Origin: Engelhardtia mirabilis
Lineage (GTDB): Bacteria; Planctomycetota; UBA1135; GCA-002686595
Length of the DNA stretch: 64,000 nucleotides
Direction of reading: 5' to 3'
Assembly: GCA_007751255.1 (NCBI GenBank)
Contig: CP036296.1
Span: 3,720,001-3,784,000, forward strand
Positions 1-64,000 of the stretch are shown here, in pieces (the first letter of the stretch is position 1; the number at the start of each line of letters is the position of its first letter). Made by a program: the position numbers and the translations under genes. A model generated the notes under the pieces. The model saw nothing but the letters and a program-made list of their open reading frames with translations. It did no database searches and had not been told where the DNA came from.

Positions 1-1293
<1,293 letters not shown>

Positions 1294-1320
1294 GCTGACC
1301 GCGCGGGCGATCGGGCTCCG

Positions 1321-1371
1321 ACGCGAACAGGGCCGCCCCCTCGCATGGCGAGGGGGCGGCCCTGTTCGCGT
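1321..1371. terminator. perfect 24-bp hairpin, probable bidirectional terminator
   Basis: Bases 1321-1344 are the exact reverse complement of 1348-1371, with a 3-nt loop (atg). The stem is nearly all G-C. It lies between the convergent MerR regulator (ends 1293) and radical SAM gene (ends 1394), where a shared terminator is expected. No long T tract follows on either side, so it may act as a stable RNA 3' end rather than a textbook intrinsic terminator. Confidence 0.8.
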
Positions 1372-1393
1372 CAGGCCAGCCGCGCGTGCGCGA

Positions 1394-2548
1394 TCAGGCG
1401 CGCTGCTCGAGCCCGGCCAGCCCGTAGGCCTTGGGCCCCACGTACTTGAGGTTGCAGCAACCGTTGCAACCGGCGTAGATGCGCTTCTGTTTGATGTCGC
1501 GCCGGAACTCGCGGAACTCCTCGCCGTTCCAGATCTCCTGCAGGGTCTGGGAGCGACTGTCGCCCGTCCGCAGGTAGTAGCAGGGCGAGTAGCGGCCGTC
1601 CGCGGTGAGCTGCACCCTGGACCAGGGGCTCTCGCACACGTACTCGTCGGGCGAGAGGGCGCGGTCGTCGGTGTAGTGACGCACGAATTCGTCGATCGGC
1701 AGGCCGGGGGGCGTCAGGCGGATCTGCACGCCGAGCGTCTTCTCGAGCTCGTAGCAGGCGATCAGCTGCTCGCGCAGGAATTCCGGATCCACGCCCTCAG
1801 GGCGCGGCTGCGGGATCGTCAGGCGACTCTCCTCGGGGTTCGCGATCAGGGTCGACGAGTGGCCCACGAGGTCGTGCTCGGCCATGAAGTTGACCAGGTC
1901 CGAGCCCAGCTCCGCCGCCAGGTGCATGAAGTCCTGCATCCCGCCGACGGTCTCCTCGGTCACGACCATCTTGAGGTTGAACTTGGGGAAGACCTTCCCC
2001 TTCTTGGCCCGCAGCCGAACCATGTTGCGGATGCCCTCGATCGTGCGCTTGTAGCTGCCGGGGCGGCCCACGACCTCGTCGTGGCGGGCCTCGTTGCCCT
2101 CGAGGCTGATCCCGACCAGCACCAGACCGTTGTTCCAGGGGTGCTTGGGTCCCAGGTCCGTGTAGAGCTCGGCGATGTCCTCTTTGATCAGCGCGCCGTT
2201 GCTGATGATGTGCGTGCGGTGATGCTTGCTGGCGTAGCGCAGGACCTCGGGGAAGTCCTTGCGGACCAGGGTCTCGCCGCCCGAGAAGGTGATCAGACGG
2301 CCCTTCGGGAACTCGTCGATGGCCTTCTTGATCTCGTCGGTCTTGAACTCCTTGACCGGCCCGACCGTCTCCACCTCGCCCTTGATGATGTCGAGGTACT
2401 GGCAGAAGTTGCAGCGCAGGTTGCAGCGGTAGGTGACCTCCAGGAACATGTGGATCGGCTGGAAAGCACGACCACTGGGCGACAGGGCGCGCGGGATGGC
2501 GCCGTGCCACTTGACGATGTCGGAGAGCGCTGAGCTGAGGTTGATCAT
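1394..2548 (-). CDS. radical SAM/SPASM domain protein
   Basis: 384 residues from the ATG at 2548. The radical SAM cluster motif C-x3-C-x2-C is at residues 42, 46 and 49 (RCNLRCNFC). It is followed by FSGGET for SAM binding, an ISNG strand and a VGISLEG strand. The C-terminal part carries SPASM-like cysteines (VCESPW, SPCYY, GCNGCCNLKYVG) that would bind an auxiliary Fe-S cluster. Family members mature peptides, heme d1 precursors or cofactors; nothing here fixes the substrate. It stands alone between convergent and divergent neighbours and is not part of the RiPP cluster about 10 kb away. Longer in-frame starts exist upstream but encode arginine/proline-rich low-complexity sequence, so the ATG before INLSSALSD is preferred. 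Confidence 0.82.
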   Translation of the reverse strand: MINLSSALSDIVKWHGAIPRALSPSGRAFQPIHMFLEVTYRCNLRCNFCQYLDIIKGEVETVGPVKEFKTDEIKKAIDEFPKGRLITFSGGETLVRKDFPEVLRYASKHHRTHIISNGALIKEDIAELYTDLGPKHPWNNGLVLVGISLEGNEARHDEVVGRPGSYKRTIEGIRNMVRLRAKKGKVFPKFNLKMVVTEETVGGMQDFMHLAAELGSDLVNFMAEHDLVGHSSTLIANPEESRLTIPQPRPEGVDPEFLREQLIACYELEKTLGVQIRLTPPGLPIDEFVRHYTDDRALSPDEYVCESPWSRVQLTADGRYSPCYYLRTGDSRSQTLQEIWNGEEFREFRRDIKQKRIYAGCNGCCNLKYVGPKAYGLAGLEQRA

Positions 2549-2908
2549 CGCTGGGCGGTTATGGCCCGAGGAGGTGTAGCCCGAAGAGGAGGTCGTCCCG
2601 CCTGAGGCACGCTGGGCCGGGGCGGGCTGCCTCGGGAGCGCGGCGGACGGCAGGGTTCGGCCCGGATGGCCGTGGGTCCAGAGTCGGTCGATCGGTCGGT
2701 CCGGCGAGCGTGTCCGCCGGGCAGAGGCCCAGGGAGCGCCCTGGAGTGGCCAGGGGGCCGATCGCCGCGCCAAATCGCACGCGGACGGAAGAGTTTCGGC
2801 CCAAGTCTACGCCGCCCTCCTGGCCCGGCAACCGGAGCGCTCCAAATCGGGCCTGCTGGGACCGGGCCGGTCCTCGCTTCCGGGTCCCCTGGCCTGCAAG
2901 ATCCCGCC
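2549..2908. other. divergent intergenic region
   Basis: 360 bp between the divergent starts of the radical SAM gene and add, so it should hold both promoters. It is very GC-rich and I see no convincing sigma-70 boxes, operator repeats, small coding sequence or RNA gene. Confidence 0.5.
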
Positions 2909-4042
2909 ATGCCCTCCGCCTCCAGCCCGACCCTCGACGCCAATCTCCTCCGACGCCTGCCCAAGGTCGTGCTCCACGAGCACCTGGACGGGAGCATGCG
3001 GCCCTCGACCATCCTCGAGTTGGCGGCCGAGATCGGTTACGACCAGCTCCCGGAGAGCGAGCCCGGGGCCCTGGGGCGCTGGTTCTTCGAGGGCGCCGAC
3101 CGCGGCTCCCTGGCCCAGTACCTGGAGGGGTTCCGGCACACGATCGCCCTCTTGCAGACCGAAGCCGCCCTCGAGCGAGCCGCCTACGAGTACCTCGAGG
3201 ACTCGGTCGCCGACGGGGTCGTCTACTCCGAGGTGCGCTTCGCCCCCCACCTGCACACCTTCGAGGGCCTGGGCCTGGATGCGGTCATGCACGCCGTCCT
3301 GCGAGGCCTGCGGCGGGCGGCGGTGGACTTCGACACGGGCTTCGGCCTGATCGTCTGCGCCCTGCGGAACGAGTCGGAGGAGCTCTCGATCAAGCTCGCC
3401 GAACTGGCCATCGCCTACCGCGACGAGGGCTGCGTGGGCTTCGACCTGGCCGGCGAGGAGGCCGGGCACCCGGCCAACCGCCACCTGCGCGCGTTCCAGC
3501 TCGTGCAGCGCATGAACTTCAACATCACCATCCATGCCGGCGAGTCGTTCGGGCCCGAGAGCATCTGGCAGGCGCTGCAGTACTGCGGCGCCCACCGCAT
3601 TGGCCACGGAACCCGCCTGGTCGAGGACCTGGCCGTGCACGACGGCAAGGTGATCAAGGTCGGTAACCTGGCCCAATACGTGATCGACCACCGCATCCCG
3701 ATCGAGGTCTGCCTGCAGAGCAACCTCCACACCGGGGCCACGCCGACCATGGAGGCTCACCCCTTCCCGCTCTTCGTCGACCTGGGCATGCGCGTCACGC
3801 TCAACACCGACAACCGGCTGATGAGCGGAACGACCATGACCGACGAGTATCTGGTCGCCGTCAACACCTTCGGCTGCGACCTCGACGCCCTCGAGACCCT
3901 CTCGATCAACGGCATGAAGTCCGCCTTCCTGCACTACGACGAGCGGGTGCGGATCATCTACGAGCGCATCAAGGCCCCCTTTGCGAAACTGCGCGGCGAA
4001 ATGGGTCTGGAGGCGCGCCAGATCTACGGGGGGCCGGCTTGA
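2909..4042 (+). CDS. add: adenosine deaminase
   Basis: 377 residues, about the usual length for the family. It hydrolyses adenosine and deoxyadenosine to inosine and ammonia in purine salvage. The amidohydrolase signatures are present: H-x-H zinc ligands with substrate Asp in KVVLHEHLDGS, the HAGES motif (third zinc His), RIGHGTRL (catalytic His) and NTDNRLMS (metal/catalytic Asp), as in actinobacterial-type enzymes. The ATG at 2909 puts HEHLDGS near residue 25, as usual; upstream in-frame sequence is low complexity. The next gene starts within its stop codon, so the two are translationally coupled. Confidence 0.93.
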   Translation: MPSASSPTLDANLLRRLPKVVLHEHLDGSMRPSTILELAAEIGYDQLPESEPGALGRWFFEGADRGSLAQYLEGFRHTIALLQTEAALERAAYEYLEDSVADGVVYSEVRFAPHLHTFEGLGLDAVMHAVLRGLRRAAVDFDTGFGLIVCALRNESEELSIKLAELAIAYRDEGCVGFDLAGEEAGHPANRHLRAFQLVQRMNFNITIHAGESFGPESIWQALQYCGAHRIGHGTRLVEDLAVHDGKVIKVGNLAQYVIDHRIPIEVCLQSNLHTGATPTMEAHPFPLFVDLGMRVTLNTDNRLMSGTTMTDEYLVAVNTFGCDLDALETLSINGMKSAFLHYDERVRIIYERIKAPFAKLRGEMGLEARQIYGGPA

Positions 4043-5070
4043 AGCTGACCCGACCGAATCTGGGGCGCGTCGGCATCGGCGCCGGGCGCGGCGAGCTGTG
4101 CGTGATCGAGAGCGACTGCCTGGTGGGCAATGCCCTCGGCGACCCCCACCGGCGCGAGCTGCCGGTCTACCTGCCGCCCGGCTGGGACGCTCCCGGCGCG
4201 CAGTTCCCGGCCCTCTTCGTCCTGGCCGGCTTCACCGGGCGCGGCCACAAGTACCTCGCGCCACACCCCTGGTTCTCGAGCGTGGCCCAGCGCTTCGACG
4301 CGGCGATCGTCGAGGGCGACGCGCCACCGGCGGTGTTGGTGATGCCCGACTGCTTCACGCGCCTGGGCGGGAGCCAGTACGTGGATTCGACCGCTACCGG
4401 TCCCTACGAGACCCACGTGGCCCAGGAGCTGGTTCCGCTGGTGGAGGAGCACCTCCCCGTGCTCCCCGGCCGACGGGGCGTGGTCGGCAAGAGCTCCGGC
4501 GGCTTCGGTGCCCTACACCTGGCCATGCGCCGGCCGGGCCTGTTCCAGGCCGCCGCGTCGATCTCCGGCGACGTGGACTTCGAGCTCTGCTTCGGCTCCG
4601 AGATCTTGGCCGCCATGCGCGGCCTGGTACCCCACGGCCTCTCTCCCCAGCGTTTCCTCGAGGCCTTCGCGCGCGACCGCGACCTCTCCGGCGACGGGCA
4701 CGCGGTGATCAACGTGCTGGCCATGGCCGCCTGCTACTCGCCCAATCCCGAATCGCCCCTGGGCTTCGACCTGCCCATGGAACTCGAGCGCGGCGAGCGC
4801 ATCCCGGAGGTCTGGCGCCGCTGGCTGAGTTTCGATCCCCTCGAGGCGGTCCGGCCCCACGCCCAGGCCCTGCGCTCGCTCGAGTACCTGCACGTCGAGT
4901 GCGGCCTGGCCGACGAGTACAACCTGCAGTGGGGCCTGCGGCGGCTGGTGCGCAAGCTGCAGGAGTTGGACGTTCCCCACGTGCACGAGGAGCACTCGGG
5001 TGGACACCGGGGAACCGACGATCGCTACCTGCGGGTGCTGCCGCGCCTGGCTTCGATTCTGGCGGGCTGA
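4039..5070 (+). CDS. esterase/alpha-beta hydrolase (esterase D-like)
   Basis: 343 residues. The TTG start at 4039 overlaps the add stop (TTGA), indicating coupled translation. It shows the alpha/beta hydrolase fold of the putative esterase family (esterase D, antigen 85, Fes-like): an N-terminal RRELPVYLPPGWD strand, FPALFVLAGFTG as the oxyanion region, AVLVMPDCFTRLGG, and the nucleophile elbow VVGKSSGGFGAL (G-x-S-x-G). The C-terminal HSGGHRGTDDR segment supplies the likely catalytic His. There is no signal peptide, so it is probably cytoplasmic. The substrate is unknown; cotranscription with adenosine deaminase gives no clear hint. Confidence 0.82.
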   Translation: MKLTRPNLGRVGIGAGRGELCVIESDCLVGNALGDPHRRELPVYLPPGWDAPGAQFPALFVLAGFTGRGHKYLAPHPWFSSVAQRFDAAIVEGDAPPAVLVMPDCFTRLGGSQYVDSTATGPYETHVAQELVPLVEEHLPVLPGRRGVVGKSSGGFGALHLAMRRPGLFQAAASISGDVDFELCFGSEILAAMRGLVPHGLSPQRFLEAFARDRDLSGDGHAVINVLAMAACYSPNPESPLGFDLPMELERGERIPEVWRRWLSFDPLEAVRPHAQALRSLEYLHVECGLADEYNLQWGLRRLVRKLQELDVPHVHEEHSGGHRGTDDRYLRVLPRLASILAG

Positions 5071-5130
5071 GCCCGCTTCCGTCTTCGCGAGCGATCCGCA
5101 TCCAGGCTGTTCAGACGCGGCTTCCAACGG

Positions 5131-5592
5131 CTACGGCTCGCCGACGGTAATTCGGTCGACCGAGTGGATGTCGATCGTCCACGTGTCGCCAGTCTTGATC
5201 TGGACGTTGTACTTGTCGAGGTACCAGTTCTTGACGCGCCCCCTGAAGGTGTCGAGATCGCGTCCGGGGTCGAAGTCGGAGAGCCAGTCAGACCTCCACG
5301 CGACCTGCGGGTTGCCGCGGCCGGGGAACGGGAAGGACGGCACGCCCTGGGATTCGGGATAGAGCCAATAGGTCATCCCGGTGCCCGCAGGCCCCGTGGA
5401 CCAGACCATCGCCGATGGTGTCGATTCGTGGCCCCCGTTCCCGTCGGCGATGTAGATCGCGAAGACGCCTGTGTTGTACTGGTCTTGAGTGCCGGGCCGC
5501 GGCTGGAACGCGGGATCGGCGACGCTCGCGCAACCGGTCAGGGTGATCACACTCGCAAGGACAACGCAGTAAGTCAGGGATTCGAGCTTCAT
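5131..5592 (-). CDS. putative lipoprotein, paralogue of the protein at 6792-7301
   Basis: 153 residues from the ATG at 5592. It has a signal peptide and lipobox (VITLTGC, lipidated Cys near residue 20), so it should be membrane-anchored outside the cytoplasm. I do not recognise a known domain. It shares a common frame with the lipoprotein at 6792-7301: a TGVF-x-x-Y block, a W-L-[FY]-P-x-x-x-G-V-P-S-[FY] block, a central W-R segment, and an F-R-x-x-V-x-x-W block near the end. It is the last gene of the minus-strand sigma/kinase module, 147 bp after the metalloprotease. Confidence 0.72.
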   Translation of the reverse strand: MKLESLTYCVVLASVITLTGCASVADPAFQPRPGTQDQYNTGVFAIYIADGNGGHESTPSAMVWSTGPAGTGMTYWLYPESQGVPSFPFPGRGNPQVAWRSDWLSDFDPGRDLDTFRGRVKNWYLDKYNVQIKTGDTWTIDIHSVDRITVGEP

Positions 5593-5739
5593 GGGGTTGA
5601 TCCGACTGGAGTGAGGTCGTTGGCGCGAGGTCACGGCAACGGCAGAGTGAGTGGTGGCACTTGGTCTCCTGGCCCACGGAGCCCGACCCGGAGAGGGAGC
5701 ATGACGCGCGCATTGGCAGGTCTGCGACCGAGCCGCGCC

Positions 5740-6795
5740 TCATGGGTAGTACTCCGCGACGGTCTCGGCGTTGAACCGAATGATCGTCGCGTTGTCGGCG
5801 CCCGCACAGCCCCCGACGGGCGTCCCGAGTCGCAGGGCGCCCGGGCCCTGAGGCGTCGACGAGATGGCCTGGTCGGGCGGCGTGGTCGCGTCGGCCCCCG
5901 CGTGCCACAAGAGCGGACTGGAGAAGACCGGTAGCCGCCGTCCGCTCCCGCCCATGATCGTCGTGTACTCGTGCGTACTCCTGGCAAAACGCAGGGACTG
6001 CTGTGGGTGCGCGCCGAAGGGGCTGTTGCATACCTGCGGTCCGACTTCGTGGAGGCAGCCGAACAAGTGCCCGAGTTCGTGGGCCAGGGTGACCGAGCGG
6101 GGGTCCGCAACGACCGCAGCCGTGACAGCGGCGAATCCGAAGCGACCGGCGTCGGGACGCTGCTCGAACACGAAAGCCGTACCGGTCTTCTTCTGGCCTG
6201 GCGACGGCGCGGTCACCATGCAGACCAGGTCGGCCTCGGCAGCCCGCCGCGCGGCGGCGACAAAACGCGCGTCCTCGCTGCACTGGCAGGCGGTCTGGAG
6301 CAGCAACTCGTTGACCGAAGTCACCCCAGCGAAGCGCGCGTGCCCGGGTTCCGGGCCCGGCCTGAGCCCGGCCGCGACCGCCCCGGCGAACTGGAGTTCG
6401 AGACCCGGCCAGCCGGGCGCCCGCAGGCTGCGCTCGAAGACGGCTTGGGCAGCCGACAGGCTGGCTTCACACGCCGCGGCCAGCCGCTCGTCCTTCTGAC
6501 CCAGATAGACGAACAGCACCCGGATGGTCACCGTCTCCGCCGGAAGCTCGAAGAGCGGCGTGACCGGGAAGTGCTCGAGCCAGGGGTCGCCGCTCAGGGC
6601 CTCCACCCGAGGAAGGGGCAGCCTCGCGGGCAGCGGCGATCCGATGGGAGCCACGGCGACGCAGGACTCCTGCTCCGGATCGTCGGCGGCGAATGTCGTG
6701 CGGGCTGGTGATTGGCTCGGAGCACAGCCGTGCCCGAGCCCCAGACCCGCACTGACGAGGCCTGCAGCGACTACGATGATCCTCGCGAGATTCAT
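5740..6795 (-). CDS. secreted zinc metalloprotease (metzincin type)
   Basis: 351 residues. The ATG at 6795 overlaps the stop of the upstream lipoprotein gene (ATGA). It has an N-terminal hydrophobic signal segment (IIVVAAGLVSAGLGLG) followed by a Cys at 24; the lipobox is poor, so either secretion or lipidation is possible. The metzincin motif H-E-x-x-H-x-x-G-x-x-H is intact (H239 E240 H243 G246 H249), followed by a Met-turn-like TTIMGGS. The N-terminal 230 residues resemble reprolysin-like M12 or M72 peptidases (TVTIRVLFVYLG, then a helix-rich segment, then SVTLAHELGH). It is sandwiched between two related lipoproteins, which could be substrates, anchors or inhibitors; this is inference. Confidence 0.8.
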   Translation of the reverse strand: MNLARIIVVAAGLVSAGLGLGHGCAPSQSPARTTFAADDPEQESCVAVAPIGSPLPARLPLPRVEALSGDPWLEHFPVTPLFELPAETVTIRVLFVYLGQKDERLAAACEASLSAAQAVFERSLRAPGWPGLELQFAGAVAAGLRPGPEPGHARFAGVTSVNELLLQTACQCSEDARFVAAARRAAEADLVCMVTAPSPGQKKTGTAFVFEQRPDAGRFGFAAVTAAVVADPRSVTLAHELGHLFGCLHEVGPQVCNSPFGAHPQQSLRFARSTHEYTTIMGGSGRRLPVFSSPLLWHAGADATTPPDQAISSTPQGPGALRLGTPVGGCAGADNATIIRFNAETVAEYYP

Positions 6796-7301
6796 CGCGT
6801 CGGCTCGATCACGACGTGACGATCGTGACTCATGAGATTGCCGGCCGCGAGCGTGATGCTGGAGTTGTCTGCGAACCACTGGATGACAAGCGCCCGGAAG
6901 CTTGCGAGGTCCGACAAGGCTTGCCCGTCCTGGAGGTACTCGATCCTCCAATGGATCGTGTGGTCGATCGATGAGGGCGTGACGTAGCTCGGCACTCCGA
7001 CCTTGTCCGGAAAGAGCCAGAACTCCTCGGTGGGCAGGGTGTCGGACTCGCGCCAGAGGAAGGCGGAGGGGAGCGGCTCGTAGGTGACGACGAACTTGTT
7101 CGGATTCGCCCCGTCCGGGGTCACGGTCGCGGGCTGATAGAGCGAGAAGACGCCTGTGTCGTACTCCTGCGCCATGGAGACCTGGGGCAGCCCCCGGCCC
7201 GCCTCGCCCAAGGGGACTGCCATCTCGGTCGCAGTGGAAGCGCACGAGCAGAGCACGAGGCCGCAGAGGGTCACTGTCATGGAAAGTCGCCGCATGGTCA
7301 T
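6792..7301 (-). CDS. putative lipoprotein, paralogue of the protein at 5131-5592
   Basis: 169 residues from the ATG at 7301, which overlaps the kinase stop codon (ATGA). A second ATG two codons later is also possible. Signal peptide with lipobox-like LVLCSC; the Cys at -2 is unusual. The mature part matches the downstream paralogue in order: YDTGVFSLY, WLFPDKVGVPSY, IHWRIEYL, FRALVIQWF and a C-terminal HDRHVVIEP. No known domain is recognised. Its coupling to a kinase on one side and a metalloprotease on the other suggests a role in the same envelope signalling or processing module. Confidence 0.74.
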   Translation of the reverse strand: MTMRRLSMTVTLCGLVLCSCASTATEMAVPLGEAGRGLPQVSMAQEYDTGVFSLYQPATVTPDGANPNKFVVTYEPLPSAFLWRESDTLPTEEFWLFPDKVGVPSYVTPSSIDHTIHWRIEYLQDGQALSDLASFRALVIQWFADNSSITLAAGNLMSHDRHVVIEPTR

Positions 7302-10300
7302 GGTCGCAGTTCGGTAGCGGTAGGGTCGAGCCGCTCACTCTGGGCTCGCAGAGAGCCTCGCTCGGGGGGCGAGGAAGACGGAAGTCCTGCGAAGGCGTGG
7401 GCCTCGTCGATCGACAGCACCTCGCGCGTCGCAGCCCATTCGGACCGTGGGATCGCGCTCGAGCGATCGATGAGGTGCGCCCGCGCTCCGTGGTCAAGGC
7501 TGCCGCGGGCGATCGCCAGCAGACCGAGCGTTTGGATTGCCATGCCAGGAATCGGGCAGGCGCGGGCCTGCTCGACCAGCTCGGCCTCGCCGTCGGCTCC
7601 GCGCACGTCACCGCTGGCGGCCGCCAGGGCCAGGGCCAACATCTGGCCCCAACGCCGCCCCACCCTCGACCAGCTCGACGCCGCTGCGAGGGCCAGATCA
7701 CGTGCCACCTCGTTCGATCCAGCGCGCCACGCGAAGGCCGCCTCGTTGAGGAAGATCAGTGCTTCGATGTTCGGGAACTGGAGCTCCCGCGCTGCGGCGG
7801 CCAGCTCGAGGTCCGGGGCCAGCGGCGCCCCGCGTCGGTAGGCCAGGGTGCGCAGCTGCCACAGGGCGCGGGCCTCCTGGATGGGGTGCCGCGTCCTGGC
7901 GGCGAGGTCGAGGCCGCGCTCGGCGAGGTCCTTGGCCTGCTCCAATCGGTGCGCCTCCATCAGGGCCGAGGCGGAGTTCAGAAGCGCCGAGAGCTCCAAG
8001 CGGGCGCTGCGCGTCAGACGCGCGGTCCGAGCGTGGTGGGCCGCGGCGCAGGCAAAGCGTCCCTGGCGGTAGCGCAGCCAGCCCAGCTGTTCGCAGGCTC
8101 GAGCGCGCGCCTCGCGGTCGCGCGTGCGCCGGGCCCAGGCCAGAGCGCCGCGCACGGCGAGAGCCTCGTCCTCCAGGCGCGCGTAGCGGCCGGCGAGGGT
8201 CCGGATCGAGTGGTAGGCCATGGCCAGACCCAGGTCCTCACCCGGATCCACGGCCTCGAGCAAGCGCAGTGCTCGGGCGCCGTCGCCCTGCATCCCACAC
8301 AGCGCCGCGCGCGCGAGCGCTTCGATCAACGCCACCTCGGCGTCGTAGGTCTCGGTTCGCGCCAAGTGGTACAGCACCTCGTCGAGCTTCGAGCCCGTCG
8401 CCGATGCCAACCCCACGTCCAACAGGACCCGCAGGAGCCGGCGTTCCTGATCCAGCTGGCGTTCGCTCCCACGTACCACCGCGAGGCCTTCGACGACCGT
8501 GTTCCAGGCGCCGCGGACATCGCCTCCATCGAGCGCACGACCGGCGACCAAAATGGCCTCCTGCGCGACCTCGCCCAGGCGACCGGCACTGATCAGGTGC
8601 AGGACCCGACCGGGCGCGCCCGGCGCCAGGAGATCGGCCAAGCGACCGCGCAGGGCGGCCTGTCGCTCCGCAACCTGGCCCCACGCGTCCGCGGCGGTCG
8701 CCAGCGCCCGCAGCGACCCGTCGGGGTCACGTCGGACCAGTCCGCGCTGCACCAGATCCCCCAGCTCGGTCTCCACCTGCCAGACCTGACAGCGAAGCAA
8801 GCGAGTCAGGAGCTCGACGCCCCCGCCGCCACCGAGCAGCTCGACGGCCCACAGCAGCTCCGCCTGGGACGGACGTAGGCTCCCACGCGCGACGCGCATG
8901 CTGGGGATCGCGTGGCCGGTCGAGGCCAGCCGCGAGAGGGCCGAACGGCCCATCGACACGAGTCCTCCTTCCCAGCGAGCCAAGCCACTCCGCACCCAGG
9001 TGGCCAGCTCGCACTCGACGTTCCGCGCCAGTCCACCAGTCCGGCCCGCGAGCTCCGCGGCGGCGTCCGTGCGCGTGTGGAAGATTCGGTCGTGGCCCGC
9101 GAACAGCCCGCGCAGGGCTTGGGTAGGGAGCGTTGACAGCAGGATGTCGGCTGGCGCCCCTTCGCCGACCACGCGCACCACCGGCCCACGCGTGCGCAAC
9201 GCATCCACGAGCGCGATCGTCCAACGGTCGATGGGTCCGGGATCGTCACAGAGCAGCACCAGTCCGTCGTCGAGCTGACGGGCCAGGGCTCGCTCGAGCA
9301 GTTGGCTAACGTCCTCGCCCGTCACGGCCGATGCGACCTCGTTCGATCCCAAGAACGACAGCAGGGCCTCGAATGGCGCCGAGCTCGACTCGATCAGGAG
9401 CGTCCGGCGGCCCTGCGCCTGCAGCCTGTGTTCAAGCTCCCGCAGGAATCGTGTGCGACCGCTGCCGGGCCCGCCGCCGACGTCGAGCGACTTCCCCGCG
9501 AGCACTCGCGCCGCGGACCGCTCCAGGTCCCCCGAAGAACCGAGCCATGGAAGCGTGCACCCGGACCCCGAACCCGACAGGCGCGCCGAGACCTCCGCGG
9601 CCGAACGAGGGCGATCGGCGGGGCGCCGTGAAAGCAGGGCATCGATGGTCTCGACCACCGCCGGGGCGAGTCCCGGCACGGCCTCTGCGATCGAGTCAGG
9701 TGCGACGTCGGTCCGACGATCGACGAATTGATCCTCGGGCCCGCGCTCGTGGGGCGCTTCACCGGCCAGGGCCCGGTAGAGCATCACGCCCACGGCGTAG
9801 AGGTCCGACGCCACGCTGGCCGACCGGGCCTCGAAGAGTTCGGGCGCCGCGTAGAGCGGAGTTCCCGCAAAGCCACCGCCGGTGGTTCGCAGTGCCGCCG
9901 CTTCATGCGCAACGCCGAGATCGAGGATCGTGAGGATGCCTTGCCCGTCGAGCAGTACGTTCGAGGGCTTCACGTCACGATGCACTACCCCCGCCCAGTG
10001 GATCCCGCCCAGGGCCTCGAGCAGCGCCAGAGCGGCCGGCTCGAGCCGCTCCCAGGAACCACCCACGTTGCTCGGGAAGTGCTCGCCATGGACCTCCTCC
10101 ATGACGATGAAGGCCAGGCCGTCCTCCACGCCCTCGTCCAGCAGCGAGACCACGCCCGGCAAGCGTAGGTGGCGCAGGGCCGCGATCTCGCGCCGAAAGA
10201 CCTCGTGCATGCGTCCCGCCCGAGGATGGATCAGCTTGACCGCGACGCTACGTCCTGCGAGCAGGTCGTCCGCTCGGAACACCGCGCCGAAGCCACCGCT

Positions 10301-10636
10301 GCCGAGCACGTCGCGCAGGCGATAGCGGCGGGCGACCAGTTGGCCCAGGCCCGCGCTGGGATCACGGGTGAGGTCGAGCTCTCCGGCGTTCGCCGGGAAC
10401 AGGCCGACCATGTCGAGTGGCTCGATGGTCGGCCGTTCGCCGGTCGGATCCGGTCGCGTCGCCTCCAGCAGGAAGCTACCCAGACTCGCATGGCGCTCGA
10501 GCAGTCGGTGGACCCGCTCCAGGACCTCGCGATCGTCGCCATACTCCCCCTCGAGGAACGGGCTCCGCCCTTCGGCGGGCAGCTCGATCACCTCGCAAAA
10601 TGCGCGCATCGCGCGCTGCCACTGATGGACCTCCAC
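7298..10636 (-). CDS. Ser/Thr protein kinase with ATPase and helical-repeat region
   Basis: 1112 residues from a GTG at 10636, chosen because the protein then opens with the W-x2-A-x2-A-F ... ELP-x3-R-x2-FLE ... RVHRLLERH helix pair that begins kinases of ECF-linked pairs. The kinase domain (about 105-355) has the glycine loop GSGGFGAV (112-119), VAVK with K134, HRDVKPSN (H219-D221) and DLG (239-241) in place of DFG. A P-loop GGGPGSGRT (387-395) begins a STAND/AAA-type ATPase region. The remaining 500 residues are alanine/leucine/arginine-rich helical repeats resembling TPR. No transmembrane segment is obvious, so it is probably cytoplasmic. It starts 10 nt after the sigma gene and overlaps the next lipoprotein start. 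Confidence 0.85.
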   Translation of the reverse strand: MEVHQWQRAMRAFCEVIELPAEGRSPFLEGEYGDDREVLERVHRLLERHASLGSFLLEATRPDPTGERPTIEPLDMVGLFPANAGELDLTRDPSAGLGQLVARRYRLRDVLGSGGFGAVFRADDLLAGRSVAVKLIHPRAGRMHEVFRREIAALRHLRLPGVVSLLDEGVEDGLAFIVMEEVHGEHFPSNVGGSWERLEPAALALLEALGGIHWAGVVHRDVKPSNVLLDGQGILTILDLGVAHEAAALRTTGGGFAGTPLYAAPELFEARSASVASDLYAVGVMLYRALAGEAPHERGPEDQFVDRRTDVAPDSIAEAVPGLAPAVVETIDALLSRRPADRPRSAAEVSARLSGSGSGCTLPWLGSSGDLERSAARVLAGKSLDVGGGPGSGRTRFLRELEHRLQAQGRRTLLIESSSAPFEALLSFLGSNEVASAVTGEDVSQLLERALARQLDDGLVLLCDDPGPIDRWTIALVDALRTRGPVVRVVGEGAPADILLSTLPTQALRGLFAGHDRIFHTRTDAAAELAGRTGGLARNVECELATWVRSGLARWEGGLVSMGRSALSRLASTGHAIPSMRVARGSLRPSQAELLWAVELLGGGGGVELLTRLLRCQVWQVETELGDLVQRGLVRRDPDGSLRALATAADAWGQVAERQAALRGRLADLLAPGAPGRVLHLISAGRLGEVAQEAILVAGRALDGGDVRGAWNTVVEGLAVVRGSERQLDQERRLLRVLLDVGLASATGSKLDEVLYHLARTETYDAEVALIEALARAALCGMQGDGARALRLLEAVDPGEDLGLAMAYHSIRTLAGRYARLEDEALAVRGALAWARRTRDREARARACEQLGWLRYRQGRFACAAAHHARTARLTRSARLELSALLNSASALMEAHRLEQAKDLAERGLDLAARTRHPIQEARALWQLRTLAYRRGAPLAPDLELAAAARELQFPNIEALIFLNEAAFAWRAGSNEVARDLALAAASSWSRVGRRWGQMLALALAAASGDVRGADGEAELVEQARACPIPGMAIQTLGLLAIARGSLDHGARAHLIDRSSAIPRSEWAATREVLSIDEAHAFAGLPSSSPPERGSLRAQSERLDPTATELRP

Positions 10637-10646
10637 AGCTTGTCCG

Positions 10647-11231
10647 TCAGTCCAGCGCCTCGCGCAGCCAGGCTCGTGCGAACTCCCACAGGTTGCGTAC
10701 CTCCCGTTCCGGGAGACCCATGGCCTGGGCTGCCGCCGCACGCGTCAGGCCCCCATAGAAGCGCAGCTGCACCACCTCGGTCAGCCGTGGATCGATCTGC
10801 TCCAGGCGATCGAGTGCTTCGTCGAGCGCCATCAGGTCCAGGTCCCCGGCGACCTGGGAGGACGCCAATCCCTCGAGGGGCACCCGCTCGCCCTGCGGCT
10901 TGCGCTTGGAGGCCCGGGCGGCGCGAACTCGGTCCGTCAGTGCACTCCGCATGGCACGCGCCGCGTAGCGAACGAAGTGGCGACGGTCCTCCCAAGACTC
11001 CGGCGCGGCCCCGGCGATCCGCAGGTAGGCCTCATTGACCAGGTCGCTGACACCCAGGGTCGGCGTCGCCGGACCGCCACGCAGCATCGACCGGGCGACA
11101 CGCTTCAGCTCGTCCGCAAGTAGCTCGTAGACCCGCTCCTCTGCCCCCTGATCACCGGCTCTGATGCGGGCCAACAGGTGGGTCACGCGTAGGGTCTCGT
11201 CGGGCCTGTCCATCGGTCTTCGGTCGATCAT
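10647..11231 (-). CDS. ECF-subfamily RNA polymerase sigma factor
   Basis: 194 residues from the ATG at 11231; an alternative ATG six codons later (11213) is possible. Region 2 is at about 15-105 (LVNEAYLRIAG, then DRRHFVRYAARAMRSALTDRVRA) and region 4 at about 125-190 (LDRLEQIDPRLTEVVQLRFYGGLTRAAAAQAMGLPEREV). This wording is that of the ECF group common in planctomycetes and acidobacteria (TIGR02999 type), which is usually encoded beside a Ser/Thr kinase instead of a classical anti-sigma factor, exactly as here. It likely directs transcription of its own operon and perhaps others, with kinase-dependent control. Confidence 0.9.
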   Translation of the reverse strand: MIDRRPMDRPDETLRVTHLLARIRAGDQGAEERVYELLADELKRVARSMLRGGPATPTLGVSDLVNEAYLRIAGAAPESWEDRRHFVRYAARAMRSALTDRVRAARASKRKPQGERVPLEGLASSQVAGDLDLMALDEALDRLEQIDPRLTEVVQLRFYGGLTRAAAAQAMGLPEREVRNLWEFARAWLREALD

Positions 11232-11297
11232 TGATGCTGGGTCCTGCCCGCGAGCGACCGCTCCTTGCAGGTCGAGACTGGAGCGGTCAGCTCACCC

Positions 11298-11573
11298 CTA
11301 GAACGGATTCCAGCGATCCGTGGCCAAGAAAAACTTGGTTCCCAGAACTCGGCGACCACATGGAGTCACCGCCCCCTGCGTGTCGATCCGCGGCAGCCCA
11401 ACCCGCCCGGCCAGCTCCGAATTCCACTGCGACACCTGGACCGGCAGGATCTCGTTCTCGGCCGCGATCTGGTGACTCGGGTTGCTGCCCTCGAGGGCCT
11501 CTCTCGCGACTCGCGCCTTGATCTCGGCGCCGCGCGTCCTGCGTTCCTGCTTCATCCGGATTCCGATGCCCAT
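11298..11573 (-). pseudogene. IS3-type transposase OrfA remnant
   Basis: About 90 codons whose first half matches the helix-turn-helix of IS3-family OrfA: KQERRTRGAEIKARVAREAL followed by EG, a short helix, LPVQVSQW and a following leucine-rich helix, corresponding to the usual K-R-x-x-F-x-x-E-F-K-x-x-V-A-L-E-A-L ... H-P-x-Q-I-x-x-W-K. The second half degenerates into unrelated residues. No OrfB with a DDE catalytic domain follows, and only 66 bp separate its end from the sigma gene. It is therefore a dead fragment. It lies between the sigma/kinase module and the RiPP cluster. Confidence 0.68.
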
Positions 11574-11643
11574 CCTCCAGGCGCCACCAGCTTGGTTCTG
11601 TCCGCGAATCCGGTTGGCCAGGACGCCTCCCCGGCCGCACGGC

Positions 11644-12870
11644 TCAGGCTCCCGCCGCGGGGAGGACCCGAGCACGGTGCGCGTCCATTGCGGCGACCAG
11701 GTGTTTGGAAGTCTCTCGGGCCACCTGTGAGAACCCGACCCCGGGGAGCCGCCCGGGCGGGAGCTGAGCAGCGAGCAGCGCGTTGGTGGATCGCCAGCGA
11801 GCCATTCCCGGCTCGGCCGCCTCTCCGGGAACGAGCATCGACGCCCCGGCACACGCCTGCGCGTCGATCGCCACGCCTTGCTCGTGCCGCGCGATCAACT
11901 CGTCGAGCCCACGCGCCAGGGCGCTGTCCGCCGCACAGAGCCGCTGCAACTCGACACCCTCCCAATCGGTCACGTAGTAGGCGTGGCCCAGGCGCACGAG
12001 CTGCAGCACGCGATCCCTCGCGACCGACCGCAGCTGCGCGCGCCGGGCGGCCCACCAGCGACGGAACTCGAGGCTTCCGAGGACCGGGCCGTGCAGTGCC
12101 CAACCGGCCAGGACATCGCCGCACGCCCACGAGAGCCCGAAGCACGCGATGCCCAGCCCGGCCGTCACTGCGACTCCACGCGCGCCACCTGGGCTGCCCA
12201 GCCGGTAGTGCGGAAGGGCGAACAGCCCCACAGCAAGGGCCGTCGCCAACCCCTCTTCGCCCGCCCACGTTGTGTCGCCTCCCACCAGCCGGAAGCACGC
12301 GAAGGTTGCCAGACCACGATAGAGCACCTCCTCGACCGCCGCCGAAAGCTGGACCTCGAGCCAGATCGACGTCGGCCCGTACCGCAGGCCGGCCCGACGG
12401 CTCGCTCGCATGCTGAAGGCCGCGGCCACGACCACGAGCACGACTGCAGCTTGGAGCGCGAATGGAATCGGGGCGCTCGCCCAGGCGTCTAGGCTCGACC
12501 GTCCGAGAACCGCCGCCTGGTCAGCGAAGTAGCACACGGCCCACAGCACCTTGTGGACCAACTCGCGCGACCCGGACCACGCAGCCGAGAGCAGCTCGCC
12601 GCGTGCCGTTCGCGTCGACCAGCCGAACAGGACCGACGCCTGCGCCCGCGCGAGGGGCAGACCGAGTACGAGCGAAGCGCCTTCTAGGAGGCCTCCGGGC
12701 TTCACGGCGGCCACCACGAAGTAGATCGCCGACCAAGACGCGACCAACGGCACCATCCCCCGCCGGTGCGGGTCGATCGGGCGCGTTCCGACCAGGATCT
12801 CGAGCGCCCGGAGGACTTGCGCCCATGGGACCGCCACGCGCGGCTGCTCAGGTCCTCTACCCAATGGCAC
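11644..12870 (-). CDS. CPBP-family intramembrane metalloprotease
   Basis: About 408 residues from a GTG at 12870; a TTG at 12864 fits the GAGGGG ribosome-binding site better and is an alternative. Both overlap the upstream gene's stop. It is a multi-spanning protein with CPBP (CAAX protease/bacteriocin-processing) motifs: EExxxR in SAAVEEVLYRG, a second-motif His in GLFALPHYRLG and a third-motif His in WALHGPVLG. The last 150 residues are soluble, with an ARGLDELIARHEQG segment and no known domain. Family members remove prenylated tails, process peptides or give immunity to bacteriocins. As the last gene of the RiPP operon it is a candidate leader-processing or immunity protease. Confidence 0.78.
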   Translation of the reverse strand: MPLGRGPEQPRVAVPWAQVLRALEILVGTRPIDPHRRGMVPLVASWSAIYFVVAAVKPGGLLEGASLVLGLPLARAQASVLFGWSTRTARGELLSAAWSGSRELVHKVLWAVCYFADQAAVLGRSSLDAWASAPIPFALQAAVVLVVVAAAFSMRASRRAGLRYGPTSIWLEVQLSAAVEEVLYRGLATFACFRLVGGDTTWAGEEGLATALAVGLFALPHYRLGSPGGARGVAVTAGLGIACFGLSWACGDVLAGWALHGPVLGSLEFRRWWAARRAQLRSVARDRVLQLVRLGHAYYVTDWEGVELQRLCAADSALARGLDELIARHEQGVAIDAQACAGASMLVPGEAAEPGMARWRSTNALLAAQLPPGRLPGVGFSQVARETSKHLVAAMDAHRARVLPAAGA

Positions 12871-14401
12871 CCCCTCGGAGAGCGAACCGGACCCGGCTGG
12901 GCCTCGCCACCGTGATCCAAACCCGCGCACTCGAGCCCGCGGTGGCGAGGATCGAGAGCCACAGGACCCAAGCAGGAAGCGGAGCCGGCTGGTGCGCCCG
13001 AAAACCCACCCCGCGACTCTCCGGCCACCACAAGAACCGGGTCAGTACCACGACGAGGATCACCGACAGCCAGATCAAGACCGTACGACTCAGGCGAACC
13101 CTTCCCGAATAGGTCGCGAGGATCGCGAACGGGAGCAGATAGATCAGGTAGCGCCCCGACATCCGCGTGCAGAAGAAATAGCCGGCAAGCCCCACGAGCA
13201 ACACGAGGAAGGCCCATCCGTCACGCGAAGGGCCGAAGCGCGACCACCACGTCAACGCAGCGGCGCCACCGCAAGCCGTGAAGAGCACCGCACCCCAGAC
13301 GCTCCAGCTTGCTCCGAGCAACGTGCTCGCTGCCTCGAACTCCCCGCTGAGCATCTGGACGCCGGCCCAGAGGTTCGTCGCGTACCACGAGCCGACTTGC
13401 CCCAAGGGGTGTCCGGCTGCATTGCCCAGGAGCGACGCGCGCATCCAAGAGCTCCCCTCGGCGAGTTGAAAGACGAGACCGAGGGAAACGAAGGCCAACG
13501 CAACGCCGGCCAAGACCGCAGCGGCGCGGCCCAGAGCTGTACGGAACGCCGCCTTCCGATCGTGGGTCGCAATCTGCCCCGACGGTGCCCCGGCCCCCGA
13601 CGGACTCGCGGCGCAGACGGCGCCGCCCATGAGGCACAGCGCCAGGAACGGCGCCGCGACAATCGCCTGCGGCTTCGTGAGCACCCCGATCGTGAGCGCC
13701 GCCCCAGCCATTGCCCAACGACCCCTTAGCCCGCACAGCATCACGCCGACCATCCACGCCATCGCCCACCCGTCGACCTGCTGACGCAGCCCCTCGTTGA
13801 GGATCGGCGCCGGCCCGCACCAGCCCCAGGCGAAGACCGCCAGCTCGCCTCGTCGGTCCGCGCCGAGCTCGCGCGCGACCAGCACCAGCCACCAGGCGCC
13901 GAGCAGGGCGAAGCAGCCCGACACGGCCGCATAGAGCCCGACAGCCACGCGCGTGTAGGGCCGCAGGGCCGGATCGAACAGAGCATGCACGCGCGTTAGG
14001 CCCGCCAGGACCCACATGAAGCCCGGGCCGTAGTTGGGGCTCAGCACGAACTCCATCCCCTCGCCAGGACGAAGCACTCCGCGGTCTTGGTCCGCAACCC
14101 GCTCGGAGGAGCCCGCCCGGTCGGCGCGCCAGGCCCGAACGTGCAGCGCACGGGCCTCCAGCTCCTGATCGAGCGGCCGACCGATGACGCCTGGTGTGCC
14201 GCCGTAGACGTGACCCAGTCCGCGCTCACGGATCGCTGACTGCCAGGCCACGAAGTGTCCGTGATCGACCAAGTCCAGCGCTCGCCAAGGCAATGAGGCC
14301 GCAGCCAGCCTCAGAAGCAATCCGACGCACAGAACCAGGACCCAAGTCCCCACGCGCCGCACCTCGGGCCGGCGGATCCCGATCGCGTCCGAGGACTGCA
14401 A
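12857..14401 (-). CDS. GT-C-like multi-spanning membrane glycosyltransferase
   Basis: 514 residues from a TTG at 14401, which has a GAGG seven bases upstream and lies 2 nt after the preceding stop. GTG codons at 14362 and 14353 are alternatives. It has roughly ten to twelve hydrophobic segments, beginning TWVLVLCVGLLLRLA. The first extracytoplasmic loop has an acidic D-H motif (VDHGHFVAWQ) followed by PNYGPGFMWVL, the layout of GT-C lipid-linked sugar transferases (D-x-x-x-F ... Y-P-P-G-Y). It would move a sugar from a polyprenyl-phosphate donor outside the membrane. Its place in the RiPP operon suggests either product glycosylation or a passenger role; the substrate is unknown. Confidence 0.66.
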   Translation of the reverse strand: MQSSDAIGIRRPEVRRVGTWVLVLCVGLLLRLAAASLPWRALDLVDHGHFVAWQSAIRERGLGHVYGGTPGVIGRPLDQELEARALHVRAWRADRAGSSERVADQDRGVLRPGEGMEFVLSPNYGPGFMWVLAGLTRVHALFDPALRPYTRVAVGLYAAVSGCFALLGAWWLVLVARELGADRRGELAVFAWGWCGPAPILNEGLRQQVDGWAMAWMVGVMLCGLRGRWAMAGAALTIGVLTKPQAIVAAPFLALCLMGGAVCAASPSGAGAPSGQIATHDRKAAFRTALGRAAAVLAGVALAFVSLGLVFQLAEGSSWMRASLLGNAAGHPLGQVGSWYATNLWAGVQMLSGEFEAASTLLGASWSVWGAVLFTACGGAAALTWWSRFGPSRDGWAFLVLLVGLAGYFFCTRMSGRYLIYLLPFAILATYSGRVRLSRTVLIWLSVILVVVLTRFLWWPESRGVGFRAHQPAPLPAWVLWLSILATAGSSARVWITVARPSRVRFALRGGAIG

Positions 14402-14403
14402 AC

Positions 14404-16413
14404 CTAGGCCTCGGTCAGTGCCTCTCGGCCAGCCCTCGATGGTCGGCGCTCGAGCTCCTCGCTCGAGTTCGCGCCCCCACCGGGTTTGTCCTCCGGTCGC
14501 ACGTTGAACTGGGGGGCGTCGAGTTCGTACTCGAACCTCGGCACCACGGCCTTGGCCCGAGGCAGCGCGAGCGTCAGCACCTGCTCGCCCTCGACCATCA
14601 CCAGACCAAGCCCATCGAGCGCCGTAACTGCGGCGAGCACCTCGTCCCGCTCCCGCCCGATGTCGCGCGCGATGCGGTCCACCGAACGGATCTCGTCCGC
14701 GGCGAGGAAGACCTCCATCTCCGGCCCCGAGAGCACGTACTGCTGCCGCGCCTTCGCGTCGCGGGCGTCCTGCACGAGCACCCAGCTCCGAGCGCGACGG
14801 AAAGTGAGCTCGGGCATCCAAGATCCCTTCTCCCACCTCGCCTGCCAACGACGTACCAGCTTGCGGAGCTCCGACTTGAGGCGCCTCGCGATCGGCGGGT
14901 GCTCGAGCTTGTAGCGGAAGTAGAACGCGAGGCGATTCAGATCCACTCCGTCGGACGGAAAGATGTGCGCGTACGCACGGTGTGACTGAACGTCCTTGAT
15001 TCCGAACCTCGGCGCGTCGAAGTGCATCGGACTGAAGCGTTGCAGCATGAAGTCCCCAACACCGCTAGGCGGCGCGAGGTGGTGCAGACGCTTGGTCAGT
15101 TCGGCCTGCTGCAGGTAGTCCTCTGGAACCTCGCCTGGAAAACCGCACAAGATGTTGTAGGCCACCTCAACACCGTACTCGCGGCAGAACTTCAGCAACT
15201 GCACGTTGCGAATGCCCGAGACCCCCTTGTCCATCAGCTCGAGCACGTGCGAACTCAGGCTTTCCACGCCCGGTTGAATCGCACGCACTCGGGCATCCCT
15301 GAGCTGCTTGACGTCGGCGCGACTGAGGTTCGACTTGGTCTCGTAGAAGAACTCCAGACCCAGGTCCGCCTCCGCCAGAGCTGGGAGCAGGGTCCGGCGA
15401 TATCCCTGACTGATGATATTGTCAGCCGCGTGGAACGTGAGCTGGCGATATCGATCCGCCAGGCCCAGCACCTCGTCCAGCACTCGCTCCGGGTCCTTTG
15501 CCCGGAACTTCATGTTGCCGCCATTGAGTCCGCAGAAAGTGCAGTGGTGCACCTCGCCCCACCAGCATCCGCGAGCACTCTCGAACATCAGGCCCGACAC
15601 GCTTATCTGCTCACCGCGCGCATCGCGAACGCCCCGCACGGCGTCGAAGTACTCGTCGAAGAGCGGCGTCGGGGCTCCGTTCATGTCCTCCAAGCGCCCG
15701 GAGGTTGTGGCCCCCACGATCCCGCCGGTCGCGTCGCGGTGGATCAACTGCGGGGGGGCCTCGTCGGCCTCTCCGAGCGCCCATCGGAACGCATCCAGCC
15801 CGCCATCCTCCGCCTCGCCCTGAAACACGGCGTCGACCCAAGCAAAGGCGCGCATGACCTCATCCCCCATCTCACCCTCGACCTGCGCGCCCCCGAACAG
15901 GATGAAGGTCTTCGGCCGCAGCTCCTTGATCCGACGTGCGGCGGCGAGCGCCGGCACGAGCTGATTCACGCTACAGGTGAACGCGACGACGTCATAGCCG
16001 TTGGTCCGCCCCGCTACGTCCTCGATCAGCGCGGGCGCGCGCACGTCGCGCAGGTCTGCTATCCACTCGCGAAAGTCCTCGCCCAGGTAATCCTTGAAGC
16101 GGAACGACTCGCGGACGAGCGGCAACCACTTGTCCACCGCCTCGACGCCGGATTCACTCCGGCTCTCGGGAAACGCGGCCCTCGAGAAGACCCACTCGGC
16201 GGTGAAGGTCCAGAGCTTGCCGGAAGCAACGACGGCGTAGGCGTGCTGACCGAGCTCACACGCGAAGTCGACATTGGCGTGGATGACGTCAGCAGCCATG
16301 CCTCCACGCTCGAGCAGCGCCTTCAGAATGCCGGCGGGAAGGCTGGGACGAGCGCACTCTGCCCAGGGCATGACGACGACGGAGACGCGAGACGTATTCT
16401 TGGGCTGGATCAT
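14404..16413 (-). CDS. RiPP maturation radical SAM C-methyltransferase (B12-type), copy 1
   Basis: 669 residues from the ATG at 16413. The N-terminal half (about 1-215) is a cobalamin-binding-like Rossmann domain: AFTCSVNQLVPALAAA, ILFGGAQVEGEMG, WVDAVFQGEAE. The radical SAM core starts at RGCWWGEVHHCTFCGLNGG with cysteines 283, 291 and 294 (C-x7-C-x2-C). This RGCWWG-x3-HC-x-FCGLNG signature is that of the RiPP maturation radical SAM protein 1 family (TIGR03975 type), known as C-methyltransferases or related tailoring enzymes found with RiPP precursors. A C-terminal winged-helix-like region follows (about 560-640). It shares the whole architecture with the copy at 24920-26899. It likely methylates unactivated carbons of the core peptide. 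Confidence 0.86.
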   Translation of the reverse strand: MIQPKNTSRVSVVVMPWAECARPSLPAGILKALLERGGMAADVIHANVDFACELGQHAYAVVASGKLWTFTAEWVFSRAAFPESRSESGVEAVDKWLPLVRESFRFKDYLGEDFREWIADLRDVRAPALIEDVAGRTNGYDVVAFTCSVNQLVPALAAARRIKELRPKTFILFGGAQVEGEMGDEVMRAFAWVDAVFQGEAEDGGLDAFRWALGEADEAPPQLIHRDATGGIVGATTSGRLEDMNGAPTPLFDEYFDAVRGVRDARGEQISVSGLMFESARGCWWGEVHHCTFCGLNGGNMKFRAKDPERVLDEVLGLADRYRQLTFHAADNIISQGYRRTLLPALAEADLGLEFFYETKSNLSRADVKQLRDARVRAIQPGVESLSSHVLELMDKGVSGIRNVQLLKFCREYGVEVAYNILCGFPGEVPEDYLQQAELTKRLHHLAPPSGVGDFMLQRFSPMHFDAPRFGIKDVQSHRAYAHIFPSDGVDLNRLAFYFRYKLEHPPIARRLKSELRKLVRRWQARWEKGSWMPELTFRRARSWVLVQDARDAKARQQYVLSGPEMEVFLAADEIRSVDRIARDIGRERDEVLAAVTALDGLGLVMVEGEQVLTLALPRAKAVVPRFEYELDAPQFNVRPEDKPGGGANSSEELERRPSRAGREALTEA

Positions 16414-16465
16414 CGTTGCAAGACAAGGCTGTGATGCTGCGGACGAAGTGCGGGCCCCGCGTGCA

Positions 16466-17239
16466 TCAAACTCCGGCCACCATCGGGAGAACGAGTAGGA
16501 TCGACAGGTTCGTAGCGCCGTGCAGTAGCCACGCCGGCAGAGCGCCGTAGCGCAGGTAGGCGAGGGCGAAAGCCAGCGCACCAAGGGCCTTGGGTACGCC
16601 GAACTGGATCCACGTCAGGGGGTCACTGGCCGGACCGGACTGAATCGCGTGGACCGCGACAGCAATCGCGACGGAAGCGGCGACGGCTACAGACCTCTCC
16701 CCCGCTCGCCGGCCGAGCCCGAGTAGGAGCAGGAGCAGCTCGATCGGCATCCAGCGCACGACGACGTCTTCCTGAATCGCCGCGCTGAGAATGCCGAGCA
16801 CCGCCACCGCCGAGCGCTCAGGAGTTTCGAACAGTCGCGACCAGCCGACGCCCGGATCGACACCGCACAGCAGCTGCAGAAGCGGGGTGGCCAGCGAGAG
16901 GGCGAGAGCAGCGGGTAGAATCTCGGTCAACACCGCGTGCGCCCGCATCTTCGGTGCGACCAGCGCCGCTCTCAGTCCTCCGAGGCGGTGCAGCGCCAGG
17001 GAGAGCCCCACGGCTGAGACCACCGCCAGTATTGGGACCACGAGCGGCAGGATCGTCTCGACCAGCTCTCGCTTGCGCGCTCGCGTGATCTGCGGTGAAT
17101 GCGCTTCGATGAAGAAGTTCGCCGTCAGCACCGACGATGCGCCGACCAACAACGAGCCGACGAACACGCTGTAGATGGGCGGTGCGGTCGGCCCGGGAGG
17201 GGAGCTCCCGGAGACCGTCTGAATCGGCGGCGAACTCAT
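16466..17239 (-). CDS. CPBP-like membrane protease, variant active site
   Basis: 257 residues. The ATG at 17239 overlaps the stop of the upstream gene (ATGA) and has a GGGGGA ribosome-binding site. About six to eight hydrophobic segments. The CPBP motif 1 is altered: AAIQEDVVVRW gives E-D-x3-R instead of E-E-x3-R. Motif 2 His is in AVAVHAIQSG and motif 3 is H-x3-N (LLHGATN), both conserved. The Glu-to-Asp change may keep or weaken metal-dependent proteolysis. With the neighbouring exporter lacking its own peptidase domain, it is a candidate for leader cleavage or self-immunity. Confidence 0.7.
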   Translation of the reverse strand: MSSPPIQTVSGSSPPGPTAPPIYSVFVGSLLVGASSVLTANFFIEAHSPQITRARKRELVETILPLVVPILAVVSAVGLSLALHRLGGLRAALVAPKMRAHAVLTEILPAALALSLATPLLQLLCGVDPGVGWSRLFETPERSAVAVLGILSAAIQEDVVVRWMPIELLLLLLGLGRRAGERSVAVAASVAIAVAVHAIQSGPASDPLTWIQFGVPKALGALAFALAYLRYGALPAWLLHGATNLSILLVLPMVAGV

Positions 17240-19761
17240 TCGGATCCCCCTGGCACCACGAAAGACCAAGCGGGATGCGACGCTGCCGCGTCGAAGTCGT
17301 AGATGTGAACCTCGTCTAGTGGGCCATCGGGCGCGTAGTAATAGAGACGGTAATAGCCCGGCACCAGGCTCGTCTCGATGCGCCCATCGACGACCGTGTG
17401 CGGCGACCCTCCGCCGCCGCCTCCCGCAAGGACCGGGATCGAGCTCGGCTCGACCAAGAGACCCGACTCGTTCGCTATCACCGCCCGCCCGTCGGCCGGC
17501 GACCCGTCAACCAGGACGAGCTCGATCGAGACCTGGGTCGTCGCCGGCAGCGCAACGACCAGCTCTTCACCGTCGGACGGCAGCGAGAGCCCCTCGAAGT
17601 AGGCCAGCGGTGCCTCACCGGCTCGACGGGGTGCCACCGCCAGGGCGATCGACGCCGTCGGAGGCACTCCATCGAGGCGTACCCGACCGTCCACGTCCGT
17701 CGATCCGCACGGCGTCAGGGTGCTGCCCGGCGGATAGGCGCCGCCCTCGCCGAAGTAGGCCAGCGCCACGTCGGCGCCAGCGACCGCTCGACCGTCCCTG
17801 TCCACAACCCTGACCGGGAGCGCGGTCTCGGCGCGGCGCATTCGCACGATGATCTCTTGCTCTGCCCGCCGCTCGAGATCCCACACGTCCGTCGGAGCGA
17901 AGCCCTTGGCGCTGACGGTGAGGTAGAGGTCGGACTCCGGATCAAAGGGGACCGTCAGTCGACCGTTGTCGGTCTCGAGCAGCCCCAGTCGCTCGAATGC
18001 AGCCGCGACGTCGTCGTAGAGATGCAGCTCCACCGAGCGGACCGGCGTCCCACGCTCGTCCACGACGAGCAACCGCAACATGTCGCGCTGCTCGAACTCG
18101 AAGTCCAGATCCGAGCTCCCGACGGCAACGCTCTCGTACAGCTTGGGCGTCACGTTGCACCTCGGCCGCAGGCGGCTCCCGTAGGCCTTGACGGTCAGCT
18201 CCTCGGCGGCCGACGGGATGGCCAGCTCGAATCGCTCCAGCTCGGCCGGCACCCGAAAACCGTAGCTCTTGCCGCGCAGCGGCCCAGCGCCGACGTCGAC
18301 GACGATCGAGACGAACCCCTCCAAGCCCTCCGCCTTGCGGATCTCTCCGCTGATTGAGCCATCGATCTTCAGGACAGAGAGCTCGACTGTCACCGAGGCA
18401 CCGGGCTCGACGGCAACCTCCGCTGTGGCGCTCGAGTAGCCGTCGTGCCGAACACCGACCTCGATCTGTCCGGCCGCCGTGCGCACCCCTTCGAATGCGA
18501 AGCGACCGTCGGAGTCGCTCACCGTCTCTCGTCCGAGTACATCGAGCGCCGCCCGGTTGGAGGAGGTCCGGAGCCCTGACTCAGGGTGCAGGAAGGTGGT
18601 GGACGACACATAGACGTCGACGCCTTCGACCGGATCGCCGTCGTGATCGACCACGCGGCCCTCCACCCGACAGCCACCGCTGGCGGCCAGCGTTACGGGC
18701 CCCACCGGCGCACCCTCGAGCACCAACGGCTCCGATGTCACCGCGGTCTCTCCCTGGTCCAACACGGCGAAGAGGTGGAAGTCACCGGGCGGCAGGCGGT
18801 CGAATGCGAAGTTCCCATCGCCTGCGATCGTGGCGAACTCCTCGGCCACCGAAAAGTCGCGCAGCTCCGGTGCGTCGGCTCCCTCGTAGACGACGAAGAC
18901 TGCGCCTCCCGTTGCCGGCGCACCCGCCGACGTGAGAACTTGCCCGAAGAGGGAGATGCCGGGCAGCAGGTCGACTTCGATCGTGTCACCCGCCTCGACC
19001 ACGTGGACGTCGGCAACCCACGGCCGGAAGCCATCAGCGACGACACGGCACAAGTAGACGCCCGGCTCGCCGCCCTCGAGTTCGACCAGCCCCGACGGCC
19101 CGGTCACTCCACGCAGGCTCCAGTCCGCTCGTGTTCCGGCAGGAAGGACGCCCGCGCGACCGATGCCGCCCTCGAAGAGCACGACCTCGGCACCTCCCAC
19201 CGGGACGCGCTCATCGCCAATGCCCGCACGCCCGACATCGACCCGTACGACTATTCCATCAGCGAGCGCGACCAGGAGCCTGTGAAGCTCGCCCGCTCGA
19301 ACCTCTACCCCGTCGAACAGCTCGGGAACGAAGCCGTCGGCGGCGGCCACGAGGCCGTAGGTTCCGGGCTTGATCCCATCGATCCGGAAGCGACCGTCCG
19401 AATCGCTGGTTCCTTCCCAACGATCGAAGAGCCCCGCCACCACGATCTTCGCGCCGGGCACGATCTGTCCGTCGTTCAGGGTCGTCACCAGGCCCCCGAC
19501 CGAGCCCCAGTCGATCTTCGACGCGCGCTCGTTCGAATCGGCCTCCACCCGTAGCGCATCGATTGCCGCCTGCGGCACCTCCGCGAGCGGAACCGCAGTG
19601 GAAAGGACCACTCCCGGACGCGCGGCATCGACCCGATCGACCATCTCGCGCTCGGCGACGCGGCGCTCGCGTTCCATGGCACCCAAGTAGTACCAGTTCA
19701 GGAACCCGAGCAGCGCTAGACCGACGACGACAGCCAGCAGGCGCCCCTGACTACCCTTCAT
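17236..19761 (-). CDS. membrane-anchored carboxypeptidase-regulatory-like repeat protein
   Basis: 841 residues. ATG at 19761 with GAGGAG nine bases upstream. One N-terminal transmembrane helix (LLAVVVGLALLGFLNWYYLG) with a short basic cytoplasmic tail, then a long extracytoplasmic part. This part contains about six to seven beta-sandwich domains of the CarboxypepD_reg/CNA-B kind, recognisable by repeated D-S-D-G-R-F-x-[FI]-x-G-[IV] and G-x-Y-x-L-x-A-x-A-x-G-[FY] phrases. There is no catalytic domain. Such proteins usually bind surfaces or peptides. Its place between the ABC exporter and the CPBP protease suggests a periplasmic chaperone, product-binding or immunity role; this is inference only. 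Confidence 0.7.
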   Translation of the reverse strand: MKGSQGRLLAVVVGLALLGFLNWYYLGAMERERRVAEREMVDRVDAARPGVVLSTAVPLAEVPQAAIDALRVEADSNERASKIDWGSVGGLVTTLNDGQIVPGAKIVVAGLFDRWEGTSDSDGRFRIDGIKPGTYGLVAAADGFVPELFDGVEVRAGELHRLLVALADGIVVRVDVGRAGIGDERVPVGGAEVVLFEGGIGRAGVLPAGTRADWSLRGVTGPSGLVELEGGEPGVYLCRVVADGFRPWVADVHVVEAGDTIEVDLLPGISLFGQVLTSAGAPATGGAVFVVYEGADAPELRDFSVAEEFATIAGDGNFAFDRLPPGDFHLFAVLDQGETAVTSEPLVLEGAPVGPVTLAASGGCRVEGRVVDHDGDPVEGVDVYVSSTTFLHPESGLRTSSNRAALDVLGRETVSDSDGRFAFEGVRTAAGQIEVGVRHDGYSSATAEVAVEPGASVTVELSVLKIDGSISGEIRKAEGLEGFVSIVVDVGAGPLRGKSYGFRVPAELERFELAIPSAAEELTVKAYGSRLRPRCNVTPKLYESVAVGSSDLDFEFEQRDMLRLLVVDERGTPVRSVELHLYDDVAAAFERLGLLETDNGRLTVPFDPESDLYLTVSAKGFAPTDVWDLERRAEQEIIVRMRRAETALPVRVVDRDGRAVAGADVALAYFGEGGAYPPGSTLTPCGSTDVDGRVRLDGVPPTASIALAVAPRRAGEAPLAYFEGLSLPSDGEELVVALPATTQVSIELVLVDGSPADGRAVIANESGLLVEPSSIPVLAGGGGGGSPHTVVDGRIETSLVPGYYRLYYYAPDGPLDEVHIYDFDAAASHPAWSFVVPGGSE

Positions 19762-19783
19762 ACCCCGCTTCTCCTCAATCTCC

Positions 19784-21880
19784 TCACGGTATGGCCAGCC
19801 TATCAAATCCAGATTCGACCGCTCCGCCCTCGCCCAGATCGAGACAGGCCTTGGACCGCGCCGAACTCGACATCGAGATTCCGCCGGGCACAACGCGACG
19901 CACCTGCGGTAGGACGAGGGCGCGATAGTCATCCGAGCGCTCGAACAGCTCTTCATGAGTACCCGAGTCGACGACGGAGCCCTCCACCAGGACATGGATC
20001 TGGTCGAAGCGTTGGATGCATGAGAAGCGGTGCGAGACTGCAATCAGCACTCCGTCATCCCGGGTCATCAGCAGGTCCAGCACACGTTCTTCCAGGGCCG
20101 CGTCGAGTCCGCTGGTCGCCTCGTCCAGGATCCAGCACGAGGACGAGTGCAATAGCTCCCTGAGGAGCAATAGGCGCTGTCGCTCGCCCGCCGAGAGCTG
20201 CGGACGCCCGGGCGGAATGAGCTCCGGCGGCAAGAGGTCGGGCAGTCCGAGGCCCAGTCGCAGTTCGCGATTGCGCCCGTGCCGGCGGGCCCGGCCGGCG
20301 ACCTGATCGAGCCCGAGCGTGGAGACGATCTCGTCCAGTTGACCCTCGATGGGCCCGGGTTGATCGACACGATAGATTGCGTTCTCACGGAACGACCGAT
20401 CGAGCACGAAACCCTCGTGCGAGATGGCACTCAGCTGCCGGCGGAAGGACGCGAGGTCCAGATCTCGCAAGTCGTGACCGTTGACGAGGATGCGCCCCTT
20501 CGTCGGACGGTAGTAGCCGCAGATCAGCCGCCCGATGGTGGACTTGCCGACCCCGCTCGCACCGACGAGGATCGCAGATCGACCGGCCTCGAACTCGAGA
20601 TCGATCCCCTTCAGTACCCACTCGGACTGACCCGTCGATGGTTCCCGTCGACCGAGAGCCAGCCGCACCTCGGCCGCCGAGATCCTGCCCCGACGCAACT
20701 TCTTGGCCAGCTTTCGCTCGACCGCAGGCGGGAGCGGCACGTCGCGCTCCGGGTAGGCGAACCAGACGTCCTCGAAGACGACCTGCCGAACCGGCTCGTC
20801 CAGCACCCGACTTCCGGATTCGCCCTCGTACTCGTCGCCCATCGCGAGAATCTCCCGCACACGGTCAACTGCCACCATCGCCTCGTCGATCTTCGCACCG
20901 GTGCGGATACTCGACTGGAACGCGTTGATCGCCATCCCGGAGAACATCGCGAAGCTCACGAAGCTACCCAGGCTTAGGTCGCCGCGACTGACCAGGATCA
21001 GTCCGTAGAAGTACACCAGCAGAGGAAGCACTCGTTGAACGAGACGGCCTGCGGCCCCTGACAGCGCTCGCAACCTCTCGATTCGCCGAACCTCCAGGAA
21101 GGCCAGGTGCGACCGACGCTCGAACTCCTCCGTCTCGCGGTCCTCTCGGACCGAGAGCTTCACGAGGGGAAGTGACCTGATGACGTCCGCCAGCCAGCTC
21201 GAATTCGACGCCGTCAGCTCGGATTGAACCTCCTGCACGTCCCGCATTCGGCGGCGGATGATCAGAATCAGCCAGGCGCTGAAGGGAGTAACGATCAACA
21301 CCCACAGGAACATCTTGATGCTGATCGCGGCCATCAGTCCACCGAACACCAAGGCCCGGAACACGGCCGACAGCCGCAGCACAAGGTTGTGCGGGTAGAT
21401 CGCGGTCATGGCGCGCGCGTCGCCCTGAATCCGACTTTGCCAGTACCCGGCGTCCCGGCTGTAGGTGTCAACCAGGGGCGCGCGCGCGATCTTGCCAAAA
21501 AGGCGCACGGTCAGCCGATCGCCGATCCCGTGGTCCTGGAGACGAGCCAAGTAGTTGTAGAAGAACCGCAACGACCCGGCGATGAGCATCAGCCCGCCCA
21601 CGATGGCCCCGATCGCCGGAAGCCGACGAGGCAGGTCCTCACCCATGGCACGGTCGAGCGAACCACCTGCCACGAGCGGCATGGCGATCTCCGTCGCCGT
21701 GCGCACGAGAGTGAGGAGAATCCCGACGAAGAAGGGCAGCCAGTCCGGCTTGAGGTGGTGCCAGGTCCACCCGATAGCCTCCTTCCACTTCGCTACTCGC
21801 CAGCGGCGCGGACCATCCCCCAGGTCCGCCGACAGATCGCCGACGGACCCGGAGTCACCCGAACCAGATTCCGGTTCCAC
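19784..21880 (-). CDS. ABC transporter, fused permease/ATPase, probable RiPP exporter
   Basis: 698 residues, GTG start 2 nt after the maturase stop with GGTGAG upstream. An N-terminal six-helix exporter domain covers about 40-350. The C-terminal nucleotide-binding domain has Walker A GASGVGKST, a signature LSAGERQ (LSGGQ variant), Walker B CWILDEATSGLD and the switch His in IAVSHRFS. It therefore forms a homodimeric half transporter. No N-terminal C39 peptidase domain is present, so it cannot cleave a double-glycine leader itself. An insert of about 45 residues between the membrane domain and Walker A (KKLRRGRISAAEVRLALGR) is unusual. It most likely exports the mature peptide encoded at 23892-24380. 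Confidence 0.86.
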   Translation of the reverse strand: MEPESGSGDSGSVGDLSADLGDGPRRWRVAKWKEAIGWTWHHLKPDWLPFFVGILLTLVRTATEIAMPLVAGGSLDRAMGEDLPRRLPAIGAIVGGLMLIAGSLRFFYNYLARLQDHGIGDRLTVRLFGKIARAPLVDTYSRDAGYWQSRIQGDARAMTAIYPHNLVLRLSAVFRALVFGGLMAAISIKMFLWVLIVTPFSAWLILIIRRRMRDVQEVQSELTASNSSWLADVIRSLPLVKLSVREDRETEEFERRSHLAFLEVRRIERLRALSGAAGRLVQRVLPLLVYFYGLILVSRGDLSLGSFVSFAMFSGMAINAFQSSIRTGAKIDEAMVAVDRVREILAMGDEYEGESGSRVLDEPVRQVVFEDVWFAYPERDVPLPPAVERKLAKKLRRGRISAAEVRLALGRREPSTGQSEWVLKGIDLEFEAGRSAILVGASGVGKSTIGRLICGYYRPTKGRILVNGHDLRDLDLASFRRQLSAISHEGFVLDRSFRENAIYRVDQPGPIEGQLDEIVSTLGLDQVAGRARRHGRNRELRLGLGLPDLLPPELIPPGRPQLSAGERQRLLLLRELLHSSSCWILDEATSGLDAALEERVLDLLMTRDDGVLIAVSHRFSCIQRFDQIHVLVEGSVVDSGTHEELFERSDDYRALVLPQVRRVVPGGISMSSSARSKACLDLGEGGAVESGFDRLAIP

Positions 21881-21882
21881 GT

Positions 21883-23658
21883 TCAGCTCACCGAGTTCTC
21901 GCGGCCGACTTGGAGCGCCGCTTCTTTCGCCCGAACCTGGCTCAAGAGACGTTCACAGAGGCTCACAATGCGGAAGTCCTCGCGCTCGGTCTCGATTCGC
22001 TCTTCGAGGTAGTCGACGATCTCCTGGAACGGGATCCCCAGCACGTCGTACTCCCGAATGCACTCAGGCGACACGCCGTAGGCATCGTTGAAGAGGTAGC
22101 CGGGGTTGGCCCGGCAGGTCTTCCCATAGAAGCAGTTCTCGATGAAGTTGCAGCTGTTGCAGAGCCGCAGCTTGGGACGGTAGTCCGCGCGTAGCCAATC
22201 CCAGCCAGGCGAGGACCAGATATCCACCAACTCGCGATCCCGAACCGAGCCCATCGCGTAGGGAGCGGCGCCCACATACCGCGGGCAGCCGTAGGCCTGC
22301 CCATCGGCCCCGAGGGCCATCTGTGAAGTGCCCGCCGTGCAGACGTTGAAACCAGCCGCGCGACTCTGAGAGTACTTGCGCTGGAACGACTTCTTCCAGT
22401 CGGCGGACTCCGGAGTGATCTCCACTTCCGCCTCCGCACGCACCTCGAGCGCTTCCTCCTCCACCTTCGGCTCGTCGAGAGGGAACGTGTAGCTGCTGAA
22501 ATTGATCTGCAGCCCGCGTCGGGCCCACTTGTCGATGATCGGCTCGATGTCTCCCCGCAGCGCGACGAGTTCCTCGCGCGTGAAGTAGATGTTCTCTTCA
22601 CTCTCGCCGGTCCCGATCTGCTCGCCGGGATGCACCGAGATCCACGTCACACCGTGGGTTCGCACGACTTCGGCGAGCGCATCGAGCTCCGCCGCGCAGG
22701 CGCTTCCCTTGTGCAGCACCGACTCCACGAAGAAGTGGATTCGATGCTTCTGAAGCAGCTTCATGGTTCTGACCACTCGGTCGAAGTTGCCCTTGCGATT
22801 GCGGAGGAAATCGTGCGTCGACGCCGTGCCGCCGTCCAGGGAGAGGTGGATCGAGAAGCGACTCCCCTTGCGCGTCTTGGCATCGATGAACTTGTCGATG
22901 TTGTCCTCGTTGATCCGCGTCCCATTGGTGTACAGGACCACGGTGAAGCGCCGCGAGAGGGCATCTTCGAAGATCTCCCAGAAGTCAGGCCGAATCATTG
23001 GCTCGCCGCCGGTCAGGCGGACGCTCTCGACGCCACCCTCCTCGAGCTGATCGAAGACACGACTCAGCTCGTCGGTCGACAGGTCGTTCTTCGTCGATAC
23101 GTGCGGATTGGAGCCGACGCAGCAGTGCAGGCAGGCGAGATTGCAGCGCTCGGTGAGATTGATACCCACCGAAACCGGGAAGCTCCGGACCTGCTTGTCG
23201 TGCCTCTGAAGCGAGGGGGCCTTGAAGAAGATCGGCCGGTCCTCCTTGCTCCACTCCAGCTTGTGCCGCTGCTGAGCGATCTTGTCGTTGACTTCGTTCG
23301 TGGGGCGGATCAAGCACAGCCCTACCAACCGATCCATGTAGGCGGCGAGGGCCTCGTCGATCGGCACCTCATCACCGACGAGGACGGGCAGCTCTTCGAC
23401 GAAGAAGCGCTCGACGTCCGCCCGCAGGCGCGGCTCACCGAAGAAGCGCAGAAGCTCGAACTCGATCCGGCCGGGGTAGTGCGTCTGGTACCGCACGTTG
23501 TCCCGCACTTGGAAGCCGAACTCCGAGAAGTTCTCGGTTTCGTCGATCAGGGTCAGCTTGTCCGCCAGGACAAAGGCGTCGTAGCGAAGATCTTCCCAGC
23601 CCTTCTTCTCGGGCTGCTTGGCGCGGACCTCGTCAATCCTGAAGGCTGATCTGGGCAT
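21883..23658 (-). CDS. radical SAM/SPASM RiPP maturase
   Basis: 591 residues. ATG at 23658 with AGGAGG six bases upstream. The N-terminal 155 residues lack cluster motifs and could hold a leader-binding (RRE-like) region, but I cannot confirm the fold. The radical SAM core has C-x3-C-x2-C at 172, 176 and 179 (RCNLACLHCC), the SAM motif LTGGEPM and SIHLSLDGG. The C-terminal SPASM domain has CTAG, GCPRYVG and CNSCNFIENCFYGKTC, giving enough cysteines for two auxiliary clusters. Family members form thioether or C-C crosslinks, or epimerise residues, in RiPP precursors. It is the first enzyme downstream of the Cys/Asn-repeat precursor, so that precursor is the likely substrate. Confidence 0.87.
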   Translation of the reverse strand: MPRSAFRIDEVRAKQPEKKGWEDLRYDAFVLADKLTLIDETENFSEFGFQVRDNVRYQTHYPGRIEFELLRFFGEPRLRADVERFFVEELPVLVGDEVPIDEALAAYMDRLVGLCLIRPTNEVNDKIAQQRHKLEWSKEDRPIFFKAPSLQRHDKQVRSFPVSVGINLTERCNLACLHCCVGSNPHVSTKNDLSTDELSRVFDQLEEGGVESVRLTGGEPMIRPDFWEIFEDALSRRFTVVLYTNGTRINEDNIDKFIDAKTRKGSRFSIHLSLDGGTASTHDFLRNRKGNFDRVVRTMKLLQKHRIHFFVESVLHKGSACAAELDALAEVVRTHGVTWISVHPGEQIGTGESEENIYFTREELVALRGDIEPIIDKWARRGLQINFSSYTFPLDEPKVEEEALEVRAEAEVEITPESADWKKSFQRKYSQSRAAGFNVCTAGTSQMALGADGQAYGCPRYVGAAPYAMGSVRDRELVDIWSSPGWDWLRADYRPKLRLCNSCNFIENCFYGKTCRANPGYLFNDAYGVSPECIREYDVLGIPFQEIVDYLEERIETEREDFRIVSLCERLLSQVRAKEAALQVGRENSVS

Positions 23659-23682
23659 TTGGTCCTCCTGCGGTAGAACCCG

Positions 23683-23702
23683 AACGGGTGCTGGCACCCG
23701 TT
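23683..23702 (-). terminator. hairpin between precursor and maturase genes
   Basis: An 8-bp perfect stem (23683-23690 with 23695-23702) and a 4-nt loop lie in the 233-bp gap after the precursor stop. No T run follows. The position is that of the processing or partial-termination hairpins that let RiPP precursors be made in excess over their enzymes. Confidence 0.5.
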
Positions 23703-23891
23703 GATTGCGACCTTTACTCGGTCGCGTGTTGGAACTCCGGCGGCGGCATCTCGGGTCCTGGATACCGCCGCCCGTCGCCGCGAGTTGAACCGACCCCATG
23801 GCCGGGCGGCGATCGAACCACCTGGGTCGTGAAGCGCGGGGACCACTCAGGCAAGCAGCCCCCACGCGACGGAACTCAGCGGCTCACGACA

Positions 23892-24380
23892 TCACGACGC
23901 CTTCTGCTTCTCCTTGCCGTGCTCGCAGCAATTCAGATCATCGCAGGAATCGTTGTTGCTGCAGGTCGTGTTGTCCGTGCAGCTGACGTTGTCGTAACAG
24001 GCGGAGTTCTCTCCGAACCAGCCGCTGTCACAGGCCTGGTTGTTCGAGCAACCGCTGTTCTCGTTGCAATCGTCGTTGTCGACGCAGTTGGTGTTGTCGT
24101 CGCACTCGGCATTCGTCTTGCACGTGTTGTTGTCGTCGCAAGAGTCATTCATCCCGCACGAGTTGTTGTCATCCCCGGCGACGGTGTCATAGATGGTGAC
24201 CCCGGCACCGGCAACGCCGACGACGCCGCAGTAGACGGCGACGACCGCGTGCAGCTTCTCGATATCTCCAACGTCGCCGTCGGTGACCGAGATGATGTCG
24301 CCGAACCCCGGCCGGGCCGGGGGCCGGCGCGCACGGCGAGACACACGTCTGCTCTGAGGTCCCTCAAGGGTTGTGAGCAT
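23892..24380 (-). CDS. RiPP precursor peptide with N-x-x-C hexad core
   Basis: 162 residues. The ATG at 24380 has a strong AAGGAG ribosome-binding site eight to nine bases upstream. Residues 1-30 are basic (RRVSRRARRPPARP). Residues 31-70 hold an acidic segment (DGDVGDIEKL) and a hydrophobic Gly/Val stretch (AVVAVYCGVVGVAGAGV). From residue 71 the core is Cys-, Asn- and Asp-rich: cysteines at 75, 81, 87, 93, 99, 105, 111, 117, 128, 134, 140 and 146 each have Asn exactly three residues before, usually preceded by D, N or E. Cysteines 151-152 and a charged tail EHGKEKQKAS end the protein. One 11-residue unit (117-128, containing WFG) breaks the period. It heads an operon of maturases and an exporter. 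Disulfide-rich or metal-binding secreted protein is the alternative. Confidence 0.82.
   Translation of the reverse strand: MLTTLEGPQSRRVSRRARRPPARPGFGDIISVTDGDVGDIEKLHAVVAVYCGVVGVAGAGVTIYDTVAGDDNNSCGMNDSCDDNNTCKTNAECDDNTNCVDNDDCNENSGCSNNQACDSGWFGENSACYDNVSCTDNTTCSNNDSCDDLNCCEHGKEKQKAS
23925..24170 (-). repeat. hexapeptide N-x-x-C repeat array of the precursor core
   Basis: Covers residues 71-152. The repeat unit is 18 bp, consensus C-x-[D/N/E]-N-x-x. Cys-to-Cys and Asn-to-Asn distances are both six residues, except for one 11-residue interval at 117-128. Asn at -3 holds for all twelve cysteines from 75 to 146. The stretch is visibly richer in A and T than its neighbours because of the AAC, GAC and TGC codons. 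Confidence 0.85.
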
Positions 24381-24919
24381 TGGCAGGCTCTCCTTCACAC
24401 ATGTAATGGTTCTCAGACGCCATGAAGGCCGAGTTGGCGCCCGCGGGAAGTGGACCCGGCATCCGAGTTCGACCGTCGTGCTGGGCCTGAGAGGTGTCAA
24501 TCATTCGCGTCAGATTTCTCGACCCACGGCATCCCCCCCTCCCGCTAAGCCGACCGCTAAGCAACCTACATTGACGTTTGTTTCGAGGATCAAGCGGCAA
24601 CCAACTTACAGATCGTCTTCCTTGGCGGGACTCTTGCGGCTCCTCGCCCCATCCGCGCAGCCATCGTGCGGTCGACACCTTGGGCCGCTCGAACAACTCT
24701 CCAGCGCGCGTAAGGTGCCAGATCATCGACTCGGGGAGACACACCATAGGAGTTCGCAAACGAGCCTATCGCGTCACGTTCTCGAGCTCCCATTCCGCAC
24801 CGACACGAGCCCGCCGGAACTCGCTCGGCGCCGCCCTTTACCCTCGACGAACGGCGGCTCTGCGCTAGGCTCGTGCGAGTTGTGCCGGGCCTTGCACTTG
24901 ATGGAGGAGTCCAGAACCC
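24381..24919. promoter_or_regulatory. divergent regulatory region of the RiPP cluster
   Basis: 539 bp between the precursor start and the second B12-radical SAM gene, the only long gap inside the cluster, so promoters for both operons must lie here. A direct repeat CCGCTAAGC occurs at 24542-24550 and 24554-24562 (12-bp period), a possible operator. Close to it, the minus strand reads TTGATC, 17 bp, TGTAGG, a weak sigma-70-like candidate facing the precursor. For the plus-strand gene a GGAGGAG ribosome-binding site lies at about 24903-24909. No convincing second precursor was found in the gap. Confidence 0.5.
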
Positions 24920-26899
24920 ATGCCGCTCCAGGATGTCGATCTCGCACTAGTACGAATGCCTTGGTCCGCTCTGGACCGGCCGTCGCCCGCGCTCGGGATA
25001 CTCCGGCCACTGCTCGACTCGTACGGCGTCAGTCATGAGACGGTCTTCGGGGACTTCCTGACTGCGCAAGAGATCGGATTGGACCTCTACCGTCGGATCG
25101 CGGCCGGCGACAGCTGGGTTCTACTGCCGGAATGGCTGTTCTCGCGCGCCGCGTTCCCCGAGCGATTCGAATCCGCAGCCGGGATCGCACTGGACGAACT
25201 GGACGACGTCAGCCGCCGAGAACTGCGTGCGGTCCTTCGCGACCACGGCGAGGCCCTAGGCGAGTTCCGTGATCGCGGTGCGACCGCCGTTGCGGCCCGG
25301 ATCGTGGAGCAGCTGGCTGGCGCCCGGGCAGTCGCCTTCACGTGCAGCATCAATCAACTCGTTCCGGCCCTGGCCGTCGCGAGGCTCCTGAAGGATCGGC
25401 GCCCAGACGTTCGCGTACTGCTCGGAGGGACCCAGGTCGAGGGCGACATGGGTAACGCGGTCCTCGAGGTCGCACCCTGGATCGACGCCGTGTACATGGG
25501 CGAGGCCGAGGTCGGTCTGCGCCAGACGATGGACTGGCTGCTGCGCCGATCTCCTTCGCCGTCTACACCGTTCCTGTCCCACCGCGCTGAGGACGGAAGT
25601 GTTGTCCGTGCCCGCGACGTGGGGCTGCTTCACGACATGGACGCGAGCCCGGTCCCGGACTATCGACCGTACATCGAGCACCTCACGAGTCCGCTGGCTC
25701 GCGGGCTCGACGTGACGTGCTCGTCGATCCCCTTCGTAAGCTCGCGTGGATGCTGGTGGGGCGCCCGTAGTCATTGCACGTTCTGTGGTCTCAACGGAAC
25801 GGGGCTTGCGTTCCGCGCCAAGTCCCCGGAGCGCGTCTACCGAGAGCTGCTCGGCCTCGCCCAGGACTATCAGTCGCTGACCCTGGTCGGCATGGACAAC
25901 ATCATCCCGCACGGATACTTCAACACACTCCTGCCACGCTTGGCTGCTTCGGGGCTCGACTTGGATATCCGCTACGAGGCGAAAGCGAATCTCAAGCGTG
26001 ACCAGATGCGAGCGTTCCGAGATGCCGGTGTCCGGGTGATTCAACCGGGGATCGAGAGCTTGAGTGACCATTCGCTCGAACTCATGGCGAAGGGTGTGAC
26101 GGCAATCCAGAACATCCAGACCTTGAAGCTCGCCGGGCACTACGGAATCGAGCCCCAGTGGAACTTGCTCTTCGGCTTTCCGGGCGAGACCGACGAGGAC
26201 CTCCTGGAGCAGGCGGCGCTGATGCCGCGACTGCACCACCTGCCCCCGCCCGTCGGTCCGGCGCCCGTGCGGGTGGAGCGATTCAGTCCCTACCACTTCG
26301 AGCCCGAGCGGCACGGGATCGACGAGCTCGCGCCGCTCGCCGGCTACCAACACGTGTTCCCGTCGTCCGCGATCGAGCTCGCGGACCTGGCCTTCTACTT
26401 CGACATCCGCACCCGCTCCCGTCCCGGGCCCAGTGAACGCGCCGCAGCGTCCTTCATGACCGCCTGCCACGAGTGGCAGCGACGATGGGCTCGCGGAGCC
26501 TCGCCGCCGCTCCTGCACTACTACCGCGGGCCGGGATTCGTCGAGGTTCGCGACCGACGTCACCGGAACACCTCGCTCATCCATCGGCTCGAGGGGCTCG
26601 AAGCCGAGCTGCTGCTGTCCCTCGACGACAGGACCGGTCGGCGGCAGCTCCACGAACGCTTCGGTGACCCAGTCGCGGTCGACTTGGCCCTGCGGGCCCT
26701 GGACCGTGTACGCCTCATCCTCGATGACGGGCGCTCGGTGGTCGGGCTCCCGCTTCCGGCGCCCAAGGGCCTGGACAGTAGCGCCCGGCGCGAGGTCTTT
26801 GTCGCCAAGGTGCCCCAGGCCGCAAGCCGTGCCCATCGCCGCGCGCCCCGTCCGACGGCGGGTCTCGCGCCGACAGCCGTGGCAACGAAAGGGAACTGA
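24920..26899 (+). CDS. RiPP maturation radical SAM C-methyltransferase (B12-type), copy 2
   Basis: 659 residues, ATG preceded by GGAGGAG. Same layout as copy 1: cobalamin-binding-like domain (FTCSINQLVPALAVAR, LLGGTQVEGDMG, WIDAVYMGEAE), then the radical SAM core with RGCWWGARSHCTFCGLNG and cysteines 278, 286 and 289 (C-x7-C-x2-C). Shared later blocks are YEAKANL, IQPGIESLSDHSLELMAKGV and LLFGFPGETDEDL. It diverges from copy 1 in the linker regions and the C-terminal tail, suggesting a different site choice on the same substrate or a second substrate. It is the first gene of the plus-strand operon; the next ATG is 1 nt past its stop. Confidence 0.86.
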   Translation: MPLQDVDLALVRMPWSALDRPSPALGILRPLLDSYGVSHETVFGDFLTAQEIGLDLYRRIAAGDSWVLLPEWLFSRAAFPERFESAAGIALDELDDVSRRELRAVLRDHGEALGEFRDRGATAVAARIVEQLAGARAVAFTCSINQLVPALAVARLLKDRRPDVRVLLGGTQVEGDMGNAVLEVAPWIDAVYMGEAEVGLRQTMDWLLRRSPSPSTPFLSHRAEDGSVVRARDVGLLHDMDASPVPDYRPYIEHLTSPLARGLDVTCSSIPFVSSRGCWWGARSHCTFCGLNGTGLAFRAKSPERVYRELLGLAQDYQSLTLVGMDNIIPHGYFNTLLPRLAASGLDLDIRYEAKANLKRDQMRAFRDAGVRVIQPGIESLSDHSLELMAKGVTAIQNIQTLKLAGHYGIEPQWNLLFGFPGETDEDLLEQAALMPRLHHLPPPVGPAPVRVERFSPYHFEPERHGIDELAPLAGYQHVFPSSAIELADLAFYFDIRTRSRPGPSERAAASFMTACHEWQRRWARGASPPLLHYYRGPGFVEVRDRRHRNTSLIHRLEGLEAELLLSLDDRTGRRQLHERFGDPVAVDLALRALDRVRLILDDGRSVVGLPLPAPKGLDSSARREVFVAKVPQAASRAHRRAPRPTAGLAPTAVATKGN

Positions 26900-26900
26900 G

Positions 26901-28472
26901 ATGGACCTGGCCAGAGACTCCTCGGCCACCCCGATCCGCCTGGTCTCGTTCGCGTCCGGCTTCACGGTCCTGGCCCTCGAGATCGTCGGCGCCCGGATGG
27001 TGGCGCCGGCGTTCGGCGGCTCGATCTACGTATGGGCGGCACTCCTGACGACGACACTGCTGTCGCTGGGAGTCGGCTACGCCGTCGGCGGCTTTCTGTC
27101 CGACCGCTTCGATCCACGGCGCGCGCTCGAGCAGGTGGTCGGGATCGCGGCCCTGATCCTGCTGGCGCTGCCCTTCTACAAATCGTCCGTGGCGAGCGCG
27201 GCGGCGAGTCTTGGCGTGCGTGCCGGCGCACTGGTCACGACCGGCCTCCTCTTGGGCCCGCCCCTGGTCACCCTCGGCTGCGTCCTGCCCCTCTGTCTGG
27301 GCGCCAGGGTCCGGGCCGTGGACCGGCTCGGCCGCGAGTTCGGAACACTCAGCCTGTGGTCGACGGCGGGCAGCGTACTGGGGACGCTCTCCACCGGGTT
27401 CTACTTACTCCAGTGGCTGTCGCTGTCGGAGATCCTCCGGGCCCTGGCAGGCGCCATGGTGGTCTGCTTGGCTCTCGTACTGTGGAGTAACCGTCGGCGC
27501 CCGGGTCGACCGCGCCGCGCCAGCGCTCTCGCGGGCTACGCGGCACTGGTCGCATTCGTGCCGTTCGAGCCCCAGGTCGCCTCGGATGGTGCGGTCACGA
27601 TCCCGTCGCTCTACGGCGAGGTGCGCGTCGAGGACGATCGACGGTCCGGGCACCGGACCTTGTTTCTCGACGGCCTTCCGAACTCGCGGGTCGGCCTTGA
27701 CGGCCGGTCGTCGGAATCGGACGTGGTCTACGGCCTGGAGCTCGTCACCGCCATGCGCCCCAAGCTGCGCCGGGTGCTGTTCATCGGGCTGGGCGCGGGC
27801 CGCGGCGTCGAGGTCCTCTGGAACTCGCACGGGATCGTCTCCGATGTCGTCGAGATCGATCCCAGTGTGGTTCGGGTGGCCCGCGAGTACTTCCAATTCG
27901 AGTCCCAGGGAGCCGTTGTCGTCGGCGACGGACGCCGCTTCTGCCGATCGACTTCCCAGTGCTACGACGCCGTCGTGCTCGACGCCTTCTCCGGCGACTC
28001 TCACCCCTACCACCTGCTCAGCGCTGAGGCACTCGAAGATTACCGCTCCTGCCTCGCGCCAGACGGGGTCCTGGCCTGCAATCTCCTCACCTACGCGAGC
28101 GGGGAGCGGGCTCGCCTGCGCGCCTCGGTTGCGGCGACGTTCCGCAGCGCCTTTGCGAACTTGTCCACCTTCAACGCGAACCCGCGCCGCGACTCGAGCG
28201 GCGTCTGCAACCTGCTTTTCTTCGCATCGGACGGGCCACTCGACATCGCCCCCGAGACCTTCTCCGACGACTCCGGCCTGGCCTCTTACTACCGCAGTAT
28301 CGTGGACGCCTTGGCGGCGAGCCCGACCGATCTCCCCCCGGGCGTGGTCTTGACCGACGACCACAATCCCGCCGACCTGCTCGGCGCCGAGGCCTTCCTC
28401 GACATCCGCCGCGAATCCAAGCCCTTCCGAGTCGCTCGCCGCCGATGGTCGATTGAAGCGGTGGCGCGTTGA
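26901..28472 (+). CDS. fused MFS-type membrane / spermidine synthase-like protein
   Basis: 523 residues. The N-terminal 220 residues have about six to seven membrane segments of the kind found in fused-MFS/spermidine synthases (GFTVLALEIVGARMVAPAFGG, LGVGYAVGGFLSDRF). The C-terminal 280 residues form a class I Rossmann transferase domain with VLFIGLGAGRGVE, VVEIDPSVVRVAREYF and AVVLDAFSGDSHPYHL, as in polyamine synthases. In characterised enzymes this domain moves aminopropyl groups from decarboxylated SAM, or acts as a methyltransferase; the actual activity is unknown. Tight spacing with the B12-radical SAM gene and overlap with the peptidase gene suggest a role in peptide tailoring or transport. 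Confidence 0.76.
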   Translation: MDLARDSSATPIRLVSFASGFTVLALEIVGARMVAPAFGGSIYVWAALLTTTLLSLGVGYAVGGFLSDRFDPRRALEQVVGIAALILLALPFYKSSVASAAASLGVRAGALVTTGLLLGPPLVTLGCVLPLCLGARVRAVDRLGREFGTLSLWSTAGSVLGTLSTGFYLLQWLSLSEILRALAGAMVVCLALVLWSNRRRPGRPRRASALAGYAALVAFVPFEPQVASDGAVTIPSLYGEVRVEDDRRSGHRTLFLDGLPNSRVGLDGRSSESDVVYGLELVTAMRPKLRRVLFIGLGAGRGVEVLWNSHGIVSDVVEIDPSVVRVAREYFQFESQGAVVVGDGRRFCRSTSQCYDAVVLDAFSGDSHPYHLLSAEALEDYRSCLAPDGVLACNLLTYASGERARLRASVAATFRSAFANLSTFNANPRRDSSGVCNLLFFASDGPLDIAPETFSDDSGLASYYRSIVDALAASPTDLPPGVVLTDDHNPADLLGAEAFLDIRRESKPFRVARRRWSIEAVAR

Positions 28473-30532
28473 GACTGCCGCGCAGGCTCCCGAGCCTCGC
28501 GCTCGCCCGCCTTCGCCGAACCGTGCGACGATGGTCGCTCGGCCGAGTCTCGTCTCCCTGGCCGGATATCGTCGCCGCTCAGTTGGACCTCCACCTGAGC
28601 GCGGCTGGGGACTTCGAGGCCAGGGTCGAGCTCGAGGTGTCAGGCTCGCTGGGTGTGTGGTGGCCCTTCCTCCTGGCAAGGCCCTTGGAACTCATCGCGG
28701 TATTCGATCTGTCGGACACCGTCGAAGGGCAGTGCTCCCTTCGGGGCCCTACGGCGCACGGTCTGCCGCTGGCGACGGAGGGTGCGCTGTACGGTGTACG
28801 CCTCTCCAGCTCTTGCGGCCGACCGCGCCGGGCCCGTCTGCGCTTCGAGATTCGCGGGCGCGGGTTGAACGAGCGTCGACGAGACTGGCGCGGAGCGATC
28901 GTTGCTGACGGCGAGCGCGTGCGCATGTCGGAGCAGAGCCTCTTTCTGCCCCAGGTGCTCGTGAGTCCCGGCAACCGGGCGCCGGCGACCTTTCCCTGGG
29001 AAGCGTTCGTTACCGTTCCGAAGGGAATCGAGATGATCATGCCCGGGCAGATGCTCGAGGCGCCGACCGACGTACCGTGCGGCGTTCGCTGGCGTTTCGG
29101 TTCGAGCGAGCCCTCGACCCTCTGGATCGTGGGTGCAAGGAAGCCGCGGATCGTCATTCCACCTCGCGAGAGCCGCTCGCCGGCAATCACCGCCGTAATG
29201 GACGATTCGCCGGCCCACTCGGCGATCGACTACGCCAGGACTCTGCAGGACGCGGTCGAGTCCTACTCGGAGCTCTTCGCCCCTACCACGCTGCATACGG
29301 TCGCGGTCGTGCACGACGAGTCCATGAACTACCATTGGTCATCGCCGGGTATGGTCCTTTTGGGTCGCCACGGGACCCGGCTTCCCGTGGGCCTCATAGG
29401 ACACGAGGCGGCCCATTTCTGGTGGGGTGGCGCAACGGTGTTCGTCGGCCTTGGCGAACGCTTCCTGACCGAAGGACTGGCGGAGTACTCGGCGTGGCGC
29501 TTCATGGAGCGGCGTGGCTCAGGGGACGGAGCTACCCAGCGAGCCCGAGAGGCGCGGAACACGCTTCAGGTAAGGGCCCGCGAGGGTCAGCCCTGCCCGG
29601 CCCTGCTGGTCGCGAACTTCGACACGCTGGGCTACGACACCGCGGTCTACCTCTTGGCTCCGCTGGTCCTTCGATATCTCGAGCTGCGGATTGGACAGCA
29701 GCGCTTCGACGAATTCCTCGGTCGCCTGGCCCGGCGTCGGATCGTCGGCGCAGCCGACGCGGTGGCCGAGATCGGCGCGCTGCTGGGTGGCGCGACCGAG
29801 GCGCTGATTCGCGAAGCACCGTGGCTCCTGCAACCCGGGCCCTTTGAAGTTCTCGTCGAGAGTATCGAATCGTCCTCCCATGGCCGACACGTCGAGCTAA
29901 CCACCAGGTTCGTTCGATCGAACGAACAGGTCTCCTTCGACGGAGTGCTCTCGGTGACGTGCCACGGGCGCGGGGGCGGCGATCGCTGCCAACGCGAGCT
30001 TCGCTTCGTCGGTGGAGTTGGGCGCGCCTCGCTCGCCGCTCCCTTCGAGATCGCGGAGCTCTGGTTCGATCCCGACGCACGATTCCCGGCCCGCGTGCCG
30101 CCGGTACAACGAGCGACGGCGGGTGGCGCCTGGCTGGCCTTGGACACGCCTCCGGCGGTGAGCGCGGCCCGTTTCGTCCCCAATGCGAGCGAGACCGGTC
30201 GGGGCCACCTCGAGGTGCGATTCGACCGCCCGATGGACGGTCGAATGGGGATCAACCGCGTCGATCAAGACGAGGCCCGCCAGCGCGGCTACAAGATTCC
30301 CCGCGTGGTTGACGGTGAGTGGCGGGAGGGAGGCGCGGTGCTGGACTTGTGGCTGCAGGGACTCGAGCCGGACGAGCTCTACACCGTGCCCTTCCGCGGG
30401 CGACGATTCCGCGACCTCTACGGCATGCCCCTCGCCGCCTTCGACGTCCGAGTTGCGGTTGGGCCCGCGGCGGCCAACGCTGAGGTCGTGGACGGTGAAC
30501 CGGTCGACGAGTCCGATCTCGTCCCCTCGTAG
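28469..30532 (+). CDS. M1-family (gluzincin) metallopeptidase-like protein
   Basis: 687 residues. The TTG start overlaps the preceding stop (TTGA). The zinc motif H-E-x-x-H plus downstream Glu is intact: H312, E313, H316 and E335 (GHEAAHFWWGG then FLTEGLAEYSAW), with the exact M1 spacing. Residues 30-230 fit the M1 N-terminal beta domain but a clear GAMEN motif is missing; MNYHWSSPG (286-294) is in that place. A C-terminal helical domain and a beta-rich tail follow. No signal peptide is evident. Family members are aminopeptidases. In this cluster it is a candidate for trimming the leader or degrading exported product. Confidence 0.78.
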   Translation: MRLPRRLPSLALARLRRTVRRWSLGRVSSPWPDIVAAQLDLHLSAAGDFEARVELEVSGSLGVWWPFLLARPLELIAVFDLSDTVEGQCSLRGPTAHGLPLATEGALYGVRLSSSCGRPRRARLRFEIRGRGLNERRRDWRGAIVADGERVRMSEQSLFLPQVLVSPGNRAPATFPWEAFVTVPKGIEMIMPGQMLEAPTDVPCGVRWRFGSSEPSTLWIVGARKPRIVIPPRESRSPAITAVMDDSPAHSAIDYARTLQDAVESYSELFAPTTLHTVAVVHDESMNYHWSSPGMVLLGRHGTRLPVGLIGHEAAHFWWGGATVFVGLGERFLTEGLAEYSAWRFMERRGSGDGATQRAREARNTLQVRAREGQPCPALLVANFDTLGYDTAVYLLAPLVLRYLELRIGQQRFDEFLGRLARRRIVGAADAVAEIGALLGGATEALIREAPWLLQPGPFEVLVESIESSSHGRHVELTTRFVRSNEQVSFDGVLSVTCHGRGGGDRCQRELRFVGGVGRASLAAPFEIAELWFDPDARFPARVPPVQRATAGGAWLALDTPPAVSAARFVPNASETGRGHLEVRFDRPMDGRMGINRVDQDEARQRGYKIPRVVDGEWREGGAVLDLWLQGLEPDELYTVPFRGRRFRDLYGMPLAAFDVRVAVGPAAANAEVVDGEPVDESDLVPS

Positions 30533-30960
30533 CCGAGTCCGCGCCCGAGACGGCAGGCGGAGCCAGTCCGTGCCTCACAGCTGCGATACCACCGCACCGC
30601 CCTCACCCATGGGCCGACACCCGCAGGACCGCCCCCGTCGGGCGATCCGGGTCTTCTGGGGGCGCCTCGCACCTGCGATGCTCGCGTCCGTCGCGAGCGC
30701 CACCGAGCGGCGGCGATGCCGGGCGGACGACGAGGTGCTTCCCGATGGGCACGAGACTGCCGAGCAGTCCTGGGGGGCTTCGCGGAGTCCACTGGGATCG
30801 AGTCTGCGGCGCGATCCCGCACGCTCTGACCAGCGGTCATCGGCAACCTCGCACGGTGAATCTGGTCACCGCACAGAGCGCTTCCATCAGTCGCCAAGCT
30901 CCAGGGAGTCTGGCCGCGGTTCACCTGTCCGGAGTTGTTCCGCGGCTGGACCGCTGGAGG
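30533..30960. other. intergenic region at the end of the RiPP plus operon
   Basis: 428 bp between the convergent peptidase gene and queF. It contains a 7-bp perfect hairpin (30680-30686 with 30692-30698, 5-nt loop) that might be a terminator, without a T tract. No coding sequence or RNA gene could be supported. Confidence 0.4.
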
Positions 30961-31326
30961 TCAGCCCGCTTCAGCCGCCCGGTGCTCGACCTCGACCACG
31001 GTCGTGATGCCGCCGCGCACCCAGAAGTCCCCCACCACCGTCATCCGGCGCGGCTTGCAGGCCGCCACCAGGTCGTCGAGGATCCGGTTCGTGACGGCCT
31101 CGTGGAAAGCGCCCTCGTCACGGAAGGACCACAGGTAGAGCTTGAGGCTCTTCAGCTCCACGCAGTGTTCGTCGGGCGTATAGCGGATGCGGATCGTGGC
31201 GAAGTCCGGCTGGCCCGTCTTGGGGCACAGGCAGGTGAACTCCGGACAGTCGAAGCGGATCTCGTAGTCCCGCTCGGGGCAGGGGTTGGGGAAGGTCTCG
31301 AGGGCCTTCGACGGCTGGCTGCTCAT
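30961..31326 (-). CDS. queF: NADPH-dependent 7-cyano-7-deazaguanine reductase
   Basis: 121 residues, the short type I (YkvM-like) form. It reduces preQ0 to preQ1 in queuosine synthesis. The signature [16 protein letters not shown] carries the catalytic Cys34 (second Cys) and Asp41. [20 protein letters not shown] is the QueF family stretch that binds substrate with its Glu. [16 protein letters not shown] completes the T-fold. ATG at 31326 gives the usual length; an ATG four codons earlier is less likely. It follows the membrane-protein gene by 36 bp in the same direction. Confidence 0.93.
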
Positions 31327-31362
31327 GGGGCGGGGCACCCTAGCGGGCGTTGCGTAGCGAGG

Positions 31363-33648
31363 CTAGTTCGCCGCGGCTTGGTCCGGGGCCGAGTGTCCGC
31401 GCGCGCGGACCAGGGGCAGGCCGTCGACGCGGTATTCGAGCTCCCAGGCCACGGTCTGGCCCAGCTCGACCATGTCTTCGACCCAGCGCCCGACGCCGCG
31501 GAAGCGCAGGGGCGAGCCCGCGCGCTGGCCGCGGATCTCCTCCTCGATGTAGTCGAGCGTGTCCAGAGCCAGCAGTCGCAGCCGCCAGCGTCCGCCCGGA
31601 ACCCGTTCCAGAAGACCCTGCTCGGGCGCGGGGAAGCGCCAGCCCCAGCCGACGCGCAGGGGCACCATCTGCGCCACCGTCGTCGGCAGCGCCGGCAGCA
31701 CGCGCACCTCACGCACCGTCGGTAGGCCGCCTTCGAACCACACGCGCGTGACCCGCTCGCCCAGGCGCCAGGCCAGGCTCTCGCCCGCATCGATGTAGGC
31801 CTCCGGTCCGTCACCGCCCTCGTACCACAGGATCGGCTCGGAGCCGTAGCGCGACTCCGCCGAACGCGCGCGCCAACCGGCCTCGACCGGCAAATCCTCG
31901 CGCGGCTCCGGGGGCGCGACCACGTGCAGCACCGCGGGCCCGAAGGCGTCGAGTTCCAGGTCCGGGGAGCGCGACGGCCCGTTCCAGAAGACCGACTCGT
32001 TGGGGCCCGTGGCCGGCGGCGCGGGTGCCAGGCGACGCCAGGCCCGGCGCTCGAGTTCGGAACCATCGGCCGGGTCGAGCCCAGCCGTCGGGTAGACCAA
32101 GAGCGGCGCCGCAGCGCGCACCTCGGCGAAGGACTCGTCCCGCACCCAAGTGACCAGGGCTTCGGCCGGCAAGTCGCGCACGTTGAGCGGCGCCAGGTCG
32201 CGCTCCGCCTGCACCTCGGCCCCGGTGAACATGGGGTGCAACATCCAGCCCAGGCCGTCCTCGATCGGATCGACCCCCGACACGTTGCGGGGCGCGTCGA
32301 CGATCAGGATCTCCGCGGCGTCGGGCTCGGCCGCGATCGCCTCCGCCACATCGCGGCGCAGCTCCGCGAAGCGCGCGGCGGATTCGCCCCAGGGCTGGCC
32401 GTTGCCGTTGGCGAGGGTCGCGTAGCCGAAGGCCAGGACCAGGGGCAGGACCACTTGGCGGAAGTCCGACAGCGCCGTGCAGCACAGGCCCAGACCCGAG
32501 CTGAGCACCAGGGTCGCCGGCACCAGCGACACCGCGCCGCCCATGGTCGTCAGGTCGACCGGCTTCTGCAGTCCGAACAGCAGCGCGAAGGCCGTGCCCG
32601 CGATCAGGAACGAGAAGGCCCAGGTCCACAGGCGCGGCGCGGAGCGGGCGGCGATCAGGGCCGGCTGAAGGGCCGCCAGGAACAGCACGGCCGCGAGCAC
32701 CAGACCGAGGAAGCCGAGCGAACTCGCGTTGGCCGGCAGGCACAGCACCCCGACCTTGTCGAGCACGTTGCCGAGGGCGGAGACGATCGCGCCCGGCTCC
32801 AGCAGGCCGGCCAGGCCGAAGCTGACCCGCGGGTAGTAGCCGTGGCCGGTGGTCGTACTGACCAACACCGTGTTGAGCTGAACGGCGATGCTGTAGACCA
32901 CCAGCGTATTGAGCGAAGTCCGCAGGCGCGTGCTCAGGGGCCGGTGGCGACCGGTGGAGAGCAGCTCGGCGGTGGCCAGGCCAGCGGGCAGGGCCAAGGC
33001 GATCTGTCCCGAGAGCCCGGCCAAGAGCGCGAGGCCGCCGGCTAGCACCAGGCACACGTACTGCCGCTCTTGACGCCCGAACAGGAACAGGGTCCCGGCC
33101 CAGGTGGACAGGGCCAGGGACATCAGGTCCGCGCGCCCGGCGAGGCTCGCGACCGTCGGCACGCAGAGCGGATGCACCGCGAAGATCAGCGCCGCCGCGC
33201 CGCCCGCGCGCGAGGCCTGCTCGGCGCCGACCCAGGGTTGGAAGAGCCGCCGCAGGAAGCGCCACAGACCCCAACTGGCGATCAGCAAGAGGGCCAAGTT
33301 CTCGATCCGATAGAAGAAGGCGCTCGGCAGTCCGACCGCGCGGCCGTCGAGCGCGCCCCACAGGCGCAGCGAGGTCAAGAGCCACAGCCCCGAGAGCAGC
33401 GAGCCCACGTCCCCCCGAGTGTCGTCACCGACGACCGCAAGCACCTCGATCGGTGCGAAGTCCGCGATGGCCCGGGGGCCGGGCACGCCTTCCGCGTCCA
33501 CCGACCAGCCGCCGGCGCGGACCAACAGCTCCATGTCGTGGCCATGGAACCCGGCCGAGAACAGGGGCGAGTAGGCGGTCCCGAGCCAGAGCACGCAGAT
33601 CACCGCCACCAGAACGCGGCGCAGCGGTGAAGTCGTAGTGGGCGGCAT
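31363..33648 (-). CDS. multi-spanning membrane protein, possible GT-C glycosyltransferase
   Basis: 761 residues from the ATG at 33648. About eleven to twelve hydrophobic segments occupy residues 1-430, starting VLVAVICVLWLGTAYSPLF. They include an HPLCVPTVASLAGRADLMSL loop typical of planctomycete proteins related to O-GlcNAc/mannosyl transferases of the GT-C fold (H-P-x-x-V-E-x-V-x-x-x-x-x-R). The last 330 residues are soluble and beta-rich, with no known domain. I cannot name a donor or acceptor. The start is followed directly by basic residues and the first helix; upstream in-frame sequence is low-complexity and crosses the divergent DUF4863 gene. Confidence 0.62.
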   Translation of the reverse strand: MPPTTTSPLRRVLVAVICVLWLGTAYSPLFSAGFHGHDMELLVRAGGWSVDAEGVPGPRAIADFAPIEVLAVVGDDTRGDVGSLLSGLWLLTSLRLWGALDGRAVGLPSAFFYRIENLALLLIASWGLWRFLRRLFQPWVGAEQASRAGGAAALIFAVHPLCVPTVASLAGRADLMSLALSTWAGTLFLFGRQERQYVCLVLAGGLALLAGLSGQIALALPAGLATAELLSTGRHRPLSTRLRTSLNTLVVYSIAVQLNTVLVSTTTGHGYYPRVSFGLAGLLEPGAIVSALGNVLDKVGVLCLPANASSLGFLGLVLAAVLFLAALQPALIAARSAPRLWTWAFSFLIAGTAFALLFGLQKPVDLTTMGGAVSLVPATLVLSSGLGLCCTALSDFRQVVLPLVLAFGYATLANGNGQPWGESAARFAELRRDVAEAIAAEPDAAEILIVDAPRNVSGVDPIEDGLGWMLHPMFTGAEVQAERDLAPLNVRDLPAEALVTWVRDESFAEVRAAAPLLVYPTAGLDPADGSELERRAWRRLAPAPPATGPNESVFWNGPSRSPDLELDAFGPAVLHVVAPPEPREDLPVEAGWRARSAESRYGSEPILWYEGGDGPEAYIDAGESLAWRLGERVTRVWFEGGLPTVREVRVLPALPTTVAQMVPLRVGWGWRFPAPEQGLLERVPGGRWRLRLLALDTLDYIEEEIRGQRAGSPLRFRGVGRWVEDMVELGQTVAWELEYRVDGLPLVRARGHSAPDQAAAN

Positions 33649-34002
33649 GGGGCGCTTGGGGACGGTTCGGGGCCGGAGCGAGGGGAGCGCGACAGCCGGC
33701 CCCAGCACTCTCGCCCCAGGGCGCGCCGATCTCAAGCTCGGCGAGCCCCTCCCGGCGCCCGTTTCGCGCGACAGGGGGCAACCTCGCAGGCGCCCGTCCG
33801 TCCCCCCTGACGGGCGGGCGGGGGCCCGCGGTGGATGGAGGCGGAGCGGGGCCCGCGCCAACCGGGCGGGCCACTCCAGTGGTCCGCCCATCCCGACGCT
33901 GTCCCGGCCCGATCGCCCGGGTCCCCGCCCTCGCACGGTCCGAAGAACGAAGCGCGCCGCCCAACCGCTAAGCTCTGCACCGTCCCCCACGACCCCACCA
34001 CC
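33649..34002. other. divergent intergenic region
   Basis: 354 bp between the membrane-protein gene and the DUF4863 gene. It should contain promoters for both; the sequence is extremely GC-rich and no boxes, repeats or RNA genes were recognised. Confidence 0.45.
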
Positions 34003-34452
34003 ATGCTCGAGACCTTCCGACCGCTGATCGACGCCGCCCGAGGCCTGGACTTCTCCGACGCTGCCGCCGCGGAGGCGGAGCTGAATCGGCGCTTCGACCC
34101 CGGCTCCCCGGCCGCCCAGGCCCTGACCAAGGAGCTGGTCGCCCTGATGGAGGCCGGGAAGATCGCCGAGCGCGGCGAGCTGCCGGTGCGCTACGGCCGG
34201 GTCTCCAAGGCCGTCCCGGAGACCCTGGACCACTCCATCGACGTGGTCCTGATGAACGGTCCCGGGCCCCTGCACCGCCACCCTGCCGGGGAGGCCGACT
34301 TCTGCATCGCCCTCGACGGCCAGCCGACCTTCGACGGGCGCCCGCCGGGCTGGGTGGTCTACGGACCCGGGTCCGAGCACGTGCCCACCGTGGCCGGTGG
34401 GACGATGTTGATCGTCTACCTGCTGCCGACGGGCGCGATCGAGTTCCTCTGA
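34003..34452 (+). CDS. DUF4863 (4-hydroxylaminobenzoate lyase-like) protein
   Basis: 149 residues from the ATG at 34003. It is a small cupin-like protein with N-terminal helices (FRPLIDAARGLDF, AEAELNRRFDPGS) and a beta-barrel part with FGRVSK-type YGRVSKAVPE, HRHPAGEADFCIALDG, PPGWVVYGPGSEHVPTV and a terminal LLPTGAIEFL. This is the wording of the DUF4863 family that includes the nitroaromatic-degradation lyase PnbB. Most members have no known substrate, and no other nitroaromatic gene is nearby, so a lyase role here is only a possibility. Confidence 0.76.
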   Translation: MLETFRPLIDAARGLDFSDAAAAEAELNRRFDPGSPAAQALTKELVALMEAGKIAERGELPVRYGRVSKAVPETLDHSIDVVLMNGPGPLHRHPAGEADFCIALDGQPTFDGRPPGWVVYGPGSEHVPTVAGGTMLIVYLLPTGAIEFL

Positions 34453-34601
34453 GCGCTCGAGTGCACCGGACCCGCCGGTGAATCTTCGAGTTCGGCCAGT
34501 CGAGTCCCTCCCGTCGACGCCGGTAGCGGCCGCGGCGCCGGGCCCGGCCGACACCGCAACGCTTCTTTCACCGCTCGCGCCCCCGCCATCGATCCGAACG
34601 A

Positions 34602-35621
34602 GTGCGACGGCCCGTCTCCAACCCACCGAATCCCTGGTCGACCCAACACGTGGAGTGGCTGGGCGAGCCGCCCGCGACCACGACGCGGGTCTGGGAGGAG
34701 CGGGCCCACTCGATCCTGTCCTCCAACGACAGCCCGGACGTGCCCTTCCGCTGGAGCGCCAACGCCTACCGCGGCTGCGCCCACGCCTGCGCCTATTGCT
34801 ACGCGCGGCCGACCCACGAGTTCCTGGAGCTGGGCGCGGGCACCGACTTCGAATCGCAGCTCGTGGTCAAGACCAACGCCGCCGAGTGCCTGGCGCTGGA
34901 GCTGGCGCGGCTCTCGTGGCGCGGCGAAACGGTTTGCCTCTCGGGCAACACCGACCCCTACCAGCCCCTCGAGGCGTCCTACGGGCTGACGCGGCGCATG
35001 CTCGAGGTCTGCCTGGCGCGTGCCAACCCGGTGGTCGTGATCAGCAAGGGCGCCCTGGTGCGGCGTGACGTGGACCTGTTGCGACGACTGCACGAGCGCG
35101 CCGGGGTGCAGGTCCACGTGTCGATCGCCTTCGCGGACGCCGAGGTCGCTCGGGCCATGGATCCGGGCGCGCCGACCCCGGCCCGGCGCTTCGAGACGCT
35201 GGCAATCCTGTCGGACGCCGGTGTCCCCACGGGTGTGGCGGTCTCGCCGTTGATCCCGGGTCTGAACGAGAGCGACGTGCCGACGATCCTCGAACGCGCC
35301 GCGGCTGCCGGAGCCACGCGGGCCTTCTCGACCCTGCTGCGTCTGCCGGGCCAGGTGCCGGTCATCTTCGAAGAGCGCCTGCGGGCCGCCTTCCCCGGGC
35401 GCGCCGACCACGTGCTCTCGGCCCTGCGCGACATGCGCGGCGGCGAGCTGCACGAAGCGCGCTTCGGCCGACGCATGTCCGGCGGCGGCGCACGCTGGGA
35501 GTTGGCGCAGCAGGTCTTCGAGCTCCACTGCCGTCGCAACGGCCTGGAGCTCGGCGAGACCGCGCGACCGGCGCTGCCGGCCGAGGCCCGGCGTCCGCAC
35601 CAGGGGGAGTTGTTCGCATGA
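34602..35621 (+). CDS. PA0069/Rv2578c-family radical SAM protein
   Basis: 339 residues, GTG start at 34602. The cluster motif C-x3-C-x2-C is in YRGCAHACAYCYARPTHEF, followed by VKTNAAECLALELAR, SGNTDPYQPLEA and VVVISKGALVRRDVDLL. This is the spore-photoproduct-lyase-like SplB branch of standalone radical SAM proteins, whose function is not established. A C-terminal region with FSTLLRLPGQV and a final LPAEARRPHQGELF tail is typical. Its stop overlaps the ATG of the sulfatase-like gene (ATGA), so the two are coupled. Confidence 0.86.
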   Translation: MRRPVSNPPNPWSTQHVEWLGEPPATTTRVWEERAHSILSSNDSPDVPFRWSANAYRGCAHACAYCYARPTHEFLELGAGTDFESQLVVKTNAAECLALELARLSWRGETVCLSGNTDPYQPLEASYGLTRRMLEVCLARANPVVVISKGALVRRDVDLLRRLHERAGVQVHVSIAFADAEVARAMDPGAPTPARRFETLAILSDAGVPTGVAVSPLIPGLNESDVPTILERAAAAGATRAFSTLLRLPGQVPVIFEERLRAAFPGRADHVLSALRDMRGGELHEARFGRRMSGGGARWELAQQVFELHCRRNGLELGETARPALPAEARRPHQGELFA

Positions 35622-37036
35622 GCTTCGCGCTGCGCATTGTCGTCGACCGCGTCGCGGGGCGGACCACCGCGATTGCAGCGGGCGCCATCGCCCTGGCCCT
35701 CGGTTTGGTCGCCTGCGGGGGCACTTCAGCGCCGATCGAGCCGGGCGCCTACGCCGGCAAGAACGTGATCGTGACCCTGGTCGACGCGGCCTCGGCGGCG
35801 CACATGTCCGTCTACGGCTACGAGCGCCCGACCACACCCTTCCTGGAAGAGCTCGCGCGCCAGGCGATCGTATTCGACGACGTGACGGCCAGCGCTCCCT
35901 ATACCCTGGCCTCGGTCGCCTCCCTGATGGTCGGCGAGCACGTGGACGTCCATCGCGTCGCGATCGCGGGCGATCCCCTGCCGACCGACGTGGGCCTGTT
36001 GGCGGAGGGCTTCGATCAGGCCGGCTACCGCTCCCTGGCCCTGTCCACCAACGCGCACGTGCACGAGCGCTTCGGCTTCGCACGCGGCTTCGAGCAGTTC
36101 GACTACATCGACCCCCTGGTCGGTAGCACGCCCTTCCACCAGGTCCCCGAGCTGCTGCTGGAGAAGCTCGACGCTTTCCTGGAACAGCCCAGGGAACGCC
36201 CCTTCTTCGCCTACGTGCACCTGATGCCGCCCCACGCGCCCTACGACCCGCCGCCGGACCTGCGCGGGTTGTTCGCGGATGGCAGCGAGGGGCGCGAGGG
36301 CGACCTCGACTTCCTGATCGCCCTCTCGGCTGGTGTCCGCCGCCCGACCCCGCAGGAGCGCCAGCGGGTCTGTGACCTTTACGACGGGGGTATGCGCTAC
36401 GCCGACCGCATCCTGGCGCGCATCGCGGCCAGCCTCGAACGCAGCGGCGTGCTCGAGGAGACCCTGTGGGTGGTGCTCTCCGACCACGGCGAGGCCTTCG
36501 GCGAGCAGGGCATCTGGCAACACAGCAAGCTCGTGCAGGAGCGCATGTTGCGGGTGCCCCTGATCCTGCGTCTGCCCGGCGCGGCGCACGGGGGCCAGCA
36601 CGTCGCGGAGCCGGTCAGCCTGGTCGACATCCACCCGACTCTGGTCGAGCTGTGTGGACTGGACCTGGATCCGCGCAGCACGAGCGTGTCGCTGCTGCCC
36701 CTGATCGACGGTCGGGAACTTCCGCGGCGCCCGGCGTTGATCGCGCGCACGGCCGGACCTGGGCCCCTGACTTCGATCCGGCGCGGCCGCTGGAAGGCCA
36801 CCTACCGCTCCCAGGAGCGCACCTGGCTCCTGCACGACGTGGAGGCCGATTTCGACGAGCGCGACGACCGCAGCGCGGACGAGCCCGAGGTGCTGCTCGA
36901 GCTCCAGGCGGAGCTCCAGGCCTGGTGGCAGCGCTGGAGGCCGACGGCGGCCTCGCGTCAGCGCATCGAGCTGACCGACGAGTTGCGCGCGCACCTGGAA
37001 GCCCTGGGCTACCGCGACCTGCCCGAGGACGAGTAG
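35618..37036 (+). CDS. sulfatase-superfamily lipoprotein with Thr in place of the catalytic Cys
   Basis: 472 residues. Signal peptide and lipobox LVAC put a lipidated Cys at 33. The alkaline-phosphatase fold is clear: NVIVTLVDAASAAHMSVYGYERPTTPF at the N-terminal metal site, APYTLASVASLMVG at the nucleophile, HLMPPHAPYDPP and LSDHGEAFGEQG for the second metal-site residues. In true sulfatases the nucleophile motif is C-x-P-S-R; here the aligned position is Thr96, so formylglycine cannot form. The protein is more likely a phospho- or phosphonoester hydrolase or transferase, or a degenerate sulfatase. The start overlaps the preceding stop (ATGA). Confidence 0.82.
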   Translation: MSFALRIVVDRVAGRTTAIAAGAIALALGLVACGGTSAPIEPGAYAGKNVIVTLVDAASAAHMSVYGYERPTTPFLEELARQAIVFDDVTASAPYTLASVASLMVGEHVDVHRVAIAGDPLPTDVGLLAEGFDQAGYRSLALSTNAHVHERFGFARGFEQFDYIDPLVGSTPFHQVPELLLEKLDAFLEQPRERPFFAYVHLMPPHAPYDPPPDLRGLFADGSEGREGDLDFLIALSAGVRRPTPQERQRVCDLYDGGMRYADRILARIAASLERSGVLEETLWVVLSDHGEAFGEQGIWQHSKLVQERMLRVPLILRLPGAAHGGQHVAEPVSLVDIHPTLVELCGLDLDPRSTSVSLLPLIDGRELPRRPALIARTAGPGPLTSIRRGRWKATYRSQERTWLLHDVEADFDERDDRSADEPEVLLELQAELQAWWQRWRPTAASRQRIELTDELRAHLEALGYRDLPEDE

Positions 37037-37144
37037 CGACCGGCGAAAGTCGCGCATCGCTCGCCACAGCGGCGGCGCGGTCCGGATGGGGCCTGGGAGA
37101 AGCAAATCCGCTCCCGCCAGAACCTCGAACCTTCGCCACCGACC

Positions 37145-37573
37145 ATGAAGCTCGCCCGGCCCTTCGCCTGCATTCCCGTCGTGCTCGCCTGCTGCCTGCT
37201 CCTCTCCGGTTCCCGCCAGGCCGACGCCGGCGGGACCCTGGGCTTCGTCTACAAGCCGGACCTGCGGGTCCTGAAGCTCGGCCCCAGCATCGTCAGCTCC
37301 AACCACGCCCGCCTGCTGGTGACCAACCAGGGCAAGTGGGGCTCGCCGGCCTGCTGGGCCAAGATCACCTGCTACGGCCCTTCCAAGACCCACGGCTACG
37401 CCTGGATCCCGCCCATGAACCCCGGCGACATCTACGGTGTCGACGGTTGGGTCGGTCAGCTCATGTCGGCCAACGCCGGACAGATGTCCGTGGCGTGGAT
37501 CGATTGCTACCAGTCGGTGGCCGAGTCCAACGAGGGCAACAACCTCACCTACTACATCGCGCCGCCCCACTGA
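37145..37573 (+). CDS. secreted CARDB-like domain protein
   Basis: 142 residues. Signal peptide at 1-28 (PFACIPVVLACCLLLSGSRQADA). The mature part is one small beta-sandwich resembling a CARDB cell-adhesion-related domain: DLRVLKLGP, ARLLVTNQGKWGSP, and the terminal VAESNEGNNLTYYI, whose E-S-N-E-x-N-N signature is typical of CARDB. Two cysteine pairs are possible. It stands alone rather than as part of a larger surface protein. Its partner is unknown. Confidence 0.7.
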   Translation: MKLARPFACIPVVLACCLLLSGSRQADAGGTLGFVYKPDLRVLKLGPSIVSSNHARLLVTNQGKWGSPACWAKITCYGPSKTHGYAWIPPMNPGDIYGVDGWVGQLMSANAGQMSVAWIDCYQSVAESNEGNNLTYYIAPPH

Positions 37574-37679
37574 GCCTGTTCGGTGACGGTGGTGCCCAGG
37601 AGTGGCCCTGGATCGGTGGCCCACGTGGGTCTAACTTGTCGCTCGACGACCGACCACCTCGCCAACCGAGCACCCACCC

Positions 37680-38087
37680 ATGCCCACCGTCCCCTCGGTC
37701 CGCCGCAGCCTGCGCGCGGCCTGCCTCCTCGGCCTCGTATCCCTTTTGGGAAGCTGCTTCGTCTCGCGCTCCTATATCAACGACGGCATCTCGCCCGAGG
37801 CCGTCGCCAGCCTCGAGCCGGGAGTCAGCACGGCCGCCGAGGTGGTCGCAGCGCTCGGCGCCCCCGGTCACGTGGTGGAGCTCGGCAATCGCAGCGCCTA
37901 CCAGTACGAGCACCACAAGCTGAAGCGCGCGGGCCTGTGGCTGTTGATCGTCGGCCTGTTCAACGAGGACACCCGTTCCGACCGCGTCTGGGTCTTCTTC
38001 GACGAGAACGACGTGCTCTCCCACGTCGGCGCGACCCTCTCCGCCGAGCGGGCCTCCTACTCGCTGCCCTTCCAGGATCGCGAGTGA
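37680..38087 (+). CDS. putative lipoprotein with BamE/SmpA-like fold
   Basis: 135 residues. Signal peptide with lipobox LLGSC (Cys near residue 26). The mature part begins ISPEAVASLEPGVSTAAEVVAALGAPGHV, the helix-turn-helix of SmpA/OmlA (BamE)-like proteins, followed by strands YQYEHHKL and DRVWVFFDENDVLSHVGA. Family members bind envelope assembly machinery, but this similarity is one of fold only. The next gene starts inside its stop codon (GTGA) and also encodes a small lipoprotein. Confidence 0.7.
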   Translation: MPTVPSVRRSLRAACLLGLVSLLGSCFVSRSYINDGISPEAVASLEPGVSTAAEVVAALGAPGHVVELGNRSAYQYEHHKLKRAGLWLLIVGLFNEDTRSDRVWVFFDENDVLSHVGATLSAERASYSLPFQDRE

Positions 38088-38530
38088 GCCCCCTGCAACG
38101 CGCGGCGGCCGTGGCCCTGGCCCTGGGTCTGGCCCTGCCGACCACGGGCTGTCTGCGCCTGGCCTACCGGCGGTCGATGGTCGACGAGGCCCCCGACCCG
38201 ACCAAGCTGGAGACACTGCAGGCGGGTGACAGCCTGGCGGTGTGCCTCGAGACCCTCGGGGCTCCGACCCTGATCTGGGGTCTGGGCGACGACGGGGCGG
38301 AGGGGTTCGCGGCCGTTTACGCCTCGACCCTGCGCGGCGGTTGGGGCCTCAACGCTTCGGCGCCGTTGGGCAAGAGTGCCTCTGGGTCGCTCGAGTTCCA
38401 GACCCAGAACCTCGACCTCGACGCGGTGGTCTTGTTCTTCGATCTGGACTGGGGCCTCGAGCGCTGGCGCGAGGGCAAGCTGGCGAACCTCCTGCCGGCC
38501 AACTTGAACGAGATCACGATCGACGACTGA
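38084..38530 (+). CDS. putative lipoprotein
   Basis: 148 residues from a GTG at 38084 that overlaps the previous stop. Signal peptide AAAVALALGLALPTTGC ends in a lipobox with lipidated Cys near residue 23. The mature part contains DSLAVCLETLGAPTLIWGLG, which resembles the G-x-P helix of the preceding protein, and a predicted central hydrophobic segment. I recognise no domain. Coupled translation and the shared G-A-P motif suggest the two proteins act together. Confidence 0.68.
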   Translation: MSPLQRAAAVALALGLALPTTGCLRLAYRRSMVDEAPDPTKLETLQAGDSLAVCLETLGAPTLIWGLGDDGAEGFAAVYASTLRGGWGLNASAPLGKSASGSLEFQTQNLDLDAVVLFFDLDWGLERWREGKLANLLPANLNEITIDD

Positions 38531-38548
38531 TCGGCGGCGGGCTCCAGC

Positions 38549-39025
38549 TCACAGGAGGAACCTGACCGCCAGCCAGACGGCGCCGGCCACGATCAGGATC
38601 AGCCCCACCACCAGGGGCGCCATGGCGCGGGCGTCGCTGCCCGGGACCTGGTCGGTCTCGACCCAGTTGAACATCGCGCGCACGCGCTGCTCGATCGGCT
38701 CGCCGCAGTGCGGACACTTCTTGGGCGGGACCTTCTCGGCCGCCTTGCGACTGTCGTAGCGCAGGGGCAGAACGCCGTTGCACTTCAGGCAGTAGTGGTT
38801 GCGTTCCGAGCCCCCGTCGGCGACCCCCGGCGCCTTCGAGCGATTGCGCAGGTACTCCAGGGCCTCGGTGTTGGTGCCGTCGCGCGCGCGGGCCCAGTGG
38901 CTCTCCGGAAGCTTGGCGGAGTGCCTTTCGGTCGACGACTTGGCGTCCGAATCAGCGCTCGGCCCAGCGTCGGGTCCGGAATCAGGGCGATCCTCGTCCT
39001 GCGGTGAATGGGTCGAGCTGGCCAA
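38549..39025 (-). CDS. zinc-ribbon membrane protein
   Basis: 158 residues. The N-terminal 50 residues are polar and disordered (Asp/Ser-rich). The centre has two CxxC knuckles (YCLKCNG and KCPHCGEP, about 25 residues apart) forming a probable zinc ribbon, and the C-terminus is one transmembrane helix (APLVVGLILIVAGAVWLAV). This is a tail-anchored cytoplasmic zinc-ribbon protein of unknown role. It starts 10 nt after cysS in the same direction and is probably cotranscribed. Confidence 0.72.
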   Translation of the reverse strand: MASSTHSPQDEDRPDSGPDAGPSADSDAKSSTERHSAKLPESHWARARDGTNTEALEYLRNRSKAPGVADGGSERNHYCLKCNGVLPLRYDSRKAAEKVPPKKCPHCGEPIEQRVRAMFNWVETDQVPGSDARAMAPLVVGLILIVAGAVWLAVRFLL

Positions 39026-39035
39026 GATCGGGTCC

Positions 39036-40481
39036 TCAGGCCAGGTCCCAGGTGGTCCCGTCCGCGCCGTCCTTGAGCTCGATCCCCAGCTCCGCCAGGC
39101 GGTCGCGGACGCGGTCCGAAGTGGCGAAGTCGCGGCGCTCCCGGGCCTCGCCGCGCAGCTCGATCAGAAGCTCCACCAGGCCACCGACGAGTGCGTCGTC
39201 CACCTCCGCCTTCCCGGCGCCCTGCACGAGCTCCAGGTCACCGGGCTGGAACAGTCCCAGCAAGCGGCCCAGGTCCCGCAGCAGGCGCTTGGCGGCGAGG
39301 GCCTCGTCGCCACCCAGGGCGCGCGCTTCCTTGGCGATCGAGAACAGCGCTCCGACGGCCTCGCCGGTGCCGAAGTCGTTGTCCATGGCGCGCACGAAGG
39401 CATCGCGGTGGGCAGCCACCGAGGCGGGCGCGTCACGTCCGATGAGTTCATCGAGGTCGGCGGCCGCCACCGGCTCGTCCAGCAGCGGTCCGAGGTCCGC
39501 GAGCAGGCGCTGCAGGCCGGTCCGCGCGCCCTCGACGCTTGTGGGCTCGAAGTCGATCGGCCGGCGGTAGTGCCCGCGCAGGAGGAAGAAGCGCAGGGTC
39601 GGCGCACCGTAGGTCTCGCGCAGCCAGGTCGCGTTGAACTGCCGCGCGAACTCGGGTTCCGCCATGCGCGGGTCGCTCTTGGCCACCTTGCGCCCGCCGA
39701 ACTGCACCAGCCCGTGGTGCATCCACAGTTGCGCGTAGGCGTCGCCGTGGGCCTCGCTCTGAGCGATCTCGTTCTCGTGGTGCGGGAACTTGAGATCGTC
39801 ACCGCCGCCGTGGATGTCGAACACCGGCCCGAGCAGCTCCGACGACATGACCGAGCACTCCAGGTGCCAGCCGGGTCGACCGGCGCCCCAGGGACTCTCC
39901 CACGAGGGCTCACCGGGCTTGGCCAGCTTCCACAGCGCGAAGTCGGCCGGGTGGCGCAGGTCGCCCGGGCGTTCGACCCGCTCGCCCGACTGCATGTCGT
40001 CCAGGTGGCGACCGGAAAGCTTGCCGTAACCCTCCTGCTGGCCCACGTCGAAGTACACGCCATCGGCAGCGGCGTAGGCGCGGCCCTGGGCGATCAGGTC
40101 CTCGATGAAACGGACCATCTGGGGCACGAAGTCCGTGCAGCGGGGATGGTCGGTGATCGTCGCCACCCCCAGGGCGCGCAGGTGCTCGAAGTACTGCTCG
40201 GTGTAGCGCGAGGCGATCGAGTCCCAGGGCTCCCCCGTCTGCGCGGCGCGGCGGATGATCTTGTCGTCGATGTCCGTGATGTTGACCACGAAGCGCACGC
40301 GGTAGCCCCGCGCGATCAGCCAGCGCGCCATGGCGTCGAACAGCACCGGCCCCATCAGGTGACCGATGTGACTGTCGTCGTAGACCGTCGGGCCACAGAC
40401 GTAGAGGCGCACCTCGCCGGGCTCGAGGGTCTTGAGGGTCTGGCTGGCGCGCGTGAGCGTGTTGTGGATCTGTATCGACAT
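39036..40481 (-). CDS. cysS: cysteinyl-tRNA synthetase
   Basis: 481 residues, normal length. It charges tRNA-Cys. The zinc-binding Cys29 is in LYVCGPTVYDDSHIGH with the HIGH motif at 38-41. Further signatures are NITDIDDKI, GWHLECSVMSSELLG and IHGGGDDLKFPHHENEIAQSEA (zinc and adenylate sites), with WMHHGLV. The usual KMSKS loop reads KVAKS (GGRKVAKSD), an uncommon variant. The C-terminal DALR-like helical domain is present. ATG at 40481 fits the family N-terminus. Confidence 0.93.
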   Translation of the reverse strand: MSIQIHNTLTRASQTLKTLEPGEVRLYVCGPTVYDDSHIGHLMGPVLFDAMARWLIARGYRVRFVVNITDIDDKIIRRAAQTGEPWDSIASRYTEQYFEHLRALGVATITDHPRCTDFVPQMVRFIEDLIAQGRAYAAADGVYFDVGQQEGYGKLSGRHLDDMQSGERVERPGDLRHPADFALWKLAKPGEPSWESPWGAGRPGWHLECSVMSSELLGPVFDIHGGGDDLKFPHHENEIAQSEAHGDAYAQLWMHHGLVQFGGRKVAKSDPRMAEPEFARQFNATWLRETYGAPTLRFFLLRGHYRRPIDFEPTSVEGARTGLQRLLADLGPLLDEPVAAADLDELIGRDAPASVAAHRDAFVRAMDNDFGTGEAVGALFSIAKEARALGGDEALAAKRLLRDLGRLLGLFQPGDLELVQGAGKAEVDDALVGGLVELLIELRGEARERRDFATSDRVRDRLAELGIELKDGADGTTWDLA

Positions 40482-40639
40482 TGTGGGCCGCCGGTGCGGT
40501 GGGCGAGGAGTGTAGTCCGCGGTCCGGCCCCTCCCGAGCCCCGGACGCGGCCTATTCGAGCCCCGCCCCGGGAAGCTGGGCCGGCCCGGAACCGGGCCCC
40601 GGTCCCGGCGGACGTTGGACGCGGTACCCTTCGAGTCCC

Positions 40640-43600
40640 GTGCATCGCCAGCGCCTCGATCGACTCCGCCCCCAGGGACCGCTCGCAGCGGTCTTCGTGG
40701 TCATGGCGAGCCTCGCCGTCCCGAACTCCGGTTCCGCCAGCCCGAGCGTGCCCCGTCCCACGGCCAGCCCGACGCCGGCGCCGATCTCACCCCCGCTTCT
40801 GTCGGCCGACGGCGGCGACCACGCGCTCCAGGCCAGCCTCCCGGCGCACTTCGAGCTCACCGCGGTGGTGACCGGCCTCGACTACCCCACCGCCCTGGCC
40901 ACCGCCGACGACGGAACCCTGCTCATCGCCAGCAAGAGTGGCCTGGTCTACGCCTACCGCAACGGCACCCTCCAGGACACGACCCTGATCGACCTGAGTC
41001 TCGAGGTCCTCTCCGTCGGCGACCGCGGTCTCCTAGGACTCGCCGTCCATCCGGACTGGGTCCCCGACGGCGGCGCGACCTCGTGGGCCTACCTGTCCTA
41101 CACGGCGTCGGGCGTCTTTGGCGAGGAGATCGGCCACGACGAGGACGGTCACTACTCCCACGGCATGCTCACCCGCTATCGGGTGATCACCGGTCCGGAC
41201 GAGCGCCTGGCGTTCGACCCGGCCTCGCGGCAGGTGCTGCTCGGCCTGCGCCTGCCCGATGGCAGCGCTCCCGATGCCCTCGCGAGCTTGCACGATTCGC
41301 ACTCGAGCGGCGCCCTGCGGTTCGCGCCCGACGGCACCCTCCTGCTCTCACAGGGGGACGGCGCCCACTGGAACTTCGATGACTTCGGCTCCAACGATCC
41401 CGAGGGTTTCGACGACTTCGTGCACCCGGTCACGGGACTGCGCGGGCAACTCCCGCTGGAGCAGGACTCGGGCGCCTTCCGCGCGCGCGATCCGCGCTCG
41501 CTGGCGGGCAAGTTGCTGCGCCTCGACCCGGAAACCGGCTACGGGTTGCCCTCCAATCCCCACTGGAACGGGAACCCCGCGAGCAACCCGTCGCGGGTCT
41601 ACGCCAGCGGTCTGCGCAACCCCTATCGCTTCACCCTGCGCCCGGGAACCGGTTCGAGCGATCCCGCCGACGGTGACGTCGGACAGGTCTTCATCGGCGA
41701 CGTCGGTCACACGGACTTCGAAGAGCTGAACGTCGTGGTCCAGGCCGGGGTCGACTTCGGTTGGCCAGTGTTCGAGGGCACGGCGAGCAACAGCCCCTAC
41801 GACGTGTTCGTGCGCCCAGGGCAGAACCCACTGGGCCTGCCCGACTCGAACAGCCCCGCGCCCGGTCCGGTGGTCGCGCCGGCCTTGACCTGGAGCCATT
41901 CATCCCTTGCGAGCTTGCAGCCCGACGGCGTGCACCTGGACCAGGCCGGCAACCCAGGCGGTGGCTTCATCGGCGCCTGCGTGATCCTGGGCGACTTCTA
42001 TGTCGGTCCCGACTACCCGAGCCAGTACCAGGGCGAGCTCTTCTTCAGCGACTACGGCGCCGACTGGCTGCGCTCGGCGCGCTTCGACGCGGCCGGGAAC
42101 CTGTCGCTGGTGCGCGACTTCGGCGCCGGGCTGGGCAACGTGGTGGACCTGCGCCACGACCCATTGACCGGCGAGGTGCTGCTGCTCGAGCTGGGCTTGG
42201 CGCCCTTCCAGGGCCGCGTGCTGCGCCTGCGCTACGGCGCCAACCTGAGTCCGGTCGCCTCGCTCGCGGCCGACGTCAACAGCGGCGACAGCCCCCTCGA
42301 TGTCGTCTTCGATGCCTCAGCCTCGAGCGACCCCGAGGGCGACCCGCTGAGCTTCGAGTTCGACTTCGGCGACGGCTCGCCGAAGGTCGTGCAGTCGGGC
42401 CCGACCATCGCGCACCAGTTCACCTCCGACGGCTTCTACCTGGCCTCGGTGGAAGTCTCGGACGACGGGGGCTTGGTTTCCAAGGCACAGGTCTCGATCG
42501 TTGCCGGCAGTTCCGCGCCGGTGGTCTGGATCAGCTCTCCGGCGGTCGGCAGTGCGCCCTCGGGCGACACCGCCCTGGCCCTGGTCGGCGGTGGCCAGGA
42601 CCCCTCGGGCGGCGACCTGACCTTCGACTGGCGCATCGACCTCTACCACGACGACCACGTCCACCCGGCCTTCTGGACCGACAGTCAAGTCGATCCCAGC
42701 TCGACCAGCACGAGCTACGCCATCGTGCCCCACGCGGCCGACGGCGACCTCTACTACTACCGCGTCGTGCTGACGGGAACGACCGGGTCCGGCGCCAGCG
42801 CCAGCGCCGACGTGTGGTCGATTCCGGCCGGCCAAGCCCTCGACCCGGTCGGCACCGGAGTTCCGATCAGTCGCGTGGACGAGCTCACGCCCCCACAGCC
42901 CCTCGGCCTGGGCAACGCCGATGTCGAGGTCATTCGTGACGGCGTCTCCCCGGCGGTCGGGAGCACCGAGCTGGAGTTGCAGTTCGACACCGAGCACAAC
43001 GGCGACCAGGGCGACGACGATTGGATCGGCGTCTCGCTGGCTGCCGCGCCAGTGTCGCAGTCGCGCTTCGTCAGCCTGACCTTCCGCGAGGGAGCCCACA
43101 GCGCCGCCGGCGGCTGGTTCGAGGACCCAGCCGTCGAGGTGCGCGTCGGGACCGAGTGGGTCCCGGTCCAGGACCTGTCCTGCGAGCCGCCCTATCCGGG
43201 TGGCACCGATCCCGGGCCAGGCTTCGAGCAGTACGTCTTTCACTTCACGCCCACTTGGGGTGAGGCGATTCGTCTGCGCGGCAAGCCCGGCGGATCCCTC
43301 GGCTTCGTGAGTTGCAGCGAGCTGCACGCGCAGTTGCTGTCGCCCGAGGCGGCCCTGCCCCAACACCTGAACCTGGCGCAAGCGGGCACGATCATCTCGT
43401 CCCTGGACGCCCTGAGCCCGCCCCTGCCCCTCGGTTCGGGCAACCCGAATCCGGAGACGATCCGCAACGGGACCCTCCCCGTGTCCGGCAGCACGAGCCT
43501 TCACGCCCAGTTCGACACGTCGCACAACGGCGACCAGGGACCGCTCGACTGGATCGGCTACGCCTTCGATCCCCCGCGGACCCTCGAACGGGTCGTGTTC

Positions 43601-44254
43601 CAAGAGGGACTCGAGCAGCCGACGGGTGGCTGGCTCGACACGTTGGTGGTCGAGACTCGACTGGACGCCGCGGCGCCTTGGACTGCGGTGCCAGGCATGA
43701 CGATCGATCCGCCCTACCGCGGGGCGGGGCCGGGAACACCGAGCTACGAGTCCTGGAGCGTCGACTTCCCGCCGCTGCTCGTGCGCGAGGTACGCGTTGC
43801 CGGCCAACCGGGCGGCAGTGGCGGCTTCCTCTCGGTCGGCGAACTCGAGGCCCTCGGCCCCTGGTGGGACGCGGGCAAGTGCGGCTTCACGACCTACGGC
43901 ACCGAGTTCACCTGGAACACGCTGGTCCTCGACTCGGCCACGCCGCCGCTCCTGGGCTACCCGGGCCTGATCACTCTGAGCGGCGCGGACCCTGGCATGC
44001 CGGGTGGCCTGATGGTTGCCATCGCCCCCTTGAGCGTGCCGATCGGCCCCTTCTTCCTGTTGGTCGACCCCACGGTGTCCTTCGTCAGCCCGTTCCTGAC
44101 CGACCCCGACGGCGAGCTGGATTGGATCTACGCGCTACCGAGTGACGTCGCGCTCAGTGGCGCCACGCTGTTCCTGCAGTCCGCCGTCAAGTCGCTGTTG
44201 ATCCCCGGCGGATTGCGCTGGAGCCACGGGCTCGAGATGTCCATCTGCGAGTAG
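40640..44254 (+). CDS. secreted GSDH-like dehydrogenase with PKD and duplicated discoidin-like domains
   Basis: 1204 residues from a GTG at 40640, which gives a signal peptide (PLAAVFVVMASLAVPNSGSAS). Residues about 50-530 form a six-bladed glucose/sorbosone dehydrogenase-type propeller (TGLDYPTALATADDGTLLIA, GDRGLLGLAVHPDW, SGLRNPYRFTLRP, VQAGVDFGWPVFEG), usually PQQ-dependent. A PKD domain follows at about 535-620 (DVVFDASASSDPEGDPLSFEF). Two related beta-sandwich units, each with Q-F-D-T-x-H-N-G-D-Q-G-x-x-D-W-I-G, occupy about 750-910 and 915-1075. A C-terminal domain follows of the type repeated in secreted proteins of this organism. It probably oxidises sugars or binds them at the cell surface. 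Confidence 0.82.
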   Translation: MHRQRLDRLRPQGPLAAVFVVMASLAVPNSGSASPSVPRPTASPTPAPISPPLLSADGGDHALQASLPAHFELTAVVTGLDYPTALATADDGTLLIASKSGLVYAYRNGTLQDTTLIDLSLEVLSVGDRGLLGLAVHPDWVPDGGATSWAYLSYTASGVFGEEIGHDEDGHYSHGMLTRYRVITGPDERLAFDPASRQVLLGLRLPDGSAPDALASLHDSHSSGALRFAPDGTLLLSQGDGAHWNFDDFGSNDPEGFDDFVHPVTGLRGQLPLEQDSGAFRARDPRSLAGKLLRLDPETGYGLPSNPHWNGNPASNPSRVYASGLRNPYRFTLRPGTGSSDPADGDVGQVFIGDVGHTDFEELNVVVQAGVDFGWPVFEGTASNSPYDVFVRPGQNPLGLPDSNSPAPGPVVAPALTWSHSSLASLQPDGVHLDQAGNPGGGFIGACVILGDFYVGPDYPSQYQGELFFSDYGADWLRSARFDAAGNLSLVRDFGAGLGNVVDLRHDPLTGEVLLLELGLAPFQGRVLRLRYGANLSPVASLAADVNSGDSPLDVVFDASASSDPEGDPLSFEFDFGDGSPKVVQSGPTIAHQFTSDGFYLASVEVSDDGGLVSKAQVSIVAGSSAPVVWISSPAVGSAPSGDTALALVGGGQDPSGGDLTFDWRIDLYHDDHVHPAFWTDSQVDPSSTSTSYAIVPHAADGDLYYYRVVLTGTTGSGASASADVWSIPAGQALDPVGTGVPISRVDELTPPQPLGLGNADVEVIRDGVSPAVGSTELELQFDTEHNGDQGDDDWIGVSLAAAPVSQSRFVSLTFREGAHSAAGGWFEDPAVEVRVGTEWVPVQDLSCEPPYPGGTDPGPGFEQYVFHFTPTWGEAIRLRGKPGGSLGFVSCSELHAQLLSPEAALPQHLNLAQAGTIISSLDALSPPLPLGSGNPNPETIRNGTLPVSGSTSLHAQFDTSHNGDQGPLDWIGYAFDPPRTLERVVFQEGLEQPTGGWLDTLVVETRLDAAAPWTAVPGMTIDPPYRGAGPGTPSYESWSVDFPPLLVREVRVAGQPGGSGGFLSVGELEALGPWWDAGKCGFTTYGTEFTWNTLVLDSATPPLLGYPGLITLSGADPGMPGGLMVAIAPLSVPIGPFFLLVDPTVSFVSPFLTDPDGELDWIYALPSDVALSGATLFLQSAVKSLLIPGGLRWSHGLEMSICE

Positions 44255-44428
44255 CGCGGGCGCCGACGGAACCGACGCCAGGTAGTGCGCCGCGAGCCCG
44301 ATCGCGACGATCAGGCCCACCGCGCCCACGACTGCCAGGGGCAAACGCGTGACCGCGCGAGCGGGTCCGGTTCCGGGGCTGCGGAGCCGGCCGGGTCGCG
44401 CTGCGGGGGGTCGAGCGGAGGGCTGCAT
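44135..44428 (-). CDS. small membrane protein, doubtful
   Basis: 97 residues starting in the gap between two plus-strand genes and ending antisense to the last 120 bp of the GSDH gene. It is basic at the N-terminus, with one convincing membrane helix (LPLAVVGAVGLIVAIGLAAHYLASV) and a polar tail. No ribosome-binding site is visible, and the antisense overlap argues against it. Listed because the helix lies in the only part not covered by another gene. Confidence 0.28.
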   Translation of the reverse strand: MQPSARPPAARPGRLRSPGTGPARAVTRLPLAVVGAVGLIVAIGLAAHYLASVPSAPALLADGHLEPVAPAQSAGDQQRLDGGLQEQRGATERDVTR

Positions 44429-44517
44429 CGGCAAATACGCACTCGTATTGGGAAGACCGACCGCCGCCTTCCGCATCGATCGGCGAACCGACCACCCGAG
44501 ACCGACTAGCAAGCTCC

Positions 44518-45303
44518 ATGAAGATCCACGACCTGACACCGCTCGCCCTCCTGTTGGGGCCCTTGGTGGGCCTCGGCGCCGCCCAGACACCCTTCGCGGT
44601 CAACGTCACCGTGGGCCCCGACCCCGCTCCCCTCGGCTGTCCGGTCCAGATCACCTTCTCCAACGACCGGCCCGGCATCGCGGGCGTCTTCAACTGCTCC
44701 TACCGCGTGCTCGACGCCCAGGGCGGTCTGGTCTTCGACCCCACCTGCTCGCCGATCCTGTTCGACCTGGGGCCCTACGGCTGGCTGCCGTTCGAGTGGA
44801 ACCAGGTGGATCAGTCGGGCTCGCCGGTTCCGCCCGGTGACTATTGGGTCGAGGCGAGCTTCGAGTCCGGCGCGACCGAGCTGCACCCGGTGACCCTGGG
44901 CGGCACCGACGCCGGGCTCGTGCTGCGCGGCACCGCGACGGTGACCCAGACCTTCACCGGCGAGAACCGACCCTTCGTGCTCTGCTCGCCCCTGGACCCC
45001 GGCCGCCCCTTCTGGTTGCTCGCGGCCCTGGGTCAGTCGCCCGGGATCGCCACCTGCGGCGGCACCCTGCCGCTGACCTTGGATCCCCTTCTGCAGGCGA
45101 CGCTGGTGCCGAACTCGCTGCTGCTCGGGTCCCAGGGCAACCTCGACGGCAACGGCATGTCCATGGGCCCCAGGCTCGACCTGCCCGACGTTCCGAGCTT
45201 GGCGGGAGTTCAGTTCTCGACCGCCTTCCTGGTCCTCGACTTCCAGGCGCCGTGCGTGGTGCGGCGGGTCTCGCCTGCGCACACCATGAAGGTCCTGCCT
45301 TGA
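44518..45303 (+). CDS. secreted protein of unknown function
   Basis: 261 residues. Signal peptide (LTPLALLLGPLVGLGAAQ). The mature part is beta-rich, with eight cysteines, and divides into an FlgD/Ig-like half (GCPVQITFSNDRPG, VPPGDYWVEASF) and a C-terminal half with PFWLLAALGQSPGIATCGGTLPL, which matches the C-terminal module of the GSDH protein just upstream in style. No enzymatic motif. It ends 1 bp from the stop of the convergent ATP-grasp-like gene. Confidence 0.66.
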   Translation: MKIHDLTPLALLLGPLVGLGAAQTPFAVNVTVGPDPAPLGCPVQITFSNDRPGIAGVFNCSYRVLDAQGGLVFDPTCSPILFDLGPYGWLPFEWNQVDQSGSPVPPGDYWVEASFESGATELHPVTLGGTDAGLVLRGTATVTQTFTGENRPFVLCSPLDPGRPFWLLAALGQSPGIATCGGTLPLTLDPLLQATLVPNSLLLGSQGNLDGNGMSMGPRLDLPDVPSLAGVQFSTAFLVLDFQAPCVVRRVSPAHTMKVLP

Positions 45304-45304
45304 C

Positions 45305-46213
45305 TCACTGGTCGCGCCAGGACGCCGTGCCGAGCCACCAGCCGGTGGTGTAGCGCGCATGGAGCTCGCCCACGGCCCGCACTCGCCGACAGCCGTCCGT
45401 GTCGATCCAGCGGAAGCCGTCGACGCCCAGGGGCCCGAAGTAGCCCAGGTCCACCAGGGCCGCCGCGGCCGCGCGTAGAGCGGCGTCGAGGGCTGCGAGC
45501 TCGTCCGGCTCGAGCTCGCCCGGTCGGGCCAGTCGGGTGTGGCTCCAGGCCCCACGCGGATCGCTGACTTGCACACAGGGCTCGCCCAGACGCAATTCTC
45601 CACTCGGCCGCAGGAGACCGTGACGCGTCCACTCCAGGGCCACCTCGACCTGGGGCTCGATCCGCAGTTGGCGTCGCAGGTCATCTCCCTGGCCGCGCAC
45701 GAAGGCGCCCTCGATCCAGCGCAGGTCCGTCGCGGCGAGGGCTTGGCGCAAGCGACGCCGGCCGCGGCCCGCACCGCCGAACTCGCGCTTGGCGAGCCAC
45801 TGCGCGACGTGCGGATGGGCGCGCAGGTGGGCGTGGACCGCGGAGGGTGAGCTGGCCCAGGTCGATTCGGGCAGCGGTTCGCCCTGCGTCTCGATGCGCG
45901 AGAGGAACGAGCGCGAGTTGGCGCGCCGCAGGATCGCCATGGACGGAGCCGCGGGCGGCTCGAACCCCAGGGCCGCGAGGCTCGCCAGGGCCGACGGCGT
46001 CGGGCACCAGGCACTGGCCTCGCCCAGCCCTTCGAGCCGCGGTGGCTCGGCGCCGGGGATCAGGGGCAGGAGCGTGGCCGGCAGGATCGCCGCCAAGTGC
46101 GCTGCCTCGACTCGGACCCGCTCGGTGACTGCGGCCGAGGGCCGATAGGACCGGGGCCGCGCCAGCTCGAGTTCCGCGTCGAGGTTCAGGAGCAGGGGGC
46201 GACGTCGATCCAC
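45305..46213 (-). CDS. ATP-grasp-like protein
   Basis: 302 residues from a GTG at 46213, overlapping the DUF455 gene by 28 bp. The N-terminus LLLNLDAELELARPRSYRPS, the central VAQWLAKREFGGAGRGRRR (ATP-binding Lys region) and the C-terminal FGPLGVDGFRW with AVGELHARYTTGWW (metal-binding E-x-x-x-R-x-T-x-G) follow the ATP-grasp ligase fold. Such enzymes form amide or ester bonds with ATP. The substrate is unknown. Fixed overlap with a ferritin-like DUF455 protein suggests a shared pathway. Confidence 0.64.
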   Translation of the reverse strand: MDRRRPLLLNLDAELELARPRSYRPSAAVTERVRVEAAHLAAILPATLLPLIPGAEPPRLEGLGEASAWCPTPSALASLAALGFEPPAAPSMAILRRANSRSFLSRIETQGEPLPESTWASSPSAVHAHLRAHPHVAQWLAKREFGGAGRGRRRLRQALAATDLRWIEGAFVRGQGDDLRRQLRIEPQVEVALEWTRHGLLRPSGELRLGEPCVQVSDPRGAWSHTRLARPGELEPDELAALDAALRAAAAALVDLGYFGPLGVDGFRWIDTDGCRRVRAVGELHARYTTGWWLGTASWRDQ

Positions 46214-47004
46214 TGATCCAGCGCTTGCGAGAAATTGCGGTCGAGGCCGGCTGCCGAGCGCGCGGCCAGGGCCAGGCGCTTGCCGCGCAGGACCGCGGGC
46301 GTGAGCGGAGCGGGGAGCTGGCCGCGCCAGGTCTCGAAGTCCGCGGCGCCCTCGAAGCGCTCGAGCCAGCGCGCCGCGAAGCGCACGTGGGCGATCTCGT
46401 CGCGACCGATGCGCTCTTGGACCTGGGCCGAGGCCTCGTCCCCGACCGACCGCAGGCGCTGGGCCCAGGCCTCGGCGTGGTCCAGGTTCGCGCCCTCCAG
46501 GCCGACCCCCATCAGGGACACGAACTGGGCCGGGGTGGCGCAGCTCGGGACCCGCTCCCAGAACCAATCGCGCAGGGGAAACTCGCCGATGCGTGCGCCC
46601 AGCCGCTCGATCTGCGCCGCGAGCAATCGGGCGTGTCCCAGCTCCTCGAAGGCGATTGCGGCCAAGCCGCGCCGGAAGCGCGGCGGCGAAGTCGGAAAGG
46701 CCAGCACCGCCCAGGCCATCAGCTCCGCGGCCTGGATCTCGTGGTGCAGGAAGGTGTGCAGCAGCCGCGCGCGAGCGCGCGGGTCGGCCAGGCTCCCCGG
46801 TCGCACCGAGCGCCGGGCGCCGCGATCTTCCGGCCCCGGGCCCGGTCGTCCCGGGCCCGCCAGACGGCGCTCGGGCGGGTCGACCTCGCCGACGCGAGGC
46901 GGCCTGGCGAAGGCCAGCTTGCGTTCGAGCTCAGGCTCGAGCACGAGATCCTGGCACCAGCGCTCCAAGCTGCCGGCACGCGGCGCTCCGTCTCCGGGGT
47001 CCAT
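46186..47004 (-). CDS. DUF455 ferritin-like protein
   Basis: 272 residues from the ATG at 47004. A four-helix, ferritin-like domain with metal-ligand motifs FLHHEIQAAELMAW, AFEELGHARLL and ERIGRDEIAHVRFA, giving E-x-x-H pairs for a possible di-iron site. DUF455 proteins occur widely with unknown oxidative function; some resemble tRNA-modifying hydroxylases. The ATP-grasp gene downstream overlaps its 3' end. It is divergent from the AI-2E-type permease. Confidence 0.8.
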   Translation of the reverse strand: MDPGDGAPRAGSLERWCQDLVLEPELERKLAFARPPRVGEVDPPERRLAGPGRPGPGPEDRGARRSVRPGSLADPRARARLLHTFLHHEIQAAELMAWAVLAFPTSPPRFRRGLAAIAFEELGHARLLAAQIERLGARIGEFPLRDWFWERVPSCATPAQFVSLMGVGLEGANLDHAEAWAQRLRSVGDEASAQVQERIGRDEIAHVRFAARWLERFEGAADFETWRGQLPAPLTPAVLRGKRLALAARSAAGLDRNFSQALDQWIDVAPCS

Positions 47005-47124
47005 GGCGATCGACCTCACGCGGCGATTGTGCACGCTCGACGTCCTCCGCGCCCCGTCCGATGCAGGTCCGCCGGGAAGGTCTGGAGAAACCTCCGCCGC
47101 ACCTGCGTAGAATCCGCCGGGCCC

Positions 47125-48240
47125 ATGCAGCCGCTCAACCGTGCCACGATCGCGCTCCTGGCGATTCCCTCGATCGTCCTCCTGGGCTGGCTGCTCAAGG
47201 TGGGCGCCGGGATCATCCAGCCCCTGGTCATCGCACTGCTCCTGGCGAGCATGCTCTCGCCCGTCGTGCGCGGTCTGGCGCGCTTCCGCATCCCGCCCTT
47301 CGTCTCGGTGCTGACCATGGCCGTGCTGATCGGCTTCGGTCTGGCGCGGGTAGCGCTGATCGTGCAGGGCAACGTGGCCGAGTTCCTGGGCCAGACCGAG
47401 CGGGCGCAGATCGAGGCCGTGGGCGGACTGACCGAATCCGAGGACGCGGTCAACCGCAGCTTCGGCGGCTGGACCGCGGTCGTGAAGGACCTGGAGACAC
47501 GCATCGAGCGCTCGACGATGCCGGCCGAGGTCCAGGACTACCTCAAGGCCCAGCTGAACGAGCTCGACGCCGGTGAACTCTCGGCCCAGCTCGTAGGCAG
47601 CGGCCTGGGGATCATGCGCACGATCCTGCTGGTCGTGATCTACATGCTCTTCATCTTCGCGGAGCAGGCCGTCTTCAGACGCAAGATCCTCTCCGTGGCC
47701 GGCGACAACCGACACGCCGCGGCCACGATCCTCGACACCATCGGACGCGGCATCCAGCAGTTCCTGGGCATCAAGACGCTGATCTCGATCGCCACCGGCG
47801 CCCTGTGTTACGTGGCCCTGGTGGCCCTGCAGGTGCCCTATGCCCTCCTGTGGGGTGTGCTGACGTTCTTCCTGAACTTCATCCCCTACTTCGGCAGCCT
47901 CGCGGCCGGCACCATGCCGACCGTGACCGCCCTGGCGGTCAAGTCGAGTTGGGAGACGGCGATGATCGTGGCGGCGGTCTACTTCGCCGTGAACATCGTG
48001 CTGGGCTCGATCATCGAGCCACGCATCCTGGGTCGCGAGCTCGACCTGTCACCCCTCGTAATCATCGTCTCGGTCGTGATCTGGGGAGCGCTATGGGGCG
48101 TCGTCGGCGCCTTCCTGGCAGTGCCCATGACCGCGACGATGCAGATCGTGCTCGCCAGCAACGAGGTCACCAGACCCGTGGCGGTGCTGCTGTCTAGCGG
48201 GCCACCAAAGGGCTCGCGCCGGCTGCGACAGGCGGCCTAG
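47125..48240 (+). CDS. AI-2E/UPF0118 family membrane permease
   Basis: 371 residues, eight hydrophobic segments. Typical family stretches are IIQPLVIALLLASMLSPVV, a central amphipathic loop, GRGIQQFLGIKTLISIATGAL, FFLNFIPYFGSLAAGTMPT and the C-terminal SVVIWGALWGVVGAFLAVPM. These permeases export small molecules or act as sodium/proton antiporters; the autoinducer-2 label is only a family name. The stop codon TAG sits inside the CTAG at the left tip of a 38-bp inverted repeat. Confidence 0.85.
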   Translation: MQPLNRATIALLAIPSIVLLGWLLKVGAGIIQPLVIALLLASMLSPVVRGLARFRIPPFVSVLTMAVLIGFGLARVALIVQGNVAEFLGQTERAQIEAVGGLTESEDAVNRSFGGWTAVVKDLETRIERSTMPAEVQDYLKAQLNELDAGELSAQLVGSGLGIMRTILLVVIYMLFIFAEQAVFRRKILSVAGDNRHAAATILDTIGRGIQQFLGIKTLISIATGALCYVALVALQVPYALLWGVLTFFLNFIPYFGSLAAGTMPTVTALAVKSSWETAMIVAAVYFAVNIVLGSIIEPRILGRELDLSPLVIIVSVVIWGALWGVVGAFLAVPMTATMQIVLASNEVTRPVAVLLSSGPPKGSRRLRQAA

Positions 48241-48403
48241 TGTCCTGGATCAGGAATTCGGCGTCACTTCCCGGGCTCCGATCGCCGCTGGCGTCGCCAG
48301 CGCCTCCTCCGAGTATCGCAGCGGATACGCGTCGTCGGCGCGCCTAGCCAGCATCGATCGGACCTCCGGGCAGTGACGCCGAATTCCTGAACCAGCACAC
48401 TAG
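48237..48403. mobile_element. MITE-like element with 38-bp terminal inverted repeats
   Basis: Bases 48237-48274 and 48366-48403 are inverted repeats with three mismatches in 38, enclosing 91 bp. Both ends show CTAG, so the TA at 48238-48239 and at 48401-48402 would be the target duplication of an IS630/Tc1-mariner-type element. There is no coding capacity, so movement would need a transposase elsewhere. The internal 91 bp contain a small GCTGGC/GCCAGC hairpin. Confidence 0.78.
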
Positions 48404-48437
48404 CCGGCGTTCGTCGAGCGAACGACCCCGTTTCGAA

Positions 48438-48854
48438 TCAGTCCTCGTCCATGGCCGCGATGGGTGCCGTGTTCGGCGCGAGGAAGAAGCGTCCGACCAC
48501 CGCGTCGAATTCTTCGCCCCCCGGACGCTGCATCGTGTAGCGCCCCTCCATCGTGCCCCACTCGGTCGCGAGCGGGCAGCCGCTCATGTACTCGAACTGC
48601 TCGCCGGGCGCGAGGTCCGGGTTCTCGCCGACCACCCCGGCGCCGCGCACCTCTTCGACGTCGTTGTTCGCGTCTCGGATGATCCAGTGGCGCGAGATCA
48701 ACTTGGCGGGCACATCACCCTCGTTGCTGATCACGACGCGATAGGCGTAGACCCAGTGGTTTCGCTCGGGGTCCGACTGGGCCTCGATGTACTGGGCCGC
48801 CACGCGCACGCGGATGCCGTCGGTGGTCGTGTCTGAATGGCCTGATTCGTTCAT
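48438..48854 (-). CDS. apaG: ApaG domain protein
   Basis: 138 residues from the ATG at 48854. One fibronectin-like beta-sandwich: IRVRVAAQYIEAQSDPERNHWVYAYRV, a SRHWIIRDANN strand, GVVGENPDLAPGEQFEYMSGCPL and TMEGRYTMQ, the ApaG family signature. Linked to divalent cation efflux and Ap4A hydrolase control in enterobacteria, but the biochemical role is unclear. The start lies 34 bp after the stop of the glycosyltransferase gene. Confidence 0.9.
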   Translation of the reverse strand: MNESGHSDTTTDGIRVRVAAQYIEAQSDPERNHWVYAYRVVISNEGDVPAKLISRHWIIRDANNDVEEVRGAGVVGENPDLAPGEQFEYMSGCPLATEWGTMEGRYTMQRPGGEEFDAVVGRFFLAPNTAPIAAMDED

Positions 48855-48888
48855 GATCTCGCTCTGCGAGGGCCAGGATAGCGAGCGG

Positions 48889-50589
48889 TCAGGGCCGTCG
48901 CACGACCAGCACCGAGCTCTCCGCACGGTCGGCCACGTCCTGACCTGTTCGTCGGTCCGCGAGTTGGCGCACCTTGATCTTGACCTGCGCCCCCGCGGGG
49001 AGCGACGCCCAGACCGCCGCGGGAAGGGTCGCACGGCCGTTTTCGAAGGCCAACCCGAGGTGTTCGAAGCTGCCGCCCACCCGCGGCCCATCGACGCACC
49101 ACAGGTGGATCGACGCCCGGCCGAAGCTCGCGGGCCAGGTGAGCACCGGCGGATCGTCGCCCCCGATCCGCGCCAACTCCCCCGCCGGCTCGGCGCTGGA
49201 GGGGGTGAACAGATCGGCCACGAGGATCGCCTGGGCAGGGTCCGTGCCCGTTGGGTCGATCTGGAACAGCGCCTTGGCGCGCGCCAGACCGCCGAGGGCT
49301 GCGGCGCTCCAGGCAGCGACCAGGGCCAGGGCCAGGGGCCGTGCGAGGGATGGGACACGCTGACCCAGGGCCGCGAATCCTGCCGCCGCAAACAGCGCGA
49401 AGCCGGCGCTGCCAGCCAAGGCATAGCGTGCCTGGGGCTGGTGAAAGACGAGGTTGAAGCGCAACAAGAGGGCCATGGCCACCAAGCCCGAAGCACCCAG
49501 CAACAGGGTGGGCCCAGACTTCAGGCCGATGCGCCCCCGCCCCAGGGCCAAGCCCGCCAAGGCCAGCAGCGCTGTGCCCCCGAACAGCCACTCGATCCAA
49601 GCCGGCTGGGAAGCCGCATTCCAGCCGACCACCCCCACCGCGGACCGAAAGACCAGCACCGGCAGGGCGTAGGTGAGCTGGGTCAGGCGCGCCTCGTCGG
49701 GGACCATGTTGCTCGCGAAGGCGCGCTCGTGCACGGCGGTCGCCAGGGGTTCGCCGTAGAGCTCGAGGTTGCGCAGGATCCAGGGCAACCAGAGGGCCAC
49801 GAGCAGGGCCAGACCGAGGGCTCCCGCGACCGTCGTCTCGCGCCGCCGCTGGGGCGCGCGCCACCAGATCCAAGCCAGCGCGAGACCGAAGAGCGGCACC
49901 ACGCCCACGGCCGTGAGCTTCGTCGCCAGGGCGAGTCCGCCCAGGGCCCCCGCCGCCAGCCCCGAGAGCGGGGTGAGCCGGTTCGAGTCGACGGCGCGCA
50001 CGAGCAGCGTCAGGCAGCCCAGGATCATGGTCACCGCCAAGGCGCCGTTGTCGAGCACCGAGTGGGCGATCGACCAGCCCGGCAACAGGGCGAGGAGCAG
50101 CACGCTCAGGTCCACCGCGCCAGGCGCCCGGGGCAGGGCGCGCGCCACGAGACGACGGATCAGCACCAGGCTGACCGCGCCGCACAACACGGAGAACAGG
50201 CGCAGGCGGTGGAACCCGCGCACTTCACGCGACCGCGCGCCGACCTCGTCCCAACCGTGCTCGAAGTGTCGACCCGACACGCGCTGCGCCAGCTCGACCG
50301 ACCGCGGAGTGGGCGTCAGATCGGCGAGCCCCTGGATGCGCAGTCCGAGGGCCAGGATGCGGTAGTACAGCGCCGGATGGTGGCCCAGGTCCCCCTGGCG
50401 CCAGGCGGGGACGCCGGCCAGCTCGCCGGAGCCCTTGACCACCGGCGGCTCACCGTGCTGGATCAACTGCCACACGTAGCCCAGGTGTCCGTTCTCGTCC
50501 GGTGCTTCGAAGACCGGCGTGACGTGGGCATAGGTCCCAGCCAGAACCACGTGCACGAGCACCGCCAGCCACAGGCCGAGCCGCTTCAA
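48889..50589 (-). CDS. membrane glycosyltransferase of the GT-C/DUF2142 type
   Basis: 566 residues. The TTG start at 50589 overlaps the preceding stop (TTGA). About twelve hydrophobic segments. The first outer loop has TPVFEAPDENGHLGYVWQL, whose D-E-x-x-H pair is the acidic catalytic motif of the DUF2142/ArnT-like branch. GHHPALYY is next. The C-terminal 110 residues are a soluble beta domain. It follows a methyltransferase and a dolichyl-phosphate-mannose-type GT2 gene in one operon, which suggests surface polysaccharide or lipid decoration: the GT2 would make a lipid-linked sugar and this protein would use it. Confidence 0.74.
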   Translation of the reverse strand: MKRLGLWLAVLVHVVLAGTYAHVTPVFEAPDENGHLGYVWQLIQHGEPPVVKGSGELAGVPAWRQGDLGHHPALYYRILALGLRIQGLADLTPTPRSVELAQRVSGRHFEHGWDEVGARSREVRGFHRLRLFSVLCGAVSLVLIRRLVARALPRAPGAVDLSVLLLALLPGWSIAHSVLDNGALAVTMILGCLTLLVRAVDSNRLTPLSGLAAGALGGLALATKLTAVGVVPLFGLALAWIWWRAPQRRRETTVAGALGLALLVALWLPWILRNLELYGEPLATAVHERAFASNMVPDEARLTQLTYALPVLVFRSAVGVVGWNAASQPAWIEWLFGGTALLALAGLALGRGRIGLKSGPTLLLGASGLVAMALLLRFNLVFHQPQARYALAGSAGFALFAAAGFAALGQRVPSLARPLALALVAAWSAAALGGLARAKALFQIDPTGTDPAQAILVADLFTPSSAEPAGELARIGGDDPPVLTWPASFGRASIHLWCVDGPRVGGSFEHLGLAFENGRATLPAAVWASLPAGAQVKIKVRQLADRRTGQDVADRAESSVLVVRRP

Positions 50590-51323
50590 CGCACCACGGG
50601 TCGAGCCAGGGCGAGCAACGAGACGCCCAGGGGCAAGTTGCGGTCGACGACCCAGTGCCGCTCCACGGCGAAGGTGTGGTAGAGCAGCTGCTCGAGGGGC
50701 CGCGGCAGTCGCAAGCCCAGGTCCGAGCCGCCGGAGTGGGCCCGATCGAGCAGCGGGCGCATGGCCAGGCGCAGGGCCAGGATCGGCGCGAAGAGCAGTG
50801 AGTTGAAGTACGTCAGGCGCTCGAGCTCGAAGCCGGCCGCACGCAGTTTCTGCGCCAGCTCGCGGCGCCCGTAACGGCGGTGGTGCATGGCCAGCACGTC
50901 CTGCCGCCCCCACAACAACTGGAGCGCCGGGACGCTGAGCAGCAGCTTGCCGTCGTCCGCCAGCAGCCGGCGCCATTCGGACAGCGCCGCGGTCTCCGCT
51001 TCCAGGTGTTCGAGCACGTCGAGGGCCGCGATCAACTGGAAGGAGCCGTCGGCGAAGGGCGCGGCCGTGGCATCGCCGCGCACAGGCGTGGCCCCCTTCG
51101 CGGCGCAGTTCTGCAGGGACCCGGCGGCCACATCCAGGGTCACGACTCGCCCCCGCGGCGCCAGGACCGGCAGGTTGACGCCCGATCCCGGCCCGACGTC
51201 GAGAATGCGTGCATTGGGCCCCAGGGGCACGCGCCCGTCGAGGACGTCGTCGAAGATCGCGCGGCGGGCCCGGAACCACCAGTGGTCCGGATCGTCGTGC
51301 TCCTGGTGAACGACTGCTTCCAA
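50586..51323 (-). CDS. SAM-dependent methyltransferase
   Basis: 245 residues from a TTG at 51323, with AAGGG nine bases upstream and 13 bp after the GT2 stop. It begins with the HDDPDHWWFRARR helix typical of glycosylation-operon methyltransferases. Motif I is ILDVGPGSGVN, motif II VVTLDVAA, and LIAALDVLEHLE and LLADDGKLLLSVPA follow. No membrane segment except a weak hydrophobic C-terminus. The likely substrate is a sugar or polyprenyl lipid made by the neighbouring enzymes. Confidence 0.82.
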   Translation of the reverse strand: MEAVVHQEHDDPDHWWFRARRAIFDDVLDGRVPLGPNARILDVGPGSGVNLPVLAPRGRVVTLDVAAGSLQNCAAKGATPVRGDATAAPFADGSFQLIAALDVLEHLEAETAALSEWRRLLADDGKLLLSVPALQLLWGRQDVLAMHHRRYGRRELAQKLRAAGFELERLTYFNSLLFAPILALRLAMRPLLDRAHSGGSDLGLRLPRPLEQLLYHTFAVERHWVVDRNLPLGVSLLALARPVVR

Positions 51324-51336
51324 GGTCGTGGGCCCT

Positions 51337-52323
51337 TCAGCGTCCCTTGCGGTCCAGGCGGCGGATGCGCCACCACATGCGCGCCACGGTGCGCAGGGTG
51401 CGCGGGATGTCGCTGGCCTGCACGGTGGTGCGACCGGCCAGCCGCGGGTAGTGGCGCACGCCGACTTCGATCGAGCGATAGCCCAGACGCGCGGTCTGGG
51501 CCACCATCTCGGTGTCGATGAAGAAGTCGGTGCTCTCAAGGGCCATGGCCTGGACCACCGGCCTGCGGAAGACCTTGAAAGCGCAGTCGACGTCGCGCAC
51601 GCGCACGCCGAAGAGCACCCGCACCAGGCGGTTGTAGGTCCACGACAAGAGGCACCGCAGGACCGAGTCGTAGCGGTAGACGCGGAAGCCGAAGACCGCG
51701 TCGGCGCCGGCTTCGAGCATCTGCGCGATCACCCCGCCCAGCTCGCGCACGTCGAACTGCAGGTCGGAGTCGGTGTAGAACACCAGGTCACACTCGGCGG
51801 CCGCGAAGCCGTTGGCCAGGGCCGCGCCGTAGCCGAGGTTGGTCGGATGGTGGATCACCCGCACGCGCGGATGCCGGCTGGCGAGGCCGTCGGCGATGGC
51901 CCCGGTGTTGTCCTTGGAGCCGTCGTCGACGACCACGATCTCCCAGACGTCGAAGCACTCGGTCAGGTAGGCGGCGGTGCGCTCGACGGCCTCGGCCAGG
52001 CACTCCTGCTCGTTGTAGGCGGGCAGCACCACGGTGGTGCCCACGGTCACGCGATCGCCCGCGCCGGGGATCGGCACGTGCGGCGCGTCCCGCAGGTCGG
52101 AGGACGGCGGCCCGGCGGAGTGCGGCCCGGCGGAGTGCGGCCCGGCGGAGTGCGGCCCGGCGGAGTGCGGCCCGGCGGAGTGCGGCCCGGCGGAATGCGG
52201 TCCGGCGGAGTGCGGCCCGGCGGAGTGCGGCCCGGCGGAGTGCGGCCCGGCGGAATGCGGTCCGGCGGGCACACGCTGGGCGCCGTGCTGGTGATCGGGA
52301 GGGCTGGACTCGGCTGCGGACAT
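51337..52323 (-). CDS. family 2 glycosyltransferase with N-terminal AGPHS repeats
   Basis: 328 residues from the ATG at 52323. The first 85 residues are low complexity, including ten perfect AGPHS pentapeptides. The GT-A domain then follows: VVLPAYNEQECLAEAV, EIVVVDDGSKDNT, NLGYGAALANGF, the D-x-D motif in FYTDSDLQFD, and CAFKVFRRPVV. This is the dolichyl-phosphate mannose/glucose synthase-like branch, lacking C-terminal membrane helices. It likely transfers a sugar to polyprenyl phosphate for the downstream GT-C protein. The repeat tail is absent from ordinary relatives. Confidence 0.84.
   Translation of the reverse strand: MSAAESSPPDHQHGAQRVPAGPHSAGPHSAGPHSAGPHSAGPHSAGPHSAGPHSAGPHSAGPHSAGPHSAGPPSSDLRDAPHVPIPGAGDRVTVGTTVVLPAYNEQECLAEAVERTAAYLTECFDVWEIVVVDDGSKDNTGAIADGLASRHPRVRVIHHPTNLGYGAALANGFAAAECDLVFYTDSDLQFDVRELGGVIAQMLEAGADAVFGFRVYRYDSVLRCLLSWTYNRLVRVLFGVRVRDVDCAFKVFRRPVVQAMALESTDFFIDTEMVAQTARLGYRSIEVGVRHYPRLAGRTTVQASDIPRTLRTVARMWWRIRRLDRKGR
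52108..52267 (+). repeat. 15-bp tandem repeat in the glycosyltransferase gene
   Basis: Ten copies of a 15-bp unit (cggcccggcggagtg) plus a partial eleventh. Copies 6-7 and 10-11 share the same base changes (cggaatgcggtccgg), giving a four-unit higher-order period that points to recent segmental duplication. Read on the minus strand it encodes AGPHS pentapeptides in frame, so copy changes keep the gene open. Confidence 0.9.
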
Positions 52324-52450
52324 CAGGTGCCCGGTCGTGCGTTGCCGGGGCCGAAGCTTAGCGCGGAATCCTGGCCGATCCCGCGCCCCCGGTCGCCTTT
52401 CGGGCGGCCAGGGGCGTGCGCCGCCCGGCCCCCATGCGCATGCTCTCGCG

Positions 52451-53062
52451 GTGGCAACTCGATTCCGGACCGTGGTCGCGGCCTCGCACTTCGAGGACGA
52501 TCCGATCAAGGGCTCGCGCTTCATCGCGGACGTGATCCCAGCCGCCGAGCCCGACCGAGCGCTCGAGGCGATCGAGGGGGTGCGCGCGGTCCGGAGTGAC
52601 GCCCGCCACCACTGCTGGGCCTGGCGCCTGGATCCCGAGGGGCGCGAGGTGCGCAGCAACGACGACGGCGAGCCGGGCAACTCCGCCGGCGCCCCGATCC
52701 TGCGCCAGATCGAGGGCCACGACCTGTGTGGCCTGGTGGTCGTGGTGACGCGCTACTTCGGCGGGGTCAAGTTGGGCGTGGGCGGCCTGATCCGCGCCTA
52801 CGGCGGGGCCGCGGGCCGGGCGCTCGATCGGGCGCGGGTCGTCGAACGTGCGGTCCTGCGTCGCCTGTCGATCCGCTACCCCTACGAGGTCTCTGGCGCC
52901 GTGGAGGGCGCCCTGGCCCGCAACGGGGCAATCGCGCTGCGCTCGGAGTACGGAGCCGAGGTGGCCGCGGAGCTGAGCGTTCCGATCGATGCGGAGGCGG
53001 ACCTGCGGGCACAGCTGCGCGATGCGAGCGCGGGCCGCGTGCGGATCGCCCCGCTGGAATAG
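52451..53062 (+). CDS. YigZ/IMPACT family protein
   Basis: 203 residues, GTG start at 52451. UPF0029 N-terminal domain: FIADVIPAAEPDRALEAI, ARHHCWAWRL, SNDDGEPGNSAGAPIL, VVVTRYFGGVKLGVGGLIRAYG, the family signature. The C-terminal DUF1949-like ferredoxin fold is at about 130-200. Bacterial members are thought to help translation control or proline peptidase function, but the role is not firmly known. It lies 9 bp before the SGNH-like gene. Confidence 0.9.
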   Translation: MATRFRTVVAASHFEDDPIKGSRFIADVIPAAEPDRALEAIEGVRAVRSDARHHCWAWRLDPEGREVRSNDDGEPGNSAGAPILRQIEGHDLCGLVVVVTRYFGGVKLGVGGLIRAYGGAAGRALDRARVVERAVLRRLSIRYPYEVSGAVEGALARNGAIALRSEYGAEVAAELSVPIDAEADLRAQLRDASAGRVRIAPLE

Positions 53063-53071
53063 ACTGCGCCG

Positions 53072-54271
53072 ATGCCGCGCCTTCGCCGCCGATTGACCGC
53101 CCTCGGGGTCGTCCTGATCCTCGCCCTCGGGGCCGACCAGCTCGTCCGCGTGACCCTCCTGTCCACCGGGACCTTCCGCGGTCGGCGGGTGGCCCCCTAC
53201 GACCCGCCCCTCTTCCACGGCGCCCAGGTCGAAGCCCTCGAACGGGCCAAGGGCCTCTTGGACGGCAGCGTCGAGGATGTCGTTCCGATCGGCTTCGACC
53301 GCGACCTGGGCTGGGCGCCGCGCCCGGAGATGTCCCTGGGCATCGACGGCTACGACTGGGCCGGCTGCCGCGACGACGGGGTGCCGACGGCGCGGGAGAA
53401 GGACCCTGCGCGCACGCGAGTGGCGGCCTACGGCTGCTCCTTCACCCACGGCGACGGTGTCGGCGGGGCCGATGCCTGGCCAGCGGCGCTCGAGGCCCTG
53501 GAGCCGAGGTTCGAGATGCTGAACCTCGGGGTCGGCGGCTACGGACTAGACCAGGCCTGCCTGCGCCAGCTCGCCACGGCCGCTGACCTGGCGCCGGACG
53601 AGGTCTGGCTGGGGCTGCTGCCGGCGGCCTGTCTCCGGGTGACGACGCGCTTCCGGCCGATCGTGCGCCACTGGAGCTCGGCCCTGGCCTTCAAGCCGCG
53701 CTTCGTGCTCGCGGGTGACGGGACCCTGCGCACCCTGCCCAACCCGGCCCGGTCGCTCGAAGACGTCGTGGCCCTGTGCGAGGACCAGGAGCTGTTCCTG
53801 GAGCGCACCGAGGAGGGCGACCGTTGGATTGCGCGGGCGAGGCCGGCCTGGCTTCCGGCGGGGTCGCACCCGCTGCACTGGACAGCGGCGGGACGCTTGA
53901 TCCTGACGGCCTGGGAGAACGTCGGTCGAGCCCACGAGCGGCACCTGGGACCGCGCGGCGCGGAGGCGCACCGCCTGTTGGACGCCATCGTGATGCTCTC
54001 CAAGAACGACGCCGAGGGCCGCGGAGCGCGCTTTCGGTTCTTGATCCTCCCGGGCCCCACCGACCTCGAATACTTGGACCTCCACAGCGAGGGCTATTGG
54101 TCGACCCTGGTCGAGGACCTGCGGGCCCGGAACGTGGAGGTCCTGGACCTGACCGACGCCCTGCTGGCGGCGCGGGCGAGCGGGATCAACCTGTTCCTCG
54201 CCGACGGGCACTACACCGTGGCCGGCAACCGGGTGGTGGCCAAGGCACTGGCCGAAGCAACCGGCCCCTGA
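53072..54271 (+). CDS. secreted SGNH/GDSL-like hydrolase
   Basis: 399 residues. N-terminal signal anchor (LTALGVVLILALGADQLVRV). The first SGNH block is VAAYGCSFTHGDGVG, where Ser replaces the GDS serine one position on (G-C-S), and the last is NLFLADGHYTVAGNRVVA, supplying D-x-x-H. This resembles AlgX/SGNH acetyltransferase-like proteins that act on polysaccharides. A block III Asn is not obvious. It likely edits acyl groups on envelope sugars. Confidence 0.72.
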   Translation: MPRLRRRLTALGVVLILALGADQLVRVTLLSTGTFRGRRVAPYDPPLFHGAQVEALERAKGLLDGSVEDVVPIGFDRDLGWAPRPEMSLGIDGYDWAGCRDDGVPTAREKDPARTRVAAYGCSFTHGDGVGGADAWPAALEALEPRFEMLNLGVGGYGLDQACLRQLATAADLAPDEVWLGLLPAACLRVTTRFRPIVRHWSSALAFKPRFVLAGDGTLRTLPNPARSLEDVVALCEDQELFLERTEEGDRWIARARPAWLPAGSHPLHWTAAGRLILTAWENVGRAHERHLGPRGAEAHRLLDAIVMLSKNDAEGRGARFRFLILPGPTDLEYLDLHSEGYWSTLVEDLRARNVEVLDLTDALLAARASGINLFLADGHYTVAGNRVVAKALAEATGP

Positions 54272-54341
54272 CGGGCAGAAGCTCCAGGAGGAGCGTCGGG
54301 CCCGGCCGCAATGCCGGTAGCCTGTTGGCGCGCTGCGCCCA

Positions 54342-55454
54342 ATGCCCCTGTTCCGACGCAAGTTCACCCCCGCCGGCGCGTCGCCCGGTGTGATCGCCGA
54401 CCGCGACGTCGACACCGACCCGTCGACCTTCGCCGTCGCCATCTACAACGAACAGTCGCTGGTCGACCGCGAGTTCGGCAGCTGGGATCCCGGCGCACTG
54501 TCGGATCGGGCCGGACGGGTGGCCTGGGTCGACGTGCGCGGCCTGCGCGACGTGGACGCGATCCACTCGATCGGGGAGCAGCTCGGCATGCACCCCCTCG
54601 CCGTCTCGGACGTGATCAACGTCGGCCAGCGGCCCAAGGTCGACCCCTACGAGGGCTCCCTGTTCATCGTCGTGCGCTCGATTGCGACCGACGACGAGGG
54701 CGAGCTGGCCTGGGAGCAGGTCGGCATCGCCCTCAACAAGGACACGGTCGCCACCTTCCAGGAAGCGCCGGTGGACTGCCTCCAGCCGGTGCGCGATCGA
54801 CTGCGGGCCGGCCGCCAGAAGTTGCGCGCGAGTGGCAGCGACTACTTGGCTTGCATGGTGATCGACACGGTCGTCGACAACTACTTCCCGGTCCTGGCCA
54901 AGTACGGCGAGCGCCTGGAGGAGATGGAGGACCGGGTCCTGGGCGGAGACGACGGGACCGAGGTCTCCGAGCTCTACGAGCTGCGCCGCGACCTGACGTC
55001 GATGCACCATTCGATCTGGCCCCTGCGGGACGCCCTGAGCCAGTTGATTCGCGACCCCGACAGCCCGATCAGCGACGAGACGCGGCCCTACCTGCGGGAC
55101 ACCGCCGACCACGCCCATCAGGTGCTGGAAGTTCTGGACAGCTTCCGCGACCACGCCAAGGGCCTGGTCGAACTGCACCTCGCCATCGTCGGCCAACGCA
55201 CCAACGAGGTCATGCGCACCTTGACCATCGTCGCGACGATCTTCATCCCCCTGACCTTCCTGTCGGGGGTCTACGGGATGAACTTCGACCGCAGCTCGGC
55301 CCTGAACCAGCCCGAGCTCGGGTGGCGCTACGGCTACGTGGCCTTCTGGATCGTGTCGGCCGCGCTGACCGCGATCCTGCTCGCCATCTTCTTCCGCATC
55401 GGCTGGCTCGGTAGTGCGCGCGAGCCCGGCAAGCCATCCGCTCCACGTTCCTAG
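54342..55454 (+). CDS. corA: CorA-type magnesium/cobalt transporter
   Basis: 370 residues. A long soluble N-terminal domain (VAWVDVRGL, VGQRPKVDPYEGSLFIVVR) ends in a stalk helix, followed by two transmembrane helices at the C-terminus. The pore signature YGMNF is present between them (GVYGMNFD). Typical CorA length and architecture; homopentameric magnesium uptake is expected. The ATG at 54342 follows the SGNH gene by 70 bp. Confidence 0.92.
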   Translation: MPLFRRKFTPAGASPGVIADRDVDTDPSTFAVAIYNEQSLVDREFGSWDPGALSDRAGRVAWVDVRGLRDVDAIHSIGEQLGMHPLAVSDVINVGQRPKVDPYEGSLFIVVRSIATDDEGELAWEQVGIALNKDTVATFQEAPVDCLQPVRDRLRAGRQKLRASGSDYLACMVIDTVVDNYFPVLAKYGERLEEMEDRVLGGDDGTEVSELYELRRDLTSMHHSIWPLRDALSQLIRDPDSPISDETRPYLRDTADHAHQVLEVLDSFRDHAKGLVELHLAIVGQRTNEVMRTLTIVATIFIPLTFLSGVYGMNFDRSSALNQPELGWRYGYVAFWIVSAALTAILLAIFFRIGWLGSAREPGKPSAPRS

Positions 55455-55501
55455 AGTCCGCACCGGACCCGTCTCACCGGACCCGTCTCACCGGCCCCCA
55501 C

Positions 55502-58500
55502 GTGTACGCCCAAATCGTCCTGATCCTGGCCCTCCTCTTGGGCGCGCCCGCGCCGCAGGAGATCGACCTTTCAACGGCTTCGATCGACGCTCGGCTGGAG
55601 CAACTCGCCGAAGTAGAAGGCGCTGACGCCGAGGTCGAGCGGGAAGCGCTGCAGGCAGCGAAGGCATTCCTGGCACGCGCCATCGCGGCGCGGGAGTCCG
55701 CCGTGCGCTATCGGCAGGACGTGCAGGAGGCGCCCTCCCGCGCCGCCGCCCTGCGCGAGCGACTGGACGGACCGCCGGCGGTGGTCTCGACCGAGGAGCC
55801 GGCCGACCCGAACCTGGGCCAGTCCGAGCAGGCCCTGGCCCAGGCCCAAGCCCAGCTCGCCGCGGCGCGGGAATCCCTGGCCGAGCTCGATCGTCGGGCG
55901 AGCGCGAATCAGCAGCGCACGGCGGCCATGCCCGACGAGCTGGCACGGCTACAGCAGCAGATCGCGACTGCGCAGGAGCTCTTGATCGAGCCCCCGGTCA
56001 ACGACATCGACCGGGCCCGACAGGTTCAAGCGTCGGCCGAGATCGAAGCCCTGAAGGCGGAGGTCAACGCCGTCGAGGCCGAGCGCGAGGCCATCGACCA
56101 GTCGCGCGAGCTCGCGCCGTTGCGCCGCGAGGACGCCAACCGCCAGGCCGCCGCGGCCGAGCGCGCCGCCGATTTCTGGCAGGGCAAGGTCGAAGCGCTG
56201 CGCCGCGCCGAGGCCGAGGCGGCGGCGAGTGAGGCCCAGAACCAACAGGTCGAGGCCGTCGCCAAGTACGAGGGCCTGGAGGACGTCACCAACCGCAACT
56301 CGGAGCTGGCCGACCTGCGCTCGGGCACCAACGGCCTGCCCGTGCGGATCAAGCGGCGGCTCGCGGAGCTCGACCAGACCCGCGCGGACCGTACCGAGGT
56401 CGCGCGGCGCTTCAGCTCGGCCAAGCGCAGGATCGACGCCGGGGGTGTCGACCAGGGCATGGGGAGCCGCCTTCAGCGCGACCTGGCCGACCTACCCACT
56501 CGGGCCGAGCTGCGTCAATCGCGCCGCGACATCGCCGAGCGCCTGTCGGAGGTCCAGCTGCTGCTGCTCGCCGAAGAGGAGGAGCGAGCAACCTTGGGCG
56601 ACCCGAGCGTCGCGGCGGCGAACCTGATCCGCGAGCTCGATCCCGCCGAGACGGATGTCGAGCTGCAGACCCTGGTGGCCGACCTGTTCGAGACCCGCCG
56701 CAAGCTGCAGGACAGCGTGGTCGACGAGGCCAACCAACTCCTGGCGATCCTCTATGACCTCAAGGTCGCCCAGACCCTGCTCGAGTCGGTGGTCGCCGAA
56801 TACCGCGTCTTCATCCACGAGAACATCCTCTGGATCCGCAGCACGGACCTGAATCCGCTGCCGGCCCTGCTCGAGGCGCCGGTGCACAGCATCGAGCTGA
56901 CGGCGCGCCTCGCCGAACTGGTCACGCAAGTGATGACCCCCGGGCACCTGGGCGGGCGCGCGTCGCCGTTCCTACTCCTGTTCTGCCTGGTGCTCATCCT
57001 CGCGGCCTTGCGGCGACGCCTGCGTCGACGTTTGGACGAGCTGGCGGAGCGGGTGCGGTCCTATCGCACCGACAGCTTCCAGGCCACCGCCCGAGCCCTG
57101 GTCGTGACGACCCTCGCGGCCCTGCCGATCCCGCTCTTGCTGTGGTCCGCCGGCTGGACCTTCAGCGGCTCGGCCGACGAGTTCACCGTGGCCCTGGGCC
57201 GTGGCCTGCGCGAGGTCGCCTCGATCCTGATGGCGCTCGAGTTCATCCGCCAGCTGGCCAAGTCGCGCGGCCTGGGGGAAGTCCACTTTCGCTGGTCGAG
57301 CGAAGCGATGCGGGAGGTGCGCAGGGAGCTGCGCTGGTTCCGCCCGCTGATCGTGCCGGTGGCCCTCGTCGCCCTGACCCTCTCCTCGCAGACCGCCGAC
57401 GGCTGGAACGACTCCCTGGGCCGCATCGCCTTCGTAGTCTCGATGGGCATCCTCGCGGGGCTGTTGCACCGCGTGCTCGGGACCCACGGACTGCTGGCCC
57501 TGGACGCGGACGCGGAGGTGCGCTCCCTGATCGCCCGCTCGCGGCAGGTCTGGCATCTGGTGGCGGTGGCCCTGCCGTTGGTGCTGATCGTCCTCGCCCT
57601 GACCGGCTACTACTACACCGCGACCCAGTTCGAGCTGCGGCTGCGCTACTCCCTGGCGCTCGCCCTCGGGCTTGGACTGATCCAGGTCCTGGCCCTGCGC
57701 TGGCTGTTCGTGGCTCGGCGCCGGCTAGCGATCGAGCAGGCCCGCGACCGTGCGCGGGCCCGCGCCGCGGAGTCCTCCGACGACAGTGACGCTGGCACCG
57801 AGTCCGGCTCCACCCCAGGGATCGACGAGTCCGCGATCGACATTCCGTCGCTCGACGCCCAGACCCGACAGCTCTTCCGGAGCGGCATCACGCTCAGCGC
57901 GCTGGTCGGCGCCTATCTGATCTGGGCCAGCGCCCTACCCGCGTTGCGCGGACTCGATCGCGTCCAACTGCTGCCGCGGCCAGCGATCCTCGACGCCCAG
58001 GAGCAGGCCCTCTCCGCGTTGACCGACCCGACCCAGCAGAACCTGGGCGCGGTCGCGCCCGGCGGCGACTCGAAGAGCAGGGGCACCGGCAGCGGTGATG
58101 GAAGTGGCTACGGCGGTGGCGGTGGCGGTGGCGGTGGTAACGGCGATGACCCGTCGCAGCTCGACCTGAGCTCGAGCCCCGTGCCGGGAATGGGAGCGCT
58201 CTCGGCCCCGTCGGGTTCCGAATCGCAATCCGTGGTCAGCGGAATCCCGACACGTCTGACCCTCGCCGACGTGATGATCGCCCTGCTGTTGGTCGCCTTG
58301 ACGACCATCGGGGCCCGCAACCTGCCAGGCCTGCTCGAGATCGCCCTGCTCCAGCGACTACCCCTCGATGCGGGAGCGCGCTATGCGATCACGACCATCG
58401 TCCAGTACCTGATCGTCGTGGCCGGGATCAGCGCGATCTCCACGGCGTTGGGCATCGGTTGGGAGAAGATCCAGTGGATGGCGGCGGCGCTGACCTTCGG

Positions 58501-59113
58501 CTTGGCCTTCGGACTGCAGGAAATCTTCGCCAACTTCGTCTCGGGCCTGATCATCTTGATCGAGCGTCCGGTACGGGTCGGGGACATCGTCACCGTGGGC
58601 TCGACCGAGGGACGAATCACCAAGCTGCGGATGCGCGCGACGACCATCCAGGACTGGGACCGCCGGGAGTTCCTGGTTCCGAACAAGGAGTTCATCACCG
58701 GCAGCGTGATCAACTGGACCCTCACCGATCCGGTCACGCGCGTGGTGGTGCCGGTGGGTATCGCCTACGGTTCCGACGTGGGCAAGGCCCGCACGCTCCT
58801 GGTCGAGGCGGCGAAGAGCAACAAGTTCGTGCTCGACGATCCCTTGCCGCGGGCCGTCTTCCGGCGCTTCGGCGACAGCACGCTCGACTTCGAGCTGCGC
58901 GTCTTCATGGCCAACCGCGACCTGTGGCCGCAGTTGATCGACTCGCTCCACTCCCAGATCGACGAGTCGTTTCGCAAGGCCAAGATCGAGATCGCCTTCC
59001 CCCAACGGGACCTGCACCTGCGGTCGGTCTCGCGCGAGGCGGCGGAAGTGCTGGACGAGGGCCGACGCGACCCAGACTCTGGGAAGAAGGCCGAGCCGGG
59101 CGCGAAGCCGTAA
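55502..59113 (+). CDS. large MscS/MscK-like mechanosensitive channel
   Basis: 1203 residues, GTG start with a signal peptide (IVLILALLLGAPAPQ). The N-terminal 450 residues are an extracytoplasmic coiled-coil region (AQAQLAAARESLAELDRR and similar), as in MscK. About eleven membrane helices follow from about 485. A glycine-rich linker (about 865-880) precedes the channel core: the pore helix has MAAALTFGLAFGLQEIFANFVSGLIIL, then the beta domain VRVGDIVTVGSTEGRITKLRMRATTI and the alpha/beta cage ending in IEIAFPQRDLHLRS. It protects cells from hypo-osmotic shock. A strong hairpin follows the gene. Confidence 0.9.
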   Translation: MYAQIVLILALLLGAPAPQEIDLSTASIDARLEQLAEVEGADAEVEREALQAAKAFLARAIAARESAVRYRQDVQEAPSRAAALRERLDGPPAVVSTEEPADPNLGQSEQALAQAQAQLAAARESLAELDRRASANQQRTAAMPDELARLQQQIATAQELLIEPPVNDIDRARQVQASAEIEALKAEVNAVEAEREAIDQSRELAPLRREDANRQAAAAERAADFWQGKVEALRRAEAEAAASEAQNQQVEAVAKYEGLEDVTNRNSELADLRSGTNGLPVRIKRRLAELDQTRADRTEVARRFSSAKRRIDAGGVDQGMGSRLQRDLADLPTRAELRQSRRDIAERLSEVQLLLLAEEEERATLGDPSVAAANLIRELDPAETDVELQTLVADLFETRRKLQDSVVDEANQLLAILYDLKVAQTLLESVVAEYRVFIHENILWIRSTDLNPLPALLEAPVHSIELTARLAELVTQVMTPGHLGGRASPFLLLFCLVLILAALRRRLRRRLDELAERVRSYRTDSFQATARALVVTTLAALPIPLLLWSAGWTFSGSADEFTVALGRGLREVASILMALEFIRQLAKSRGLGEVHFRWSSEAMREVRRELRWFRPLIVPVALVALTLSSQTADGWNDSLGRIAFVVSMGILAGLLHRVLGTHGLLALDADAEVRSLIARSRQVWHLVAVALPLVLIVLALTGYYYTATQFELRLRYSLALALGLGLIQVLALRWLFVARRRLAIEQARDRARARAAESSDDSDAGTESGSTPGIDESAIDIPSLDAQTRQLFRSGITLSALVGAYLIWASALPALRGLDRVQLLPRPAILDAQEQALSALTDPTQQNLGAVAPGGDSKSRGTGSGDGSGYGGGGGGGGGNGDDPSQLDLSSSPVPGMGALSAPSGSESQSVVSGIPTRLTLADVMIALLLVALTTIGARNLPGLLEIALLQRLPLDAGARYAITTIVQYLIVVAGISAISTALGIGWEKIQWMAAALTFGLAFGLQEIFANFVSGLIILIERPVRVGDIVTVGSTEGRITKLRMRATTIQDWDRREFLVPNKEFITGSVINWTLTDPVTRVVVPVGIAYGSDVGKARTLLVEAAKSNKFVLDDPLPRAVFRRFGDSTLDFELRVFMANRDLWPQLIDSLHSQIDESFRKAKIEIAFPQRDLHLRSVSREAAEVLDEGRRDPDSGKKAEPGAKP

Positions 59114-59131
59114 ACGAAGGACTGAAACGAG

Positions 59132-59171
59132 CCGCGGCGACCCGCCCCCTCGCAGGGTCGGGTCGCCGCGG
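59132..59171. terminator. 13-bp hairpin terminator
   Basis: A perfect stem (59132-59144 with 59159-59171) and a 14-nt loop, 18 bp after the MscS stop and 35 bp from the stop of the convergent gene at 59207. It probably serves both genes. No strong T tract. Confidence 0.72.
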
Positions 59172-59206
59172 TTGTCGAGTCAGGGCGGACGCGCCGCCCC
59201 ATGCAC

Positions 59207-60742
59207 TCAGACCCCGCCGGGACAGTCGGTGTCGAGGTCCAGGTTGAAGTCGCCGGTCAGCTTGCCCTGGGGGTACTGGGGGCCGGCGCTCGGCTGGGCC
59301 AGCACTTCTACGGTCAACCATCCGGAGCCGCCGTACTCCGTGTGCTTGCCGCTCGCTCCGAAACCCACCTGGAAGGCGGGGCCCATTCGAGTCAACTTGA
59401 CGAGGCCGCCGGCGTTGTCGCCGAGCCCCGTCATCACACCGTCGGTGACCAGGTAGTAGTGCCAGAGGTCAGTGTCGATCGAACCGCCGTTCTGCTGGTA
59501 GGCGCCGGAGGGCAGCTCCAGCTTGGGACTGGTCGCCGGCGGGTAGGTCTGGCTACCGGGGTTCACGCGGACCGACAAGGTCACGTCGATGTCCCACTTG
59601 CGCGTGGGAATCTGAACGTCCGCCACGACCCCTCGCAGGGTCGCCGTTCCGTCGGCGTGCTCGACGAACTGCCCGCCTTCGACGAAGACCATGTCCTGAC
59701 CGATCTGCGGGATCGCCAGGGCGTGGTTGCCCGCCGAGTCCGGGCAGGCCGCGCAGTCGCGATCGATGTCGAAGTTGAAGTCGCCCTTGCTGTCGGGTTC
59801 GAGCTTCTTGCCCGTGGTCGGCTTGGACAGGACCTTGATGTCCAGCCAGCCCGATGCGCCGTACTGGATGTTCTTCCCGCTGGCTCCGTACCCGACCTGG
59901 AAGGCGGGGCCCATGCGGTCGACTTGAATCACGCCACCTTCGAGGTCACCGCGACCGGTCAGGATTCCCGTCGTGTTGGAGTAGTAGTGCCAGCCGGCAG
60001 GATTGACTGGCCCGCCCTGGGAGTCGTAGGCCAGGGGGTCGAGCTCGAGCTTGGGGCTGTTCAGGGGCGGGTAGAGCACATCGCCCGGCGACACCCGTCC
60101 GGTCAGAAGCAGATCGACCTCGAAGCGCAGCTCCGGCTTGGCCTTGCTGGCGACTTCACCGGTCACGATCGCAGTGCCGTCGGCGCGCTCGAAGAAGTCA
60201 CCGCCGGCCACGAAGACGAAGTCCTTGGCCACGCCGGGCAGCCACAAGGCGTGGTCGTAGGTGCTCTGGCCGAAGTTGTCCGCCTCGGCTCCGTCGACAC
60301 AGACGCCGCAGTCGCCGCCGGCGAAGGACAGCACCTCGACGTTGCTCGGGGGACGGAAGGCACCCTGGCCCGGGTCGATCGTCACGGCCTGGAGCAGGCA
60401 GGGAACCTCGAGCAGTGGGCTGTTGCAGTCGATCGAGCAAGTGAGCTGGACCAGACCGGTCTGGGGCAGCGCGCCGGCCGGCAGGATTGCCAAGCCAGCG
60501 TCCAGGGCCAGCCCGAGTGTGCCGAGCCCCGGGATGAAGGGGTTGCCCGCAGTCGAGTTGACCAGCAGGAAGGCGAGGTCTCCGGGCGTGCCCGAGAGGT
60601 CCAGGACGAGGGCGTCCCCCGGCTCGTAGAGGGCCTTGCTGAGGGAGAGGGTCGGCGCGGGACCGATCTGCGCGGTCGCCGAGCCCGCCAGGGCGCAGGC
60701 TGCCAGCGCGGTTGCGTGCAAGCTCGAGTGTTTCATGGTCAT
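59207..60742 (-). CDS. secreted protein with duplicated beta domain
   Basis: 511 residues from the ATG at 60742 (a second ATG two codons later is equally likely). Signal peptide LHATALAACALAGSATAQ. Residues about 20-120 form an N-terminal domain seen in other secreted proteins of this genome. Two tandem copies of a domain of about 160 residues follow, each ending with R-M-G-P-A-F-Q-V-G-[FY]-G-A-S-G-K and S-G-W-L, the style of planctomycete choice-of-anchor proteins. No catalytic motif. Confidence 0.68.
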   Translation of the reverse strand: MTMKHSSLHATALAACALAGSATAQIGPAPTLSLSKALYEPGDALVLDLSGTPGDLAFLLVNSTAGNPFIPGLGTLGLALDAGLAILPAGALPQTGLVQLTCSIDCNSPLLEVPCLLQAVTIDPGQGAFRPPSNVEVLSFAGGDCGVCVDGAEADNFGQSTYDHALWLPGVAKDFVFVAGGDFFERADGTAIVTGEVASKAKPELRFEVDLLLTGRVSPGDVLYPPLNSPKLELDPLAYDSQGGPVNPAGWHYYSNTTGILTGRGDLEGGVIQVDRMGPAFQVGYGASGKNIQYGASGWLDIKVLSKPTTGKKLEPDSKGDFNFDIDRDCAACPDSAGNHALAIPQIGQDMVFVEGGQFVEHADGTATLRGVVADVQIPTRKWDIDVTLSVRVNPGSQTYPPATSPKLELPSGAYQQNGGSIDTDLWHYYLVTDGVMTGLGDNAGGLVKLTRMGPAFQVGFGASGKHTEYGGSGWLTVEVLAQPSAGPQYPQGKLTGDFNLDLDTDCPGGV

Positions 60743-60956
60743 GGTGCGAGTGGACGGCCGAGCGTCGGTCGTTCTGAGGCCTGATCGGAGTTGGGGCTGC
60801 GCTCGGGTGCTGCCCCGAGGCGCAGGCTCACCCAAGTAGTTACCCCGCTCTCGGAGCCCACGACGGGTTGCAACCCCGGTCCTCGTTGCGTGGGCATGGA
60901 CGCCGCGCACCTCGACTGCGAACATCTTTCCCAGCCCCCTACCGAGACCCACTCCC

Positions 60957-61820
60957 ATGACGCCCCAAGAGCCTCGAGCCGACGCCACCCGATCCACCGC
61001 CGAGAAGAAGCGCGGCTACCTGCACGGCTTCACCGAGCGCGAGCAGGACCGCCTCTACCACCAGGCTCGATTCATGGAGCAGCGAATCTACGGCCGGCTC
61101 CCCCTGCACCGCTCGCGGCGCCTACTCGAGGTGGGCTGTGGAGTGGGAGCCCAGTCCGAGATCCTGCTTCGACGCTTCCCTGACATGCACGTCACGGGCG
61201 TGGATGCCTCCGAGAGCAACCTCGCGCGCGCACGGCGCCGGCTGGCCGAACTCCCCGGGGCAGAGGGGCGGTGGGAGCTCTCGCTGCAGGACGCCTCGAG
61301 CCTGAGTCAAGAGACCGGGAGCTTCGACGCGGCATTCCTGTGTTGGGTGCTCGAACATGTCCCCAACCCCGCGCAGATCCTCTCCGAAGTGCGCCGGGTT
61401 CTGCGGCCCGGGTCGGTTGTCGTCGCGACCGAGGTCCAGAACATGTCGTTCTTCATCGATCCCTACAGCCCGTGCACGATGAACTACTGGCTGGCCTTCA
61501 ACGACTACCAGCTCGAGCTCGGCGGGGATCCGTTCGTCGGGGCGAAGCTGGGGAACCTGATGCTGGCGGTGGGCTACCGCGAGATTCGGACAAGGGTGCG
61601 GACGATCCATCTCGACAATAGATCACCGGGGGAGCGGGCAGACTTCCTTCGATTCTGGAGTGATCTCCTGCTGTCGGGGTCGGCGGGGTTGTTGGAGGCG
61701 GGGAAGGTCTCGGAGGAGGTTGTGGAAGGGATGAAGGGGGAGTTGAAGTCGGTGGCGCATGATCCGAATGCGGTGTTTTTCTTCTCGTTCGTTCAGGCCG
61801 AAGCCCAGGCCTACCAATGA
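60957..61820 (+). CDS. SAM-dependent methyltransferase
   Basis: 287 residues. A class I methyltransferase with motif I LLEVGCGVGAQSE, motif II VTGVDASESNLARA, AAFLCWVLEHVPNPAQIL and LRPGSVVVATEVQN. The C-terminal 110 residues contain FFIDPYSPCTMNYWLAFNDYQ and may form a lid. The last two bases of its TGA stop belong to the left inverted repeat of the adjacent insertion sequence, so the C-terminus may have been shortened or altered by the insertion. The substrate is unknown. Confidence 0.78.
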   Translation: MTPQEPRADATRSTAEKKRGYLHGFTEREQDRLYHQARFMEQRIYGRLPLHRSRRLLEVGCGVGAQSEILLRRFPDMHVTGVDASESNLARARRRLAELPGAEGRWELSLQDASSLSQETGSFDAAFLCWVLEHVPNPAQILSEVRRVLRPGSVVVATEVQNMSFFIDPYSPCTMNYWLAFNDYQLELGGDPFVGAKLGNLMLAVGYREIRTRVRTIHLDNRSPGERADFLRFWSDLLLSGSAGLLEAGKVSEEVVEGMKGELKSVAHDPNAVFFFSFVQAEAQAYQ

Positions 61821-63074
61821 TGCTGACCCCGTCAGGTGTGCCTATCTGACCGATCCTCGCAGGCGCGCCTGACTTGCCCCGGGCCTACTTCAGCAAACGA
61901 TCATGGGAGGCCGGCGAGCTCCTCGAACCGCCCGTGAAATCCCAGCAGTTGCTCTATCGTGAAGGCTGCCCGAGCCAGCCCTGATGCCATCGCGGCCGTC
62001 GATCGTCGAGAGCCGACAACCCTCTCCCTGCACCAATTCCTCCAGGCGATCCAGATCCAAAGATGAAGCCTGAGTCGTCCTCGGTGCTTCGAATGGGCCC
62101 ACGACCTGCGAACGAGCCGCGATGCTCCATCTCGGAGCATCGCTAGGGTGAGGTTCGCTGGAAACAGTGGGTTCCTCGTGTTCCTCGGGGACGTGGAACG
62201 AACCTTGATGTGCTGAACAAGCTGCTGCCCGAAAGCGCGATGGATTGCTCCTGGATAGGTGGATTTGAAGTCGGAGATCGCGGTAACTGCGGCCTTCGGC
62301 CCGAGCCAGAGCGCGGTTCGGCGGAGCGCGGCCCGCACCGTTCGCCGTGATCCGCAGCGGCGTTCCCGGCCCACCTTCGATCCGGATACAGATTGCTTCG
62401 AAGGGTCTCGTTCTCCCCTTCGAGAGCGTGCGCTCGGTCGAGGAGCCAGTGCGCCGACTTCACTCTCGTAGATGAAGAGGGATTTCGCGTCAGCAACTAC
62501 GGCGACTGTGACCGGCTGCTCGAGACGATCGATCTCGAAGGTCTCGAGTTCGTCGAAGGCGATCCTCACTTCGAGCTGCCGCTCGGATGTCGACGCAGCT
62601 CGGACCAGCAGCGATCGCTGGAGCGCCCTGCAGTGTTCGCCGAGCAATCGCTGGTGGCGAGCCACTGTGTCGAGCTTGGCCCCGGTGATCCGGGCGCACT
62701 GCCGCATTGTGACCTTCGAGATGAAGAGCTCGAAGTGCTGCAGCAGACGGAGCGGCCTCTTGAGCCGGTAGTCCACACGGAATGTCTGCGCGGAGAAGCC
62801 CTTGCCGCACACCTTGCACCGGAAGCGCGGGATCCGCCTACCATCGCACGCCCGCGGATAGGACCCCTTGGAGACGAACTCGAACGGAGAAGTACCCGTC
62901 TGCGACTCACACTCCTGCGACGGGCAACTTCGGGGAATGAAGTGTTCGAGGGAGCGCCGCCTCCTCTCGGAGGATCCACGGCATTGGGAGGATTCCATGC
63001 CGCCAGGACCCCGCCAGGGTGCGCTTGGTTACACCCCGATTGCCGAACTAGGCACAGCGGACGGGGTCAGCATC
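61819..63074. mobile_element. insertion sequence with 26-bp terminal inverted repeats
   Basis: About 1256 bp. The ends 61819-61844 and 63049-63074 are inverted repeats matching at 24 of 26 positions, beginning GATGCTGACCCCGTC. It contains a single transposase gene on the minus strand. No clear target duplication is visible. The right end lies 1 bp from the stop of the CPXCG gene, so the element inserted between two convergent genes. Confidence 0.83.
61901..62998 (-). CDS. IS1/IS1595-like DDE transposase with N-terminal zinc ribbon
   Basis: 365 residues. An N-terminal zinc ribbon (CPSQEC ... RCKVCGKGFSAQTFR) and a helix-turn-helix (MRQCARITGAKLDTVARHQRLL) precede the catalytic core. This starts IAFDELETFEIDRLEQPVTVAV (first Asp and Glu) and has TAISDFKSTYPGAIHRAF (second Asp) and RNPLFPANLTLAMLRDGASRLVRRSWAHSK near the C-terminus. 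Intact reading frame, so it may be active. It matches transposases common in planctomycete genomes. Confidence 0.82.
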   Translation of the reverse strand: MESSQCRGSSERRRRSLEHFIPRSCPSQECESQTGTSPFEFVSKGSYPRACDGRRIPRFRCKVCGKGFSAQTFRVDYRLKRPLRLLQHFELFISKVTMRQCARITGAKLDTVARHQRLLGEHCRALQRSLLVRAASTSERQLEVRIAFDELETFEIDRLEQPVTVAVVADAKSLFIYESEVGALAPRPSARSRRGERDPSKQSVSGSKVGRERRCGSRRTVRAALRRTALWLGPKAAVTAISDFKSTYPGAIHRAFGQQLVQHIKVRSTSPRNTRNPLFPANLTLAMLRDGASRLVRRSWAHSKHRGRLRLHLWIWIAWRNWCRERVVGSRRSTAAMASGLARAAFTIEQLLGFHGRFEELAGLP

Positions 63075-63075
63075 C

Positions 63076-63369
63076 CTAGGGGTCTCCGAGGGACCAAGAC
63101 TCCCTCACACCCCCATCCCCCCCCAACTCGACCCGAACCCGATTCGGCCGACAACACACCGGACAGTCCTCGACGAAGTCCTGCGAACTCCCCATCCCCG
63201 GCTCGACCGGTATGACGATCTCCTCACCGCAGGCCCAACAAACGTAGCTCGCCTCGTCCGTCAGCCCACCGCCACCATCCGACTCGGCGTCGTCCTCTCG
63301 CCCATCCTCGTCGTCGCCGCCCCAGTCCCCACCAGCCTCCACTCCCTGCGTCAACTCGTCGTCGTCCAT
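63076..63369 (-). CDS. CPXCG-motif cysteine-rich protein
   Basis: 97 residues from the ATG at 63369. A disordered Asp/Gly-rich N-terminus (about 40 residues) is followed by the conserved zinc-binding part: YVCWACGEEIVIPVEP, GSSQDFVEDCPVCCRPN. This is the CPXCG family (C-x2-C ... C-x2-C), here with CWACG as the first pair. Probable zinc knuckle of unknown function. Its start is 10 bp from the stop of the S1-domain gene, so the two are cotranscribed. Confidence 0.85.
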   Translation of the reverse strand: MDDDELTQGVEAGGDWGGDDEDGREDDAESDGGGGLTDEASYVCWACGEEIVIPVEPGMGSSQDFVEDCPVCCRPNRVRVELGGDGGVRESWSLGDP

Positions 63370-63379
63370 CGCCAACACT

Positions 63380-64000
63380 CTAAGCGCTGCCACCCTGATC
63401 TGTCCGTTCCCGCAGGGCCGCGTGGAGCAGCCGGCCCAGGCCATCCGATCGAAGGCTCGGGTCCACCTCGAGCCGCTCGAGATCCTCGGTCTCCAAGTGC
63501 TCTTCGGGGTCAAGCCGCGACCCATCGGCTCGGGTCAGCGAGAGCGAGAGGCGCTCGCGCTGGGCATCCAGGGCCAACACACGCACGACGACTTGATCGC
63601 CCTCTCGCGCCGCGTGGCCACTGGGCATGCCCGGGGCCAGGCCGAGTTCACTCTGATGAACGAGCCCCACCACTCCCGTCACGACGCGCACGAACAGCCC
63701 GAAGCCGACGACATCGACGACTTCGCCTCGCAGGAGCTCGCCGTGCCGCACTCGCCTCGCGAGTCCGGCCCAGGGACTCGGGAAGCGCTGCTTCAAGCCC
63801 AAGGCGACCCGCCGGCCGCCGTCGCGAATGGAGAGCACGAGTAGCTCGATCGACTCACCCACGCTCAGGTGCTCCGCGGGGTCGAGGACTCGTTCGTAGG
63901 CGATGTTGCTGCGGTGAAGCAGTCCCCGGACGCCCTGCCCGAGGTCGACGAAGGCACCGAAGGGAACCAGTTCGGCCACCCTCCCTCGGACCGTCTGTCC
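63380..64000 (-). CDS. S1 RNA-binding domain protein, 5' end beyond the window
   Basis: At least 206 residues; the reading frame stays open to the right edge. Two S1 (OB-fold) domains are visible: GQTVRGRVAELVPFGAFVDLGQGVRGLLHRS with ESIELLVLSIRDGGRRVALGLK, and GELLRGEVVDVVGFGLFVRV with GLVHQSELG and DQVVVRVLALDAQRERLSLSLT. A C-terminal 40-residue tail is acidic. It resembles ribosomal protein S1 or its shorter paralogues. Which of these depends on the missing N-terminus. Confidence 0.85.
   Translation of the reverse strand, partial: GQTVRGRVAELVPFGAFVDLGQGVRGLLHRSNIAYERVLDPAEHLSVGESIELLVLSIRDGGRRVALGLKQRFPSPWAGLARRVRHGELLRGEVVDVVGFGLFVRVVTGVVGLVHQSELGLAPGMPSGHAAREGDQVVVRVLALDAQRERLSLSLTRADGSRLDPEEHLETEDLERLEVDPSLRSDGLGRLLHAALRERTDQGGSA

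Follow-up and report, generated by a model that had tools for sequence, protein, structure and literature searches.

In this work, we asked whether a short protein of Engelhardtia mirabilis, in which Asn and Cys recur with a period of six residues beside a SPASM radical SAM gene, is a RiPP precursor, and which bonds would then be formed in it. The window, i.e., the whole stretch of DNA that was analysed, comprises 64,000 nt of CP036296.1 (from 3,720,001 to 3,784,000), and its relevant features are collected in Table 1.

Table 1. Features of the precursor locus (positions within the window) and precursor regions in two Bacteroidota loci (positions within each locus).
Feature	Position	Strand	Basis or remark
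Precursor peptide, 162 aa	23892..24380	minus	12 N-x-x-C units in core; homologues found
SPASM radical SAM maturase, 591 aa, putative substrate-modifying enzyme	21883..23658	minus	Pfam, motifs, orthologues
ABC exporter (permease + ATPase)	19784..21880	minus	Pfam ABC_membrane, ABC_tran; synteny
CarboxypepD_reg-repeat protein	17236..19761	minus	PF13620, 4.3e-42; synteny
CPBP (Rce1-like) membrane protease	16466..17239	minus	PF02517, 3.3e-6, 27.7 bits vs 22.4
B12-binding radical SAM TIGR03975 (RiPP maturation C-methyltransferase)	14404..16413	minus	567 bits vs 281.85; synteny
Membrane protein (by reading), no family	12857..14848	minus	between methyltransferase and second protease; cluster membership uncertain
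Second CPBP-like protease, divergent	11644..12930	minus	PF02517, 6.2e-4, 20.4 bits, below cut-off 22.4; EEVLYR, FALPH
Second TIGR03975 C-methyltransferase	24920..26899	plus	532 bits vs 281.85; divergently transcribed
Fused MFS/spermidine synthase-like protein	26901..28472	plus	NF037959, 169 bits vs 40; membership uncertain
M1-peptidase-like protein	28469..30532	plus	PF01433, 2.5e-5, 24.4 bits, below cut-off 27.7; membership uncertain
Bacteroidota precursor regions	L036:3969-4574; L115:7043-7330		beside SPASM enzymes

The precursor and its N-x-x-C array

The precursor gene begins with an ATG codon at 24380, with an AAGGAG ribosome-binding site in front. Its product consists of a leader (about residues 1-69), with a hydrophobic segment at about 44-65 by reading, and a core (about 70-162), and we infer the border between them to lie at about 69/70. 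Cys residues of the core are located at positions 75, 81, 87, 93, 99, 105, 111, 117, 128, 134, 140, 146, 151, and 152. A first-pass annotation, made from the sequence alone, had described Asn exactly three residues before all twelve Cys from 75 to 146, D, N or E at -4 in ten of the twelve, and a six-residue spacing broken by one 11-residue unit. These counts were reproduced: Asn precedes the Cys at -3 in 12/12 cases between C75 and C146, the -4 position is D, E or N in 10/12 (the exceptions being M and T), and the spacing is six for seven intervals, eleven once, and then six for three more. Cys51 in the leader, Cys151, and Cys152 are off the pattern. When the 93-residue core was shuffled, none of 200,000 sequences reached 12 N-x-x-C units, the maximum being 9. 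A recent tandem duplication at the DNA level does not account for the array, because the pairwise DNA identity of the twelve hexads averages 0.56. The core is polar and acidic, and it is rich in Asp (16/93 residues). Furthermore, the only match of the precursor in its own genome is itself, and no Pfam or NCBIfam family was matched at E 0.01.

Homologous precursors and the conserved gene cluster

A homologous precursor (L053) was reached on the Planctomycetota contig JACQZJ010000032.1 by a scan for the spacing pattern only, in which no homology was used. It has 160 residues and 13 N-x-x-C units, shares the 11-residue unit and the leader motif with the window precursor, and is 48% identical to it (locus L285, 19 kb around this precursor in genome G061, taken as the same genome as G081). 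A profile built from these two precursors was run against 392 genomes of the phylum and, among the candidates scored, matched at E <= 1e-6 the window genome, G081, and G299 (3/392). Two of these three matches are given by construction, because the profile was built from them; the third, G299, belongs to the window's family with a precursor of eight units, and was located through the precursor alone, its adjoining SPASM maturase being recognised afterwards. At the order level, the search gave two true matches in 154 genomes (the window genome and G299) and one that was rejected, and the class-level search for the window returned the identical 154-genome tally; in the class of G081, one of 14 genomes carries the precursor. 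A profile of the three maturases at E <= 1e-35 also returned the same three of the 392 genomes among the candidates scored, again by construction since it was built from these enzymes. The informative part of the profile searches is the discovery of G299 and the absence elsewhere, which is limited by the share of first-look candidates that was scored per genome (e.g., 9/54 and 3/19).

G490 (E 6.7e-7) was rejected as a homologue, its Cys-rich protein having no N-x-x-C. A weak profile match was given by L292:1375-1770, a small lipoprotein-like protein that is rich in Cys, carries CKGENGC repeats, and is taken to be bufferin-like.

Three homologous precursors, the window's included, were available for comparison. 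In the eight hexads that they share, the N and C columns are invariant (16/16), compared with 3/30 of the other columns (Fisher 1e-9), and as judged from this alignment the N-x-x-C pattern is under selection. The first-pass annotation had held that homologues found mostly without radical SAM neighbours would speak against its reading; all three precursor genes lie directly before a SPASM maturase.

The maturase gene of the window starts at 23658 with AGGAGG in front, and its product matches Pfam Radical_SAM (3.1e-28) and SPASM (1.3e-9), with a CxxxCxxC motif at 172-179 and a seven-Cys SPASM domain at 440-533. It is 52-54% identical to its two orthologues (L285 and L288, the latter being the G299 locus). 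A SPASM maturase encoded beside a Cys-rich precursor is the gene arrangement of ranthipeptides. Among the best 25 of 81 NCBIfam families, none was above cut-off for the maturase and the SCIFF maturase TIGR03974 was absent; the PapB model NF047865 reaches 66.6 bits where its cut-off is 340, which leaves the enzyme outside the PapB family. Within a set of 60 relatives the next best score was 55.5 bits, compared with 1373 for the maturase itself, and the 92 plasmid records matching it at E 1e-10 were all below 60% identity, none of them covering at least 80% in one place. A PqqD-like RRE in the maturase was found neither by Pfam nor through a PqqD search of its own genome or PDB sequences, and two AlphaFold models made for this question (pLDDT 50 and 41) were too poor for use.

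The order precursor, SPASM maturase, ABC exporter, CarboxypepD_reg protein, TIGR03975 enzyme, and second CPBP protease is common to the three genomes. Identities to the window proteins are 52% (SPASM), 44% (ABC), 31% (CarboxypepD_reg), 43.5% (TIGR03975), and 40% (second CPBP) in L285, and 54, 35, 28, and 33% for SPASM, ABC, CarboxypepD_reg, and the second CPBP, respectively, in G299, whose operon carries two TIGR03975 genes in tandem. The first CPBP protease has a similar stretch in L285 (45% over 241 residues) and was not found in G299 at E 1e-3. The product of 12857..14848 matched no Pfam or NCBIfam family at E 0.01, and BLAST found no counterpart of it in L285 (E 1e-4) or L288 (E 1e-3). The CarboxypepD_reg protein has an N-terminal hydrophobic helix by reading and is a putative exported or membrane-anchored partner, and no peptidase domain is among the Pfam matches of the exporter. 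A conserved leader and a variable core beside tailoring enzymes and an exporter, the combination expected of a RiPP locus, were all found.

The first-pass annotation had also held that co-occurrence with TIGR03975-type enzymes would favour its reading, and two such genes, both well above cut-off, are present. The window genome has 15 TIGR03975 matches, of which only these two exceed the cut-off, and the divergently transcribed one (24920) probably belongs to the cluster. The motif C-x7-C-x2-C, which PMC11285071 reports for PoyC in its available text, is present in each of the five TIGR03975 enzymes encoded by the three clusters.

In the remainder of the window, two more radical SAM genes were observed (1397-2773 and 34602-35621), one of which has a SPASM domain and adjoins an adenosine deaminase gene. 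RNA families, including the B12 riboswitch, gave no matches in the whole window at gathering thresholds, the tRNA scan of the window found none, and scanning 23600-25000 for promoters and terminators gave no useful information.

Separate N-x-x-C arrays and the pattern scan

The pattern (AAY N6 TGY N6)x4 was found in at least 119 stretches of genome contigs and at least 120 of viral contigs, and since these figures are lower bounds, more N-x-x-C arrays may exist. The 239 loci listed contained 188 frames with four consecutive units, of which the best 45 by hexad DNA identity and up to 70 by unit count were inspected; most proved by reading to be tandem repeats or wrong frames. Seven of the best 45 have a hexad DNA identity of 0.59 or less, a cut chosen post hoc. 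Four of the seven (L115, L036, L053, and L247) have a radical SAM-like frame in the locus. The other three were set aside: L040, metallothionein-like by reading, has the pattern at 5/15 Cys, and its 8-kb locus lacks a radical SAM-like frame; L047 is a large protein; and L249 is noise by reading. Altogether, a radical SAM-like frame is present in 6/239 listed loci, the additional two being L092, where the array is antisense to that frame, and L065, which has no in-frame array. L092 (positions 1-8000), a metagenome contig filed as Klebsiella pneumoniae, was also seen to carry six same-strand open frames that resemble radical SAM enzymes (phmmer E 6e-14 to 2e-6).

Two of these loci are from Bacteroidota. 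In Paraprevotella xylaniphila (L036), a SPASM gene is followed by two precursors with Asn at -3 in 3/6 and 9/11 Cys, and in Prevotella sp. ne3005 (L115), a precursor with Asn at -3 in 6/7 Cys stands beside a SPASM enzyme. The 3/6 precursor alone is within chance (3875/50,000 shuffles), whereas the 9/11 and 6/7 precursors are beyond it (0 and 6 of 50,000, respectively). Asn at +3 is rarer than at -3 in each, with 1, 6, and 5 occurrences in the 3/6, 9/11, and 6/7 cases. These precursors resemble that of the window in having N-x-x-C hexads beside a SPASM maturase, but their leaders are of the GG type by reading. Moreover, the two maturases are only 27% identical over 407 aligned positions, and the Paraprevotella enzyme matches that of the window weakly (152 residues, 19%), its nearest models being TIGR04463, CefB, and others, all below their cut-offs. 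The Paraprevotella genome, unlike the window, has no TIGR03975 match above cut-off, so in this organism N-x-x-C goes with the SPASM enzyme and not with the methyltransferase. These sequence comparisons suggest that the N-x-x-C spacing tracks SPASM enzymes and probably arose more than once. No N-x-x-C array of Planctomycetota or Bacteroidota appeared in the titles and abstracts of the literature searched, most of it outside subscription journals. As observations on the neighbouring genes, a weakly outer-membrane-barrel-like protein (PF14905, 18.9 bits, below the cut-off of 27) comes next in L036, and in L115 the SPASM frame continues to 1101 residues, its second part having no Pfam match.

A phage array was met in the same scan. 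A phage fibre-like protein with DUF2341 and Laminin_G_3 domains is encoded at L247:2492-4894 and L298:88-1356 (IMG/VR UViG_3300045017_000039); it has no PHROG match itself, and a tail-fibre match lies upstream. Its C-terminal 211 residues contain 60 Cys, 57 of which have Asn (31) or Asp (26) at +3, and 21/60 have Asn at -3, a number reached in none of 20,000 shuffles. A SPASM-type radical SAM gene lies directly 3' of the fibre-like gene (PHROG 1802, E 2.6e-27), and one scan of viral contigs with this enzyme as query matched this record only. Possibly the phage encodes both a virion protein and the enzyme that crosslinks it, the polarity being opposite to that of the window array.

Probable maturation, competing explanations, and meaning

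The proposal of the first-pass annotation that a RiPP precursor lies here beside a SPASM enzyme is strongly supported, because the N and C columns are invariant, the SPASM gene adjoins the precursor within the shared operon in 3/3 genomes, and separate arrays occur in Bacteroidota. On this sequence evidence, we regard the protein as very probably a RiPP precursor that the adjoining SPASM enzyme matures, and its pairing with this enzyme as substrate is highly probable. Its product would be a highly repetitive variant of known chemistry, a ranthipeptide of the NxxC type with a presumed Asn-Cys bond.

According to the parts available of the sources, NxxcA of Streptococcus orisratti has the N-x-x-C spacing, and its enzyme NxxcB joins Cys23 to the beta carbon of the upstream Asn20 (PMC8326336, PMC13361665, PMC9012708). 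The statement of the first-pass annotation that no characterised RiPP carries this unit is corrected by NxxcA, and of its claim of a new core pattern with up to twelve units, the unit is known, while the eight- to thirteen-fold array and the gene set are new. The likeness to NxxcA/NxxcB consists of precursor spacing (Asn three before Cys, at 33/36 core Cys of the three precursors) and enzyme type (a SPASM radical SAM maturase). NxxcA has one ring, whereas the window family has 8, 12, and 13 units, in Planctomycetota, and the window cluster differs further by its methyltransferases, CPBP proteases, and CarboxypepD_reg protein. Freyrasin (PapA/PapB) is similar in having several regularly spaced Cys with a fixed acceptor each, and its single SPASM maturase PapB forms six beta-thioethers in one peptide, as given in the accessible part of PMC9413430; unlike in the window, its spacing is C-x3-D, with the acceptor Asp downstream of Cys.

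We propose that the leader would present the core to the neighbouring SPASM enzyme, which would remove a hydrogen from each Asn side chain, most likely at the beta carbon, and join that carbon to the Cys sulfur three positions further downstream, repeating this along the core. Up to twelve N-x-x-C thioether rings of four residues, one per hexad and each with a loss of 2 Da, would result, because NxxcB makes a bond of the same spacing and PapB makes six links. One or two of the PoyC-type TIGR03975 B12 enzymes would then methylate carbons of core residues, and the product would leave via the ABC exporter. The CPBP membrane proteases would remove the leader, cleaving it close to its hydrophobic segment, a guess made because the exporter has no peptidase domain match and the leader has such a segment. 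To this explanation as a whole, we assign a probability of roughly 0.63. Taken separately, an Asn-Cys thioether in this peptide is probable by analogy with NxxcA, C-methylation is only slightly less so, attachment at the Asn beta carbon is an even bet, and leader cleavage through the CPBP proteases is tentative.

The direction of the pair is important for the strongest alternative, a RiPP with another radical SAM outcome: a sactionine linked at the alpha carbon, a link to the downstream Asn or to an Asp on either side, or epimerised or oxidised residues with the Cys remaining free or forming disulfides. As a group, SPASM enzymes form several bond types, as stated in the text available of PMC8326336 and PMC9012708. 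The nearest solved relative of the maturase by profile is SkfB (6efn, E 7e-18), which we take to be an alpha-thioether former, and the Asp content of the core would also suit a link to Asp. Among the 36 core Cys of the three precursors, Asn is at -3 in 33 and at +3 in 28, and no other position up to six residues away has Asn in more than four cases. In the interior of a regular array, -3 and +3 cannot be told apart, and only its ends discriminate between them. In all three precursors, the Cys at the array ends (C117 and C146 in the window, C118 and C147 in L053, and the final Cys in G299) retain the -3 Asn and have none at +3, so the partner is the upstream Asn, in the N-x-x-C direction. Exceptions at -3 are C151 and C152 of the window and C153 of L053, which has Asn at +3; C160 of L053 has Asn at -3 and is uninformative on +3, because it is the final residue. 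Spacing and direction also match exactly those of NxxcA in the available part of PMC8326336, and we consider another outcome unlikely.

It is much less probable that the core is a polytheonamide-type beta-helical peptide of period six, in which the Asn and Cys would form two ladders, a PoyC-type enzyme would methylate carbons, and thioethers would be absent or secondary. The PoyC motif in 5/5 methyltransferases is in accord with it, and in polytheonamide the GNINVN hexad makes one helix turn, with a chain of Asn16/22/28 along the helix (PMC11285071, in the part available). The window precursor, with no Pfam or NCBIfam match at E 0.01, shows no leader of the NHLP or nif11 type, for which these libraries include models. 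No epimerase appeared in the general family matches (best 25 of 81 for the SPASM enzyme), the core is polar and acidic, and the one Bacteroidota genome tested (Paraprevotella) has no TIGR03975 above cut-off. To our knowledge, polytheonamide has no such Cys array. Least probable of all is an unmodified or disulfide-bonded secreted metal-binding protein, metallothionein- or bufferin-like, that lies beside a RiPP cluster by chance: the L040 array and the L292 protein recall it, but L040 shows the pattern in a third of its Cys and has no radical SAM-like frame in 8 kb, the L292 protein has no N-x-x-C, and the operon recurs in three genomes, the SPASM gene always adjoining the precursor directly.

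Returning to the SPASM-made N-x-x-C rings, a further reading, which we put forward as a rather improbable speculation, is a polymer-like RiPP. Here, a soluble, acidic chain some 75 residues long would be stiffened by 12-13 Asn-Cys staples of period six, together with C-methylation, into a rigid rod or helix with Asn and Cys as two ladders. Planctomycetota and Bacteroidota would have arrived separately at this solution, their leaders being different and their maturases only distantly similar. If true, the peptide would hold twice the six links of freyrasin in one uniform array. Looking for N-x-x-C hexads that adjoin a SPASM gene is a simple rule for genome mining, and in this analysis it led to separate clusters in another phylum. 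If the bonds are present, one enzyme would form about twelve identical crosslinks along one peptide, and the order, direction, and completeness of iterative radical crosslinking could be tested on a natural substrate in which only the four positions outside the Asn-Cys pair vary from unit to unit. NxxC chemistry would then also extend from streptococci to Planctomycetota and Bacteroidota.
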